The position numbers and the translations under genes are program-made. The notes beneath the pieces were generated by a model that did no database searches, had not been told where the DNA came from, and saw only the letters and a program-made list of their open reading frames with translations. Source: a virus. Taken from it: a stretch of 44,006 nt of DNA. The stretch is from IMG/VR virus record IMGVR_UViG_3300050821_009805, positions 1 through 44,006 of that record; one strand, 5' to 3'. Positions 1 to 44,006 of the stretch are shown here, piece after piece. How positions within the stretch are numbered: the stretch's first letter is position 1; the number at the start of each line of letters is the position of its first letter.

Positions 1-57
1 GGCGATCATCAGCACCGTGCGCTCGTCGTCGGACAGCGGGACGATGGCTTCGCTCAT
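1..57 (-). CDS. Partial gene, N-terminal fragment only
   Basis: An ATG at 57 opens a frame reading MSEAIVPLSDDERTVLMIA that runs off the left edge. Its start overlaps the stop of the glycosyltransferase gene by the usual ATGA arrangement, so it is the next gene of the same leftward operon. Only 19 residues are visible, so no function can be given. Confidence 0.6.
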   Translation of the reverse strand, partial: MSEAIVPLSDDERTVLMIA

Positions 58-956
58 ACCCCAAACCCCACAGGTTCGATCCGGTTCATCGTCAGCGCGA
101 GACGCGTCTGCGACCAGCCGCTGGCACATGTCATGATCTGCTGCTCAAGGGCGCGGCCCGCTTCGGCACTCATTCTCTCATTGTGCCCGTGTTCCATCAA
201 CCGGCGCATCACATTGGTCCAGTTGTAGACCATGTGAAAAGCGCCCTTTTCGCTCAGTTGCAACCTCTCGGCGTCGGTTTGCGCGGCGAGTTGCTGGCCC
301 ATCACGCCCGTGTTGTCGGGGGACGGGTTCCACTCGTATGTGTGGAGAGGGATGTCAATATAATATAAGCCGCGTTCAAAGAGGGCCATGATCGGCAGCA
401 CCATGTCTTGGCTTTCGATGTTGCCGAGGGGCCCGTACTTTTCGTAAAGATCGCGCGCCCAGGCGCTGCTCGCGCTCGAGCCGATCAGGTACTGGATGCA
501 CTCGGCGGGAGCGATAAACCGGGAGCAACAATCCGGGAACGAGCTTTGGCCGTTCTGACCGGCGCCAACATAGGTCACCTTTGTGCCGATGTAGGAGGGG
601 TTGAACTTTTCGAACGCTTCCAGCGTCTTCTCGGCCCGTTGCGGGTGATTGTAGTCGTCCGCCGAGCAGGAGATGATCAGGTCACTGCGGGCATGCTCGT
701 GGAGCCAGTTGAACTGAACGTTGAGACCAGCCATCCCCTTCAAGTCGGTATGCGGGCAACGGACGAGCTTGACGGACTTCTTGCCGGTGTATTTGACGAA
801 CAGGGTGTTGACAATCTCGTAGCTGCCGTCGTCCGACCCCTGGTCGGAAACCAGCACGTCGATATCGTCAATTGTCTGCTCCAGAATTGACTGTACGCAG
901 CGTTCGACCCATTGCGCTTTGTTGCGCAGCGGAACCTGGAATGTGACTTTGCTCAC
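54..956 (-). CDS. Family 2 glycosyltransferase
   Basis: About 300 residues. The N-terminus has the GT-A layout of family 2 glycosyltransferases: a first beta strand followed by a VxRCVQSIL helix, the nucleotide-sugar segment VSDQGSDDGSYE near residues 35-46, and a DxD-like segment CSADDYNHP near residue 97. Such enzymes move a sugar from a nucleotide donor to a glycan, lipid or protein. I chose the GTG at 956 because it overlaps the upstream stop by GTGA and has a purine-rich GGAAGA stretch just before it; the open frame extends further upstream but would run into the neighbouring gene. It sits with two SAM methyltransferases and a TPR/GT9-like protein, suggesting a glycan or modification cluster. 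The acceptor cannot be told from sequence. Confidence 0.82.
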   Translation of the reverse strand: MSKVTFQVPLRNKAQWVERCVQSILEQTIDDIDVLVSDQGSDDGSYEIVNTLFVKYTGKKSVKLVRCPHTDLKGMAGLNVQFNWLHEHARSDLIISCSADDYNHPQRAEKTLEAFEKFNPSYIGTKVTYVGAGQNGQSSFPDCCSRFIAPAECIQYLIGSSASSAWARDLYEKYGPLGNIESQDMVLPIMALFERGLYYIDIPLHTYEWNPSPDNTGVMGQQLAAQTDAERLQLSEKGAFHMVYNWTNVMRRLMEHGHNERMSAEAGRALEQQIMTCASGWSQTRLALTMNRIEPVGFGV

Positions 957-1201
957 TCTTCCGCCGCCTCGTACAGCAACCCTTCGGGCGTACACGGCGC
1001 GCCGAGGTTGCGCATCTCATAGCAAGCGACATGGCGGTTGGTCTGCCGCGCCACGTCATGACCGCAGCAGTAATACGCCGGCTCCCGGGCGCCGTTAAAC
1101 AAGTGCTCTGCAACCTCGCGCCGAAACTCCTCTTGCGCCTCGCCAGTCGTAATGTCGCGCTCGTACATGTGCTTGCAGCGCTTGCAGGCCGGCACGCTCA
1201 T
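953..1201 (-). CDS. Cys-rich small protein, putative zinc binding
   Basis: 82 residues beginning MSVPACKRCKHMYERD. It has CxxC at residues 6-9, a CC pair with a following His near 45-48, and Cys at about 60 and 70, a spacing that suggests one or two metal sites. The start was chosen because its ATG at 1201 overlaps the upstream methyltransferase stop (ATGA); the longer open frame has low-complexity Arg/Gly sequence and is probably not translated. It lies between the glycosyltransferase and a methyltransferase, translationally coupled to both. The family is not recognised. Confidence 0.75.
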   Translation of the reverse strand: MSVPACKRCKHMYERDITTGEAQEEFRREVAEHLFNGAREPAYYCCGHDVARQTNRHVACYEMRNLGAPCTPEGLLYEAAEE

Positions 1202-1752
1202 TTTACCGCCTTCAGCACGATCTTGTATTCCTTGACGATGTTGAGGTTGACCAGCGCCATCTTCTCGAACACGGCCGGCTGATCCACCAGCTCGGGGAAG
1301 CGCGGGTCCACCACCCGCTCGACCGAGACCATCTCGAAATCCACGTCCCACATGTCGGCGAGACAGGTGTTTGCCGCCTTGTTCTCGCGGAAATAGGCAT
1401 TGTTCCGCTTGCTTAAGAGGCTTAGCGAAGCCGGCGTGATCGCACGCACATGCGTCGGATCGTTGACAAAATCCTCGTGGAAAGGGTTGGGGCAGTTTAT
1501 ACGGACGAGGGCGTCAGGCGCGCAGACGCGGTAGAGTTCGCTGATTAAGTAATGATATTCTTCAACAAGCTCTCCCATGTGCTCTAAAGAATGATTAAAC
1601 AACACCTCATCAACAGGATCATCATCGTCATCGGCAAAGCCCCAAAATTCTTTATCCAATTCCCAAACCACATCAGGCTTACATTGAGGATCGCTATCGA
1701 CGTTCACCCAGCCGTCGAGTTTCTGGTAGCCGCACCCGGCATTGATTTTCAT
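1198..1752 (-). CDS. Class I SAM-dependent methyltransferase-like protein
   Basis: 184 residues starting MKINAGCGYQKLDGW. The INAGCGYQ segment is a motif I type glycine-rich loop, and DEVLFNHSLEHM matches the post-II segment of small type-11 methyltransferases found in polysaccharide clusters. It would transfer a methyl group from S-adenosylmethionine to an unknown acceptor. The ATG at 1752 overlaps the upstream stop by ATGA, which decides the start. It lies in an operon with a family 2 glycosyltransferase and a second methyltransferase. Confidence 0.75.
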   Translation of the reverse strand: MKINAGCGYQKLDGWVNVDSDPQCKPDVVWELDKEFWGFADDDDDPVDEVLFNHSLEHMGELVEEYHYLISELYRVCAPDALVRINCPNPFHEDFVNDPTHVRAITPASLSLLSKRNNAYFRENKAANTCLADMWDVDFEMVSVERVVDPRFPELVDQPAVFEKMALVNLNIVKEYKIVLKAVK

Positions 1753-2054
1753 TGCTCTACCCACTCCGCATGCCCTTCGGCGACAAACCGCTCGAAATTC
1801 TCGTGGTTCTCCAACCAAAACTGCTCGGCAATCGCCGACAGCCCCTCGGGCGGGTCGTCATAGTCCGACCCCTTGATAAACTTCAGCTTCCCGCCGCGAA
1901 ACGGCGGCAAGTGATCAAACCGCCAGACGACCCAAAGCTGCTGCTTGTCGGGCATCGCATAGGTCATCATCGACAACTTGACACCACCGCGGGCCTTGGC
2001 GTCGGCCTCGCCCTGCTTCAAATCGCGGTTCCCACAAACCAAAATCAGCGGCAT
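1749..2054 (-). CDS. Hypothetical protein
   Basis: 101 residues, beginning MPLILVCGNRDLKQGEAD. A GTG at 2063 is possible, but the ATG at 2054 is better placed: GGGAGG lies about nine bases before it. The N-terminal VCGNRDLKQGEAD looks like the first beta strand and loop of a nucleotide-binding or nucleoside-hydrolase-like fold, but that is weak. The C-terminal half is acidic and aromatic. It is coupled to the methyltransferase downstream. The family is not recognised. Confidence 0.65.
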   Translation of the reverse strand: MPLILVCGNRDLKQGEADAKARGGVKLSMMTYAMPDKQQLWVVWRFDHLPPFRGGKLKFIKGSDYDDPPEGLSAIAEQFWLENHENFERFVAEGHAEWVEQ

Positions 2055-2059
2055 GTCAT

Positions 2060-2293
2060 TCACCCTCCCAGCCGGGCATGATCATAACAAGTACGGCGAT
2101 ATCCCCCGTCAGATGGCCAGCCACAACTAGCCACCTTTTTACATCCAGGTTCGTCGCAGATATTCTCAAATTGCTCGGCGGCTCGGCACTGTGGGCAGAC
2201 GCTCCAAACCTGATCGCTCTCAGGATCGCTAAAGCGGACAATCTCACCCTCGTTGCCGCACCATTCGCATTCGGTACAGCGGAACAGGATCAT
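2060..2293 (-). CDS. Zinc-finger-like small protein
   Basis: About 77 residues from MILFRCTECEWCGNEGE. Four CxxC-type elements are visible: CTEC-xx-C, CPQC, then CDEPGC with a following C and C..H near the end, consistent with two zinc ribbons. A strong GGAAAGGATAAGGGG stretch directly before the ATG at 2293 fixes the start over the longer frame. It overlaps the upstream gene by ATGA. It may bind nucleic acid or protein; no specific role is shown. Confidence 0.72.
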   Translation of the reverse strand: MILFRCTECEWCGNEGEIVRFSDPESDQVWSVCPQCRAAEQFENICDEPGCKKVASCGWPSDGGYRRTCYDHARLGG

Positions 2294-2478
2294 CCCCTTA
2301 TCCTTCCCAGGCAAATTGCCCGATGGTCCAGCCCGTGCGGGCATCTCAGGTCGGCGCAGATCGAGCAGCGGAAAATGGTCGGCATCGTCCTACTCGGCTC
2401 GTTGCCCGTCTGCATCCGCGCGAACACGCAGCGCCGGCAGCCGCACGCCGCCAACCACGCATCATCGGCGCCGTGCAT
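2290..2478 (-). CDS. Cys-rich mini-protein
   Basis: About 62 residues. It contains CGCRRC near the N-terminus and FRCSICADLRCPHG near the centre, a spacing typical of small zinc ribbons. The ATG at 2478 is preceded by only a weak ribosome site. Its stop overlaps the next zinc-finger gene by ATGA, supporting a real gene. It belongs to a run of three Cys-rich mini-genes in this operon. Function unknown. Confidence 0.6.
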   Translation of the reverse strand: MHGADDAWLAACGCRRCVFARMQTGNEPSRTMPTIFRCSICADLRCPHGLDHRAICLGRIRG

Positions 2479-2590
2479 CAACCCGTATCCGCCACGCTAG
2501 AAGCTGCTGGTTGTGCTTCGGACAAATGGCTTGGTCCACCAGCTTGCCGGCGCCTTGGCTATAGCGTTTCACGTGAAACATTTTCACCAT
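2462..2590 (-). CDS. 42-residue mini-gene carrying a parS-like site
   Basis: An ATG at 2590 opens a 42-codon frame beginning MVKMFHVKRYSQGAGKLVDQ. It overlaps the upstream gene stop by seven bases and its own stop lies 17 bases inside the next gene, as is common in this operon. The MFHVK peptide is the translation of the parS-like palindrome at 2565-2580. The gene could be real, or the frame could be an accident of preserving the DNA site. No family is recognised. Confidence 0.45.
   Translation of the reverse strand: MVKMFHVKRYSQGAGKLVDQAICPKHNQQLLAWRIRVDARRR
2565..2580. promoter_or_regulatory. parS-like centromere site
   Basis: The 16 bases CGTTTCACGTGAAACA match the chromosomal ParB-binding parS consensus TGTTTCACGTGAAACA at 15 of 16 positions. 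The inner 14 bases GTTTCACGTGAAAC (2566-2579) are a perfect palindrome identical to the consensus. It lies inside a mini-gene in the minus-strand operon. No parA or parB gene is visible in the window, so if it works it would depend on host ParB. Confidence 0.7.
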
Positions 2591-2769
2591 AACCACTCCT
2601 CCACCCCTATCGTCACGCGGAATGGCGACGGTTTACCTTGCTCTCGCTCAATGATGCGACGTAGCGGCCCCCACGCTTCAGGCGTATCCGTCTCGGCGAT
2701 AGCCGCATTGAGCATTCTCAGGAATGACTCGCGACTGATGAGGGCCTGCCACTTAACCAATTCAGCCAT
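2584..2769 (-). CDS. Hypothetical protein
   Basis: About 61 residues starting MAELVKWQALISRESFLRML, mostly helical by composition. The ATG at 2769 overlaps the upstream methyltransferase stop by TGATG; a GTG one codon earlier is possible. No known family is recognised. Confidence 0.7.
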   Translation of the reverse strand: MAELVKWQALISRESFLRMLNAAIAETDTPEAWGPLRRIIEREQGKPSPFRVTIGVEEWLW

Positions 2770-3386
2770 CACCGCACCCCTATACCCATCGCGAGCAGAT
2801 AGTGGCTCATCGGGAAGAACCCGCTGTGCAGCACCTCGTCATTCATCGACAGAACCAGAACGCACCTAAAGTATTGCTCCATTAGCCGCTTCAGGTCGCC
2901 GCCGGTCATGCAGGCGACGTGACCAAGCTGGCTCATCTCCGAGGCGTATTGCTGCGATTCCAGCGATGGAATGCCGATGATGGCGCGCCCGTCCGCTCGC
3001 AGCGACGCGCAGACGTTGCGCAACACCGCATGGCTGTCGGCGATGTGCTCGAACACGTCGAGCATGTAGATCGCTTCGTAGGGCCGGACGGGCAGGGGAC
3101 CGTCCGTAATATCCCACTGCAACGCCCCGCTCTCCTCGCAGAAGCGTTCATCAAAGTCGTAGAGCCACAGCGCCCCAACAGCCTCTTTGACCAACCGTCC
3201 CGCAAAGCCATCGCCGCAACCAATCTCGGCCACCATCTCCACACCATCGAGAAGGCGGGCGACTTGCTTATACCGGCTCAGCGTGAACAGCAGCGTCTTC
3301 GGGTCGTCGCGCCAGCGCTGTGACGACATCGACCCCAGCGTCACAAGCGGTGTCGCGAAGCAGCGATCGTACTGGCGCTCGGTCAT
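2769..3386 (-). CDS. Class I SAM-dependent methyltransferase
   Basis: 205 residues. AEIGCGDGFAGRLV near residues 53-66 is a textbook motif I, WLYDFDERFC supplies the acidic residue after strand 2, and YMLDVFEHIAD near 110 matches the post-motif of Methyltransf-11/25 proteins. It would use S-adenosylmethionine; the acceptor is unknown. It is translationally coupled on both sides and shares the operon with a glycosyltransferase, so methylation of a sugar, protein or small molecule is plausible. It is not a DNA methyltransferase by motif: there is no DPPY-type signature. Confidence 0.85.
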   Translation of the reverse strand: MTERQYDRCFATPLVTLGSMSSQRWRDDPKTLLFTLSRYKQVARLLDGVEMVAEIGCGDGFAGRLVKEAVGALWLYDFDERFCEESGALQWDITDGPLPVRPYEAIYMLDVFEHIADSHAVLRNVCASLRADGRAIIGIPSLESQQYASEMSQLGHVACMTGGDLKRLMEQYFRCVLVLSMNDEVLHSGFFPMSHYLLAMGIGVR

Positions 3387-3652
3387 TCCTTGCCTCCAGA
3401 CGCGCGACCACGCGCCTCACCCTGCAGGTCGGCAGCGATCACATCAGAGCGGCCCTGCGCCTTCACCGCTTCCAATGTCTGATCCATCTTGGAATTGGTG
3501 TTTTCCTCCAACAACTTCATGTCCTTGCTGACTTCAAGAATAGAGTGCTTGGCACTCTGCGCTTCGCGCTTGGCCCGACTGGTCTCCACCGTGTTGTAGA
3601 GCAACACGCCAAACGCGCCCAACCCGATCATGTCGCTGAGCCAATCAGTCAC
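3383..3652 (-). CDS. Small membrane/coiled-coil protein
   Basis: 89 residues from a GTG at 3652 that overlaps the upstream stop (GTGA). One hydrophobic segment near residues 7-20 (MIGLGAFGVLLYN) is followed by a charged, probably coiled-coil stretch to about residue 70. This N-in anchored layout resembles phage spanin-like or scaffold-like mini-proteins, but no motif proves it. It is coupled to another single-span membrane protein. Confidence 0.65.
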   Translation of the reverse strand: MTDWLSDMIGLGAFGVLLYNTVETSRAKREAQSAKHSILEVSKDMKLLEENTNSKMDQTLEAVKAQGRSDVIAADLQGEARGRASGGKE

Positions 3653-3780
3653 AACGGGTGCCGCCAGTCGATCCAGCGATGCACCAGGGTCAGCACCAAG
3701 ACACCGAACACACCGGCCATGGGGACCACGAACACCCAGAACGACGGCGTGTCCATCGCCGCCATCAGTCCGCTAAGCAT
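3649..3780 (-). CDS. Single-span membrane mini-protein
   Basis: 43 residues, MLSGLMAAMDTPSFWVFVVP onward, with one strong membrane segment (FWVFVVPMAGVFGVLVLTLV) and a basic C-terminus. The start at 3780 is preceded by GGGAGGAG at good spacing, preferred over the ATG at 3765 that would form a TGATG overlap. It therefore overlaps the upstream TPR gene by 16 bases. Together with the coupled downstream protein it may form a small membrane pair. Confidence 0.7.
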   Translation of the reverse strand: MLSGLMAAMDTPSFWVFVVPMAGVFGVLVLTLVHRWIDWRHPL

Positions 3781-5117
3781 GTCAGCTCCTCCCTCACCCG
3801 CGAGATCACGTCGCTCCATTGCTCGCCCAAAGACCGGCGCCAAAGCCGATGGTTCGGATACCAGATCGTGTCCTCACGCCCATGCTGCCAGCGCCAATCG
3901 CACCCCCGATCATTGAGCAGCAGCCAGGTCTTGCACCCCGCCGCGCCGGCCAAATGCGCCGCCGCCGTGTCCACGCTGATCAACAAATCCAACTGCTCGA
4001 TCTCACGCAGGGTGTCCCGCATGTCGATGAGACCCGGCGACAGGTCGCGGATCAACCCGTGCACGCCCAGCTTGTTCATCTCGTCCATGCCGCGCGGCCC
4101 TACCTGCAACGACACAAACTCAAGCCCCGGCACTTCAGTCAGCGGCAGCAAATCGACAAGCGCGATGCTCCGTGACTCATCGTTGTCGTGGTTCGGGTCG
4201 CCCGCCCAGACCAGACCCACGCGCCAAACCGGACTCTCAGATGTATCGCCGGTTAAAATCCGCGGCAAATACGCCGCCTCCGTTGCCTTCAACCCCAGCG
4301 CCGGAAGATTCATAAGAGGTGCCCATGCGTCCACGCCACTTCCCGGCAGCGCACAGGGCATCGCCTCAACCTCCATGTCAGGCCACCCCCCGCGGCAGAG
4401 GCTCACCAGCTCCCGCTGTATCTGCAAAATCACCCGGTCGGCGCGACCGATTGCGGTATCCAGATACCGCAACATCTGAATGCTGTCGCCCAACCCCTGC
4501 TCGCTCCTCAACAGCAGCGTCCCCGTCCGCTCACCACGCCAGCGCGGGTAGGGAAAATCATCCATCTCCGGCATCTTTAGCGGGATGCGCACCTCGAACT
4601 CCCGCCACCCCTCCTCCCACTGGCCGTTAAAGAACAAGGCAAAGGCCAACGCGAGGTGCGCGAGATTACGCTCGACAAGAGGCGTGACAGGAGCCAAATG
4701 CGCGCCGAGGCGGGCTTGCTGCAAGCTCTCCTCATCCTTACCGAGCGTGCAGAGAACATGGCTCAAGTTCGTATGCGCCAAGCCAAAGGTCGGATTGGCC
4801 TCGATCGCTTCATACAAAACACGGCACGCCTCGTCCGTCCTCCCTGCCAGATGCAGGTTCCACCCCAACGCCGTCAACGTCATCGAGTCGCCCGGCTTTA
4901 GCGCGTTGGCTTTGGCCAACGCCGCCGCCGCCGCCGCCCACCACTTCGGCTGCCCCTTCAGACTATGGACCGAGAAACCCTCGCAGATCGCCCCATACAA
5001 ATACCAGGCCCGCGCGTTCTGCGAGTCATCCCGCAACGCCGGAATCAGGAGCTGATAGGCGAGACCAGCGTTGCCCGCCTTCACCGCGGCCTCGGCTTGG
5101 GCGAGAAAATCAGTCAC
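3765..5117 (-). CDS. TPR-repeat protein with glycosyltransferase-9-like domain
   Basis: 450 residues from a GTG at 5117 (GTGA overlap). The first about 170 residues contain TPR-like helical pairs (for example AWYLYGAICEG, LTALGWNLHLAGRTDEA, AHTNLSHVLCTLGKDEE). The rest resembles family 9 (heptosyltransferase-like) domains of TPR-fused proteins: LLRSEQGLGDSIQMLRYL, VWAGDPNHDNDESRSI, and ISVDTAAAHLAGAAG near the C-terminus, the nucleotide-sugar binding segment. It may be a soluble sugar transferase acting on a glycan or protein. It is the largest gene of the left block and fits the other modification genes there. Confidence 0.8.
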   Translation of the reverse strand: MTDFLAQAEAAVKAGNAGLAYQLLIPALRDDSQNARAWYLYGAICEGFSVHSLKGQPKWWAAAAAALAKANALKPGDSMTLTALGWNLHLAGRTDEACRVLYEAIEANPTFGLAHTNLSHVLCTLGKDEESLQQARLGAHLAPVTPLVERNLAHLALAFALFFNGQWEEGWREFEVRIPLKMPEMDDFPYPRWRGERTGTLLLRSEQGLGDSIQMLRYLDTAIGRADRVILQIQRELVSLCRGGWPDMEVEAMPCALPGSGVDAWAPLMNLPALGLKATEAAYLPRILTGDTSESPVWRVGLVWAGDPNHDNDESRSIALVDLLPLTEVPGLEFVSLQVGPRGMDEMNKLGVHGLIRDLSPGLIDMRDTLREIEQLDLLISVDTAAAHLAGAAGCKTWLLLNDRGCDWRWQHGREDTIWYPNHRLWRRSLGEQWSDVISRVREELTCLAD

Positions 5118-5359
5118 TTCAGCGCCTCGTCAATCATGGCGCGCCAATGGTCAGATGGTTTAGCGATTCGATAGGCTTCATCACAGCCGCACGCCGAATA
5201 AGCAGCATGAGTCATCGCCTCAGTCGGCTCCCGCATCGCGGCAATCATCGCGATAGTGGCGGCTTCTTCCATTCCGTCACAAAAACCGTCAAACGGAATC
5301 GTGTAATCGTCCATAACCTTACATAAAACCGCCTTCACCCGTTCAACCATCTCACTCAT
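5114..5359 (-). CDS. Small conserved-type phage protein
   Basis: 81 residues starting MSEMVERVKAVL. The closing pattern AMREPTEAMTHAAYSACG followed by WRAMIDEALK is one I recognise from many short phage and prophage proteins of unknown function. The ATG at 5359 was chosen over the longer Arg-rich frame. It overlaps the upstream gene by eight bases. Confidence 0.72.
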   Translation of the reverse strand: MSEMVERVKAVLCKVMDDYTIPFDGFCDGMEEAATIAMIAAMREPTEAMTHAAYSACGCDEAYRIAKPSDHWRAMIDEALK

Positions 5360-5528
5360 CACGCTCCCCCAGCAACACCGCGATCTTCTCCAGCGCGTCC
5401 TCGGCCAAACGCGCCGCATTCACATCACCCGGCCGCAGCGCAATCTTCCGCAGCGCCGCCCGCGCCGCATCAATCGCCGCCCGCTCCCGCGTCCGCAACG
5501 GCCTCGTCAACCCATCAGCAACAGCCAT
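5352..5528 (-). CDS. Hypothetical helical protein
   Basis: 58 residues (MAVADGLTRPLRTRERAAID onward), Ala/Arg/Glu-rich and predicted all-helical. The ATG at 5528 follows GGGAGGAACCGG, a strong ribosome site, although it then overlaps the upstream gene by 14 bases. Function unknown. Confidence 0.65.
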   Translation of the reverse strand: MAVADGLTRPLRTRERAAIDAARAALRKIALRPGDVNAARLAEDALEKIAVLLGERDE

Positions 5529-5757
5529 CCGGTTCCTCCCGCGCCAAAACAAAGTGCGTCCGGCGACGATCGTAGACGCACGGTTCAGGCTTGAACGGCG
5601 CCGCAGAGCCGTGCATCACCACCCCCCAACCACCACCCCACTCGGCATTGGCAAAAGCCAGCAACTCCTCATCCTCACAATCCCCCTCGGCGCACACCTC
5701 CATCCACCGATCGCCCCAATGCGGGCGCACCACCTCGACCCGCCGCAGCGCGCTCAC
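5515..5757 (-). CDS. Hypothetical protein
   Basis: 80 residues from a GTG at 5757 that overlaps the preceding membrane-protein stop by GTGA. The N-terminal region starts VSALRRVEVVRPHWGDRW. Acidic and Trp/Gly-rich middle (DCEDEELLAFANAEWGGGW), ending in a CC pair. The longer frame upstream of the GTG overlaps the small membrane gene and is not preferred. Family not recognised. Confidence 0.6.
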   Translation of the reverse strand: MSALRRVEVVRPHWGDRWMEVCAEGDCEDEELLAFANAEWGGGWGVVMHGSAAPFKPEPCVYDRRRTHFVLAREEPDGCC

Positions 5758-5873
5758 TGCTCGATCATCCCGATCGCCGCAATCACCACCGCCGAGATCG
5801 CGCACATCGCCATCAAAAACACCGACAAACCACGCGAATAGCGAACCGGCACGTCAGGAGGAAGGTGAGGCAT
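5754..5873 (-). CDS. Single-span membrane mini-protein
   Basis: 39 residues: a polar head (MPHLPPDVPVRYSRG) and one membrane segment (LSVFLMAMCAISAVVIAAIG). The ATG at 5873 lies immediately after repeat array A. The array's final AAGG unit sits about ten bases upstream and may serve as the ribosome site. The stop overlaps the next GTG (GTGA). Its layout matches another mini-protein at 8310-8426. Confidence 0.65.
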   Translation of the reverse strand: MPHLPPDVPVRYSRGLSVFLMAMCAISAVVIAAIGMIEQ

Positions 5874-5885
5874 CAGTTTCAATTC

Positions 5886-5995
5886 CTTGCCTTGCCTTGC
5901 CAAGCCTTGCTCTACCAAGCCTAGCCGTACCGCGCCAAGACCAGCCCCGACGCGCCGTGCCTGGCCGAATCATGCCCAGACACACCCTGCCGTGT
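5886..5995. repeat. Degenerate pentamer array A (22 units)
   Basis: Twenty-two consecutive five-base units with consensus CNNGC on the plus strand (GCNNG on the transcribed strand) and no indels. Position 1 is C in 21 units, position 4 is G in 18, and position 5 is C in 17; positions 2-3 vary. It fills the gap between the TAA of the 5995-6525 gene and the ribosome site of the small membrane gene. Units such as cttgc and caagc are mutually complementary, so hairpins are possible. Coding in this region is not seen. Confidence 0.9.
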
Positions 5996-6525
5996 TAAAC
6001 CTTCTTCCCCCCGAATAACTCAAGCGTCCTCGCTATCGGCAACTGCCCCGTCATCTCCGTGTTCACCGCACCAGCAATGCGATCAACCGACCGCGGCTTG
6101 CCAATCACTTCCATCAACTTCAGCGCAGACACGGTGGCGTTGGCGCGCACCTTCTCGGCATCAGGCAGCGCATCCCAGTCGGCTACCGCCATCACCCGAT
6201 CAACCCCTCGGCGCGCCATGCGACGCATCCGTCCAAAGATGCCCAACCCGCTGTTGGTCAACTCAACGTCCGTCGCTCGCCGGATGCCAATGTTGTTCAG
6301 CGGGTCAGTCACAATCTTGTATTCGCGCAAGCAGATATGCCGAGCTGAATGTAGAATATGCCTCGCTTCAGCCTGCACATCCTGGCCAATCAGCTCATTC
6401 AGTTCTCGGTATCGGATCAACTCTCCAACCGACATTCGCTTGATGCGGTCGACCAGAACCGTCGTCTCAATCGCCCGAGAAAACGGATAGGACCGACCCT
6501 CAACAACCTGAGATCTCGTTTCCAT
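5995..6525 (-). CDS. Unknown protein flanked by pentamer arrays
   Basis: 176 residues from METRSQVVEGRSYPFSRAIE; the ATG at 6525 has ACGGAG upstream, and the longer open frame would translate array B. The protein looks soluble and mainly helical, with a basic central stretch (GRMRRMARRGVDRVM) that could bind nucleic acid. I recognise no catalytic motif. The gene is isolated from its neighbours by arrays A and B, unlike the overlapping genes elsewhere in the operon, and probably belongs with the 201-residue protein upstream. Confidence 0.82.
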   Translation of the reverse strand: METRSQVVEGRSYPFSRAIETTVLVDRIKRMSVGELIRYRELNELIGQDVQAEARHILHSARHICLREYKIVTDPLNNIGIRRATDVELTNSGLGIFGRMRRMARRGVDRVMAVADWDALPDAEKVRANATVSALKLMEVIGKPRSVDRIAGAVNTEMTGQLPIARTLELFGGKKV

Positions 6526-6544
6526 TGCTGTAACTCCGTAAAAC

Positions 6545-6644
6545 CTTGCCTTGCGTTGCCGGGACAAGCCAAACCTTGCCGAGCCACGCCGCGCACTACC
6601 GCGCGGAGCCACGCTAAGACGAGCGCTGCCCGGCCACGCCGCGT
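6545..6644. repeat. Degenerate pentamer array B (20 units)
   Basis: Twenty uninterrupted five-base units, consensus CNNGC on the plus strand. Position 1 is C in 15, position 4 is G in 18 and position 5 is C in 17. It begins at the TAA of the 6644-7249 gene and stops about 20 bases before the next start codon. The sequence at the gene end (TAACGCGGC on the minus strand) is nearly the same as at array A (TAACACGGC). Confidence 0.9.
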
Positions 6645-7249
6645 TAAGCCGCCTTCCCCAATTGCTCCTCAATCACAACAAACTCATTCACTTTAAACCG
6701 CCCGTAAAACCCCCGGTTTCTCGGCCTAAATCGCCCAATCCCAACAAACTGCCCAAACCGCTCAAGCACAAACTCAAACACAGTTGTTCCAGTCGCCGGC
6801 CACGTCTGCAACACCGTGTCATCAAAAATTATAAAGTTAAATTCAGCCTTCCAACCGTCCTGAATAACCGGAAAATACTTATGTACCCGCTTAGAACCTC
6901 CTGCGCGACCATCAGCAGGAACAAACAAGCGCTCGCAACTCACATCCTCGGCCTGAATCCCAAGCATCGCCGGCTCAAGAGCCATCACGCCAGCCTCGAA
7001 ATGCTTGGTGTACGTCGCCTTGCCCTTTCCGGGTATACCAAGCGACAGAAACTTAGCCGTCTCCGCCAAACCGTTTTTGAATGACATTGGCGGAATAAAA
7101 ACCTCCCCCTTCTGGTTTACATGAAGTCGGTTCCGCCACGTTCGCTTTTCATAATCCTCAAACCCTTCGCCCTGAAGTTTCTCAACTTCATAAGAACGAC
7201 CTTGCGAATACGGCGACACACCCTCTACAGAAGCGACAACTGTTTTCAT
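6644..7249 (-). CDS. Unknown protein with conserved-looking Gly/Arg C-terminus
   Basis: 201 residues, MKTVVASVEGVSPYSQGRSY onward; GAGGAG lies seven bases before the ATG at 7249. It seems mainly beta. Two stretches look like family signatures: IPPMSFKNGLAETAKFLS near residues 52-69, and FVGIGRFRPRNRGFYGRF near 168-185. The second resembles glycine/arginine loops of RNA-binding ferredoxin-like (RAMP-type) folds, but this is only an impression; no Cas neighbour exists. It is framed by pentamer arrays B and C, so a role in binding the repeats or their transcripts is a reasonable guess. Confidence 0.82.
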   Translation of the reverse strand: MKTVVASVEGVSPYSQGRSYEVEKLQGEGFEDYEKRTWRNRLHVNQKGEVFIPPMSFKNGLAETAKFLSLGIPGKGKATYTKHFEAGVMALEPAMLGIQAEDVSCERLFVPADGRAGGSKRVHKYFPVIQDGWKAEFNFIIFDDTVLQTWPATGTTVFEFVLERFGQFVGIGRFRPRNRGFYGRFKVNEFVVIEEQLGKAA

Positions 7250-7269
7250 CTATGAACTCCTCGTTAAAC

Positions 7270-7359
7270 CCTGCCTTGCGATGCCCTGCCGAACCAAGCC
7301 ATACCGAACTAAGCCCAGCCCTGCTACGCCATGCCCTACTAAACCGCGCCGAGAAAAAC
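7270..7359. repeat. Degenerate pentamer array C (18 units)
   Basis: Eighteen five-base units with the same CNNGC pattern. It is looser than arrays A and B: position 1 is C in 13, position 4 is G in 12 and A in the other six, position 5 is C in 17. It fills the gap between the stop of the secreted protein gene (7361) and the ribosome site of the 201-residue protein. Confidence 0.85.
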
Positions 7360-7360
7360 C

Positions 7361-7630
7361 TTACCGACTCACTCCACCATATCCCCCATACCCACGCCCA
7401 TAGTCCCGGCTCACACCACCCCCATCTCCATACGACGGAGCCGGCGTGTACCGATACTCCTGAACCGACGACCCAGGAGACACAAACACCCCACCACTCC
7501 CGTCCCGGTTGCTCCGGTACTCCGTCACGCTATGCCCCGGATCGATGATCACACCGTCCCTCAAACCCTGCGCATAGGCCGAAACCGCCCAAACCGCCGA
7601 AAACGCCAGCAATCCCAACAGCTTAACCAT
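7361..7630 (-). CDS. Small secreted Gly/Tyr-rich protein
   Basis: 89 residues with a clear signal peptide (MVKLLGLLAFSAVWAVSAYA, cleavage probably after AYA). The mature part has two similar units, DPGHSVTEYRSNRDGSG and SPGSSVQEYRYTP, followed by a Gly/Tyr/Arg-rich tail. It would be exported to the periplasm or beyond. The ATG at 7630 has GGAGGAGG a few bases upstream. Signal-peptide proteins of this kind are common in bacterial genomes and less so in phages; its role here is unknown. Confidence 0.75.
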   Translation of the reverse strand: MVKLLGLLAFSAVWAVSAYAQGLRDGVIIDPGHSVTEYRSNRDGSGGVFVSPGSSVQEYRYTPAPSYGDGGGVSRDYGRGYGGYGGVSR

Positions 7631-7655
7631 GTTTTCCTCCTCCGCAGCGACTCAC

Positions 7656-7669
7656 TATATATAGGGCGC
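7656..7669. repeat. TATATATAGGGCGC repeat, copy 1 with hairpin
   Basis: The 14 bases TATATATAGGGCGC recur exactly at 7896-7909, 240 bases away; both copies lie between consecutive minus-strand genes. At this copy, bases 7664-7679 form a 6-bp stem (GGGCGC/GCGCCC) closed by a four-base loop (GAGA on the minus strand). It may be a promoter/UTR element or processing hairpin. Confidence 0.6.
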
Positions 7670-7682
7670 TCTCGCGCCCCCC

Positions 7683-7874
7683 TCACTCCTCCACCAGCGC
7701 CGAGATGTCCCACGGTCGGTCCCGCAACGCTCGCGCCGGAAAGGGGACCCGGGCAGGGCGAGGCGCCTTCTCTTCCAACGGCAGCATGTCAGCCGCCAAC
7801 AACACCTCATCCATCCGGCGCCAGTGATCCAGCGCCAACCGACGCCAGTGATCCAGCGGCTTGATCTCAGCCAT
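7683..7874 (-). CDS. Hypothetical protein with a duplicated DHWRR motif
   Basis: 63 residues from MAEIKPLDHWRRLALDHWRR; the ATG at 7874 has GAGGAG about seven bases upstream, which decides it over the longer frame. The LDHWRR motif occurs twice in tandem. The remainder is Pro/Arg/Ala-rich. No family is recognised. Confidence 0.65.
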   Translation of the reverse strand: MAEIKPLDHWRRLALDHWRRMDEVLLAADMLPLEEKAPRPARVPFPARALRDRPWDISALVEE

Positions 7875-7895
7875 CACCCAACTCCTCATGCTGTT

Positions 7896-7909
7896 TATAT
7901 ATAGGGCGC
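7896..7909. repeat. TATATATAGGGCGC repeat, copy 2
   Basis: Second exact copy of the 14-base element, upstream of the 7683-7874 gene and downstream of the 7922-8104 gene. Here the GGCGCC palindrome remains but the perfect hairpin of copy 1 is lost. Confidence 0.55.
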
Positions 7910-7921
7910 CATGCGAGACGC

Positions 7922-8104
7922 TCATTCCGTCAGCCCCCCAACCATCCGACGCCGCTCCAACTCAACCGCTCCACGCGCCCCTAACTCCCGCTCAATCAAT
8001 AACCGCAACCACTCCCCAACACTCCGATGATCCTCCGCCGCCGCGTCAAACAATCGGCGCCGCAAATCCCCACTCAACCGCAAACTAAACGTGCCCTTCT
8101 CCAT
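7922..8104 (-). CDS. Ribbon-helix-helix-like DNA-binding protein
   Basis: 60 residues: MEKGTFSLRLSGDLRRRLFD then a helix-turn-helix pair (AAAEDHRSVGEWLRLLIERELG). A short basic strand followed by two helices is the Arc/CopG layout, which binds DNA as a dimer. The ATG at 8104 overlaps the upstream stop (TGATG). It may regulate this operon or the divergent control region; the target is not shown. Confidence 0.7.
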   Translation of the reverse strand: MEKGTFSLRLSGDLRRRLFDAAAEDHRSVGEWLRLLIERELGARGAVELERRRMVGGLTE

Positions 8105-8310
8105 CACAGACCCTCAAGCAACGCCCATGACGACGGCTCAAAACGATCCTTATCCCCACCCTCTCCCGGATACCGAACCCCACACGGGTCATACTCAGCC
8201 ACACAACCCCCATCCTTTGTCCATAATTCATAAATAGAACGATAAGGACTGTGAGCCTCACCACTGCCACGCGACGATATCACAAAGATCAACTCGACTA
8301 TCTTCGCCAT
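8104..8310 (-). CDS. Hypothetical protein
   Basis: 68 residues from MAKIVELIFVISSRGSGEAH. The ATG at 8310 overlaps the stop of the small membrane gene (TGATG), so the longer frame that starts at 8445 is not used. The hydrophobic start is short for a membrane span; the rest is polar with two Cys. Function unknown. Confidence 0.62.
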   Translation of the reverse strand: MAKIVELIFVISSRGSGEAHSPYRSIYELWTKDGGCVAEYDPCGVRYPGEGGDKDRFEPSSWALLEGL

Positions 8311-8426
8311 CAATCCATTACCCACTCTATCGCCATTATCACCAATACCCACGACAATACCGACAAACCAATGATCACCAATGCCCGAATACCTACCGGA
8401 TACTTCTCGGATGGCGGGCAATCCAT
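8310..8426 (-). CDS. Single-span membrane mini-protein
   Basis: 38 residues: MDCPPSEKYPVGIRA then a strong membrane segment (LVIIGLSVLSWVLVIMAIEW). The ATG at 8426 and the stop at 8310 are joined to both neighbours by TGATG overlaps, and GGGGAG lies just upstream. The Pro-rich head and single span parallel the mini-protein at 5754-5873. Confidence 0.68.
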   Translation of the reverse strand: MDCPPSEKYPVGIRALVIIGLSVLSWVLVIMAIEWVMD

Positions 8427-8698
8427 CACTCCCCAATCCTTTCAACTAACTCAGCAATAACCGAGCGCGATTCTTCCACATTCACAAGCAAATCCTTCAA
8501 TCTCTTAACAAAAGAAACATCCAAACCAACAACCTCATACGTCGTTACCCGCAATCCACACCCTTCACACCTACGGCGGCGGCGAACACGACGGTCACGA
8601 TCATTACCAGTAACACTCGCACGACTGTCTAATACTCGCATTATCCCGCCACACACACACAAAAACCCGGTAGATGCTTCAGTCGTTCGATGTCCCAT
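8426..8698 (-). CDS. NrdR-like zinc-ribbon protein
   Basis: 90 residues from MGHRTTEASTGFLCVCGGIM. The segment CVCGGIMRVLDSRASV, then RRRRRCEGCGLRVTTYEVV matches the N-terminal zinc ribbon of the ribonucleotide-reductase repressor NrdR (CPxC...TRVLDSR...RRRRECxxCGxRFTTYE). The NrdR ATP-cone domain is missing; instead there is a 40-residue helical tail. The ATG at 8698 has TAGGAG upstream. It is the first gene of the long leftward operon, next to the control region, so a regulator role is likely; no ribonucleotide reductase gene is seen here. Confidence 0.82.
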   Translation of the reverse strand: MGHRTTEASTGFLCVCGGIMRVLDSRASVTGNDRDRRVRRRRRCEGCGLRVTTYEVVGLDVSFVKRLKDLLVNVEESRSVIAELVERIGE

Positions 8699-9016
8699 AC
8701 CAACTCCTATACTCCTAAATGTACGACGATGCAACACAATGTCGTACGGTTTTCGCAAAATTTTTATCCGGGCGTAACGATGGGGGTACTTCGCATCCGC
8801 CGCGGCCGGTCCCGACGGCCTCCCCCGAAACTTGGCCTAGAAACGCTACGACGCAGGTGCGTTGCATACGAACAAACCATGCACATCGCGTGCAACCGCC
8901 TTAGTATGGCGGTAACACCATAACAATATCAATGGATTAACACGTCAAAGTGTAACGTCAGTATAACCGACGCATTGAATTGACCATGCTCGACGCATTG
9001 CATAGCCTCGCTGGCC
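8699..9016. promoter_or_regulatory. Divergent control region
   Basis: 318 bases without a convincing gene, between operons that point away from each other. It holds an inverted repeat GTACGAC (8721-8727) / GTCGTAC (8741-8747) with a 13-base spacer, just upstream of the NrdR-like gene. It also holds a 10-base direct repeat CGACGCATTG at 8968-8977 and 8991-9000 with TTGACC (8980-8985) between the copies. These look like operator and promoter parts, but no complete sigma-70 promoter can be fixed by eye. Confidence 0.6.
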
Positions 9017-9445
9017 ATGCCTAACCCATTGCAATTACCGCCAGGTCTAGACCCCGTTACAGCTGGTCGGCTTGGCCTATGGCTACTTGGAAAGAGATCG
9101 CACCTCCGTGCACAGCATCGCGACTACCATAGGTCACGGGTTCCACATGGTACGCGATGGTTAAGCAGACGCTTTACCAAGCTTGTTTGCCGTTGGGGTA
9201 TTCACGACTATCCCGGTTGGATACGAGCATTTTCAGAGATACTTGGAGTCAAGCCGGGTCGGGGTAAGGTTCTTTTGTACTCACCTGATGAGCAAGTGAG
9301 CTATCGGCATTTGGTAAGGATGCTGGAATACGGATTAGAGGTGCGAGCGGACTGGGACGAGTTGATTGCCGATCTTGAAGCGCACATAGCGTCTCGCCCT
9401 CCGCCTAAACGACGCGGCATCAGAGGTGGCGGTAAAACCGGCTGA
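9017..9445 (+). CDS. Hypothetical protein
   Basis: 142 residues (MPNPLQLPPGLDPVTAGRLG onward), basic at both ends with a KRRGIRGGGKTG tail and Trp-rich centre. There is no clear ribosome site before the ATG at 9017. It is first in the rightward early operon. A basic charge suggests nucleic acid contact; no family is recognised. Confidence 0.7.
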   Translation: MPNPLQLPPGLDPVTAGRLGLWLLGKRSHLRAQHRDYHRSRVPHGTRWLSRRFTKLVCRWGIHDYPGWIRAFSEILGVKPGRGKVLLYSPDEQVSYRHLVRMLEYGLEVRADWDELIADLEAHIASRPPPKRRGIRGGGKTG

Positions 9446-9475
9446 CCCCCTCATTATCTAAAATTTGATACGATT

Positions 9476-9487
9476 CGCAAATTAGCG
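9476..9487. promoter_or_regulatory. Operator-like CGCNAATTNGCG site
   Basis: CGCAAATTAGCG sits three bases before a TTGACC promoter element. The same core followed by GTATTGAC-type sequence occurs at 23829-23848. The stretch from here through the -35 matches that region at 17 of 22 positions. It is the likely binding site of a shared repressor. Confidence 0.65.
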
Positions 9488-9489
9488 TA

Positions 9490-9518
9490 TTGACCCTATA
9501 AGAACGTAGCATTATGTT
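9490..9518 (+). promoter_or_regulatory. Sigma-70-type promoter
   Basis: TTGACC (9490-9495), a 17-base spacer, and TATGTT (9513-9518), about 25 bases before the start codon at 9544. The spacing is ideal. The operator-like palindrome abuts the -35 element. Confidence 0.75.
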
Positions 9519-9543
9519 ACGTATATCAGATGGGAGAGACGAG

Positions 9544-9678
9544 ATGACGCAAACCGAAATCATCATTCGCCGCATGAAGCAGCTGGACGATTGGTACACC
9601 GACGGTTGGCTGACCACGGAAGAGTATGAGGCTCGGATGTCGGCTTACCGCATGATGCTAATGGCAACTGATTGCTAA
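9544..9678 (+). CDS. 44-residue hypothetical protein
   Basis: MTQTEIIIRRMKQLDDWYTD onward, helical and Met-rich, ending ATDC. GGGAGAGACGAG lies directly before the ATG and the promoter at 9490 serves it. The size and position fit an early phage mini-protein. Function unknown. Confidence 0.7.
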   Translation: MTQTEIIIRRMKQLDDWYTDGWLTTEEYEARMSAYRMMLMATDC

Positions 9679-9706
9679 ACGAGCGGCAGCTGGAGGAGCA
9701 CAGACA

Positions 9707-9934
9707 ATGACCACCATAGCGAAAAATCGGATCGAAAAGTTTCTACCAAAGGTAACGGGTGGCAAGTTCTATTCGCTTAGTAATCACTTCATAGGTGAAG
9801 AAGCGACGGCTGAGCAAATTGTGTCGTTTGTGCGTTTCTGGACCGACCACGGGTTAGGGAAGATGACCTTAGATGGAACGCATGGGCGTTACCGTTTGCA
9901 CTCAAACGAATGGGCAGAGTTTGAAGTGATATAG
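9707..9934 (+). CDS. Hypothetical protein
   Basis: 75 residues (MTTIAKNRIEKFLPKVTGGK onward). GGAGGAG precedes the ATG by about nine bases. It has a winged-helix-like run (EEATAEQIVSFVRFW...YRLHSNEWAEFEVI) but no diagnostic motif. Confidence 0.72.
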   Translation: MTTIAKNRIEKFLPKVTGGKFYSLSNHFIGEEATAEQIVSFVRFWTDHGLGKMTLDGTHGRYRLHSNEWAEFEVI

Positions 9935-9945
9935 CTTAATTAAAC

Positions 9946-9966
9946 GCCGCGCGACAGGCGCGCGGC
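9946..9966 (+). repeat. Recurring GC hairpin, copy 1
   Basis: GCCGCGCG (9946-9953) and CGCGCGGC (9959-9966) form a perfect 8-bp stem with loop ACAGG, followed by ATAGCTAACGGAG, the ribosome site of the next gene. Related elements lie at 10101, 10457 and 10954. Confidence 0.8.
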
Positions 9967-9988
9967 ATAGCTAACGGAGCCTAGAACC

Positions 9989-10084
9989 ATGAATAGATTT
10001 TACCTCAAACGGCAAGGTGGATTGATGTTCTGGCGGATCGGCCGGTTAGGCGGATCGTTCTACCTCGCAACGCGCGCGGCATAG
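9989..10084 (+). CDS. 31-residue mini-protein
   Basis: MNRFYLKRQGGLMFWRIGRL onward, basic and aromatic. CGGAG lies about 11 bases upstream, within the post-hairpin leader. Its last codons (GCG GCA TAG) coincide with another copy of the GCGCGGCATAG motif. It may be a translated leader rather than a functional protein. Confidence 0.5.
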   Translation: MNRFYLKRQGGLMFWRIGRLGGSFYLATRAA

Positions 10085-10100
10085 GCCGTAGCGATTGGCG

Positions 10101-10125
10101 CGCGCGGCATAGCTAAGGGAGCGAG
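10101..10125 (+). repeat. GCGCGCGGCATAGCTA leader element, copy 2
   Basis: CGCGCGGC (10101-10108) followed by ATAGCTAAGGGAGCGAG, matching the right arm and leader of the other copies. The left arm is reduced to GCCG at 10085-10088, so the stem is weaker. It supplies the ribosome site for the gene at 10130. Confidence 0.65.
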
Positions 10126-10129
10126 TGAG

Positions 10130-10453
10130 ATGAGCGTTGCATCGGTTAATGGGCGGAACAGAGAGCGGCGTTTAACGAGCGCCTTGCAGACCGATCCGCA
10201 GCATCTTGAGAAGCGCCGGATTGCGCTTGCGGGGAAGCGGGCAGCCCAACCGAAATCCGCGCTCCCGCTGCATGTTCTTTACATGCGAGCATGGCGCAAA
10301 GCAGGGAAACCTGCCGATTTTCCAAGCTGCGCAGACTGGATTAAAAACGATGGCAAATGGCTGGATCGTCAATTAGACAACGCCAGCGCTATCGTCAAGT
10401 CATGGCCTAAGAAGAAAAAGGATTATATGCTTTCTCAATTTGAAGGCGATTAA
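10130..10453 (+). CDS. Hypothetical protein
   Basis: 107 residues (MSVASVNGRNRERRLTSALQ onward), strongly basic, with KSWPKKKKDYMLSQFEGD at the C-terminus. GGGAGCGAG precedes the ATG. No family recognised; its charge fits nucleic acid binding. Confidence 0.72.
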   Translation: MSVASVNGRNRERRLTSALQTDPQHLEKRRIALAGKRAAQPKSALPLHVLYMRAWRKAGKPADFPSCADWIKNDGKWLDRQLDNASAIVKSWPKKKKDYMLSQFEGD

Positions 10454-10456
10454 CCC

Positions 10457-10477
10457 GCCACGCGATAGGCGCGCGGC
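10457..10477 (+). repeat. Recurring GC hairpin, copy 3
   Basis: GCCACGCG (10457-10464) and CGCGCGGC (10470-10477) form an 8-bp stem with one A-C mismatch and a five-base loop ATAGG, followed by ATAGCTAGGGAGCGAG, the ribosome site of the gene at 10497. The geometry equals copy 1. Confidence 0.78.
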
Positions 10478-10496
10478 ATAGCTAGGGAGCGAGACA

Positions 10497-10934
10497 ATGG
10501 CAAAGATCAGCGCACACGGTAGGGAGATTGGCACTGTGTATTTCACGGTGAAGGCAAAGCGTTATATGAGTGACGGAACGGTTCTGGTCAATCAAGGTTT
10601 CGGCTGGAAACTTGGTCCGAAACTCAAACCTGGCGTAACGCCACAGGAGGCTTACGATCGGCAGGTTGCGCACCAACGTGAAGAATTGTCACGGCGTCCC
10701 CGCACGTTAGCTTATCGCAAGGAACTGCACGCGCTTGCTGGCATGTCGAAACGGTGGAAGCTGCACATGGCTGTTGAGTTGATGCCGGATGATCCCGATG
10801 GTGTGTGGTCAGAAGCATGCGATGGCTACGGCGACAACTGCTCGGCGGATATCGATGAAGTTGCACACCTCTGCATGCTTTACAAAAACGCAGTCGCTGA
10901 AACCGCGCGGTTACGCGAGACGGTAGCTGCCTAA
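10497..10934 (+). CDS. Hypothetical protein
   Basis: 145 residues (MAKISAHGREIGTVYFTVKA onward). The N-terminal third looks beta-rich and the rest helical, with a Cys/Asp-rich segment (EACDGYGDNCSADIDEVAHLC). Not recognised. GGGAGCGAGACA precedes the ATG. Confidence 0.75.
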   Translation: MAKISAHGREIGTVYFTVKAKRYMSDGTVLVNQGFGWKLGPKLKPGVTPQEAYDRQVAHQREELSRRPRTLAYRKELHALAGMSKRWKLHMAVELMPDDPDGVWSEACDGYGDNCSADIDEVAHLCMLYKNAVAETARLRETVAA

Positions 10935-10953
10935 CTACGAGTCCTGCTCAATC

Positions 10954-10982
10954 GCCGCGTGACAACAGCAAGAACGCGCGGC
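10954..10982 (+). repeat. Recurring GC hairpin, copy 4 (long loop)
   Basis: GCCGCGTG (10954-10961) and CGCGCGGC (10975-10982) give about 7 pairs around a longer loop. The downstream leader differs (GCAAAACGTGGGAGAGA), and that leader itself recurs before the gene at 11247. Confidence 0.6.
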
Positions 10983-11022
10983 GACTAGCAGTACCAGTCT
11001 GCAAAACGTGGGAGAGAGACGA

Positions 11023-11220
11023 ATGCGTAAATTTCCTCTGATCGAGCTAGCTTATCGCCGCACCATCGGTGCCGGCATCGTCGTGAACCTAACGGGCTAC
11101 TTTGGCGCAAACTTTCGCGTCATGCGCGGCAGCGACGACAAGCGATATCTATGCGTCATTGCATGGTATCCACGCACTCGCAAGCTACTCGGCTACAAGC
11201 AAGCATCGTGCCGCATCTGA
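11023..11220 (+). CDS. Hypothetical protein
   Basis: 65 residues from MRKFPLIELAYRRTIGAGIV; GGGAGAGAGACGA precedes the ATG at 11023. It seems to be a small beta-barrel-like protein (FRVMRGSDDKRYLCVIAWYP). No family recognised. Confidence 0.68.
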   Translation: MRKFPLIELAYRRTIGAGIVVNLTGYFGANFRVMRGSDDKRYLCVIAWYPRTRKLLGYKQASCRI

Positions 11221-11246
11221 TCACTTGCAAACGTGGGAGAGAAAAG

Positions 11247-11384
11247 ATGAACCTAGACACTTTCGACATGATCGGTTGCATTAAAAAACTTGGCGTGAGC
11301 GATGACGATGCATGGGCGTTGCGGCGCATCGCTATGCAGTTGCAGCGCTGGCATGAGCTGGCTGGCGCGACAAGCACGCGATGA
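11247..11384 (+). CDS. 45-residue hypothetical protein
   Basis: MNLDTFDMIGCIKKLGVSDD onward, helical. Its leader GCAAACGTGGGAGAGA repeats the leader before the 11023 gene, giving a strong ribosome site. Function unknown. Confidence 0.65.
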   Translation: MNLDTFDMIGCIKKLGVSDDDAWALRRIAMQLQRWHELAGATSTR

Positions 11385-11452
11385 AGGAAACACTTAGGGC
11401 CATACATCGGCCGTCGCTACAAAGGCAACAAGAGCGGCGGCCTATTGTGTGA
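11381..11452 (+). CDS. Possible 23-residue mini-ORF
   Basis: An ATG overlapping the previous stop (ATGA) opens MKETLRAIHRPSLQRQQERR, ending at 11452. Coupling is the only support; it could be a chance frame. Confidence 0.3.
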   Translation: MKETLRAIHRPSLQRQQERRPIV

Positions 11453-11470
11453 CTAAGAGAAACGGAGGGT

Positions 11471-11716
11471 ATGACCATGACTCCGCGCGAGAGGGCAGAC
11501 GATATTGAGCGAAAGCTTCCTCACCATCTCAGGTTTGTCGCCCCCATTAATCGGAATGCATTTTTGGATGCTCTTGAGATCGGCATCACCGAGCACGTCC
11601 GCGCGCTGCTGGCGGAAACGCCGGAGACGATGGAGTTGCTTACCTACGGGCCCCTAGATGAAGAAGACGCTAGGTGGACCCTCGCCGCCCTCCGCAGAAA
11701 GGCCCTTGGAGAATGA
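11471..11716 (+). CDS. Hypothetical protein
   Basis: 81 residues (MTMTPRERADDIERKLPHHL onward), helical and acidic. ACGGAGGGT directly precedes the ATG at 11471; a second ATG two codons later is possible with better spacing. Not recognised. Confidence 0.68.
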   Translation: MTMTPRERADDIERKLPHHLRFVAPINRNAFLDALEIGITEHVRALLAETPETMELLTYGPLDEEDARWTLAALRRKALGE

Positions 11717-11719
11717 CCG

Positions 11720-11959
11720 ATGACTGATCCCGAATTGCTCGAAATGTCGGGCCGCGCCTTATTTGGCACGGACTGGCATCGCGGGCTGGCGCGTGCTCTG
11801 TCGGTCAACGACAGCTCCGTGCGGAATTGGATGCATGGTCGCAACGCAGTGCCTCCGGGCATATGGGATGATCTCGCGGCACTGTTAACAGAGCGGCAGG
11901 GCAAGATCACCGAGACGATTGCCACGCTAGCCGCATCTCGCGCGCGCCAGAGCGCATGA
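11720..11959 (+). CDS. HTH-type DNA-binding protein
   Basis: 79 residues. RALSVNDSSVRNWMHGRNAVP near residues 26-46 has the helix-turn-helix pattern of XRE/Cro-like proteins, with VRNW as the recognition helix, followed by a helical LLTERQGKITETIATL tail. It is likely a small transcription regulator of the early operon. A strong hairpin follows its stop. Confidence 0.72.
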   Translation: MTDPELLEMSGRALFGTDWHRGLARALSVNDSSVRNWMHGRNAVPPGIWDDLAALLTERQGKITETIATLAASRARQSA

Positions 11960-11965
11960 AAGCTT

Positions 11966-11991
11966 GTGGCTGGTACTACCCTACCAGCCAC
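11966..11991. repeat. 9-bp perfect hairpin after HTH gene
   Basis: GTGGCTGGT (11966-11974) and ACCAGCCAC (11983-11991) pair perfectly around an eight-base loop, seven bases after the HTH stop codon. There is no T-run, so it is not a classic intrinsic terminator; it may be an mRNA-stabilising or attenuating structure. Confidence 0.7.
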
Positions 11992-12057
11992 CATGCTCCC
12001 CGCGCTGTACGGCGCTCGCAGCGGCACTAGCGTCGATTTGGATATAGGAGAATAGGA

Positions 12058-12276
12058 ATGATAGATCACAAAGCAGCGGCGCGGCGCGTCGCGCGACAGC
12101 TTGGTGCGACATTAGCATACCGCCGCACGGCGCATGCACAACACGTCGACATCTATTTACCGAAAGGTATGGAGTTTGATGGGAATGAAGGATTAGACGC
12201 GCTCCACCACGAATGCGAGCTAGACGAAGATATCTGGCCCGGCGTGTTGGCTGACTTAGTGGTTTGCGCTGCATGA
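12058..12276 (+). CDS. Hypothetical protein
   Basis: 72 residues (MIDHKAAARRVARQLGATLA onward), alpha/beta, acidic C-terminal half. The leader ATAGGAGAATAGGA gives a clear ribosome site. Its stop overlaps the next HTH gene (ATGA). Confidence 0.7.
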   Translation: MIDHKAAARRVARQLGATLAYRRTAHAQHVDIYLPKGMEFDGNEGLDALHHECELDEDIWPGVLADLVVCAA

Positions 12277-12542
12277 CGCCCACCGAGCTTCGCGCGACCT
12301 TGGCACAGCTGCGACTGCGCCAGGTCGCGCTCGCGCGTGAGCTTGGCGTGCATCGCGTGACGGTGGCGCGCTGGGTCGCCGGCAAGGTCGAGGTTCCGCG
12401 CCATGTCGCGGCGTGGCTCGCGCTATACGCGCGGTCGGCGGGCCCGCCCCCATCGCGCGAGGAACCGACTCGGCGGTTCCCGGTTGACGGTACGGTGGGG
12501 GTAATCAAGGTAAGCGATGCTCAAAGCAAAACCACTGCGTAA
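12273..12542 (+). CDS. HTH-type DNA-binding protein
   Basis: 89 residues from MTPTELRATLAQLRLRQVAL. QVALARELGVHRVTVARWVA near residues 17-36 is a classic helix-turn-helix, similar to XRE or homeodomain-like bacterial regulators. The tail is Pro/Arg-rich and unstructured. It is coupled to the previous gene, and its end overlaps the end of the convergent CoiA-like gene by 38 bases. Confidence 0.78.
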   Translation: MTPTELRATLAQLRLRQVALARELGVHRVTVARWVAGKVEVPRHVAAWLALYARSAGPPPSREEPTRRFPVDGTVGVIKVSDAQSKTTA

Positions 12543-13404
12543 CCCCCAATCTCTCAGCATCGGGATATCCCCAACTTCCCCACTTACCGCAAGTCCCGCA
12601 CCAGTGGTCGAGGCCAACGCGCTCTGGTTTAGGAATTTCCGCGTCACAAGTATTTTCTGATATAGGCTCAACATCATCATCTACTAACAACTCAATTCCA
12701 TGCATAGTATCGACAAAACAATATTTGATATTTTTAATCTGTGAAATAATCCTCGGAAACAAATCAACCCAACGCGCCGACTTATAATAATATCCATGAT
12801 GATAATCACCGTTATAATCATACCCACCTTCATAACACAACATATGCTCCCCCACCTCACAAAAAGCTAACCGATTATCCCCCTCAGCATAAAACCACAG
12901 ACCTTTATAGATTTTTGCAAGATACCTTTCAAACGGTCTTATTGAATACCTCGATACAGGTTTCCCCTCATCGTTACCATATCCCGGTTTAATAGTCGGC
13001 ACCCAAATATGTGAAATACCTTTTCGCCGATATCCTAAAATGCGTCTCTTAAGTTCATCTACATCAATCGGCGTATGCTGAATCTCGATAACCAGCATTT
13101 TCCCATTCGGCGCCCATATTGCTACATCGGCTCGCTGATCTCCGACAGGATATTCCAACTCAGCTCGCAACCCACGCTCGCGCGCCGCCTCACAAAACAG
13201 TTTCTTCGCCGTCAAATGTGCGACTGTCTCCCCCACCGAATACGCGCACACAGGCGATCCTGGCTTATGCGCAAAGTGTGCGATCTTTATCGAGCCAGCC
13301 TTTAAGATCACATCGGCTTGACAGCCGGGACACTTGAACGCCTGTCGGCGCTCTAATTGCCGATCTGCCTCGACGCGCTCGCCGTTCACCCACGCAATGA
13401 GCAT
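12505..13404 (-). CDS. CoiA-like nuclease
   Basis: 299 residues. A zinc-ribbon-like FKCPGC (residues 23-28) is followed by AHFAHKPGSP (42-51), the hallmark of CoiA/competence-type nucleases. Then comes a PD-(D/E)xK core: RADVAIW (91-97, Asp93) and VIEIQHTPID (105-114, Glu107/Gln109). The C-terminal half is Tyr/Trp-rich, with a second Cys pair near 270-273. CoiA family proteins act in DNA uptake or recombination; in a phage it may process branched DNA. The gene lies beside the iteron region and the primase-helicase. Confidence 0.82.
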   Translation of the reverse strand: MLIAWVNGERVEADRQLERRQAFKCPGCQADVILKAGSIKIAHFAHKPGSPVCAYSVGETVAHLTAKKLFCEAARERGLRAELEYPVGDQRADVAIWAPNGKMLVIEIQHTPIDVDELKRRILGYRRKGISHIWVPTIKPGYGNDEGKPVSRYSIRPFERYLAKIYKGLWFYAEGDNRLAFCEVGEHMLCYEGGYDYNGDYHHGYYYKSARWVDLFPRIISQIKNIKYCFVDTMHGIELLVDDDVEPISENTCDAEIPKPERVGLDHWCGTCGKWGSWGYPDAERLGVTQWFCFEHRLP

Positions 13405-13526
13405 CCCATTCTCCGTTCAGGGTAGAACAGGGTAGCTTTTCGTACCCTGATCGCGAAAAACCTAGGCTGGCCCTTATTAAAACAGCTTACTCATAGTAAA
13501 CAGGGTAAATAAGGTCGTACACACAA

Positions 13527-13570
13527 GGATCGCCGTATCGTGTCGTAAAAGCGATAGCGCGTGGCGATCC
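13527..13570. repeat. Long two-part hairpin
   Basis: GGATCGCC (13527-13534) pairs with GGCGATCC (13563-13570), and inside it TATCG (13536-13540) pairs with CGATA (13552-13556). This gives a 13-bp interrupted stem. It lies in the centre of the iteron region and could be an origin cruciform or an RNA structure on either strand. Confidence 0.75.
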
Positions 13571-13635
13571 CGCCCAGAAGTTTTAGAAACGAAAATATGC
13601 TGTTTTCCCCGCTTACTCTGAGCGCCATTGATATT

Positions 13636-13656
13636 AAAGGGTTTTTCAGCCCCTTT
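13636..13656. terminator. Terminator-like stem
   Basis: AAAGGG (13636-13641) pairs with CCCTTT (13651-13656) around a nine-base loop, with T-rich sequence on both strands. It lies 77 bases beyond the primase-helicase stop on the minus strand. The stem is short, so termination efficiency is uncertain. Confidence 0.5.
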
Positions 13657-13732
13657 TTGCGCAGGGTGCTCAGGGTTGCACATGGTAAAAACGGACCGCA
13701 CCAAGCAATCAGTGTAAACAGGGTAAAAATTC

Positions 13733-16222
13733 CTAACATTCCTCAGGGACGTCATCCCCCCAATCGACAGGCAGCTTTGTCGCAACTTCAAACGCCAAAC
13801 GCGCCGTCGTTATATCTCCGAGGGCATAGCACATTTTGCTATACCCAAGGACCGCGCGTGCTTCACGATGGCCTGTGCCAGTATCGGTGAGATGTTCGCC
13901 GACGATCATTCCGCGTTTAGGGCGCGTCGGCTCATTTCCCATGCGGCGCATGAACCTTCCGAAATGAACTCTATTGAGCGGTCGGCGGTCGTGTTTGCTG
14001 GCGGCAAATTCCAGATAGGATGCGTAAAGCAACTCGGTCGAAACAACCTCGTCCCATTGGTGCAAATCCGCTTCCAATCCCAAACGCGAGCGATAGACAT
14101 ATTCGCGCTGCAAGACATCCAGCCACCATTCCTCAGCGGTCGGCAGCGACATGATGCGCTGATCGTTCAACCCGTCCGTTTGCGGGATGGCGCGCGGGTT
14201 GTAATCGCTCAGATCCATATCAAGCAGATCGCCTAGCATCGCTTCGTAGCCGCCGTTTTCCATCTCGCGGGTGATCGCAGCAAAATAGGCGTGGTCGTTC
14301 AGGTGTTCTTCGCTGAGGATCAAAACAAAGAAGCGCCGCGAGTCCAGTGACGCCGGCACCACCCAATCCTCGTTGGAGGCCATCATCAGGTGAATGAAGT
14401 TCCGCATTTGCACAGGCGCTTGGTATTTCGCCTCGATGGTCAGGTAGGGTTCGGTGATAAGCGACTTCAAAACGCCGACATGCTGCTTGTCGCCAGCCCA
14501 AAAGGCTTCGTCGGCAAACAAAAAAACCAAGTCGCGCAGATGGCCGTTAAACGACCCTATCAGGTGCTTGGCGGTCGATACGGTCATGCTGTGCTGGCCG
14601 AGTATGTGCATGAGCGCACGCGCTAACGTGCCTTTGCCCGCACCTTGCGGACCTTTCAGCACAACAGCGACTTCGCCTTGTAGCTCGGGGTGCTGGACGA
14701 GGCGCGCCATCCAGCCCATCAAGAAATTGTAATGCTCTTGGTTGCCTCGACAGATGACCTCGCCAATGTGCTCTTGCATGAGCCGCCATGACCCGGTGCT
14801 AGGCTTGACGGCGAACCCCTGCCAAAGGTTCAGGGTGGATGGCGGCAGTGGCCCCCCGCGTGGGTCGAAAACGATATCGTTGTAGGTCTTGCGTTCGGGA
14901 TGAGAGAGCCAGATATCGGCAAAGGTGCGAACGATGTCCTTGCCCTTCTTGTCCTTGCCGACGATTTTTGAGCGATTGAGCCACAGCCGCTTTAGGTCTT
15001 CAAAGGTTAGTCTCCGATAGCACCGTCTTCCGATGGTCTCGTCGACTGAGGGCTCGTAGACCAGCACCCGGCCTTCCTCGTTGACGACGAAATAGCGTTG
15101 GTTGAAGTGCTGGACGATCTCGACCACGGATTGACCGCTACCAGGCGCGCGGTCGGGTTGAGGTAAAGGAATGACGTTGTGATCTAATTGCTCGACTCTC
15201 TCCTCGCTTGATGCAGAGCGCAACTGAACAGCGCTATCACGCGTCCCGAACTTGGCTGCGGCGGAGCGCACCATTGCGCGAATAGCGGCTTCCTCGCGTT
15301 TCCAGTTCCACGCAACACCAGCATTGCCGGCAGCCGCCTCGGTCGCACTCAACACGGCATTAACGATCTCGTCCGCGTCGACACCTTGCGCGGCCAAGGA
15401 CGCCGTTACCGACAGCTGCGTGGCGTGGATGCCGCCTTCGCCCGCCGCCAGATACGACATGGCGGAGAGCCGGCTCTCGACATCGATGGGCGGCTTGAAC
15501 GACGATAGCCGAGCCATCGCCAGAAACGGGTCGTTTGCAGCCACGCCAGCTGGCGCCGCGGTCGAAACCAGCAATGGCCTTTGCACATCGAGCATCTCCA
15601 CGATGTCGCTAAACTCATAGCGCAGGGCGAAATCGGAGACCGGCAACAGGACAACCGGCTTCAGTTCTTCTGTTTTGCTGTGGTGGGTGCCGGGGAGGCG
15701 CATGACGCGGGCGATGTCGCAGCAAGTGGGGTCGCCTGCGAGGATGCCAGCGAGTTGCTTGAGCACGGCCACGATAGCGTCATCGTCCTGATCGCGGCTA
15801 TCTGATTCCAGGTTGACGTTGAGTGCTTCTCGCAACAACCAGTAGCAATGAATCCCGCCGCCACTATCGACGAGCAGTGATGGGCGAAGGGGCAGAGAGA
15901 GTGCGGCTGCAACGGCTTCCTCCTTGGAGAAATCGGTTTTGTAGCAATCGATATCACACCACAGCGCGGCCAGTTCGGCGCACTCGGCTCGGGTCCCGCC
16001 GGGGCGCCCCATGATCCTTGTGCAGCAGCCGAAGAACATGCCGCGCCCTGGCTGGTCCCAACGCTGGCATTCGTCGATGACGATTTGGGATTCGCGCGTT
16101 TTGCGTTGAGTGGGTCGCCCGCTCTTGTCGTTGGTAAAGGAGCGTAGTTCAACGTGTTGGGTGGTATTCTCGAAAAACTGCGCGAGGAAGGTTATTGTCG
16201 GGGAATAGTCGATGTCGGCCAC
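13733..16222 (-). CDS. Primase-helicase (RepB-like primase plus SF3/D5-type helicase)
   Basis: 829 residues from a GTG at 16222 with AAGGGAG upstream. The N-terminal part has a primase-polymerase-like site: WCDIDC (Asp90/Asp92) and SGGGIHCYW (120-128), as in RepB/archaeo-eukaryotic-type primases. The C-terminal part is a superfamily 3 helicase of the phage DUF5906/D5 type: Walker A GPQGAGKGT (524-532), Walker B LFADEA (568-573), sensor MMASNEDW (613-620) and an arginine-finger-like DSRRF (about 627-631). It would unwind and prime phage DNA. No DNA polymerase is visible in the window, so the host enzyme or a gene elsewhere is needed. Confidence 0.92.
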   Translation of the reverse strand: MADIDYSPTITFLAQFFENTTQHVELRSFTNDKSGRPTQRKTRESQIVIDECQRWDQPGRGMFFGCCTRIMGRPGGTRAECAELAALWCDIDCYKTDFSKEEAVAAALSLPLRPSLLVDSGGGIHCYWLLREALNVNLESDSRDQDDDAIVAVLKQLAGILAGDPTCCDIARVMRLPGTHHSKTEELKPVVLLPVSDFALRYEFSDIVEMLDVQRPLLVSTAAPAGVAANDPFLAMARLSSFKPPIDVESRLSAMSYLAAGEGGIHATQLSVTASLAAQGVDADEIVNAVLSATEAAAGNAGVAWNWKREEAAIRAMVRSAAAKFGTRDSAVQLRSASSEERVEQLDHNVIPLPQPDRAPGSGQSVVEIVQHFNQRYFVVNEEGRVLVYEPSVDETIGRRCYRRLTFEDLKRLWLNRSKIVGKDKKGKDIVRTFADIWLSHPERKTYNDIVFDPRGGPLPPSTLNLWQGFAVKPSTGSWRLMQEHIGEVICRGNQEHYNFLMGWMARLVQHPELQGEVAVVLKGPQGAGKGTLARALMHILGQHSMTVSTAKHLIGSFNGHLRDLVFLFADEAFWAGDKQHVGVLKSLITEPYLTIEAKYQAPVQMRNFIHLMMASNEDWVVPASLDSRRFFVLILSEEHLNDHAYFAAITREMENGGYEAMLGDLLDMDLSDYNPRAIPQTDGLNDQRIMSLPTAEEWWLDVLQREYVYRSRLGLEADLHQWDEVVSTELLYASYLEFAASKHDRRPLNRVHFGRFMRRMGNEPTRPKRGMIVGEHLTDTGTGHREARAVLGYSKMCYALGDITTARLAFEVATKLPVDWGDDVPEEC

Positions 16223-16248
16223 ACGCTGTGCTCCCTTACACCAAAGAG

Positions 16249-17595
16249 TTAAAGAAGCGTTCCGGTTGATTGGCGTTTGTTTCGGTTTTTTTGCGCCACT
16301 GAATGACCGCCAGCACCTTGGTAATAAGCTAAACGCGCCTCGATATCGGTGATGTATTCGGCTTCGCGTTCGATGAGGATGGCGTCAAAGCCTTCGGCGA
16401 GCGCCGCCACGCCGGCAGTGCCGCTGCCCGCGAATGGGTCTAACGTCAGTCCGCCCGGCGGCGTGACGAGGCGCATCAACCATCGGATCAGTGCGACCGG
16501 CTTGACAGTGGGATGCTTTGACCCCCAGCGGTCCTCGCTATCGGCTTTTGCTGAGAAAAAGAACCGCGCTGCAGAGCCGCTGTCGCCCCGAGCGAGCGCT
16601 GGCGCCTGCTCGCCAAAATCGCCATAAATACCGTTACTTTTCTTTGGAAGCTGCGGCCGGTCGTAGAGTTGTCCCGCGCTGTCGGGGAACGCCGCGAGCA
16701 CTTCGTCGCTGTCGTCATGCGCCACATTCGCCGGCCAGCGGCCAAGGTTTGGATTGTGACCGCCCTCGGAGCCGTCTTGACGGTATCCGCCTAACCCTTT
16801 TCCGTAGATGCTGTTCTCAGTCGTGGAAAGCGATCCCGGAACTCGCTTTAATGTCCCGATCCGGCACCCATCAATATTGATGGCTCCCGTGCCGTGCAGC
16901 AGCACATTCTCGGCGACCGTGCCGATCAGTGGCTTGCGCGCGAGGACGATCGGCTCGAAGGCCGACTTGAGCGCCGTGCCCCAACCAACCCATGCTGCTG
17001 CCGCCGCCGTCGTAGGTGCTGTTATCGCGTAATCAAGATATTCCGGTGCTTCCCGCTCAGACGCATTGATGCCGTCCCCCCTGCCACGTCCATGCCCATT
17101 TCTGATGTCGCGGCGCTTAATGTGCGTGACCACCGCCCGCTCTGCGCCGGCGGCTTTGTCGATTGCCTTGCTGACATCGTGCGATTTTGGGAAGCCAGTG
17201 CCGTACAGCCAGCAGAGCGTGTCGCGGATTTCAAATCCGGCATCCTCGATCGCGCACACCATGCGGTGATAGGTGCGCGTACCGCCAAAGGCAACGAGAT
17301 GCGCGCCGGGTTTGAGAACGCGATAGACTTCGGCCCAGAACGCAGGATCGTGAACGACTTCGCCCGTGTCCCATTTTTTGCCCATAAAGCCGCTGGACAA
17401 GCGCGCCATACCGTCAGCGCGCGCAGCGGCCCGGCGCTCGTTTGTCCCGGAGCCGTTGATCGAAGTCTTGCCGAAGCGTTTGACGATGGAGGTTAGGGAG
17501 TATGGCGGGTCGGTAATGCCCGAATCAATGCTGCTACTGTCAAGCGTCTTGATGACTTCGCGGCAGTCGCCGGGCAGCAATCGCACCGTGCTCAT
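16249..17595 (-). CDS. DNA N6-adenine or N4-cytosine methyltransferase
   Basis: 448 residues. Catalytic DPPY at 29-32 precedes the SAM-binding DPFAGSGT at 386-393, the beta-class order. KHPTVKPVALIRWLM just before it is the typical approach to motif I. The long middle (about 170-350) is the likely target-recognition region. It lies 26 bases upstream in order of the primase-helicase. No partner restriction enzyme is seen, so protection from host restriction or regulation of phage DNA is most likely. Confidence 0.92.
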   Translation of the reverse strand: MSTVRLLPGDCREVIKTLDSSSIDSGITDPPYSLTSIVKRFGKTSINGSGTNERRAAARADGMARLSSGFMGKKWDTGEVVHDPAFWAEVYRVLKPGAHLVAFGGTRTYHRMVCAIEDAGFEIRDTLCWLYGTGFPKSHDVSKAIDKAAGAERAVVTHIKRRDIRNGHGRGRGDGINASEREAPEYLDYAITAPTTAAAAAWVGWGTALKSAFEPIVLARKPLIGTVAENVLLHGTGAINIDGCRIGTLKRVPGSLSTTENSIYGKGLGGYRQDGSEGGHNPNLGRWPANVAHDDSDEVLAAFPDSAGQLYDRPQLPKKSNGIYGDFGEQAPALARGDSGSAARFFFSAKADSEDRWGSKHPTVKPVALIRWLMRLVTPPGGLTLDPFAGSGTAGVAALAEGFDAILIEREAEYITDIEARLAYYQGAGGHSVAQKNRNKRQSTGTLL

Positions 17596-17756
17596 TTCTC
17601 CTGTTCCTTCTTTGCCCGCTGTCGCTCTTCCGCCTCACGCCAGAGCCGGGCGATCGGTTCGCCAGCGAGGTAGCGGCGGCGCATTTCGGCGATGGCTGCT
17701 AGCCACGACCCGTAGGAGTCTGCGTCTTCTTCTTCTTGAGTTAGGACGCGGCTCAT
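17592..17756 (-). CDS. 54-residue hypothetical protein
   Basis: MSRVLTQEEEDADSYGSWLA onward, strongly charged and helical. Its stop overlaps the methyltransferase start (ATGA). The same frame stays open upstream into plausible protein sequence (DGALNANCQFIQRFLRFQDA) with no ATG or GTG start before a stop, so a frameshifted longer ancestor is possible. Confidence 0.62.
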   Translation of the reverse strand: MSRVLTQEEEDADSYGSWLAAIAEMRRRYLAGEPIARLWREAEERQRAKKEQEK

Positions 17757-17818
17757 CAGCCACGCACTCGGCGCGTCTTGAAAACGTAAAAAGCGTTGAA
17801 TAAATTGACAGTTGGCAT
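17756..17818 (-). CDS. Possible 20-residue mini-ORF
   Basis: MPTVNLFNAFYVFKTRRVRG; its stop overlaps the next ATG (TGATG) and GGAG lies six bases before the ATG at 17818. It may be a leader peptide coupled to the downstream gene, or a remnant. Confidence 0.3.
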   Translation of the reverse strand: MPTVNLFNAFYVFKTRRVRG

Positions 17819-17920
17819 TGAGCGCTCCATCGCACTGGGGCTAGCCGGGAGGCGGGTCGTTGGCAGCGATCCGCCTTCGCCATTCCAAGACTACTCTCGA
17901 CTGGATCAAGGTCAATGGCG

Positions 17921-18091
17921 TCAGTCGTCGTACCCGTCGTCATTGCCGCCGATTGGACCGTAGGAGGCGTCTTCCAGCGCGTCGGCGATGATGGCGACGA
18001 GGTCGTCTTCGTTGACCGGGCGGCGAGTTGCCATTTCGCGCAGTTTGATAGTGTCGAGCACTTTCCAGGCGTCGACCTCCCATTTGGTCAT
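17921..18091 (-). CDS. 56-residue acidic protein
   Basis: MTKWEVDAWKVLDTIKLREM onward, with a very acidic tail (IGGNDDGYDD). AAGGAG lies about 11 bases before the ATG at 18091, which decides the start over the longer frame. It sits between the SSB-tail-like gene and the methyltransferase. Function unknown. Confidence 0.68.
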   Translation of the reverse strand: MTKWEVDAWKVLDTIKLREMATRRPVNEDDLVAIIADALEDASYGPIGGNDDGYDD

Positions 18092-18202
18092 CGCTTGAGT
18101 CTCCTTCTGTCCTGAGAAGTTGTCCCGAATCACCCGCCGTTCGGGACCAGACGGCAGCGCAGCCAAAGGCGGGCAGGGGAACTCGCCTGGCCGGGGTCTC
18201 CT

Positions 18203-18958
18203 TTAGAACTTGGCGCCGCGGCGCACGGGCTCAGCCTTCTTGGCGCCTGCGCTGACATTGGCCGCGAGGGTGTCCTTATGTTGTTGGTAAGTCGCTGCCG
18301 CAAGTTTCGCTTTTGTACTAGGGGCCCGGTCGTCTTCAAAAGGAATATCGTCGTCCTCGCCTGCCTCCGTCGGGGGAGCCGCGATCGCTAACACGCTCTC
18401 GTCGGTCCAGTCGACAATCTTGAGTTCCGGTGTGTAGAGCTTGCCGTACTGCTTGTGGACGTAGCTGCTGCGCCCGAGGGTAACGACCGGCACTTGGCGG
18501 GGGTGTTGCTTCAACCCTTCGGTATAGGCCCCGCAGAGTTGCCCGAGATCGCGCTTACCGCTTTCCGACGTGGTTGAGTAGATGTAGAGGTCGCCATCGG
18601 GCGACATCAACTGTAGTTCGTTGGTAAACGCCCACGGGTCGCGCGGCTTGCCGTCCGCGTCAGGTTCCCACAGGGCCTTGTCGTTGTCGCCGAGGGACGA
18701 CCGCGACGGGACGGGGAGGCAGTCGATCAGCAGTTCCATTCGCTCGTCGGTCACCGCCTGGTTCTCCCAGCGCCGCCAGCCAAGGCGAAACCCTTGCATG
18801 TTCGCGGCAAACCGGGAGCCGAGGGCGAGTTCGAGCAGATCCTTGCCGAACAGCCACTCGCCTTTGGAGAACTTGAGGAACTGCCCTTGCGGGGGTGCCG
18901 CGGCTGCCGCATAGGCGGCAAAGGGATCGCGTTGGTTCATTGTCGCTATATCGCTCAT
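18203..18958 (-). CDS. Conserved-type phage protein with an SSB-tail-like motif
   Basis: 251 residues, MSDIATMNQRDPFAAYAAAA onward. GQFLKFSKGEWLFGKD then GFRLGWRRWENQAVTDERM are stretches I associate with a widespread phage replication-region family of unknown function. Near residue 200 it has GEDDDIPFEDD, containing DDDIPF, the exact tip sequence of bacterial SSB proteins, but here internal rather than C-terminal. That, and its place between methyltransferase and nuclease genes, makes a DNA-binding or SSB-partner-recruiting role plausible. Confidence 0.75.
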   Translation of the reverse strand: MSDIATMNQRDPFAAYAAAAAPPQGQFLKFSKGEWLFGKDLLELALGSRFAANMQGFRLGWRRWENQAVTDERMELLIDCLPVPSRSSLGDNDKALWEPDADGKPRDPWAFTNELQLMSPDGDLYIYSTTSESGKRDLGQLCGAYTEGLKQHPRQVPVVTLGRSSYVHKQYGKLYTPELKIVDWTDESVLAIAAPPTEAGEDDDIPFEDDRAPSTKAKLAAATYQQHKDTLAANVSAGAKKAEPVRRGAKF

Positions 18959-19035
18959 CGCTTGTCACTTTCTCGCTTGCAGTTCAAGGCCAAAGCCTCG
19001 GGTTATTCCGGCTCAAACCGGAACTTCATTCGTCC

Positions 19036-19233
19036 TCAATCCTCGGGGAATAATCGGTCGAACTCCTCCTCGGTGGCACCGCTGATCAGGAACTCCCGTT
19101 GTCCCGGTGTCAGATTTGGGAACACATTTTGGATTAGTGCGCCGTTCCGCCAGCTGTCGATCTGTGGCTGAGTCACCGGAAGCTCCAACTCGGTTTCCAC
19201 CCCGGTGAAGATGGATTTACGTTTGACTAACAT
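19036..19233 (-). CDS. Small conserved-type phage protein
   Basis: 65 residues: MLVKRKSIFTGVETELELPV then a C-terminal LTPGQREFLISGATEEEFDR. This pattern is familiar from short early or replication-region proteins of many phages, where it has no assigned role. AAGGAGGAGC precedes the ATG. Confidence 0.8.
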   Translation of the reverse strand: MLVKRKSIFTGVETELELPVTQPQIDSWRNGALIQNVFPNLTPGQREFLISGATEEEFDRLFPED

Positions 19234-19244
19234 GTTGCTCCTCC

Positions 19245-19385
19245 TTAACCATTATGCTTCACCATCTCCTCGCGAGGACGCAACTTCTTGCCGTCTAACC
19301 ACCTCCAACATTTCGAGCAGGGCTCAGGACAAGGGTTCTCTGGATGCTTTTTACAGAAATGCCACAGCTTTCGTTTCTGTTTCAT
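19245..19385 (-). CDS. 46-residue Cys-rich mini-protein
   Basis: MKQKRKLWHFCKKHPENPCP onward with Cys at 11, 19, 23 and 26: a C-x7-C-x3-C-x2-C zinc-knuckle-like arrangement in a basic protein. GGGAGAGGG precedes the ATG at 19385. Its stop is 11 bases before the next start. A nucleic-acid-binding role is plausible. Confidence 0.65.
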   Translation of the reverse strand: MKQKRKLWHFCKKHPENPCPEPCSKCWRWLDGKKLRPREEMVKHNG

Positions 19386-19455
19386 CGCGACCCTCTCCCG
19401 TGATAGGGGCAGCTCACCACCGCGCAGTAGGTTATTTGTCGCTATGCCGGAATCT

Positions 19456-19653
19456 TTATTTCACTGGCCAAAATCGGCCTTCAAGCGCGCCCCAATCGTC
19501 AGGTACACGGTTCAGGCGACGAATATCCTTGCCGGTTTCATCGCAGTTTGGGCATGGTCTGCTTGTGATGTACGAACCGTCCGAACAGGGTCCAATCGGC
19601 TTAAGCCAGCCTGTGCCGTCACATCGCATGCAGTCGGGAAGATTAGGTTTCAT
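19456..19653 (-). CDS. DnaJ-type zinc-finger mini-protein
   Basis: 65 residues from MKPNLPDCMRCDGTGWLKPI. CMRCDGTGW (8-16) and RPCPNCDETGKD (about 31-42) form the CxxCxGxG pair used by DnaJ-like zinc fingers. The ATG overlaps the preceding stop (TGATG), inside copy 1 of the duplicated tail sequence. Similar CxxCxGTG proteins are common in phages; a plus-strand cousin lies at 21335. Confidence 0.75.
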   Translation of the reverse strand: MKPNLPDCMRCDGTGWLKPIGPCSDGSYITSRPCPNCDETGKDIRRLNRVPDDWGALEGRFWPVK

Positions 19654-19715
19654 CACTTCACCTTCACGGTTAGCCGTTCCCCCGGGTCGCCTTCCTTGCG
19701 GTAAGGGTCGAGGTC
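19651..19715. repeat. Duplicated gene-end sequence, copy 1
   Basis: This stretch repeats 19830-19894 with five mismatches in the 20 tail codons, all at third positions and all synonymous. It includes the stop, the AAGGTGAAGTG ribosome site and the TGATG junction to the next gene. Confidence 0.85.
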
Positions 19716-19832
19716 CATCGCATCTGCAAATTCACAATTAGTAGCGCGGCGACACAGACGCCAGCGGTTACGCCGAAAATCGTATCCCGTGGGGCAGTCA
19801 TCGAGATCGCATCGACGCGTGACGGCTTCCAT
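19653..19832 (-). CDS. 59-residue protein sharing its C-terminal 20 residues with the nuclease
   Basis: MEAVTRRCDLDDCPTGYDFR onward, with four Cys in the first half (CDLDDC and LCRR...NC), possibly a zinc site. Its last 20 residues, DLDPYRKEGDPGERLTVKVK, are identical to the C-terminus of the adjacent Cas4-like nuclease. The ATG at 19832 overlaps the nuclease stop (TGATG). It may be an accessory protein using the same tail. Confidence 0.72.
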   Translation of the reverse strand: MEAVTRRCDLDDCPTGYDFRRNRWRLCRRATNCEFADAMDLDPYRKEGDPGERLTVKVK

Positions 19833-19894
19833 CACTTCACCTTCACCGTCAGCCGTTCCCCTGGATCGCCTTCTTTGCGGTAAGGGTCGAGGTC
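19830..19894. repeat. Duplicated gene-end sequence, copy 2
   Basis: The partner of 19651-19715, encoding the last 20 residues of the Cas4-like nuclease and the coupled start of the following mini-gene. The copies are 179 bases apart. Confidence 0.85.
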
Positions 19895-20881
19895 GATCCC
19901 GGCGGCTTCTGCTGCGGCGATGTCGATCGATACCCGCCCCTTGGCACTCGACCACGCGACCGAGAATTCGTCGTTGTGGTAGCGCCTGATTTTGTGCGCG
20001 GTGAGGAATTCCTTGATTTGCTGCTTAGCCATAACGTGTTCTTTTTCAAACGCGTCAACCTGGATGTTGTACCAATGCTCCAGCTCGACGAGTTTGAAAA
20101 GCGCCTCGACTTCGACGGGGGCGAGCGCCGGCTTCTCGTCGGGCGGCATGTTGCTCACGGTAACGTGAGCGCAAAGCGAGGCCCACGGGCAATAGCCGCA
20201 TTCCCGTCCGCCGGCCATCTTGCCTTCGGGTCGCAGCGACAGGGCGTGGGGCGCGGTCATGATCTGGCGCGCACGATCCTGCGCAGCTTGGTAGATCGCC
20301 GGGTCGTACTTGACGGCGAACTCGGTCACCTCGTCGAGAAACGACGCGTCAACGTAAGCAATGAGCGTATAGTCGGGGGCATCGTTGGTGCAGCCGCGTA
20401 ATAGCCCCATCTGCACATGTACCTGATACTCGTGTGCGGCCTTGGCTTCCTTGACCGAGACGCGTGGGTCGATTGACTTGATCTCGATGCCGAGGCACTC
20501 ACTGGGGCCAATGTCGGGAATGCCGAGCCACGCGAGGCAGTCGCGCGGGGCATTGACGATGAGCGCGTCGGAGGTCGCCGACAGATAACCGTCGACCAGT
20601 GTGCGCTGGTCGTTGCCCGCGTAGAGCAGTTCTACTGGGTATTGAATAAATGCGCGCAGCGCCGGCACCACCCAGTGCTGCTCGATCACGTTGCCACGCT
20701 CAAGCGCGCCGTAGCGCTCGACAAAACCGGGATCGTGCGGCACCTCGTTTTTGACGAACCAGGTGCGCCGCGCACAAAGACCAATTTCGCTCGCGCCCAC
20801 GGTATTGCCGCGATCGTGGCCCGAGAACTCTTTCTGGCGCGATTCGGCGTAACGGCGGGTAAACTCTTTGAGAGAAATCAT
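19832..20881 (-). CDS. Cas4-like / RecB-family PD-(D/E)xK nuclease with iron-sulfur Cys quartet
   Basis: 349 residues from MISLKEFTRRYAESRQKEFS; the ATG at 20881 overlaps the upstream stop (ATGA). GASEIGLC (29-36) supplies the first Cys, DGYLSATSDALIV the catalytic Asp region, LGIEIKS (131-137) the E-x-K, and ECGYCPWASLC (227-237) three further Cys. One N-terminal plus three C-terminal Cys is the 4Fe-4S pattern of Cas4/AddB nucleases. It probably resects DNA ends during replication or recombination. There is no CRISPR locus nearby. The C-terminal 20 residues are duplicated in the next gene. Confidence 0.88.
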   Translation of the reverse strand: MISLKEFTRRYAESRQKEFSGHDRGNTVGASEIGLCARRTWFVKNEVPHDPGFVERYGALERGNVIEQHWVVPALRAFIQYPVELLYAGNDQRTLVDGYLSATSDALIVNAPRDCLAWLGIPDIGPSECLGIEIKSIDPRVSVKEAKAAHEYQVHVQMGLLRGCTNDAPDYTLIAYVDASFLDEVTEFAVKYDPAIYQAAQDRARQIMTAPHALSLRPEGKMAGGRECGYCPWASLCAHVTVSNMPPDEKPALAPVEVEALFKLVELEHWYNIQVDAFEKEHVMAKQQIKEFLTAHKIRRYHNDEFSVAWSSAKGRVSIDIAAAEAAGIDLDPYRKEGDPGERLTVKVK

Positions 20882-21216
20882 GTCAGCACCCGCTTGCAAC
20901 ACTGAAAGCAGTTGTCGGTGTCTTCCCCCGCCAGCGGGTCGTCAAAGACATGCATCCCGGCGCGGATGCGCAAGGTCTGGATGCGCCGGTCGATTAGCGA
21001 AAGCACGAGGGCCCGGTGTGCCGGATAGAGTTCGGCCACCAGCTGGGCGATCTCGATCATCTCGTCGGGATCGCGGCACCTGTTGATCCATGCGCGCACA
21101 TCGCCCAGACCCGGCTGTTCGGCAATCGCCTCGCGCCAGGCGGCGGCGACCGCGCGATGGTAATGAGTGACCAGCTTGGCGCGGTCTTCAAGCGCCTTTT
21201 CGGCGACGGTAACCAT
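20878..21216 (-). CDS. Hypothetical helical protein
   Basis: 112 residues from MVTVAEKALEDRAKLVTHYH, ending DTDNCFQCCKRVLT. Mostly helical with a Cys-rich C-terminus (C-x2-CC). The longer frame runs into the divergent promoter and is Arg/Ser-rich, so the ATG at 21216 is preferred; the ribosome site is weak. It is first in the minus operon with the Cas4-like nuclease, to which it is coupled. Function unknown. Confidence 0.7.
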   Translation of the reverse strand: MVTVAEKALEDRAKLVTHYHRAVAAAWREAIAEQPGLGDVRAWINRCRDPDEMIEIAQLVAELYPAHRALVLSLIDRRIQTLRIRAGMHVFDDPLAGEDTDNCFQCCKRVLT

Positions 21217-21334
21217 TGGTTGTGTCCATCCCCTGCGATAGCCACCCTTTATCGATGACACGAATACCGCTCTTGCGCAAGCTGTGTTCAAGCGCGCATG
21301 ATGATTTTTTTTCGGGGTCATGGGAGCGCGAGCG
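21217..21334. promoter_or_regulatory. Divergent promoter region with palindrome
   Basis: 118 bases between divergent genes. The perfect palindrome CTTGCGCAAG lies at 21272-21281. On the plus strand TTGCGC with CATGAT 18 bases on is a possible promoter; on the minus strand TTGAAC overlaps the same palindrome. The site could coordinate both directions. Confidence 0.5.
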
Positions 21335-21517
21335 ATGCGCCATACCCACACCAAACCATGTGACCGTTGTGCCGGCACCGGCCTCGTTATTCGCGACAAG
21401 CGCCGCACCGTTGACGGGCTGGTTGACCCGACCGACGTTATCGAGTGGCCGCAGCAACTGTGCGACAAGTGCGGTGGAAGCGGCGCCGTGGGTTACGTAC
21501 CGGCTCCGCAGGAATGA
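21335..21517 (+). CDS. DnaJ-type zinc-finger mini-protein
   Basis: 60 residues from MRHTHTKPCDRCAGTGLVIR. CDRCAGTG (9-16) and CDKCGGSG (about 44-51) form a DnaJ-like zinc finger. GGGAGCGCGAGCG precedes the ATG at 21335. It is similar in layout to the protein at 19456-19653 on the other strand. It probably binds zinc and a nucleic acid or protein partner. Confidence 0.75.
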   Translation: MRHTHTKPCDRCAGTGLVIRDKRRTVDGLVDPTDVIEWPQQLCDKCGGSGAVGYVPAPQE

Positions 21518-21594
21518 ACGGCATTGCGCCACTGTGGATTTTAGCACTTATTGTGTTGGCGCTGTTGGCTATCGCCTTCGCGCTCAAAAGATGA
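21514..21594 (+). CDS. 26-residue membrane mini-protein
   Basis: MNGIAPLWILALIVLALLAI followed by AFALKR: almost entirely one membrane span with a basic end. The ATG overlaps the zinc-finger stop (ATGA), and the stop overlaps a further ATG (ATGA). Its role is unknown. Confidence 0.6.
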   Translation: MNGIAPLWILALIVLALLAIAFALKR

Positions 21595-21616
21595 AAATAG
21601 ACATGAGGCAGCAGAC

Positions 21617-21808
21617 ATGAGCGACCGTTACGAAATCCGGCGCAGCAACCATGCGAGCCGGGGACGGCACTGGGAAGGCTACTGGCGCGTGTTTGACATG
21701 GACAACGCGCGCTACGTATCCATCGGATTCGAGTCGCTGGATGAAGTCGAGCGCTGCCGCAACGCGCTAATCCTTGACGACCGCCGCTGCCTGGAACCGA
21801 CAAGATGA
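21617..21808 (+). CDS. Hypothetical protein
   Basis: 63 residues (MSDRYEIRRSNHASRGRHWE onward), mixed alpha/beta, with YWRVFDMDNARYVSIGF at the centre. GAGG lies about nine bases before the ATG; an eight-codon frame (21591-21617) bridges from the membrane mini-gene. It overlaps the beta-helix gene by ATGA. Confidence 0.7.
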   Translation: MSDRYEIRRSNHASRGRHWEGYWRVFDMDNARYVSIGFESLDEVERCRNALILDDRRCLEPTR

Positions 21809-22800
21809 AATTAATTCTGGCCCTCGCGTTCATACTTATCGCCACGACTGCCAATGCCGCCACCTCGATCCCGGTTAGCGGCGATCACAGCGGCGTTACC
21901 GATACCACCGCCATCACCAACGCCTGCAAAAAGGGACAAATACCCAGCCTCAACGGCGGGGTTTACTACGTCAGCCAGATCACCAATTGCCGGGTGATCC
22001 GGGGCGATGGCGGGCTGCCAGCATATTTTTGGTATGAAGGGGAAACTGATGTCACCACAGTTATCGGAGTCGGTGGAGGACGCGGCGTTCTTACGTGCCC
22101 TGCCGGAACAGCCTGTCGCTACACAGGTTTTACCGTTAATCCTGGCCCCGGACAGGCTTGCGTCGTCATGGATGGCGTACACGGTTTGCAGCTTGACAGC
22201 TTCAACTGCATTGACCCCGCAGCTCAGGGAGGTGACTGCATTGATGCTCGTGCCCTCTCAGGCAATTACAACCAACTACTCAAAGTGATTGGCGGGGTGT
22301 TTATCCACTGTGGCGGCTGGGGGTTGAACGCGAGCGAGGGGGCCGGCCTCAACGACAGCTTCGTGATTGGGGCAAACTTCTCCAACAATCAACTCGGCAA
22401 CATCAACGTCGGCGCAGGCTTCGGCAACGTCTGGGCTAACAACAAGATTGAAGACACTTATGCCTCTAACGGTATGGTTTTCAGCGGCCCACAAGGCACC
22501 AGCGGCGACAGCGTGATCGTCGGCAACGTCTTCGACCAGAACGGCATCGACATGCAGTTTACCAGTCCTGATTGGTACGGTGTGATCACGGGCAACATCT
22601 CCTGCACAAGCCCGAGCGCTCAGGGGATCATGTTCAGCATTGAAGGCTCGAACTTCATCGCCGGTGGGATCAACACCGCATGCGGGCCCACCTACCGGGC
22701 GCTTGCCGGCTTTGCGCCGTTTCTTGACTTTGCTGATCCCGATCCAAAATACTTTGATGCGACCAGCCAGACTATCGTCGGGCCGAGCGTTCACAATTAA
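21805..22800 (+). CDS. Secreted right-handed beta-helix (pectate-lyase-like) protein
   Basis: 331 residues with a signal peptide (MKLILALAFILIATTANAAT). The body has Asn/Gly-rich repeating strands such as GANFSNNQLGNINVGAGF and NVWANNKIEDTYASNGMVF, GNVFDQNGIDMQF, typical of pectate-lyase-fold tailspikes and polysaccharide lyases. Cys pairs suggest disulfides in the periplasm or outside the cell. It is the only large gene of this plus-strand operon. It may degrade or mask a surface polysaccharide. Its end overlaps the convergent nuclease gene by four bases. Confidence 0.78.
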   Translation: MKLILALAFILIATTANAATSIPVSGDHSGVTDTTAITNACKKGQIPSLNGGVYYVSQITNCRVIRGDGGLPAYFWYEGETDVTTVIGVGGGRGVLTCPAGTACRYTGFTVNPGPGQACVVMDGVHGLQLDSFNCIDPAAQGGDCIDARALSGNYNQLLKVIGGVFIHCGGWGLNASEGAGLNDSFVIGANFSNNQLGNINVGAGFGNVWANNKIEDTYASNGMVFSGPQGTSGDSVIVGNVFDQNGIDMQFTSPDWYGVITGNISCTSPSAQGIMFSIEGSNFIAGGINTACGPTYRALAGFAPFLDFADPDPKYFDATSQTIVGPSVHN

Positions 22801-23252
22801 TGCTGCGCGAGCGCCTTAGCGCGCAGCACGGCTCGCTCTGCCGGCGGAAGCTTGGCCTCGATTGTCGGCACGCCCCACACGTCTAAACGTTCACGCACGT
22901 CGTCAATGCTGCGACAGACTGTGACGGAGCAACCGGCTGCGACCAGCCATTGATGCACGGCAATTTGCTCAGAGCTGAGCGAGCCTTTGCCGGCTTTCAA
23001 CTCGATCCACAGGCATTTGCCGCGATTGATAATGAGGATATCGGGCACCCCGGCCTGCATACCCATGCCTTTGAGGATCGCGCCGCGCAGCTTGCCACCC
23101 CCGCCGTGCCCGATCGCTGTAAAAAACGTAGGGGCAGTTAAAACGCGCGCCAGATAGGTAGCAATGGCGATCTGGAGGGATTGCTCGGGATGGGCGCGAG
23201 GCTTGCTGCTCGAGGCTCGCTTGCGCGACATACGCGCAGGGAGAACGAACAT
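22797..23252 (-). CDS. VRR-NUC family nuclease
   Basis: 151 residues. GHGGGGKLRGAILKGMGMQA, GVPDILI (Asp71), WIELKAGKG (Glu84, Lys86) and SSEQIAVHQWL (Gln96) are the VRR-NUC signature, a PD-(D/E)xK nuclease module found in phage DNA metabolism and in FAN1. It may act on branched or flapped DNA. The ATG at 23252 overlaps the upstream stop (TAATG). Confidence 0.88.
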   Translation of the reverse strand: MFVLPARMSRKRASSSKPRAHPEQSLQIAIATYLARVLTAPTFFTAIGHGGGGKLRGAILKGMGMQAGVPDILIINRGKCLWIELKAGKGSLSSEQIAVHQWLVAAGCSVTVCRSIDDVRERLDVWGVPTIEAKLPPAERAVLRAKALAQH

Positions 23253-23557
23253 TACAGGCCGCTTGCTTCATCGTCGTCATAGTAGACGACTCGATCAGTG
23301 CCGCGCTCAACGATCCGCTCTATTGTGTAACGCTCGTGGCCACAGTCCCTGTCAAGATTGTTGGGCCACTTTCCCGTTTTTGCAGCCTCAAAGTAGAGCG
23401 CCCGATTGCAGTCGCAAGCGTAGTTGCCGTAAGCAAACATCCACTCGATTTGGTAATCTGCGTTTCTGTCCTCATCCCACCCGGCCCAATCAGAGTCGTC
23501 ATAGTAGACGTATCTCTCGCCGGTGGTATTGTCGCGGAGATGGATATCAATCTTCAT
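23252..23557 (-). CDS. Hypothetical acidic protein
   Basis: 101 residues from MKIDIHLRDNTTGERYVYYD. Strikingly, the segment RYVYYDDSDW near the start is echoed by RVVYYDDDEASGL at the end. There is a CDCNRA and a later Cys/His pair. It is very acidic and aromatic, and could mimic nucleic acid, but this is not shown. It lies between an HTH regulator and a nuclease gene. Confidence 0.7.
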   Translation of the reverse strand: MKIDIHLRDNTTGERYVYYDDSDWAGWDEDRNADYQIEWMFAYGNYACDCNRALYFEAAKTGKWPNNLDRDCGHERYTIERIVERGTDRVVYYDDDEASGL

Positions 23558-23561
23558 CACG

Positions 23562-23792
23562 CTATGCCTGCATCAAATATCGTATCTCGGCGCGTTTCAA
23601 CTCGATCAGCGCTTCCCGCACTGGTTCGCGCACGGCACCGGGCAACCGTTCGAGATAGCGGTCGTGAAAGGCACGGCGCCCTTTCTCCAGATCGCTGAGA
23701 AAACCGGGGCTGACCTCCATCAACCGCGCCAGTTCTTTTTGCTCCAGGCCGGCGGCGAGCCGCGCTTGGCGCAGCGTGATTGCGATATCCAT
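23562..23792 (-). CDS. XRE-family HTH repressor-like protein
   Basis: 76 residues from MDIAITLRQARLAAGLEQKE. LRQARLAAGLEQKELARLMEVSPGFLSDLEKGRRAF is a canonical Cro/CI (XRE) helix-turn-helix. The longer frame would cross the operator. The divergent promoter at 23843 carries a perfect palindrome at its -35 edge, and the same core is found at the 9490 promoter, so this protein is the best candidate for the regulator of both. Confidence 0.88.
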   Translation of the reverse strand: MDIAITLRQARLAAGLEQKELARLMEVSPGFLSDLEKGRRAFHDRYLERLPGAVREPVREALIELKRAEIRYLMQA

Positions 23793-23827
23793 AAGCGAGA
23801 TGGTGTCACAGAAAAAAACACGGGTCA

Positions 23828-23841
23828 ACGCCAATTGGCGT
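23828..23841. promoter_or_regulatory. Perfect 14-bp operator palindrome
   Basis: ACGCCAATTGGCGT is a perfect palindrome one base before a TTGACT -35 element and 35 bases from the HTH start codon. Its core CGCNAATTNGCG recurs at 9476-9487. Confidence 0.8.
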
Positions 23842-23842
23842 A

Positions 23843-23870
23843 TTGACTGTTCCGCTGATGAGCGTATAAT
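23843..23870 (+). promoter_or_regulatory. Strong sigma-70 promoter
   Basis: TTGACT (23843-23848), a 16-base spacer, and a consensus TATAAT (23865-23870), about 19 bases before the next start codon. It drives the 23890-24392 operon and abuts the operator palindrome. Confidence 0.85.
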
Positions 23871-23889
23871 GATGATTAGGGAGGCCCGC

Positions 23890-24084
23890 ATGGCAAAAGA
23901 TGTCTCGCTCCAAGGGCATTACACTATCGTCTATTCACCGGACGATGAGGCAGAGAGCGGCAAAGGCTATTATGTCGATCGCTGGTGGACGCGTCGCGAA
24001 AGCAAGTTGTTCGCAACGTGGGCCGAAGCCGACGCATGGGCAGTGCTGCATGGCGGCGTCGATCGTCATAAGCAGCAAGTATGA
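23890..24084 (+). CDS. Hypothetical protein
   Basis: 64 residues (MAKDVSLQGHYTIVYSPDDE onward), mixed alpha/beta and rich in Trp. AGGGAGGCCCGC precedes the ATG. It is the first gene after the repressed promoter, so it is probably an early or immunity-regulated product. Confidence 0.72.
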   Translation: MAKDVSLQGHYTIVYSPDDEAESGKGYYVDRWWTRRESKLFATWAEADAWAVLHGGVDRHKQQV

Positions 24085-24096
24085 GGAGAGAGGCCC

Positions 24097-24294
24097 ATGA
24101 TCAGCCGCGCCTTCTACTACTTCGGATCCGTGCAGATCGATTTTCGAGGCGAACGCGTCGAGGTCGAATATGACGCAACTCAGGGTGATGTCGATGAGTG
24201 GTGGTTCTCCCGGCCCGAATTGCGGGCGCTCGACCTGACGCTGGACGAGCAGGAAGAGATCGCCGAGCGCGTGTGGGAGGATGCGCAGCTATGA
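24097..24294 (+). CDS. Hypothetical protein
   Basis: 65 residues (MISRAFYYFGSVQIDFRGER onward), acidic in the second half (TLDEQEEIAERVWEDAQL). GAGGAGAGAGGCCC precedes the ATG. Not recognised. Confidence 0.7.
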   Translation: MISRAFYYFGSVQIDFRGERVEVEYDATQGDVDEWWFSRPELRALDLTLDEQEEIAERVWEDAQL

Positions 24295-24392
24295 TCTGGC
24301 TCACTGAGGCGGCGCGGCTTATCCTGACGATCGCTGCAATCGCGCTCACCGTCATTGCGCTTGCGGGCGCCTATATCATGATATTGTCGTGA
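24291..24392 (+). CDS. 33-residue membrane mini-protein
   Basis: MIWLTEAARLILTIAAIALT with a continuing hydrophobic tail: one long membrane span. The ATG overlaps the previous stop (ATGA). It resembles other mini membrane proteins in this genome. Confidence 0.62.
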   Translation: MIWLTEAARLILTIAAIALTVIALAGAYIMILS

Positions 24393-24430
24393 TTGAACAA
24401 GCTTCGGCGGGTCTCCCACCTCGCCGGAGC

Positions 24431-24474
24431 AGCCTGCGGATGATGCGTCCGTCCCCACGGCCTCTCCGCAGGCT
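24431..24474. repeat. 10-bp inverted repeat between convergent genes
   Basis: AGCCTGCGGA (24431-24440) and TCCGCAGGCT (24465-24474) pair perfectly around 24 bases that contain an inner CCGT/ACGG stem. A weaker CGGCG/CGCCG hairpin precedes it. It lies between convergent genes, so a bidirectional transcript-end structure is likely, although there is no T-run. Confidence 0.7.
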
Positions 24475-24503
24475 GAACCGTCGCCCTTCGCAGAAAGGCT
24501 CCA

Positions 24504-24881
24504 TTACGTCAGCGGTGTTGGCGCGGTAGCCCTGACCTTGCTGATCAGGCCGTTGAGATAGGCGACCGCCCCCGGTTGTAGCGCGAGGTTTGCCACAAGT
24601 TCTTCCGAGGCGCACCCCGCGGTGATCCAGATCGCATAGGGTCCGGCGATTGGTGCTAGTGCCATCGCCTGGTTGCACAATCCCGCTACCACTGCTTGGT
24701 TATTCTGTGCGTTCTGCACCTGTGCCGGGGTGATCGGGCCAGCGCAAGCGCCGAGAACCAGAGCAGCGGCGACAAGAGATGTGCGGGCCTGCCTGCCAAA
24801 CCAACCCAGCCAGTGGCAGCCTATGTATGCTGGGCATGGGCCTCCAACTCTACCCGCTCGGGAGGCGTACGTTCTAATCAT
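24504..24881 (-). CDS. Lipoprotein
   Basis: 125 residues from an ATG at 24881 with GAGGGA upstream, overlapping the endolysin end by eight bases. After a polar N-terminal stretch a hydrophobic segment ends in the lipobox LVLGAC, giving lipidation at that Cys. The mature part starts AGPITPAQVQNAQNNQAVVA, a helical Gln/Asn-rich region. Placed directly after the endolysin, it could be an outer-membrane spanin subunit (o-spanin), but it is larger than usual. The unusually long pre-lipobox part suggests a later start may be used. Confidence 0.7.
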   Translation of the reverse strand: MIRTYASRAGRVGGPCPAYIGCHWLGWFGRQARTSLVAAALVLGACAGPITPAQVQNAQNNQAVVAGLCNQAMALAPIAGPYAIWITAGCASEELVANLALQPGAVAYLNGLISKVRATAPTPLT

Positions 24882-26079
24882 GGCTTCCCTCATACGCAGC
24901 GACGATCGCCGCCAAGGTTTTGGGCCCCCATTTTCCATCGACCACGATGTCGGCGCCGTCCACCTTGAGCCAATACTGGAGCGTTTCCAGCGCAGGCATG
25001 GCGCCGATGTCGGACATATCGGATACGGCGGGGACGACCGGTGGTGATGGCGTAGGTGTCACGGGCGCTGGCGTGGCGGGTTGAGCAACCGTGGCCAGTG
25101 CATCGAGGTAGAGCCACTTGGCCCGGTTGGCCGTCCACACGTCGACATAGTGCTGATCAGGTCTCCCCTGCGCCGCGGCGCCATATCCCTCGTTATACCC
25201 AGCCGACCATTCGGCCAGTGTCGGCGGGCGCCCGAAATGCGTCTGTAGGTAGTTCCATCCCTGCGAGGCGTACTTAAGCCCGTAAAGGATACCGACCTTC
25301 GGGTCGTACATCTGCGCTGGATCGCCGACAAGTCCGAGTCCTGCCGCAGTGCTGTCGAGCACCTGCATCAAACCATACGAGGCAACGCCACTTGGCTCCT
25401 GCCGATGTGCATTTGGATCGAAGTTTGATTCCGTCTCGCAGAACGCCATGAATGAGCTGCGCTGAAACCAGTTGCCGAATTGCGCCGCGTTGACGACATC
25501 GAATGCCGCCAAGGCCGCGCTTTCTCCGTCTGTTAATCCAGCGTGACTGACGACCGGAATAGCGGCAGGCGGTGCGGGAAGTGGAGCGACGGTCGGCGTG
25601 GCCGTTGCGTCAGGATACCATGTCCCAGCGAATAGGCCGGTCTGCTGATCGACCGTGCAGCCTTGGATGTGGTCGCTGTCGCGGAAAGAGTGCGGCTGGT
25701 CAGGCAGCCCCCAATCGTAACCGCTAATGACGGCCCGGTCGGGTGTGGAAACCTGAGCTGCCAACCCGACACAGAACGTCCAGTCGCCGTCCCAGGACGC
25801 CTGACCATTAACCAGCTTGGCAAAGTCACATGCCAACCCGTAATGATGGACGCCCACCTTGCTGAGCTGCGTCGCACCCTGTTGGAAAAGCTGCGTCTGT
25901 CTCTCCGAGCTGCGGTACGTCTCGGTGACAATCAACTCGATGCCGAGCGCTTTGCTCGCCGCCATAAAGGCGGCGACTTGGCCCCGAAACGTCGGCTCCA
26001 GCAAAGCCATGTCCCGGATAGGCTCAGCATTGTGAAACCGGGAATCGACCTGTAAGACATCGGTATAGAAATTGCCCAT
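24874..26079 (-). CDS. Endolysin with peptidase, transglycosylase and C-terminal domain
   Basis: 401 residues. The N-terminal domain resembles L-Ala-D-Glu or VanY-like M15 peptidases: TETYRSSERQTQLFQQG (about 52-68) and GVHHYGLACDFA (75-86), with DSDHIQG near 135. A Pro-rich linker is followed by an SLT lytic transglycosylase: FCETESNFDPNAH (Glu catalytic, about 212-224), ASYGLMQVLD and EWSAGYNEGYGA. The C-terminus (about 350-400) looks like a peptidoglycan-binding unit. Two cell-wall activities in one phage lysin is less usual. It could alternatively be virion-associated, but its position beside holin-like genes favours lysis. Confidence 0.85.
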   Translation of the reverse strand: MGNFYTDVLQVDSRFHNAEPIRDMALLEPTFRGQVAAFMAASKALGIELIVTETYRSSERQTQLFQQGATQLSKVGVHHYGLACDFAKLVNGQASWDGDWTFCVGLAAQVSTPDRAVISGYDWGLPDQPHSFRDSDHIQGCTVDQQTGLFAGTWYPDATATPTVAPLPAPPAAIPVVSHAGLTDGESAALAAFDVVNAAQFGNWFQRSSFMAFCETESNFDPNAHRQEPSGVASYGLMQVLDSTAAGLGLVGDPAQMYDPKVGILYGLKYASQGWNYLQTHFGRPPTLAEWSAGYNEGYGAAAQGRPDQHYVDVWTANRAKWLYLDALATVAQPATPAPVTPTPSPPVVPAVSDMSDIGAMPALETLQYWLKVDGADIVVDGKWGPKTLAAIVAAYEGSHD

Positions 26080-26096
26080 GCCTTAATTATGCTCTT

Positions 26097-26411
26097 TTAA
26101 GAGTGTATATGAAACTGTGCTTGTACCAAAACGCCAACCACCGAAAAAAGAATTAAGATAACGCCGCCAGCCACCGTCCAGAGAAGGCTCTGAATGCGCT
26201 GAATGGACTTTTGATTTCGGTCGTCCATCAGGAACTGATCGGTACGAAGCTTGGCAAGCTCAAGTGTCAATTCGTTCCTGGCGGTGGAGAGTTCAGTTCG
26301 AGTACCCCGGACCTCGTCGCGCTGTGCCTCATAGCGCCGCCCGCACTCCTCGATATGCGACCTGAGCTGCATCGCCACGAGTTTCGCTCCGAACATTACT
26401 CCATCACCCAT
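26097..26411 (-). CDS. Coiled-coil protein with C-terminal membrane anchor
   Basis: About 104 residues from the ATG at 26411 (MGDGVMFGAKLVAMQLRSHI). A long charged coiled-coil region is followed by a single membrane span (SLLWTVAGGVILILFSVVGV) near the C-terminus. Earlier in-frame starts exist as far as just after the terminator. The start is uncertain because no clear ribosome site is present. It fits a lysis-accessory (spanin-like or antiholin-like) role but no motif proves it. Confidence 0.6.
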   Translation of the reverse strand: MGDGVMFGAKLVAMQLRSHIEECGRRYEAQRDEVRGTRTELSTARNELTLELAKLRTDQFLMDDRNQKSIQRIQSLLWTVAGGVILILFSVVGVLVQAQFHIHS

Positions 26412-26513
26412 AACGATGCCCGAGCGAAATCGTTCAGGGCATGATACTAACGTAATATTTTCAACAGCGTGCTCAATCATTGAGGGCATTTGGGGCGTAA
26501 TTGATACATATGG

Positions 26514-26542
26514 TTGAAAAAAAGGGGCCTTAATGGCCCCTT
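26514..26542 (-). terminator. Rho-independent terminator
   Basis: AAGGGGCC / GGCCCCTT (26522-26529 and 26535-26542) form an 8-bp stem with a five-base loop, followed on the minus strand by a run of seven T. It lies 27 bases after the stop of the Ig-like gene and should end that transcript. Confidence 0.85.
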
Positions 26543-26568
26543 CTATCAACCGCTTGACACCATCATCC

Positions 26569-26880
26569 TTACGGTAGCGTAACAAACTGCAAAGCCGTCA
26601 CGGTGATGGCGCCAGCCGTGACGGTGATCGTTAGAACGCCCGTCACGCCATTAGGCGTATACGTCGCCGTGGCAGGACCGGTCTGGTCCGCGGTGCCGGC
26701 GGCAGCTGAAAAGTCAAAGCCGACGCCATCGGCATTGGGGGCAACGGTAACGCCAGTCAGAGCCGGGTCGAGCGCCCAGGTAATGTCCGCCGGAACGATG
26801 GCGATTCCGTCCTGGTTTTCGACGCCAATTTCGACAGTGGCGCCTGCGGCGATCGTTTCGGAGGTGACGACGGTCGGCAT
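26569..26880 (-). CDS. Ig-like beta-sandwich protein, putative decoration protein
   Basis: 103 residues from MPTVVTSETIAAGATVEIGV; AGGAG precedes the ATG at 26880. Alternating Val/Thr strands (GVTGVLTITVTAGAITV) and a TATYTPNGV turn fit a bacterial Ig-like fold, as used by phage decoration or fibre-linked domains. It is followed by a strong terminator. The same frame stays open upstream to 27042 through a membrane span and basic stretch, which may be chance. Confidence 0.7.
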   Translation of the reverse strand: MPTVVTSETIAAGATVEIGVENQDGIAIVPADITWALDPALTGVTVAPNADGVGFDFSAAAGTADQTGPATATYTPNGVTGVLTITVTAGAITVTALQFVTLP

Positions 26881-27038
26881 GTGATGTCTCCTATGGTATC
26901 TGCGCAAGTTAACAAACTTTAGCGCCCTTACGTGCCGGTGGAGGTGATGGCGCTTCCGGCGACGAATCAAGCGCTTTTCCATTACGTAAATTATCACGAA
27001 TACAATTCCCGCGAAAGATAGGGAAACTACCCTAGCGT

Positions 27039-27161
27039 TCAACGCGCGTATAAAACAATCAGAATTAACACGATCACGATGACGACCCCTACGCCCAGCC
27101 AGTGGCTTTTTTTATGGGCGGCACTGATGAACCGTCCTTGGGCATTCCGGTCAGAGTCCAT
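27039..27161 (-). CDS. 40-residue membrane mini-protein
   Basis: MDSDRNAQGRFISAAHKKSH, then one membrane span (WLGVGVVIVIVLILIVLY) and a short basic end. The ATG lies three bases after the stop of the two-span protein. It could be a holin partner. Confidence 0.62.
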   Translation of the reverse strand: MDSDRNAQGRFISAAHKKSHWLGVGVVIVIVLILIVLYAR

Positions 27162-27164
27162 GGC

Positions 27165-27395
27165 TCACCTTAACATCGGCACCATGCCGCCTCCGCCCAC
27201 AAGCATTGTCAGGAACCAGATGAGGCATAGGAGCGCGATGATCAGCAGCGCGATCTTGACTACCATCGGTGGGACGGGAATGCCAAGCTGACCCAGCACC
27301 CACAGGATGACCCAGCCGATCCCTACAAGGATGCAGAGAAAGACGAGGAACCAGAGGATGTTGATCGCCAAGGTTAACATCGTTGCACCATGCAT
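27165..27395 (-). CDS. Two-span membrane protein, holin-like
   Basis: 76 residues. Two membrane spans (ILWFLVFLCILVGIGWVILW and VKIALLIIALLCLIWFLTML) are separated by a short loop LGIPVPPM. GGGGAG lies about ten bases before the ATG at 27395. Small two-span proteins of this kind in lysis regions are candidate class II holins. The tandem small membrane genes here may form a holin/antiholin set. Confidence 0.68.
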   Translation of the reverse strand: MHGATMLTLAINILWFLVFLCILVGIGWVILWVLGQLGIPVPPMVVKIALLIIALLCLIWFLTMLVGGGGMVPMLR

Positions 27396-27425
27396 GAGTT
27401 TGGCACTCCCCGAAACTGTCGGAAA

Positions 27426-27569
27426 TTACCTAGAACCATTGCGCTTCTCCAAAGCAGCAAGCGTTTTTTCGCAGACCGCGAGCCGCGCCTGGATGACAAT
27501 GAGGTCGTTCCGCAACGATAAGATCATGGCGCGAAGGCGGGACAGGATGGCATTAGCCGATTCCTTCAT
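27426..27569 (-). CDS. 47-residue coiled-coil protein
   Basis: MKESANAILSRLRAMILSLR onward, amphipathic helix with heptad-like Leu/Ile spacing. The ATG overlaps the holin-like gene stop (ATGA). Role unknown. Confidence 0.6.
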   Translation of the reverse strand: MKESANAILSRLRAMILSLRNDLIVIQARLAVCEKTLAALEKRNGSR

Positions 27570-27985
27570 TCTTGGCGTTCATTTGGCACACCCCCGATTG
27601 GCGACTGGTTTAGCGCTGGTGGTGAGGGAGCTGGGGTAGCGATCGGGGTTGGTTTCGGCGTTAGCGGTGACCCAGGATTTAACACGGGGTTGTCGTCCGC
27701 GGTCGTCGGAATGCTCGTCGCCAGCGACGCGCCCTGCGCGGCGATCGTCGCATCCTTGTCCTGGCTGCCTTTCGAGCTGCCGAAATAAAAACTCACCGCG
27801 ACCGTCGCGAGGGCCACCGTCGCGCTAAACATCTGGGTTCGCAGCGTGTCGTTCCCCATAACACAGGAAGCAACCAGCGCCCCGGCAAAAATCAGAAGTA
27901 TCAAATACGATAGAGTTGGGACGACCCACCACGGCAAAAGAGGGCCAGGTGGTGGAACAACAGGCGGCGGCACAGGGTCAGCCAT
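27566..27985 (-). CDS. Two-span membrane protein, holin candidate
   Basis: 139 residues. A Pro-rich N-terminus (PPPVVPPPGPLLPWW) is followed by two spans (TLSYLILLIFAGALVASCVM and MFSATVALATVAVSFYFG) and a Pro/Thr-rich soluble tail. This layout is seen in prophage holin-like proteins. The tail may regulate. A candidate small RNA lies just upstream on the opposite strand, overlapping the promoter-proximal leader. Confidence 0.65.
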   Translation of the reverse strand: MADPVPPPVVPPPGPLLPWWVVPTLSYLILLIFAGALVASCVMGNDTLRTQMFSATVALATVAVSFYFGSSKGSQDKDATIAAQGASLATSIPTTADDNPVLNPGSPLTPKPTPIATPAPSPPALNQSPIGGVPNERQE

Positions 27986-28026
27986 GAATAGTCTTTACCA
28001 CTTATCGCTTTTCGTGTATAGGCGAT

Positions 28027-28102
28027 GGTGTGCCCGATTGTTCGGGTACGGGTACACCTCAGATGACAACTTGCCCCGTCTCACAGCGGGGCTTTTTATT
28101 TT
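28027..28102 (+). ncRNA. Candidate phage small RNA (antisense to the lysis operon gap)
   Basis: On the plus strand, against the surrounding genes, a promoter TTTACC (27994-27999), 17-base spacer, TATAGG (28017-28022) predicts a start near 28027. Exactly there begins GGTGT (28027-28031), which pairs with ACACC (28054-28058) around an inner CCCGA/TCGGG stem (28033-28037/28042-28046). After a single-stranded linker, GCCCCG/CGGGGC (28073-28078/28087-28092) is followed by TTTTTATTTT, a rho-independent terminator. The transcript would be about 75 bases and antisense to the leader of the holin candidate. No open frame is seen in it. Confidence 0.6.
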
Positions 28103-28395
28103 CGCAAAGTCCTCCGGTCCAGATGTGCCATGATCTCGCTGGTCGTTGGCCGCGTCTGCTCCAGAACCTTGATCCGGTCTAACAACAGGTCATGCTCGTG
28201 GCGGGCGTCATCGTGAAGCTGATCCAATTGCCGATTGATGTCGTCCCGGAGCTGCTTGAACTGGTCGTTAACCTTGCCCCGGAACTCTTCATGCTCGCGA
28301 ATTGATAAGGATTTGTCGAAAGATCGAGCAATCAGCGCAATGGCTGAAATGAGAACGGCACCGATGGCGACAATGACGGACCAATCCGTGCTCAT
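28096..28395 (-). CDS. Membrane-anchored coiled-coil protein, i-spanin-like
   Basis: 99 residues: N-terminal membrane span (WSVIVAIGAVLISAIALIA), then a long charged coiled coil (FRGKVNDQFKQLRDDINRQL and HDLLLDRIKVLEQ). This N-in, helical-body layout matches inner-membrane spanins. Its stop overlaps the T-run of the candidate small RNA. It lies between the tailspike-like gene and holin candidates. Confidence 0.65.
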   Translation of the reverse strand: MSTDWSVIVAIGAVLISAIALIARSFDKSLSIREHEEFRGKVNDQFKQLRDDINRQLDQLHDDARHEHDLLLDRIKVLEQTRPTTSEIMAHLDRRTLRK

Positions 28396-28402
28396 TTTTA
28401 CC

Positions 28403-30451
28403 CTAGTTTGTCGTCCCGAACGTCCATTCGGCCAGAATCCGTTTGGTGCTCAACGTCGAATTTGCATATGCCTGTCCAAGGTCATTGTAAGACGTAAATT
28501 GACCCGCATTATTGAGGACCAAGTGAACTGGCGAGCCAACATTCGTAAATCCAGCTGCAACGCCCGAATTTGTGTTAAAGGGCTGACAAAGCAGCGGTAC
28601 ACCGCTAATCGCATTAACCGCGCCACTGACTGTGCTCGGATATGTCAGATCAACATGAACCGTGCATCCGTGCTGGGTCTTCAAGTATGTCGCAATGACG
28701 TTGCTGAACGTCAAGCTCGCGCCGGACGCATCGGCTGGCGTCCAATTCCACGGGCCGATGCCAAAGTAATGCCCCTCGCCGTCTACGCCCCAGATGGCTT
28801 CAGTGCCCGTGCTTAATGGTGCTCCGGTTGACGACGGTGCCGCGTGTGCGTCCAAAGACCAACCAAGAATGTGAATGCCGCCATCTGATGGCACCCACGA
28901 ACCACCGACCGTGCGGTTCACGTCGGTATCGCAGACTGTGTAATCGATCTGTACGTCAGTCGGTGTGAAGAGAGCGCCGCCTGGCGCGGCGATCTGCAGG
29001 CAATCTCCCTGCGCCCCAATGCCATTAAGCTTGAACAATTGGATATTGGACATCGATGTCTGTACTACGAAACCAAGGCGCATCCCATAAGTGCCGGCGG
29101 TGTTCCCGTCGTAGAGCCAGTGCAGACGCTCAAAGCGATCAGTGATAACCGCCGCGCCGCAGGGATTGCAAGACGTGTCACCGATGATACCGCCGCTGCC
29201 GCCGACGCCTGGCGATGTCGCGAAAAGGTCGTGGAACCAATCGTTTTCCAGCCCCCCGCCCCACGTATTAGTAACGCCAGTGCTTACTAAGATAAACGCC
29301 GGTCCTCCTATATTTCGATCAACGCCAAGCCAGCCGTATTCGGAATCAAGTATATTGTTTATCTTTAATCCAGTACTACAAATATTAGCGCAATCGATTC
29401 CAATACGCAGGAGGTTGATCGAAGCCGCCGGTCCTTGTAACGTCAGAGGAATCGTTGCACCTGCGCCTGTCCAGATAAACTGCGTGTTCAGCGACGGTGT
29501 GGTGCTGCTTGTTTGCTCGGGATATTGCGGTTCACCCTTTATCGTTACGCCATTGCAAGACGATAGCGTCGAAGGCGAACCATTGCCGATAGTGTGAGCG
29601 GCTGCCAACTGAAACGGAGAGGTCACAAACGGGATAAGAATAGGAACGTGACTGGAGCAGGCATAGGTAATAGCGCTACTGAGGGCGGCATCGGCATTGC
29701 TGCCGCCTTTCGCTCCCCACTGACGCAGATCAGCGCCCTGAACCGGGAACACGGCATAAAAACTGTTCCCGTCGCCACTCGTCGTGTTGACGCAAGAGCC
29801 ACCATCGTTTACCCGCGAGTTGGCGGCGCAGGTTCCCGTTTCAGGTTGATACCATAAGGGAGCAGCCCCCAGCCCAGCGCTGTAATCGTCCCGCCAGACG
29901 CCTTTTCCATATGTCGCGGTCAGGCTCGCCTGGAGGGTCGCTAGTGTTGCCACATGAGCCGATAACAATCCGCCATCAGCAACGGTCGTCCCGCCATTCC
30001 ATATGACGACATCGCCTACCGTTGGCGCTGGGTTAGTCGGACCAATGACGTTGCCGTTACCGGCGCCAGGGAATGGATAATTCACACCATTTAGATTAAT
30101 GTTAAGACCGAGTGGGGCAGCGCCACCAATGGAGTTGTAAGAAAACAACCCGCCCCCCAGAGCATTGGCCCCCAAACATAATTGGTGATAGCCACCAGGC
30201 GCATTGATCAGCGCATCGTTAATGCAGAATGGCGTCCCGGTATTGGTGATCCCCATCTCGGTCAGATAGCCTTGACCGTTCTTGTTCGATCCAGCCGAGC
30301 CCCCGCCATCGACCGCGACGGTGCATGTGCTGTTCTGGCAGCGAACCGTGTGTCCCGGCGTAAAAGAACCACTCGGGACAATTTGCCCTTGGTTCTGCGC
30401 CAACGCTGGCGAAGCAGCCAGCAAAAGTGCGCCCAGAAGCCACTTGAACAC
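28403..30451 (-). CDS. Large secreted tailspike-like beta-helix protein
   Basis: 682 residues from a GTG at 30451 with GGGGG upstream. It begins with a signal peptide (MFKWLLGALLLAASPALA), then a Gly/Asn-rich fibre-like region. A pectate-lyase-type body follows, with the entry motif GADLRQWGAKGGSNADAALS (about 238-257) typical of tailspikes (DVRxFGAKGDG), and a C-terminal beta domain. It would bind or cut host polysaccharide. A cleavable export signal is odd for a virion tailspike. It shares this oddity with the protein at 21805. Confidence 0.8.
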   Translation of the reverse strand: MFKWLLGALLLAASPALAQNQGQIVPSGSFTPGHTVRCQNSTCTVAVDGGGSAGSNKNGQGYLTEMGITNTGTPFCINDALINAPGGYHQLCLGANALGGGLFSYNSIGGAAPLGLNINLNGVNYPFPGAGNGNVIGPTNPAPTVGDVVIWNGGTTVADGGLLSAHVATLATLQASLTATYGKGVWRDDYSAGLGAAPLWYQPETGTCAANSRVNDGGSCVNTTSGDGNSFYAVFPVQGADLRQWGAKGGSNADAALSSAITYACSSHVPILIPFVTSPFQLAAAHTIGNGSPSTLSSCNGVTIKGEPQYPEQTSSTTPSLNTQFIWTGAGATIPLTLQGPAASINLLRIGIDCANICSTGLKINNILDSEYGWLGVDRNIGGPAFILVSTGVTNTWGGGLENDWFHDLFATSPGVGGSGGIIGDTSCNPCGAAVITDRFERLHWLYDGNTAGTYGMRLGFVVQTSMSNIQLFKLNGIGAQGDCLQIAAPGGALFTPTDVQIDYTVCDTDVNRTVGGSWVPSDGGIHILGWSLDAHAAPSSTGAPLSTGTEAIWGVDGEGHYFGIGPWNWTPADASGASLTFSNVIATYLKTQHGCTVHVDLTYPSTVSGAVNAISGVPLLCQPFNTNSGVAAGFTNVGSPVHLVLNNAGQFTSYNDLGQAYANSTLSTKRILAEWTFGTTN

Positions 30452-30459
30452 GATACCCC

Positions 30460-30624
30460 CTATCGGCGGCTCTTCCGCTTGCTCCGCGTGGATGACCGCT
30501 TTGATTTCTTTGCGAAGTCCCGCAATTGGGATTCGCTCATGCCAGTCTCTGTCCGCTTGCCGGCACGTTTCCGCGCTAACTCGGCACTCATAAAGCGCCG
30601 CTGTGTTTCTGATGAACTAGGCAC
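30460..30624 (-). CDS. Small basic phage protein (RFMxAELARKRAG type)
   Basis: 54 residues from a GTG at 30624: MPSSSETQRRFMSAELARKR, then GMSESQLRDFAKKS and a very basic Ser/Arg/Lys tail. AAGGAG lies seven bases before the GTG, which decides the start over the longer frame. This SxxQRRFMxAELARKRAG pattern is common in short proteins of alphaproteobacterial phages and prophages, without an assigned role. The charge suggests DNA or capsid contact. Confidence 0.78.
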   Translation of the reverse strand: MPSSSETQRRFMSAELARKRAGKRTETGMSESQLRDFAKKSKRSSTRSKRKSRR

Positions 30625-31144
30625 CAAAATGCTCCTTGGCAAATAGCTCTGCATATCGCTTCAGAAGCCATGTATTATATGAAGTTGTACAAATCACCAA
30701 ATTTTCGTGTCTATTATCATCTTTCATCATATTAACGTGGTGAACGCACTCACCTTTTCTTATTCGTCTTCCCAACACTGTTTCAGCTATCACCACATGC
30801 TCAAGCCTCTGTTTACCTCTTTGATTGTACACCCTGTAGCCAGAGCTCTGCAAAAAAGAAGGGCCATCACGGAATTGAGTTTCAGCAAAACACGCCCGGC
30901 AACGCTTCCCTTGAGGATTACTCGTTAAATGAGGGCAATGCGTCGTACGGTACATCGATTTCCCATCTATCTGCCCTACATAATGATTGTGTTGTCTTCT
31001 ATAACGATTTACAGCCGTTTGAGGTAAATTATTCAGCTTTTGAATATGGCGTTTTTGCTGTAGCGATTTCATATCGAATCCCAAGAGCTTCTTTAGTTGT
31101 CTGGGTTTCATAATGGCCAAAACGTTTTCACTCTCTGCGGGCAT
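30617..31144 (-). CDS. HNH homing-type endonuclease
   Basis: 175 residues. LEHVVIAETVLGRRIRKGE and the HHVNMMKDDNRHENLVI core (His-His-x-Asn ... Asn-x-x-His-Glu-Asn) are the HNH_3 signature of free-standing phage homing endonucleases; CPHLTSNPQGKRCRAC adds a zinc-type Cys set. The start at 31144 has GGAGG upstream. The gene is clearly AT-richer than its neighbours, suggesting recent entry. It sits between virion-assembly genes. Confidence 0.88.
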   Translation of the reverse strand: MPAESENVLAIMKPRQLKKLLGFDMKSLQQKRHIQKLNNLPQTAVNRYRRQHNHYVGQIDGKSMYRTTHCPHLTSNPQGKRCRACFAETQFRDGPSFLQSSGYRVYNQRGKQRLEHVVIAETVLGRRIRKGECVHHVNMMKDDNRHENLVICTTSYNTWLLKRYAELFAKEHFGA

Positions 31145-31436
31145 GGCGACCCCTCCACCAGATCACGGCGAGCACAAAGAGACCGTACAGCCCCACGCCG
31201 ACGAGCTGCGCCTGCGTCGGGTTGGCGATCACCATCAGCCACAGCACAAAGGCGCTTGATACGATCGCCAGGTCGGTTAGCGCGGCCAGCGCGACGAGGC
31301 TCTTCTGGCTCAGCGACTTCATCGAAAGGAACATCAGGCTGGTGAGCGCATGCGTCAGGTTAGGCTGCGGCGGTGGGGCCGGCGCTATCTCGGGAACATC
31401 GGTCTCCTCGACCGCCGTCAGCCGGGTGCTACGCAT
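31128..31436 (-). CDS. Two-span membrane protein
   Basis: 102 residues: a Pro-rich cytoplasmic start (EIAPAPPPQPNLTHAL), then two membrane spans (LVALAALTDLAIVSSAFVLW and LVGVGLYGLFVLAVIWW) and a basic end (RGRHARRE). Eight-base overlap with the preceding gene. May be a minor virion or ejection-related membrane protein; not recognised. Confidence 0.68.
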   Translation of the reverse strand: MRSTRLTAVEETDVPEIAPAPPPQPNLTHALTSLMFLSMKSLSQKSLVALAALTDLAIVSSAFVLWLMVIANPTQAQLVGVGLYGLFVLAVIWWRGRHARRE

Positions 31437-31665
31437 CGGCGTGATCCCCCCGGATCTCGCGTGCCCAATCCTTCATATTGCGTCCTCCGGCGTCTTCATC
31501 ACTAACCTTAGCATTTAACTTCTCGTCCCCCAAATAGAGCGTGGTCGTGCTTTTGAGCACGTCGATGCGGATGTCGATTGCCGCCTTCATTTCCGGCGCA
31601 TTGACCTCATCGATGAGGTCTTCGGCAAGTTGGAGGAGTTTCTGACGGAGAGGGTTTTCACTCAT
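31429..31665 (-). CDS. Hypothetical protein
   Basis: 78 residues (MSENPLRQKLLQLAEDLIDE onward), helical then acidic, coupled to the large ejection protein by ATGA. Small helper proteins are frequent here in podovirus ejection clusters. No family recognised. Confidence 0.7.
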   Translation of the reverse strand: MSENPLRQKLLQLAEDLIDEVNAPEMKAAIDIRIDVLKSTTTLYLGDEKLNAKVSDEDAGGRNMKDWAREIRGDHADA

Positions 31666-33470
31666 TGGATGCCCAGTGCTGAATGTTGGGGTGATTGATA
31701 GCCTACCGCTGCGCCGATGGCCGGGATGGTTCGCTGAATGCCGGAGGAAACAGCTTCTCGGCTGCGATCAAAAGCGGACGGCTGCGTCTGCCGAAGTTTT
31801 TCCGCCGCCTCAAACATCTGTTTCACCGCTCTATTAGGACTGAACATATGTTCTCTCATGCTCCTGAAAATTTGGAACCCCGCTGCCGACGCTAGCGCGC
31901 TAGGATCAAAATGCACCAGAGCATGAATCAGCTGATCACCAGAGGCGATATCCAAGAGCGTGCTTCCAAGGCCACCCTTTACATTTCGCCCTTGAACAAT
32001 AGACCTGTGGACGACATCCTTTTCGATGGAGCGGACCTGACCGTAAGCGTTCTTGAGCGCTTGATATCCCGGACCTGTGGCTTTTTCGATAGTCGTGTCC
32101 AGCGCCTCACGCATTTTATTGGCCACCATCGCATCGATAGCCGCCGATCGTGATGCGTAATTTGGCGTAGCCTGCCGATAGAACGCCTGTAGTTTCCCGT
32201 TGAAATTTTTAATGGCTTCCTGCGCCTCTAACGGAGTATACGCTACTTTCGCAGCGTAGTTATCTGCCAATTGATTTGCGGCCCTGACGACATCACTATC
32301 GCTTTCAGCTAAAGTAGACTTCCCAAGTTTTCGCAATTCCTTGACAATAGGATTAAGATCAACCCACAGGCCTTTGGTTTTTTTTAGAGCCTCTTGCTCG
32401 ATTGCGGACATACGATCAAGGTTAGCTCTGGCGGCGTTTAATTCTTTTCTGGCCGCAGCCTGCCCCTCTATCGAGTTCATGCCGGACAATCGCATTTCAG
32501 CATCTCTAACTGCCAGACTTGCATCCATCGCTTTTGATTGAGCCTGCGCCAAGTCTCTCTGGAATGCCTGTGGAACAGGTGCGCCTACATTGGTTGCGGC
32601 AGACGCCGCTGTAGCTTTAGCGTTGTATTCCTCAAATATTTTCCGCTTTGTCTGATCTATGGACTCCGCGAACTGTGCAAGGCTCTGTGGAGCCTGTCCG
32701 ACGATTTTGTCGGGTCTAGTCGGATCAGTAAGCTCCAGAGAACCTTTTCTATCGAGAATGTGGTCTAATGCGCCTCGGAAACCGGCATAAGCATCATTCG
32801 CCTTGGTGACAGTCCCCTTCCCAGCCACGCCTGGCTTGATGTATTGCGTATAAACGTGCTTGATAAAATTTTCGGCAGCTTCCGGCGTCCCGAGAGAAAG
32901 GGCATGAGATAGCGCCCCAAACGCTCCACCACCTGCTCCGCCTTCAAGCCCGCCCCTGACAAGCTGTCCCGCCTTGCCTTTCGCGAAATCGCCTGAAGTC
33001 TCGGGGGTCGCGGCACCACTGATTGCGCCGCCCATCGCGCCTTGGACAATGCCAGACCCAACCCGGCCCATCAGGCTAGCGCCACCCATCTCGGGCGCGA
33101 TGATCGACAAGGGTGCGGTCAGAGCAACATCACCGGCAATCCCGCCGACTGTGCGGCCCCAGCCTTTGTTGTAACCCTCTTTCTCAAGCTGCTTCTCGCG
33201 CTGCTGCAACTGAACATCAACGGCCTTGGCCGCTTCCGGCTGGACCTGATTGGCCTTTTCTTGCTCAGCCGTGTACGCAATCGGTGGCGGATCGAGCGTC
33301 GCGTGTGCGCCAATCTGTCCAAGACCGTAAATCTTATCCATCAAGCCCGCGCCAAAGCCTTGGGCGAACGATGGCGGTTGATCTAACGGAACATTATCCG
33401 GCAATCGCTGTGCACTGCCGGCAGACGGCGCGTCGAGCTTCACATCGTCAGGGAGTTTTACGGCTGCCAT
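31662..33470 (-). CDS. Internal (ejection) virion protein
   Basis: 602 residues. After a polar start come Gly/Ala-rich amphipathic segments (GRTVGGIAGDVALTAPLSII, GMGGAISGAATPE) and then a long coiled-coil/helical body (about 230-520) rich in Ala, Gln and Lys. This composition, no catalytic motif, and its place between a lysozyme-like ejection protein and small helper genes match internal core proteins that form the channel across the envelope during DNA entry. Confidence 0.72.
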   Translation of the reverse strand: MAAVKLPDDVKLDAPSAGSAQRLPDNVPLDQPPSFAQGFGAGLMDKIYGLGQIGAHATLDPPPIAYTAEQEKANQVQPEAAKAVDVQLQQREKQLEKEGYNKGWGRTVGGIAGDVALTAPLSIIAPEMGGASLMGRVGSGIVQGAMGGAISGAATPETSGDFAKGKAGQLVRGGLEGGAGGGAFGALSHALSLGTPEAAENFIKHVYTQYIKPGVAGKGTVTKANDAYAGFRGALDHILDRKGSLELTDPTRPDKIVGQAPQSLAQFAESIDQTKRKIFEEYNAKATAASAATNVGAPVPQAFQRDLAQAQSKAMDASLAVRDAEMRLSGMNSIEGQAAARKELNAARANLDRMSAIEQEALKKTKGLWVDLNPIVKELRKLGKSTLAESDSDVVRAANQLADNYAAKVAYTPLEAQEAIKNFNGKLQAFYRQATPNYASRSAAIDAMVANKMREALDTTIEKATGPGYQALKNAYGQVRSIEKDVVHRSIVQGRNVKGGLGSTLLDIASGDQLIHALVHFDPSALASAAGFQIFRSMREHMFSPNRAVKQMFEAAEKLRQTQPSAFDRSREAVSSGIQRTIPAIGAAVGYQSPQHSALGIQ

Positions 33471-35668
33471 TTAGAGCCATCCGGCGCCTGGTAAACGTCT
33501 TTGCCTTGATATGTCCCGATCTTCTTTGAGCCGGCAGGGATGCCGGGGGGCAATGCTTCGGTTGGCCCTCCTCCACCCTTGCCCGCTTTATCCGTAGTTT
33601 CCAGCGCTTCCTTCGTATGGTCAAACAGCTTCTCGCGAAACGTTCCTTGCCGCTTTTCATCCTGACCAGCGTACTGAAATTCCAAACCGCGCATCTGACC
33701 TAACATGAGGCGCCGCGCTGTCTGGATCACACCCTTGAGCTGTTCAGGTGAACTGGACCGATCAAAGTCTGCTTGCAACTCAAGACGTTCCGCTCCCGTA
33801 CCCGCGTTGTTGCCTAAAACAGCTTTAACAAGCTCGTCGGCTACAATCTTTTTAGCGACATCGAAGTCCACCGGACCTTCATAGCCAAATTCTACGAGAA
33901 CGCGGTTCTTAAGGGCATTAAGCTTTGGCGTATCCTTATTCTGCAAGGCATCGGCTAACTGCTGCAAAACGTCGGTATGATCGATCGCCACATTAAGCGA
34001 GCGTATCGTATTTCCCTGCGCGCCTGACCCAAACGCCTGTTCCATCGCCCCCAATGCTCGGATGCGAGCAGCAGCCATAGCCACCGCTTCAAAGCCGGCC
34101 TCAGGATGCTCCTCCATAAATTTCTGCATGGCGATGGCAGGCGCTGAGCGCGGCTGGCTTGTTCCCCTTAATCTGACACTGCCGCCCGGAGGAACCTCCA
34201 GCGGTTCATTGGTACCGGCCATGAACCATGAGCCATCGGAAGATTGATAAGCCGCTACATTTGTTCTAGTAACCTTACCGTCTGGTCCAACAATATCGAT
34301 GTTCTTCGCTGCGGAGGGTTTAGAGAACGTGCCGGCTGCTTGGCGCTTGGCCTCTCCCTCATGCTGCAAGTGCTCTGCGGGTGTAACCGGGCGACCCTCT
34401 TTTTGTTCTAACTCCTTATCTTTCTGCTCCACAGAGGCGGCTATCTCTTTCTCTTCGCGGGCTTTCTTGGCATTGTCGTGTTGCGCCTCAGTAATCTGCG
34501 TCGTTAATTGCTGAACCCGCAGACTTTTCTCGATGTTTTCGACGCTCTTCGGATCGAGATGCTGCTGAAGCTGGTACGCAGTCGAAAGCGTCCCAAGCTC
34601 CGTGACCTTTTGATCGTAACTCTTGCGGGCGTCCTCCACGATGTCGCGCGCTTCACCATGCAGCAACTCGATCAGCTTCAAGCCGTTGTCGTTGTGGTCC
34701 TTCCAGCGCTTGTAGGCGATGTCATAGGCCCGCACGTCGGCCTGGTTCGCTGCCTGCAACATCTCGCCAGCCGCGTTGATCGCAGCCGTATGGTTCTTTC
34801 CAAAGAACCCGCCGAGCATCGCCAGCCCGATGGCCGCGCCCGCCCACTGGTTCCAATTCTCACGCATGTCCTGGGGCGGATGCTCGCTGCTCAACTCCCA
34901 CTTGGCCATCGCCGCCCGTGCGACCTTGCGCAAGTCCTTCCCTTCTGCGAGCGCGTCGTCATACTCCTTGCTGCGCTTCTGAATGTCCTGCTGCCAGGTT
35001 TGCAAGTATGCGCTGGCACCCGCGTTAAAGGAACCAAGCGCGTTAGATCGCAGGTTTGTCTCCTCGCTTCCCGGCGAGCCGGCGGGACGCTCAAACGAAC
35101 TGGTGAATACCCCGTATCCCTCCTGTTCGCTGATATTCGGGTTCATCAACTCCGCTTTGTGCTTTGCGGCAATCGCATCGCCCCCGTTAAATTCTGAAAT
35201 GGAAAACTTCGCATCCGCCCGCGCAATGGCCACGGGGTCGTTCATATCGACTTTGTTATTTTTTAGATAGTTTGCAAACTTTACGGCTCGCTCACCGTGA
35301 TGCTGGGTAAGACCGATAGAAGTAGGATTGCCGTATTCGTCATAATCACCTGTTGCATAAACATTCCAACCGGATTCCACACCAACGCGACGAGACGCTC
35401 CTTCAACCGCAGCCGGCGGATATCCCGCCGCGAGCCATTCGTCGCGCCACGCATCTTTGATCGGATTTGATTGACCGCCAATATCCTTAGGCATAGCGGC
35501 GATCTGCTCACCCGGGATTGAGTTGGGCAGAACCGCTGGATGACTAGAATTATTCGGCAATGGCAATGGCTGATCGCGGCTGATGTCCGAAGGCTGGAAC
35601 GTCGCCCCGCTCGGCAGGGTAACGATAGACCCACCAGGCGGCGCTGGCTCGGCGACAAGTCCGTTCAT
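33458..35668 (-). CDS. Internal virion protein with lysozyme-like domain
   Basis: 736 residues. The first 200 residues include a lysozyme/transglycosylase-like region: WLAAGYPPAAVEGASRRVGV then ESGWNVYATGDYDEYGNPTS and IGLTQHHGERA (catalytic Glu-Ser-Gly-Trp near residue 93). This is followed by a long coiled-coil body (about 330-480) and a Gly-rich end. It resembles podovirus ejection proteins that cut a local hole in peptidoglycan at infection. Coupled with its neighbours by short overlaps. Confidence 0.78.
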   Translation of the reverse strand: MNGLVAEPAPPGGSIVTLPSGATFQPSDISRDQPLPLPNNSSHPAVLPNSIPGEQIAAMPKDIGGQSNPIKDAWRDEWLAAGYPPAAVEGASRRVGVESGWNVYATGDYDEYGNPTSIGLTQHHGERAVKFANYLKNNKVDMNDPVAIARADAKFSISEFNGGDAIAAKHKAELMNPNISEQEGYGVFTSSFERPAGSPGSEETNLRSNALGSFNAGASAYLQTWQQDIQKRSKEYDDALAEGKDLRKVARAAMAKWELSSEHPPQDMRENWNQWAGAAIGLAMLGGFFGKNHTAAINAAGEMLQAANQADVRAYDIAYKRWKDHNDNGLKLIELLHGEARDIVEDARKSYDQKVTELGTLSTAYQLQQHLDPKSVENIEKSLRVQQLTTQITEAQHDNAKKAREEKEIAASVEQKDKELEQKEGRPVTPAEHLQHEGEAKRQAAGTFSKPSAAKNIDIVGPDGKVTRTNVAAYQSSDGSWFMAGTNEPLEVPPGGSVRLRGTSQPRSAPAIAMQKFMEEHPEAGFEAVAMAAARIRALGAMEQAFGSGAQGNTIRSLNVAIDHTDVLQQLADALQNKDTPKLNALKNRVLVEFGYEGPVDFDVAKKIVADELVKAVLGNNAGTGAERLELQADFDRSSSPEQLKGVIQTARRLMLGQMRGLEFQYAGQDEKRQGTFREKLFDHTKEALETTDKAGKGGGGPTEALPPGIPAGSKKIGTYQGKDVYQAPDGSKWQP

Positions 35669-36897
35669 TGAGCGATTGCCTTATCCACAGCACTGCCGAT
35701 CGGCACGAGACCCTTTGCAAGATTGCCGATTGCCGCACTGAAATCGCTCTGCTGCTTCAACTGCGCGTTGAGCAACGTTTCGAGTTCTTGCTGCGAAATA
35801 TGCGTCCAGTCCAGCCCCTGCGAGGCAAGCTGCGCGCCGATCAGCGCAATCTGACCAGCGGTCGCCCGATCAGCCTGCTCCAACTGCTGATGTTCAGCCG
35901 TGGAACCTGTGTAGCCAAGCTGGGCAAAATTCGACCGAATCCCAGCCTTGTCCGCCGCGTTCTTCGCATCAACAACTTGTTGCATTCCCGGCGGCAAGGT
36001 GCCGCTGAGTTGATACGCGCTCAGCGTTTTGCCCATCGATGCGGCTTGCTCTTGCGCGTTCTGCAACTGCGCCTGACCCGGCACTTGGCTCGGTTTGCCG
36101 AACATCGACAGCAAGGCCGGTGCGGCGCTCAGCAGCAATCCGGGGTTCTTCTTGGCGAAGTCGATGATTTTAGAACCAATATCTGCTGGAGCAGTCGCTT
36201 TAGCCGCCGTGGTCGCAGCATTGGTCGTGCCGACGCCGGGCTGAGCCGTCGCCGCAGTAGCTGGAGTACTGACCCCACCGCTCGGCGCCATCGCAACCTG
36301 CGTCGCGTCCGCCGCGGGCACCCCGCCGCCTGTCGCCGAAGCCAGTGGCGTTGCGGATGTCGCCGGCATCGTCGTTGGCGCGGATACGCCAAAGCTCGCT
36401 GCACTTGGCCCAGATGGCGCGGCGATGGGCGCGCTCGTAACTGGCGCTGCACCCGCTGCCCCAATTTCGGGTAGCGACCCAGGTTGCATCTGATCGCCAA
36501 ATGTGCTGGTCGGCGAGCCAACAACGCTAGGCGAGCCGCCAAACAGACTAGTTGCTGATCCCGCCAGTTCGGAAGCGCCAAGGCCGGCACCAAGCGCCGC
36601 CGCCGCACCACCCGCCGCCGCCTCCCCACCAATGCCCGCACCTACAGCCGGGGCAATCACGGAAACTTCCGGCAGGGCTATGCTCGCGCCAATGCCTCCT
36701 GCGAGTTCGGGGGCTAAAGCCGCCGCCGCAACCGGCGCTGCCGCTGCCGCGCCAACATCAGCGGCACCTAATCCGCCGGCCAACAACGCGCCCGATATAG
36801 GGTCGTGGAATACTCCACGCACCCGCTCCGGCCTAACGACATAACCAAACGCCGCCGCCGCAAGAAGCGCTATGTCGAACCATGCAAAGTCGATCAT
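35665..36897 (-). CDS. Internal/ejection virion protein, Ala/Gly-rich
   Basis: 410 residues from MIDFAWFDIALLAAAAFGYV; the ATG at 36897 overlaps the upstream stop (ATGA). The first 160 residues are strongly Ala/Gly/Pro-rich with hydrophobic stretches, then a low-complexity middle and a helical C-terminal domain (about 270-410). It looks like a membrane-active injection protein. No catalytic motif. Low-complexity composition makes homology calls unreliable. Confidence 0.7.
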   Translation of the reverse strand: MIDFAWFDIALLAAAAFGYVVRPERVRGVFHDPISGALLAGGLGAADVGAAAAAPVAAAALAPELAGGIGASIALPEVSVIAPAVGAGIGGEAAAGGAAAALGAGLGASELAGSATSLFGGSPSVVGSPTSTFGDQMQPGSLPEIGAAGAAPVTSAPIAAPSGPSAASFGVSAPTTMPATSATPLASATGGGVPAADATQVAMAPSGGVSTPATAATAQPGVGTTNAATTAAKATAPADIGSKIIDFAKKNPGLLLSAAPALLSMFGKPSQVPGQAQLQNAQEQAASMGKTLSAYQLSGTLPPGMQQVVDAKNAADKAGIRSNFAQLGYTGSTAEHQQLEQADRATAGQIALIGAQLASQGLDWTHISQQELETLLNAQLKQQSDFSAAIGNLAKGLVPIGSAVDKAIAQ

Positions 36898-37349
36898 GAC
36901 CGCCGCTCCAATCGGCACACATCGCGCCCTAGCAGATGTTGCATCTTACCAGTTCGGTGGAATCCTAGCCATTCCAGCCAGCGAATGGACTTTGCCTCTT
37001 CCACAGCGACATCAACGAACAAATCGCCATAGACATCGGACCAGCGTTTGATCTGCGCGTGGCTTTGCTGCAAAAACAGTTTTTTATGCCGCTCCACGCG
37101 CTCGGTAGACGCGATCATCCAGCAAAAGCCGCCAACCGGCGTACGAGCCACCCCGCCCATCGCGATAGGGTCGCCATCGGCAAAGTAGGTAAAGCTCTCC
37201 GTCGAGTTATCCAGCGATGAACAGAGCATGTCGGCTGGCGAGGCATTCAGTTGCTCGGAGAGCGAAACCATCTCCTTCCGCCGCGCAGAAGACATCTGCG
37301 CCAGCAGCGGTTCGATGTGTTCATACTCGCCTGGCAACCGCGTCATCAT
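36894..37349 (-). CDS. GNAT-like protein, T7 gp13-like virion protein
   Basis: 151 residues from the ATG at 37349 (ATGA overlap). A GNAT-like fold is suggested by FADGDPIAMGGVARTPVGGF (strand and loop) and DVAVEEAKSIRWLEWLGFHR (the C-terminal WLxxLGF motif). Similar GNAT-like proteins lie at this position in T7-like phages (gp13-type), where they help assemble the internal core. Acetyltransferase activity need not be retained. Confidence 0.75.
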   Translation of the reverse strand: MMTRLPGEYEHIEPLLAQMSSARRKEMVSLSEQLNASPADMLCSSLDNSTESFTYFADGDPIAMGGVARTPVGGFCWMIASTERVERHKKLFLQQSHAQIKRWSDVYGDLFVDVAVEEAKSIRWLEWLGFHRTGKMQHLLGRDVCRLERRS

Positions 37350-37909
37350 TTTGTAATGACCCAATCCACCCAATCACCGTTCAGTTCACCCGAGAGTTGC
37401 GACAGGGCACAGTCGCAGGACCACCCGCTGAGGATAAAGACGACCTTCTTGGTCCGCGCCCAATCGCGGCAAAATCGATACAGGTCCATGAGGTTCTGCG
37501 ATCCTTCCCCTCGGATTTCGACGCCCATCCGCCGCTCACCAATCGGCTTCGCATGCCGCGACCAGCCAAACCGCTCGATCACAATCGACCGCCTCGATAC
37601 CGGATCGATCTGCGTCATAGCCAGCAGCACGGCATCGACATTCTTGATGAACAGAAAGTCGTTGCTTGAGGACCACGTTGAGATCTGCCCCTTCATCGTC
37701 GGCGCGGTATAGAGACCCGGCCAATAGAAATTGCAGCGGTCCAGCAGCCACTCGCCCCACTCGTTCCAATCTTGCAACGTCATCCGGCTAATTTCCGCCG
37801 GCACCCGCGTAGAACGCACCGGAGCCGGTGCGTTAATTGGAAATTCCTGGGGGGTGGGCCTGTTTAGCGGCGGGCGACCCCGTGGGCGTGGGAGTACCTG
37901 TGGTTCCAT
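37346..37909 (-). CDS. Hypothetical virion-associated protein with AT-hook-like N-terminus
   Basis: 187 residues. The start MEPQVLPRPRGRPPLNRPTP contains PRGRPP, an AT-hook-like DNA-binding tripeptide. The remainder is alpha/beta, resembling a GNAT or small nucleotide fold without clear motif. The ATG at 37909 overlaps the upstream stop (TGATG). Its place between tail and GNAT genes suggests a packaged or assembly protein. Confidence 0.68.
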   Translation of the reverse strand: MEPQVLPRPRGRPPLNRPTPQEFPINAPAPVRSTRVPAEISRMTLQDWNEWGEWLLDRCNFYWPGLYTAPTMKGQISTWSSSNDFLFIKNVDAVLLAMTQIDPVSRRSIVIERFGWSRHAKPIGERRMGVEIRGEGSQNLMDLYRFCRDWARTKKVVFILSGWSCDCALSQLSGELNGDWVDWVITK

Positions 37910-38253
37910 CAGTTCAACCCCAAAATCTGAGCGGCCTGCTGGTGCATGTCAAAATGCAGGCGGACCCACGCATCTAGCTGGTCCTTGTTGCGGAAATCAA
38001 CAGAGGATAGGTCGAAGTTTTCAATGTTCAGCACGCTCGCGAAGTCGTTGTGCGCTTGCTGATGGAGTTGCAGCCACCCCGTCACATTACTCACCGGGAA
38101 CGGGTCCAGCGGATACAGGGTCAATTGCTGGTTAAATTTAACAAACGATTGCTGAACAATTGCGAGATGCTGCGCTTGATTGCTGAACGACCACTCGAAC
38201 ACGGAGGGCAGGTTCCCCATGTCGGGCGTGTTGAGCAGTGTCGCCAGAGACAT
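37909..38253 (-). CDS. Hypothetical structural-region protein
   Basis: 114 residues (MSLATLLNTPDMGNLPSVFE onward), helical and aromatic with many His and Gln. Position suggests a minor virion or assembly protein. Not recognised. Confidence 0.7.
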   Translation of the reverse strand: MSLATLLNTPDMGNLPSVFEWSFSNQAQHLAIVQQSFVKFNQQLTLYPLDPFPVSNVTGWLQLHQQAHNDFASVLNIENFDLSSVDFRNKDQLDAWVRLHFDMHQQAAQILGLN

Positions 38254-38257
38254 CGCA

Positions 38258-39274
38258 TTACCCCGAAAAATAGACCATCAGCCCAGCCAACCCGGTGTTG
38301 TTGGCGAGGTTCGTATCGGCAATAGCGGTCGTTGTCGCCGACCCGGCAATGAGGCACGATCCCGTTGAACTGCTCGCCGGAATGTTGATCCACGGCACCG
38401 TCGTGATGCTCGTGAAGTTGGAATAAGAGCTGATCAACCCGATACCAATTCGGTTCGAGGCGCCGCTGGCGACCGGCAGGCTGATGGTCAGAACCCCCGT
38501 GGAGGATCCCTTGGCCGACAGCACAAGATTGAAGGACGCCACGACGAGATAGCCAATCGTGAAATACTGCCCGCCCTGCGTGGCAAAGGTCATGCCCGTG
38601 GCGGCACCGCCCAGTGCCAGTGCCGGAGTCCACGCCTGCTCCGTGGACGAAACCCAAGTGCTAGCGCCCCGGTTAAGGACGGCACCCTGCGTGGAGCTGA
38701 TGATCGTGTCGAGAATGCTTGTCAAGGAAAGCGGTATAGGTATGGCCGACCCGCCCGTAATGTTGCCCAGCAACCTGTTCTGTGCGATCGACGCCAGCGT
38801 TAGCGTACCGGTCGTGGTGATTGTTCCACCCGCCAACCCTGTCCCAGTGGCCACACTGGTCACGGTGCCGGCGGAAATCGATGAGGCGCTGCCGAGATGA
38901 TATCCGCCCGAGCCAGTGTTCAGCGTCGGGTCATAGGTCAGAGTAAATGCGTTGTTTAGGACGATCTCGCCGCCGGTCAGCGCGACCGGTCCCGCCGCCG
39001 TGTCATTGTAGACCGGCAATGCCGCCGTCCCCGCAACAGCTGCCGTAACCGCACCCGAGTTTGACGCTGCCGCAATAGCGCTCACCCGGATCAGCGGCTG
39101 AAGAGCAAACGGCGGTGTCCCTGCTGTCGGCGTCGTATAAGGCGTCATCACCAGCGTATTGGTGCCCGAGACCGTGCAGGGGATCGTGCCAAGCGAACCG
39201 GCAGCATTGAAATTGTCGTCAAGCCAACCGCTGACCCACTGGTTCAGGCTGCCGAATTGATGCGCATAAGCCAT
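38258..39274 (-). CDS. Tail-fibre-like beta protein
   Basis: 338 residues. Ser/Thr/Gly/Ala-rich beta repeats such as ISAGTVTSVATGTGLAGGTI and TTTGTLTLASIA are typical of fibre shafts, with a C-terminal beta domain (WTPALALGGAATGMTF onward). Likely part of the tail apparatus or receptor-binding structure. It is separated by seven bases from the tail protein gene. Confidence 0.72.
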   Translation of the reverse strand: MAYAHQFGSLNQWVSGWLDDNFNAAGSLGTIPCTVSGTNTLVMTPYTTPTAGTPPFALQPLIRVSAIAAASNSGAVTAAVAGTAALPVYNDTAAGPVALTGGEIVLNNAFTLTYDPTLNTGSGGYHLGSASSISAGTVTSVATGTGLAGGTITTTGTLTLASIAQNRLLGNITGGSAIPIPLSLTSILDTIISSTQGAVLNRGASTWVSSTEQAWTPALALGGAATGMTFATQGGQYFTIGYLVVASFNLVLSAKGSSTGVLTISLPVASGASNRIGIGLISSYSNFTSITTVPWINIPASSSTGSCLIAGSATTTAIADTNLANNTGLAGLMVYFSG

Positions 39275-39281
39275 TTAGTAC

Positions 39282-41651
39282 CTACACGTTCGAGGCATAG
39301 TTTTGCTCGGACAGCATGACCGACATCATCGTCAAATCCGAGGCATTTGTCTGGATTGTAAACCCGGTCAACCTCCCGCTCTGCCCTACTGGATATGGAC
39401 CAAATACCGTAAGCCCGGGCCCGCCAAAGAACCCCGGCTGTGCCGAATTGTTGACCCACGAACCCGACGTGCCGCCGTTATTTGTCCACGTCCCATTGGG
39501 CGACGGCACCACGCTCACAACCGCATTGCCGGTCCCGTCTGCAAATTCATTGTCGATAGTGATAGTGATCGGCTCGTCCAATGTAAAACTCTGGGCCATA
39601 CCGCTAAGCGAACGACTGGTCTTGGTCATAAAATAGCCGGGATCAGAGAACAATTTCGACTGCGCAACCTTTGTAAATGCCGTTGACGGCCCTGCAAACA
39701 GTTCAAATATGTTTGTCCCGTCTGTTCCCCAAGCCGTCAGAACGGAATTAAGATCACGGGTTGCAATATAGGCAAGGTTGCGTTCTTGCTGTGTCGTAAA
39801 CAGCCGCCGACCATCCCACATCAACAGCTTGTTGACGAGCACCCCCGTGAACGTATCGATCACAGGAAGCAGGAGCATATAAACGGGGATGTTGAAGATC
39901 GACGCTACCGCCGAAGAGAAGTCCGCCGTCTGCCCAAAGATCGGTCCCGACGCATAGAACCCGTCGAGTGGGGTGCTAATTTTCTCGACCGCACCGCCGT
40001 TTGACACAAAAATACCGATCGTGTTTGCCATTACAATCTGGCGACTGAATACCTGCACACTCGACTGCCACGGTGAGCCAAACTGTGGGTCCACGTTTTG
40101 GTTGGAAAACGTGGTGATCGGCGTCGCCACCGTCGTCGAGCTGCTGGACGATGCAGTCTGTACGTTCGACAGGTAGTTCATGCTGCTGTCGGCAATGAGA
40201 TAAAGAAACCCGTTAGCCTGTTTGAGGCTGTGTATGCCAACGCGGATGAACGAATCAAACTGCTGAAACCCACCGCCACCATCACCAAAGTCAACCGGGC
40301 TTTGCGGTGCGCTATACAGCACGCGGTTCTTTGGCGGGGTATCCGATGTGGCAGCACCATTAGCCACCCACACCCGCTGCTGATACGTCTCGACAGTCGT
40401 GCCGGATACCCCGAACGGCATGAGCTGCACCGTTATATTGGCCGCATTGTTGCCGCCCGTAAACGACGCCACGGCTCGCGTGTACCCATGCCCCATGTTC
40501 TGCATCAGAACGTTGGTTACCGATCCGCCCGCTATCTGAGCGATGGCAATCGCCCCCGTACCATCGCCGTCAATCTTTACAATCGGGACCGAAACGTACC
40601 CGCTACCACCATCGTGAATGGTGATGCCCGTGATTTGCCCGAAATTAACATTGCAGAACCCCGAGAACCCGGTGCCGCCCGGTATAGCCGGCGTACCGGG
40701 AATGCCCGGATCACCTACCACGATCGTCGGCGGTGACGTATAGCCTTGGCCGGCATTGATGATCGCCACTGCCGTGATTGACCCATTCTGAATGGCGAGA
40801 CTAGCCGAGGCCCCGGAGCCACCGCCGCCGGTAAAAATGGCGAAAGCACGACCCGTATAGCCTGTTCCCGGATTGTTGATAATGACTTGGGAGACCCCGC
40901 CCTGAGTCTGCTGCGGCGCCTGATTGATCGGGTCCGCTATCGCCTGATTGTCGCTGCCGCCGCCTTGAACCGTGACCGCCACAATCGAATCAACGGTAAA
41001 TCCCGACCCCGGATTGGTGACAAGAACCTGTTGAACCGAACCATTTTCAAGGATCGCCGTGAAGGCGCCAGTCGAGACAAAGCCTGTGTCCGCCTGAACA
41101 GTGAAGGTTGGATTTGACGTATAGTTACTGCCCCCATTATCGACAGAGACCAGAGGGCCGAAACTTCCTGCCGTAAACAGATTGGTGCCGTCCCACAACC
41201 AGTAGCCATTCTCCTGCGCCGCGGCGAGAATCAGGTACTGGCTGCCCCATTGGCTAAAACCTATCGTGGTCGAGGGATTCAGAATGGTCCCCGCGTTTCC
41301 TATCGTCGTTTGCATCCCGGTGTTCGCATCCACTTGCGTCAGCGAACCATTGGTCGTCAGAACCACGATGTACTGCGTGTCGAAGATGTTAAAGAACTGA
41401 AACCAGACAACCACGCCCGCCGCGAATGAGGTCAGATTGCCCCCGGTCCCCGGCAATGTCCGCATGTTGCTTGGGCCGAATGGGATAAAACCGTCCATCC
41501 AAAACGCTTCACCGCGAGCAATCGCGGGCCGCGGCGGCTTTGTATTGAGCGTGCTGAACTCCTCCCACACAAGCGGGAAGAAACCTGACGGAAAGCCGGA
41601 ATTGTCGCCCTGTTCGCCAGGGGAATTAAGTTTGCTGTCGCCGCCGGCCAT
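39282..41651 (-). CDS. Large tail protein with GxGY repeats
   Basis: 789 residues. An N-terminal domain (FPLVWEEFSTLNTKPPRPAI onward) leads to a region (about 175-400) with six copies of a short unit, GxGYTxxPxVxI: NPGSGFTVDSI, NPGTGYTGRAF, NAGQGYTSPPTIVV, DGGSGYVSVPIVKI and others. The rest resembles a beta-propeller or tube domain. Adjacent to three adaptor-like proteins, it probably belongs to the tail tube or hub of a short tail. The same GxGY unit occurs in the next gene (41651). Confidence 0.78.
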   Translation of the reverse strand: MAGGDSKLNSPGEQGDNSGFPSGFFPLVWEEFSTLNTKPPRPAIARGEAFWMDGFIPFGPSNMRTLPGTGGNLTSFAAGVVVWFQFFNIFDTQYIVVLTTNGSLTQVDANTGMQTTIGNAGTILNPSTTIGFSQWGSQYLILAAAQENGYWLWDGTNLFTAGSFGPLVSVDNGGSNYTSNPTFTVQADTGFVSTGAFTAILENGSVQQVLVTNPGSGFTVDSIVAVTVQGGGSDNQAIADPINQAPQQTQGGVSQVIINNPGTGYTGRAFAIFTGGGGSGASASLAIQNGSITAVAIINAGQGYTSPPTIVVGDPGIPGTPAIPGGTGFSGFCNVNFGQITGITIHDGGSGYVSVPIVKIDGDGTGAIAIAQIAGGSVTNVLMQNMGHGYTRAVASFTGGNNAANITVQLMPFGVSGTTVETYQQRVWVANGAATSDTPPKNRVLYSAPQSPVDFGDGGGGFQQFDSFIRVGIHSLKQANGFLYLIADSSMNYLSNVQTASSSSSTTVATPITTFSNQNVDPQFGSPWQSSVQVFSRQIVMANTIGIFVSNGGAVEKISTPLDGFYASGPIFGQTADFSSAVASIFNIPVYMLLLPVIDTFTGVLVNKLLMWDGRRLFTTQQERNLAYIATRDLNSVLTAWGTDGTNIFELFAGPSTAFTKVAQSKLFSDPGYFMTKTSRSLSGMAQSFTLDEPITITIDNEFADGTGNAVVSVVPSPNGTWTNNGGTSGSWVNNSAQPGFFGGPGLTVFGPYPVGQSGRLTGFTIQTNASDLTMMSVMLSEQNYASNV

Positions 41652-42571
41652 TAGTAACGGCCGTACGGGTTGATCATCCTGCCAGGACGTGCATACCCGC
41701 TGTAGCGATGGACCATATTATCGTAAAGGTCCAAGTAAAACTTGGCAGCGTTAAGGTTCTGGAGTTCGAGATAGCACATGTGCGCAGCGTAAAACGGTAC
41801 CGTCTCAGTCCAAGGTCCAGGGATAGCCTCGTCGTCCTGATCGGTTACTAAGTCAGCAGGCAAGCAGAACGTATCCCATTCCATCTGATAGACAGTAGAG
41901 GGGATCGGGTACATATAGAGCGAGCCACCTTCGCCTTGCCCATACTGCGAGAAAATGGTGCTGACGTACAGGTATTGTTGCGGATACTGGCGTATCATCG
42001 CCTGATACGTCGTGAACGGATAACACGGAAGCGAGTAACGATAGTTGGCGAAAATGAAACTGACGCCGTGAACCGCGAAGATACCCTTGACCCCAGCGAA
42101 CTGGCTCAACGGCACGTCCCTAAAGTTATAAATCTCCTGCTGCTGCGACGTGACGTTGATCGGGTTGGTACTCGCGACCGCTGTCGCCCCATGCCCAGTA
42201 GGGTCGGTAATCGTGACCTCGGGCTGGAAGTAGCCATCACCGCCATAAGAGACGCTGATATTGCTGATCTGCCCGCCGATCTGCTGCGCTAAGGCGGTGG
42301 CCTGCTGGCCGCGCGGGTTCGGCAATGCACCGCTAGGGAAGTCCGGCGGGGTGATCGTCACGGTGGGGTTCGTGTAGCCGGTGCCAGGCGTCAACACTTG
42401 GATCGTAACGATCGACCCGGAGACGGGCGTCAGGATGCGGATGCACTGCGTCCGCATCGCCACCTCACGGCGGGCGCGGTTGATGTAGCTGTCGATATCC
42501 CCGATATCGATAAATTTCTGCTTGGTGTCGCGAATAAAGCGTTGCACCTGTTTCCTGTATTCGTTCAGCAT
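41651..42571 (-). CDS. Head-tail adaptor-like protein, paralogue 3 (with inserted module)
   Basis: 306 residues from MLNEYRKQVQRFIRDTKQKF. It shares an N-terminal pattern with its two neighbours: FIDIGDIDSYINRARREVAM then TQCIR. It differs by an insertion (about 55-135) with two GxGY units (TPGTGYTNPTVTI, YGGDGYFQPEVTI). The C-terminal SQYGQGEGGSLYMYPIPS and PWTETVPFYAAHM also match. P22 gp4-like tail accessory proteins bridge portal and tail; this is a likely function. Confidence 0.8.
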   Translation of the reverse strand: MLNEYRKQVQRFIRDTKQKFIDIGDIDSYINRARREVAMRTQCIRILTPVSGSIVTIQVLTPGTGYTNPTVTITPPDFPSGALPNPRGQQATALAQQIGGQISNISVSYGGDGYFQPEVTITDPTGHGATAVASTNPINVTSQQQEIYNFRDVPLSQFAGVKGIFAVHGVSFIFANYRYSLPCYPFTTYQAMIRQYPQQYLYVSTIFSQYGQGEGGSLYMYPIPSTVYQMEWDTFCLPADLVTDQDDEAIPGPWTETVPFYAAHMCYLELQNLNAAKFYLDLYDNMVHRYSGYARPGRMINPYGRY

Positions 42572-43275
42572 CACGCATTCTCGCGGGGCGGAGTGATGCC
42601 GAGTCGGTTAGCTAGGAACGGATCTGGCGACTGCTGATAAATAAACGGCTCAACCGATGGGGTTGCGCCGCCACGTGCCTTCTGCACGAACATCCCGTAC
42701 AGCTTCATCATCTCCGCCGCGGCCTGCGTATTTTGTGCGGTCAGCAACGCGAAATAGGCCGCGTAGTACGGCACCGCATCGGTCCAAAGATAGGGCAGTG
42801 CTTCTGACGTATTATCGTCAATTAATGGGGAGGGGAAACAGACTGTATCGAGCGACAACGTGTAGGGGCCATCCGGCAAATTAATCCAGAGTGTGCCGAG
42901 CGCACCTTGCCCGAATTGAGCAAAAACCTCGGGTGCCTTCGCTACCTGTTGATTACAGACATAGTAGACAAAGAACCACTCCCACGGGCGAGGCCGTACA
43001 AGAACAGCACCATTACCGAGCGCATAGTTAGCCATCCGAACATTCAAGACCCCCTGCACGCCCTGCACGCCAGCAGGGAATGTGATGGAAGAAAACGGAT
43101 ACTCCTGCGTCGGGGCATTGACCGCCAACGTCGCGTAAACACGGATGCACTCGGCTTCGCCCGCAATCTGCCCCCGCGCCGTGTTGACGTAGGTCACGAG
43201 GTCGGCAAGGTTGTATTTCGCCTCTCCGACATCATTGAGCAGCAGCTGGGTCTGTTGGAGATAACTGTTCAGCAT
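42571..43275 (-). CDS. Head-tail adaptor-like protein, paralogue 2
   Basis: 234 residues from MLNSYLQQTQLLLNDVGEAK. It shares with both neighbours the YINxAR-like helix (YVNTARGQIAGEAECIR), FGQGALGTLWINLP and LWTDAVPYYAAYFALL. The ATG at 43275 overlaps the upstream stop (TGATG). It lacks the inserted GxGY module. Tandem order suggests duplication in place. Confidence 0.82.
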   Translation of the reverse strand: MLNSYLQQTQLLLNDVGEAKYNLADLVTYVNTARGQIAGEAECIRVYATLAVNAPTQEYPFSSITFPAGVQGVQGVLNVRMANYALGNGAVLVRPRPWEWFFVYYVCNQQVAKAPEVFAQFGQGALGTLWINLPDGPYTLSLDTVCFPSPLIDDNTSEALPYLWTDAVPYYAAYFALLTAQNTQAAAEMMKLYGMFVQKARGGATPSVEPFIYQQSPDPFLANRLGITPPRENA

Positions 43276-43991
43276 CACCGACCCGCCTGCGCCTGGGCTT
43301 GCGGCGCTTCAGTCAACGACGTTTTCCCGGCCGCGTCTTTCGTTCCCATGTCGCCCGGAAGGTTACCCGGCAGCACGCTCGGCGACGACATCTGACGGGC
43401 GCGACGCATCAAGGCCGAATAGCGCGCCAGCATCTTGTCCGCGTCGCCCTGCCGCTGCATGTTCTGCATGCCCAACCACGCCGCGTAGAACGGCACAGCA
43501 TCGGTCCAGGGATAGGGGATCGCCTCTACTGTCGTGTCATCGATCAGCGCGATCGGCGTGGCAACAACATCCAAAAGGGCGGCGGTATTGACGTTTGGCG
43601 TCGGATAAAACCACAGGTTACCTGCCTCGCCCTGGCCCAATTGCGCCATTGCCGTTGGCTGCCCCGTTACCGCCGAATTGAGGAGGTAGTAGTTGAAGTA
43701 CCAAACCCAATTACGAATAGCCAAACGACTCGTACCAACGGCACCCATCCGAACCGAAATCACCGCGTTCGCCCCAGAAACCGCAGTCAACGAAATAGCG
43801 GAAAAGGGATACACAAAGGTGCCCGCCACGATCGGCAGCGTCGCCGACACGCGGATGCACTCGCCCTCGCCCGCAACCTGGTTGCGCGCCACGTTGATGT
43901 AAACGGTGGCGTTCGCAGACGAGATGAGCGGGATCGGCGAGTTCGGCGCCTGGATCAGCTCATTGAACTGCGTGAGATACGCTGCAAGCAA
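43275..43991 (-). CDS. Head-tail adaptor-like protein, paralogue 1
   Basis: 238 residues. VYINVARNQVAGEGECIRVS, LGQGEAGNLWFYPTP and PYPWTDAVPFYAAW are shared with the next two genes. A TTG at 43991 preceded by GGGAGG fits the start; the frame stays open to the window edge, so an upstream start is possible. It is the first visible gene of the structural operon. The role is probably in head-tail connection. Confidence 0.8.
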   Translation of the reverse strand: MLAAYLTQFNELIQAPNSPIPLISSANATVYINVARNQVAGEGECIRVSATLPIVAGTFVYPFSAISLTAVSGANAVISVRMGAVGTSRLAIRNWVWYFNYYLLNSAVTGQPTAMAQLGQGEAGNLWFYPTPNVNTAALLDVVATPIALIDDTTVEAIPYPWTDAVPFYAAWLGMQNMQRQGDADKMLARYSALMRRARQMSSPSVLPGNLPGDMGTKDAAGKTSLTEAPQAQAQAGR

Positions 43992-44006
43992 CCGACCCTC
44001 CCATGA

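Follow-up and report, generated by a model that had tools for sequence, protein, structure and literature searches.

Five-base repeat arrays in a phage operon as predicted guides of a VIPR system

What is the function of three arrays of a degenerate five-base unit that frame two adjacent genes in the virus record IMGVR_UViG_3300050821_009805? The record was analysed over a length of 44,006 bases, below called the window. On the minus strand, which is the gene strand, an 89-residue gene is followed by array C (7266-7360), a 201-residue gene (6644-7249), array B (6541-6645), a 176-residue gene (5995-6525), array A (5887-5996) and a 39-codon membrane-like reading frame. All 62 units read on this strand as (GGY)NN. 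Each array keeps one unbroken 5-base phase without an indel, as the initial annotation of this DNA had claimed; its unit counts of 22, 20 and 18 are correct for array A and one too low for arrays B and C, which have 21 and 19 units. Every array begins at the stop codon of the preceding gene and ends approximately 25 bases short of the next start codon, in agreement with the earlier description of the arrays as filling the space up to the ribosome site.

The information content of unit positions 1 to 5 (62 units, minus strand) is 0.96, 1.27, 1.23, 0.27 and 0.04 bits. The exact triplet GGY is present in 43 of the 62 units, the third position is a pyrimidine in all of them, and the NN letters are hypervariable. 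With GC required every 5 bases, the Kadane scores of the arrays are 14.75, 11.3 and 9.75, whereas 100 shuffled versions of the window never exceeded 7.0. In a motif-free scan for period 5 they score 60, 54 and 46, and the rest of the 44 kb never exceeds 31; the arrays are thus confined to the surroundings of the two-gene cassette, as had been noted. Shifting RNA hairpins, also proposed there, are not supported: the folding of the sense RNAs has z-scores of -1.8, -0.06 and -0.04, a stability not clearly above that of shuffled sequences. An Rfam search of the window gave no match.

A fixed triplet followed by two free bases, with a start codon within about 25 bases of each array end, looks like the binding sites of TRAP (trp RNA-binding attenuation protein). 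These sites are (G/U)AG triplets with 2-nt spacers, also of period 5, and the spacers carry no information. The arrays might then be leaders in which multimers of the 201-residue protein bind the triplets near ribosome sites and autoregulate translation, the NN letters again being free of information.

Twenty close relatives of this protein were found in IMG/VR, and a family profile retrieved 129 loci, of which 80 non-redundant ones were kept; five relatives reside in bacterial genome contigs. When compared with PDB, the family profile matched a single chain, 36pp_D, "SUSP1 Vipr protein" (E 1.2e-13, 54 bits). The profile built from the 80 relatives scored 58.7 bits against the SUSP1 gene product, the identity between the window protein and that of SUSP1 being low. 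The family corresponds to phrog_4652, annotated as function unknown, and contains the conserved loop GxFIGIGRFRPRNNGxYGRF. Structure prediction, which the initial annotation had suggested for this protein, produced a RAMP fold: the AlphaFold2 model (pLDDT 88.5) has a single RRM core and the G-rich loop, Foldseek matched it to type VII Cas7 and Csm3 (5e-8), and VIA-align matched it to Csm3 at Z 12.5 across 165 residues. By profile and modelled fold, the 201-residue protein is a Vipr homologue with the Cas7/Csm3 RAMP fold, predicted to bind guide RNA. It is unrelated to TRAP, which argues against the leader model above. No CRISPR array, that is, long identical repeats with unique spacers, was detected by a tandem-repeat scan of the window and a repeat scan of positions 5700-8200; a PADLOC scan of seven proteins, six from the cassette region plus the one encoded at 12505-13404, revealed no other cas genes, and the cassette-region genes matched no defence or Cas family.

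A Vipr homologue is also encoded at positions 22429-23046 of OR003939.1 (Phage DSL-LC04), where it is labelled "helix-turn-helix transcriptional regulator" and has GGT/GGC arrays immediately upstream. This named phage harbours an unrecognised VIPR system.

The 176-residue protein belongs to a family that adjoins vipr in 83 of 93 loci, at a median distance of about 100 bases downstream. The family profile scores 26.9 bits against ALH47068, taken to be SUSP1 vap1 from its position beside vipr in the SUSP1 record. By this homology, the 176-residue protein is the vipr-accessory protein Vap, and the window has the vap gene next to vipr. Its AlphaFold2 model (pLDDT 92.9) combines long helices with an N-terminal half that resembles a winged helix, and a structural search of PDB yielded only weak matches to wHTH regulators. 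As modelled, Vap probably binds DNA.

The initial annotation knew of no named system of this kind; one is now named. A literature search with VIPR terms returned PMC13142463 alone, a preprint of April 2026 on the Viral Interference Programmable Repeat. In this text, VIPR consists of the Vipr protein and vrRNAs with 9-16 YNNGG repeats and a 3' tail, and reads DNA through the NN dinucleotides, one target base being skipped per unit (PMC13142463). The preprint describes repression as programmable, reports phage defence, and places natural targets in both satellites and prophages; for SUSP1 it covers the expression of the guides, their assembly into RNPs, the binding of DNA and the resulting repression. 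It distinguishes seven VIPR types, the anchor being GGY "or a related consensus", and ascribes the structured 3' tail to no clades other than those of SUSP1 and P. fulva, the array architecture being different in other types (PMC13142463).

Because the 201-residue protein is a Vipr homologue and the 176-residue protein is Vap, the locus very probably is a phage VIPR system, its arrays being vrRNA guides of a Vipr-coated RNA that silences rival genes with the help of Vap. The homology to vap1 suggests a placement in or near type II. The arrays would be transcribed along with the operon as guide RNAs and cut out of the operon transcript. Vipr subunits would oligomerise along the RNA, presumably one per 5-nt unit, each holding the GGY triplet; the earlier idea that one of the two proteins binds the arrays is thus very probably right, as predicted from Vipr homology. 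The exposed NN dinucleotides would pair with double-stranded DNA as NNxNNx..., the skipped base usually being the codon wobble position. The two middle bases, earlier described merely as varying, would be the information and not slack. The bound complex would then block transcription of competing phage or satellite genes, Vap helping. By analogy with SUSP1, the window phage may be expected to express its guides, assemble them with Vipr into RNPs, bind DNA and repress genes.

Arrays defined by the motif-free period-5 score occur within 2 kb of vipr at 76 of the 80 non-redundant loci, giving 249 arrays in the 332 kb around vipr, with a median length of 16 units. The 1.45 Mb of other viral DNA used as a control produced six matches, all of them purine runs, AT runs or compositional stretches. 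The initial annotation had named three observations that would count against its idea of a purpose-built RNA platform tied to the two genes: relatives of the genes lacking arrays, arrays scattered over phage DNA, or arrays encoding a conserved peptide. The first two are contradicted by these counts, the third is excluded as a 5-base period cannot give a fixed peptide, and the idea itself is upheld. The same data bear on a neutral satellite, born by slippage and devoid of function. Two or three identical terminal units are what fresh slippage would leave, and closely related loci (L005-L008) have arrays differing by entire units. However, the triplet is kept and the spacer is free at 76 of 80 loci of widely differing GC content, the co-occurrence with vipr is strict, no such array exists in the control DNA, and some arrays decode to matches in vipr genes (below). 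The probability of a functionless repeat is negligible.

In several relatives, upstream of vipr (L005, L008, L063, L067) or downstream of it (L012/L079), several arrays alternate with copies of a hairpin-like module approximately 70-80 bases long, for example CGCAAGGTTACCTCTCA...GAGAGGCAACCACTCC...GGAGTGGTTGAAAC. This arrangement resembles tandem guide-plus-tail units, and close relatives differ by whole units.

The 3' ends of the family arrays are near-constant: counted from the end, NN=AA in 59% of the second units, 49% of the third and 35% of the fourth. The 5' ends show no such constancy. The window arrays follow the same pattern: the last three units of array A are GGCAA, the final units of array B are near-constant with NN=AA, and array C ends nearly so (AA, AG). 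None of them has a structured 3' tail like that of SUSP1. The near-constant AA units may be a handle that replaces the structured tail of SUSP1. One could also suggest that the arrays are dual, vrRNA guides that act at the same time as translational switches, the 3' AAGG of the last units lying next to three ribosome sites, those of vipr, of vap and of the gene that follows. Start codons directly downstream of all three window arrays and the near-constant AA-GG units throughout the family would fit such a switch. Many arrays of the relatives, however, precede no gene, and the constant 3' units are equally explicable as a Vipr or processing handle, so we regard the dual role as rather unlikely. 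Clusters of 5-9 arrays, not each one preceding a gene, also speak against TRAP-like leaders.

We decoded 280 arrays with a 1-nt skip against the codon profile of the vipr family, 560 shuffles serving as the null. Five arrays exceeded every shuffle (maximum 20.3) on conserved vipr codons, with scores of 42.7, 27.7, 25.8, 24.5 and 21.3. The segments of vipr read in this way are RPRNNGYYGRF (array of locus L051, CGC anchor), NRGYYGRF (L023, GGC), EAAKYL (L097, GGC, antisense), QI(x)GKGKSAYTK (L101, CGC) and FIGIGR (L095, AGC). The array of L051 agrees with vipr of another relative, L011, at 24 of 24 bases over 12 consecutive units, with the skipped base at codon position 3. When the loci of the relatives were scanned with skips of 0, 1 and 2, only skip 1 stood out with a clear excess.

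A further match links an array with the GTT anchor (L093) to a 1301-residue virion-like gene of its own phage. Its score is 21.4, the null maximum being 15.7, and it appears at skip 1 only; the guide reads R-K-E-F-L-[KN]-N-[IM]-P-G-G-T-...-I-N-K against RKEFLRNLPGGTSSINK of the gene. This guide may be aimed at a competitor's version of the shared gene, the phage's own copy escaping by mismatches. Most arrays of the relatives had no match in the contig of their own phage beyond that of permutations. Among the arrays of relatives residing in genome contigs, one with the CTC anchor had no match in the genome that carries it or in related ones, and one with the GAC anchor had a single match with three mismatches, which was judged to be due to chance. 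The relatives allow the published one-base-skip rule to be tested from outside: it picks out vipr genes, and in one case a virion-like gene, for arrays with CGC, AGC and GTT anchors as well as with GGC. Gene matches far above shuffles are contrary to spacers without information; given these decoded targets and the RAMP homology, a TRAP-like regulator was dropped as the main reading and is considered very improbable.

The anchors themselves are diverse. Each phage has one characteristic triplet, GGC (39), CGC (12), GAC (10), CTC (5), GTT (3), GTC (3), GGT (3), AGT (2), AGC (1) or CAC (1); RGY was also counted among the anchors of the relatives besides GGY. At least 25 changes of the triplet are required on the Vipr tree. 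Tyrosine replaces phenylalanine at position 126 in 14 of 18 Viprs whose anchor starts with C versus none of 58 with initial G, and position 106 is glutamate in all 57 cases with G as the second anchor base. For F126Y and the first base C, two to three of four independent pairs differ, all in the same direction, too few for significance. It is conceivable, though we would stop somewhat short of calling it probable, that in vap1-linked Viprs the anchor is a second, protein-coded specificity, switched many times, with F126Y and E106 as candidate determinants. VIPRs would then be orthogonal, guides being read by their own Vipr only, and the targets would be the vipr genes of rivals and rival versions of the phage's own virion genes. 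The table of anchors against Vipr residues makes anchor recognition by Vipr directly testable at residues 106 and 126.

For arrays A, B and C, no confident target was found by exact 8-unit patterns in IMG/VR, by tblastn with peptides read from the NN letters, or in the own genome. The patterns came from two segments of A, one of B and two of C. Matches to A, B and the first C segment were rejected, their extension being at chance level only. For the second C segment, 30 of 38 guide bases agree, in codon register, with a family of UvrD-like helicases, but the best extension has a P of only about 0.05 and an out-of-frame match scored equally. The NN peptides had no tblastn match in phages. In the own genome, array B matches positions 34923-34973 (plus strand) within the 736-residue gene (33458-35668, minus strand) at 24 of 34 guide bases, the skip falling at codon position 3; the guide reads KKFETALAETK(D/E)LRTA against KEYDDALAEGKDLRKVA of the gene. 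Permutations of unit order reached 24 in 0 of 400 and 7 of 1500 cases, and P ranges from 0.003 to 0.07 depending on the number of units used. The segment is a weak candidate for a relative of the array B target. The 736-residue protein has a phage tail lysozyme-like domain (Pfam, 1.1e-5, short of the curated cut-off), and its homologues are few and partial, insufficient to take the match further. The matches of array B to the tail-lysozyme-like gene and of array C to UvrD-like helicases are suggestive, as leads only.

The motif GCGCCCTATATATA has exactly two copies in the window (7656-7669 and 7896-7909, minus strand) versus 0.11 expected. Each copy precedes a small gene, both genes belonging to the same operon; the copy at 7656-7669 is separated by about 25 bases from the downstream start codon of the gene preceding array C. 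It is possibly a phage promoter or operator of the cassette. A 24-base unit (CCAACCGACGCCAGTGATCCAGCG) forms two tandem copies at 7811-7858 within a small gene. The record also encodes a DNA methyltransferase (16249-17595), a primase (13733-16222), an endolysin (24874-26079) and the tail-lysozyme-like virion protein mentioned above, and contains no tRNA genes. A 299-residue protein (12505-13404, minus strand) weakly matches the PADLOC model of druantia DruB (E 1.5e-5, 74 residues of the 552-position model).

Since April 2026 the system as such has been known. Only the diversity of Vipr anchors and the tail-less operon layout may be new here, part of which the preprint supplement (fig. S17) may list. 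The closest known system is the type II VIPR of SUSP1 (PDB 36pp; KT454805). Both are phage-encoded, with a Vipr RAMP protein and an accessory gene of the vap1 family; in each, the gaps flanking these two genes contain tandem GGY/NN arrays that read on the gene strand. The 1-nt skip rule fits the relatives of the window system. The window arrays differ in that they are embedded in a gene operon, lack the structured tail and run to the next ribosome site. They end in near-constant NN=AA units, and the wider family uses many anchors besides GGY. Their length of 19-22 units, terminal constant ones included, exceeds the reported 9-16, a range that does not define the mechanism.

Another parallel is offered by the backbones of class 1 CRISPR-Cas systems (Csm3 and Cmr4 among the Cas7 proteins, and type VII Cas7), with which the window protein shares the RAMP fold and the glycine-rich loop at Z up to 12.5. 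In both cases an RNA-guided oligomer would pair with its target in a periodically interrupted manner, whereas the guide information in the window is split into dinucleotides. VIPR is a months-old RNA-guided system with such a split code, argued to predate CRISPR, and the window would provide an independent phage example, with tail-less arrays inside an operon.

Follow-up and report, generated by a model that had tools for sequence, protein, structure and literature searches.

Antisense small RNAs are already known as a kind in phages, as the parts of PMC12197685 and PMC4933390 drawn on here describe, and a table in PMC12197685 lists the 77-nt OOP RNA of lambda and the 68/69-nt sar RNA of P22 among them. 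For Pseudomonas phage PAK_P4, the same source describes an antisense RNA at the endolysin gene, PAK_P4as15, that is proposed to delay lysis, and for PAK_P3 the antisense RNAs over the structural region are stronger early in infection and are proposed to prevent late-promoter leak (PMC4933390). In phage BTP1, STnc6030 runs antisense over late genes (PMC7067206, in the portion consulted). As far as these portions of the literature go, few phages have documented antisense sRNAs, and the cases described there came from RNA data.

The locus considered here lies in a viral record from IMG/VR, of which we analyzed one stretch of 44,006 nucleotides (the window), and consists of a promoter-like sequence, a predicted short RNA, and an intrinsic terminator placed on the plus strand inside a minus-strand late operon (Table 1). 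Like OOP and sar, the product would be a short phage RNA pairing with mRNAs of its own phage, but those RNAs target the control genes cII and ant, whereas this candidate sits in a lysis operon and leaves the start of its target uncovered. With PAK_P4as15, as described in the consulted text, it shares the position of an antisense RNA at a lysis gene, although PAK_P4as15 is ∼550 nt long and tied to the endolysin gene, whereas the candidate is ∼75 nt and intergenic. The early PAK_P3 RNAs resemble it in being proposed to stop late-gene leak and differ in their greater length (mean 176 bp or over 300 bp) and, in the account available, in lying within genes in all cases but one. Given these published precedents, the unit can probably be filed among the known phage antisense sRNAs; it has the features of that class in a putative promoter of its own on the opposite strand, with a core identical in a relative, and in a short predicted transcript ended by an intrinsic terminator. 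In the open-licence literature searched we found no report of this lysis-operon antisense element.

Anatomy and setting of the plus-strand unit

The unit occupies the 110-base gap between a 99-aa gene and a 139-aa gene. A sequence-only reading of this DNA had described its parts on the plus strand between 27994 and 28102, and all of the listed elements were found at those coordinates; its figure of about 75 bases for the RNA agrees with the predicted length. The claim that the RNA begins exactly at the hairpin base is plausible but finer than the data allow, the start being resolvable only to ∼28027–28030. The region 28022–28101 folds at −34.6 kcal/mol compared with −22.1 ± 2.9 kcal/mol in shuffles (n = 200), and none of the 200 dinucleotide shuffles matches it (z −4.4). 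The strong terminator, described earlier as a textbook one, is the first of the 24 terminator-like sites listed in a consensus scan of 20000–36000.

The proposed sigma-70-like promoter stood up less completely. It is present and its core is kept in the relative, but it agrees with the E. coli consensus at only 4/6 + 4/6 positions, and it does not appear in the list of the consensus scan because that scan demands T as the last base of the −10 element. With up to two mismatches, the promoter pattern occurs four times in the window, against 3.48 expected, and the only exact copy is this one. Given a promoter that is weak relative to the consensus and a pattern at chance level, the window sequence alone is suggestive rather than convincing. 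A loose promoter-plus-terminator rule returned 0.075 units per simulated 44-kb sequence (3/40), a rate that is not unbiased because the unit was already known when the rule was drawn up. No Rfam 15 family matched at its gathering score anywhere in the 44,006 bases.

Those genes near the unit that have a family match or are conserved in the relative all lie on the minus strand: tail-type genes come first, followed by the genes for the 99-aa and 139-aa proteins, some smaller ones, and one that is endolysin-like. The hydrophobic 139-aa protein is plausibly a holin; PHROG gave no match to it at E 0.01, nor did Pfam above the cut-off. The complement of the TTTACC hexamer falls at the Shine-Dalgarno position of its gene. 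A plus-strand ORF (27846–28133, 95 aa) crosses the terminator and runs opposite two minus-strand genes with homologs in the relative, and it is plausible that no plus-strand gene needs this terminator. As to a temperate life, the Pfam integrase family PF00589 was found in neither the window nor the record of the relative, both of which are possibly fragments. A possible clue to the host is a weak match between a single protein of the window and a Bradyrhizobium phage.

Table 1. Coordinates of the unit, its neighbors, and other features noted in the window (G001, the relative)
Feature	Position	Strand	Remarks
Source record, 44,006 bases			IMG/VR virus record IMGVR_UViG_3300050821_009805
Promoter-like TTTACC-N15-TG-TATAGG (17-base spacer)		+	In gap inside minus-strand late operon
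−35-like hexamer TTTACC	27994–27999	+	TTTACCAC identical in G001
Extended −10-like element TG-TATAGG	TG 28015–28016, TATAGG 28017–28022	+	TGTATAG identical in G001
Predicted small RNA, ∼73–76 nt	28027–28102	+	Fold z −4.37 for 28022–28101
5′ hairpin	28027–28058	+	−18.2 vs −12.5 kcal/mol on complement
Single-stranded linker UCAGAUGACAACUU, 14 bases	28059–28072	+	9/14 positions kept in G001
Intrinsic terminator	GC stem-loop 28073–28092, T-tract TTTTTATTTT 28093–28102	+	Identical in G001: T-tract 9/9, stem-loop 13/20 columns
139-aa hydrophobic protein gene, holin candidate	27566–27985	−	Downstream in late operon
99-aa gene, hydrophobic N-terminus	28096–28395	−	phrog_1009 (unknown function); stop codon overlaps T-tract
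Endolysin-like gene	24874–26079	−	PHROG endolysins, Pfam SLT; further downstream; 75% identical in G001
Best sigma-70-like promoter in 20000–36000, TTGACT-16-TATAAT	23843–23870	+	11/12; overlaps start region of minus-strand helix-turn-helix regulator gene 23562–23891
Glycosyltransferase, methyltransferase, and TPR-domain genes together	54–5117		Left end of window
736-aa protein gene	33458–35668	−	Tail-lysozyme domain and a Bradyrhizobium phage protein, both weakly matched

Conservation in a relative and reach of the unit

A scan with the methyltransferase gene, which gave 24 viral-contig loci, yielded the relative IMGVR_UViG_3300050821_008385 (59,660 bases; G001), whose homologs of the flanking genes show protein identities of 60% (99-aa gene), 79% over 75 residues (139-aa gene), and 75% (endolysin). 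On the opposite strand, upstream of its 139-aa homolog, G001 carries TTTACCAC-N13-TGTATAG followed by a different 5′ hairpin, a linker that ends in AACUU, and the terminator GCCCTGCAACAGCAGGGC-TTTTTATTT (L031 17301–17206). An extra 106-aa gene separates the 99-aa and 139-aa homologs in G001, and the unit still adjoins the 139-aa gene.

All 15 core bases of the promoter are identical between the two phages (8/8 in the first element and 7/7 in the second), as are 6/13 positions of the spacer; for the RNA, 11/37 columns are identical in the leader and hairpin (another 11 of the 37 being gap columns) and the linker and terminator columns are as given in Table 1. The intergenic alignment scored 87.5 compared with 44.6 ± 6.2 in shuffles (n = 500, maximum 74.5), and the pre-terminator part of the RNA by itself shows no significant similarity (p 0.11). 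The hairpin is more stable on the sRNA strand than on its complement in the window and also in G001 (−9.5 vs −5.3), and the same holds for the whole RNA (−34.8 vs −27.1 in the window, −26.6 vs −24.2 in G001). On the late-mRNA strand the stem is not followed by a U-tract, and the fold is poorer than on the sRNA strand. Because the start and stop signals recur unchanged in G001 at the orthologous spot, the element is likely real, and from the comparison of the two sequences we regard the unit as probably a genuine sRNA gene. The proposal of an sRNA gene opposite lysis-type genes is borne out to the extent that G001, which has the flanking genes, also retains the promoter, the architecture, and the terminator.

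Among the relatives examined, only two records, the window and G001, carry the unit. Of 28 loci with a homolog of the 99-aa gene it is present in that of G001 only, the other 27 having been read ∼620 bases downstream (fewer at contig ends). A strict promoter-plus-terminator rule applied to 14 sequences recovered it only in the window and in L031 and L033, the loci with the G001 copy, and a looser rule on 45 sequences added only a site at 26685 on the minus strand of the window and one place in L071, both with a different promoter. With a two-sequence profile, only the window and G001 copies were recovered at E < 0.1 over 147 sequences, and in a further 80 loci all matches were partial, lay on the terminator side, and had E values of 0.057 or more. 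A covariance model run on 50 records returned G001 at E 2.4e-24, as is bound to happen with a model that includes this sequence, and no credible copy in the other 49; a weak hit in G054 (E 0.19) was rejected because both the T-tract and the unit are missing there. Among 50 records searched, 10 further ones contain distant homologs of the 139-aa gene, and the promoter-plus-terminator rule did not find the unit at the seven such loci scanned (L150–L156) or in the larger loci L034–L040, L084, and L104.

Pattern searches gave a similar picture. The promoter-plus-terminator pattern retrieved 28 stretches from viral contigs, with the same element only in G001, and 42 stretches from one genome per species, with nothing convincing; a second viral pattern retrieved at least 120 stretches, with no homologs of window proteins among the 80 loci listed. 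Nucleotide searches of phage and plasmid collections returned only short terminator matches, and no relative emerged when genome contigs were scanned with the 139-aa pair. Ten near-identical contigs of another phage group (L041, L047, L049, L050, L054, L055, L056, L059, L064, and L066) have a near-identical promoter, TTTACCA-N5-CGCATT-N3-TGTATAG, with a spacer resembling that of the window and G001 and a strong terminator after it, in an element of ∼104 bases. This element was rejected as a copy despite the similar promoter and spacer, being a same-strand leader before replication-type genes.

Candidate roles of the predicted RNA

The role that we favor, with a rough probability of 0.4, is that of a brake, acting as a cis-antisense RNA, that holds down leaky lysis-operon expression. 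Judged by the sequence and its conservation, a host RNA polymerase of the sigma-70 type would start the RNA at ∼28027–28030 and stop it at 28093–28102. Before strong late transcription sets in, the RNA would pair along its full length with stray late mRNA reading through between the 99-aa and 139-aa genes, and the antisense promoter would also fire against the late polymerase. The duplex would then be cut or the late transcript stopped, keeping the downstream 139-aa holin-like gene and the endolysin off, until strong late transcription, through excess mRNA and head-on polymerases, turns the RNA off in its turn. Transcription of the RNA, its pairing, its timing, and any effect on lysis are inferences, as would be a delayed lysis or an effect on host mRNAs, the two actions suggested earlier.

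Any late mRNA that continues across the gap is complementary to the whole of the predicted RNA. This RNA overlaps the intergenic leader of the holin candidate, as had been proposed, but does not cover the start region of that gene, since, with 28024 taken as its 5′ end, it lies ∼38 nt upstream of the start codon of the 139-aa gene, and 37 nt upstream in G001. Blocking the region paired by the RNA changes the predicted accessibility of the start site from 0.47 to 0.42 in the window and from 0.29 to 0.33 in G001. With the start region uncovered and its accessibility hardly altered, a direct block of translation of the P22 sar type, which would place the RNA over the ribosome site, is not favored, and duplex cleavage, a premature stop of the late transcript, or polymerase collision fit better. 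The divergence of the RNA body with retention of its signals and shape suits action in cis, because the target is the complementary strand of the same DNA and both change together. Against a purely cis mechanism, the linker is kept more than the hairpin (9/14 vs 11/37), which action in cis does not require. Part of the reason for the conservation of TTTACCAC could be use as a weak ribosome-binding site of the minus-strand gene; the predicted pairing of its complement as a ribosome site is only −3.2 and −2.9 kcal/mol.

The retention of the linker speaks for the main rival to the cis brake, an Hfq-type sRNA that acts in trans on host (or phage) mRNAs through its linker and is related to, or mimics, the alphaproteobacterial alpha-r8 RNAs (MmgR/SuhB/Sis). 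The position opposite the late genes would then merely give shut-off once late transcription starts. We consider this possible but rather unlikely. The unit shows the classic order of hairpin, single-stranded linker, and U-rich terminator, which is also that of trans-acting Hfq sRNAs. The alpha-r8 RNAs (MmgR, SisA-D; RF00519, suhB) are likewise ∼77 nt long, with a 5′ hairpin, a single-stranded part, and a terminator; in the parts of the reports consulted, MmgR is described as Hfq-dependent in Sinorhizobium (PMC7143759) and in Caulobacter it was Hfq that led to the finding of SisA (PMC12559287). The G001 RNA weakly matches RF00519 (22.5 bits, E 0.0054), and against the RF00519 consensus the pre-terminator parts beat ∼97% of shuffles for G001 (p 0.0255) and ∼99% for the window (p 0.01), a modest signal. 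RF00519-like RNAs also adjoin lysis genes in other phage records.

However, G001 falls short of the RF00519 gathering score of 41, on which membership of the alpha-r8 family was rejected, and the window RNA is unlisted even at E 10. Both RNAs lack the CU-rich 10-mer of the family (UUUCCUCCCU in the consensus, ACACCUCAGAUG in the window, and AUUUCCCCAACUG in G001), and, at E ≤ 1, 13 of 14 control genomes also contain weak RF00519 matches. The best Rfam score of G001 is instead to RF02278, a Betaproteobacteria toxic small RNA, which was itself rejected (26.3 bits vs a cut-off of 50, with the best columns in the terminator and the window unlisted). Pairing of the linker revealed no trans target in either phage that beat shuffles, 79% and 49% of which were at least as good.

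Three further RNAs of this type were noted. In Bradyrhizobium phage ppBeUSDA76-2 (OP596614.1, L027), an unannotated RF00519-like RNA (38253–38331, plus strand; 34.8 bits vs the cut-off of 41) lies just 3′ of the lysis genes and has a nearly intact CU-rich motif. Those in L178 (2091–2155, plus strand) and L226 (3035–3099, plus strand) score 30.6 and 29.8 bits and have their ends across from the 3′ end of a cassette on the minus strand that encodes small hydrophobic proteins and, in L178, a Pfam phage lysozyme; the latter two are not an unbiased sample, since the search pattern demanded AACTT before a GCCC...GGGC terminator. The RF00519 cut-off was passed by 0/40 and 0/50 records in the two sets searched. 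A broader idea, which we rate as a long shot, is that alphaproteobacterial phages carry fast-evolving sRNAs descended from or imitating host alpha-r8 (MmgR/Sis) and parked at lysis cassettes; the gene in the window and G001 would have been turned against the late operon, its RNA reprogramming the host early and being titrated by late lysis mRNA. If this is true, alpha-r8-derived phage sRNAs would couple host control to lysis timing.

That the promoter core and terminator are conserved and the 5′ body of the RNA is not would also suit a model in which transcription itself acts, a head-on promoter and terminator slowing late polymerases by interference or as a roadblock with the RNA as a by-product, but the hairpin architecture, kept with strand-biased stability in both phages, suggests that the RNA matters, and we think this improbable. 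It is equally improbable that there is no sRNA gene, and that a promoter-like string, weak against the E. coli consensus and at chance level when two mismatches are allowed, lies by accident near a terminator or that an intercistronic hairpin protects or separates the late mRNAs, as the exact pattern and the terminator recur at the orthologous spot in G001 and the late-mRNA strand has the poorer fold and no U-tract.

The candidate cis-antisense brake represents an sRNA prediction made from sequence and backed by a relative, in which promoter and terminator are kept and the RNA body has diverged. If transcribed, the RNA would constitute a small, testable lysis-timing switch in soil phages, and this suggests that lysis operons would be worth scanning for sRNA genes on the opposite strand.
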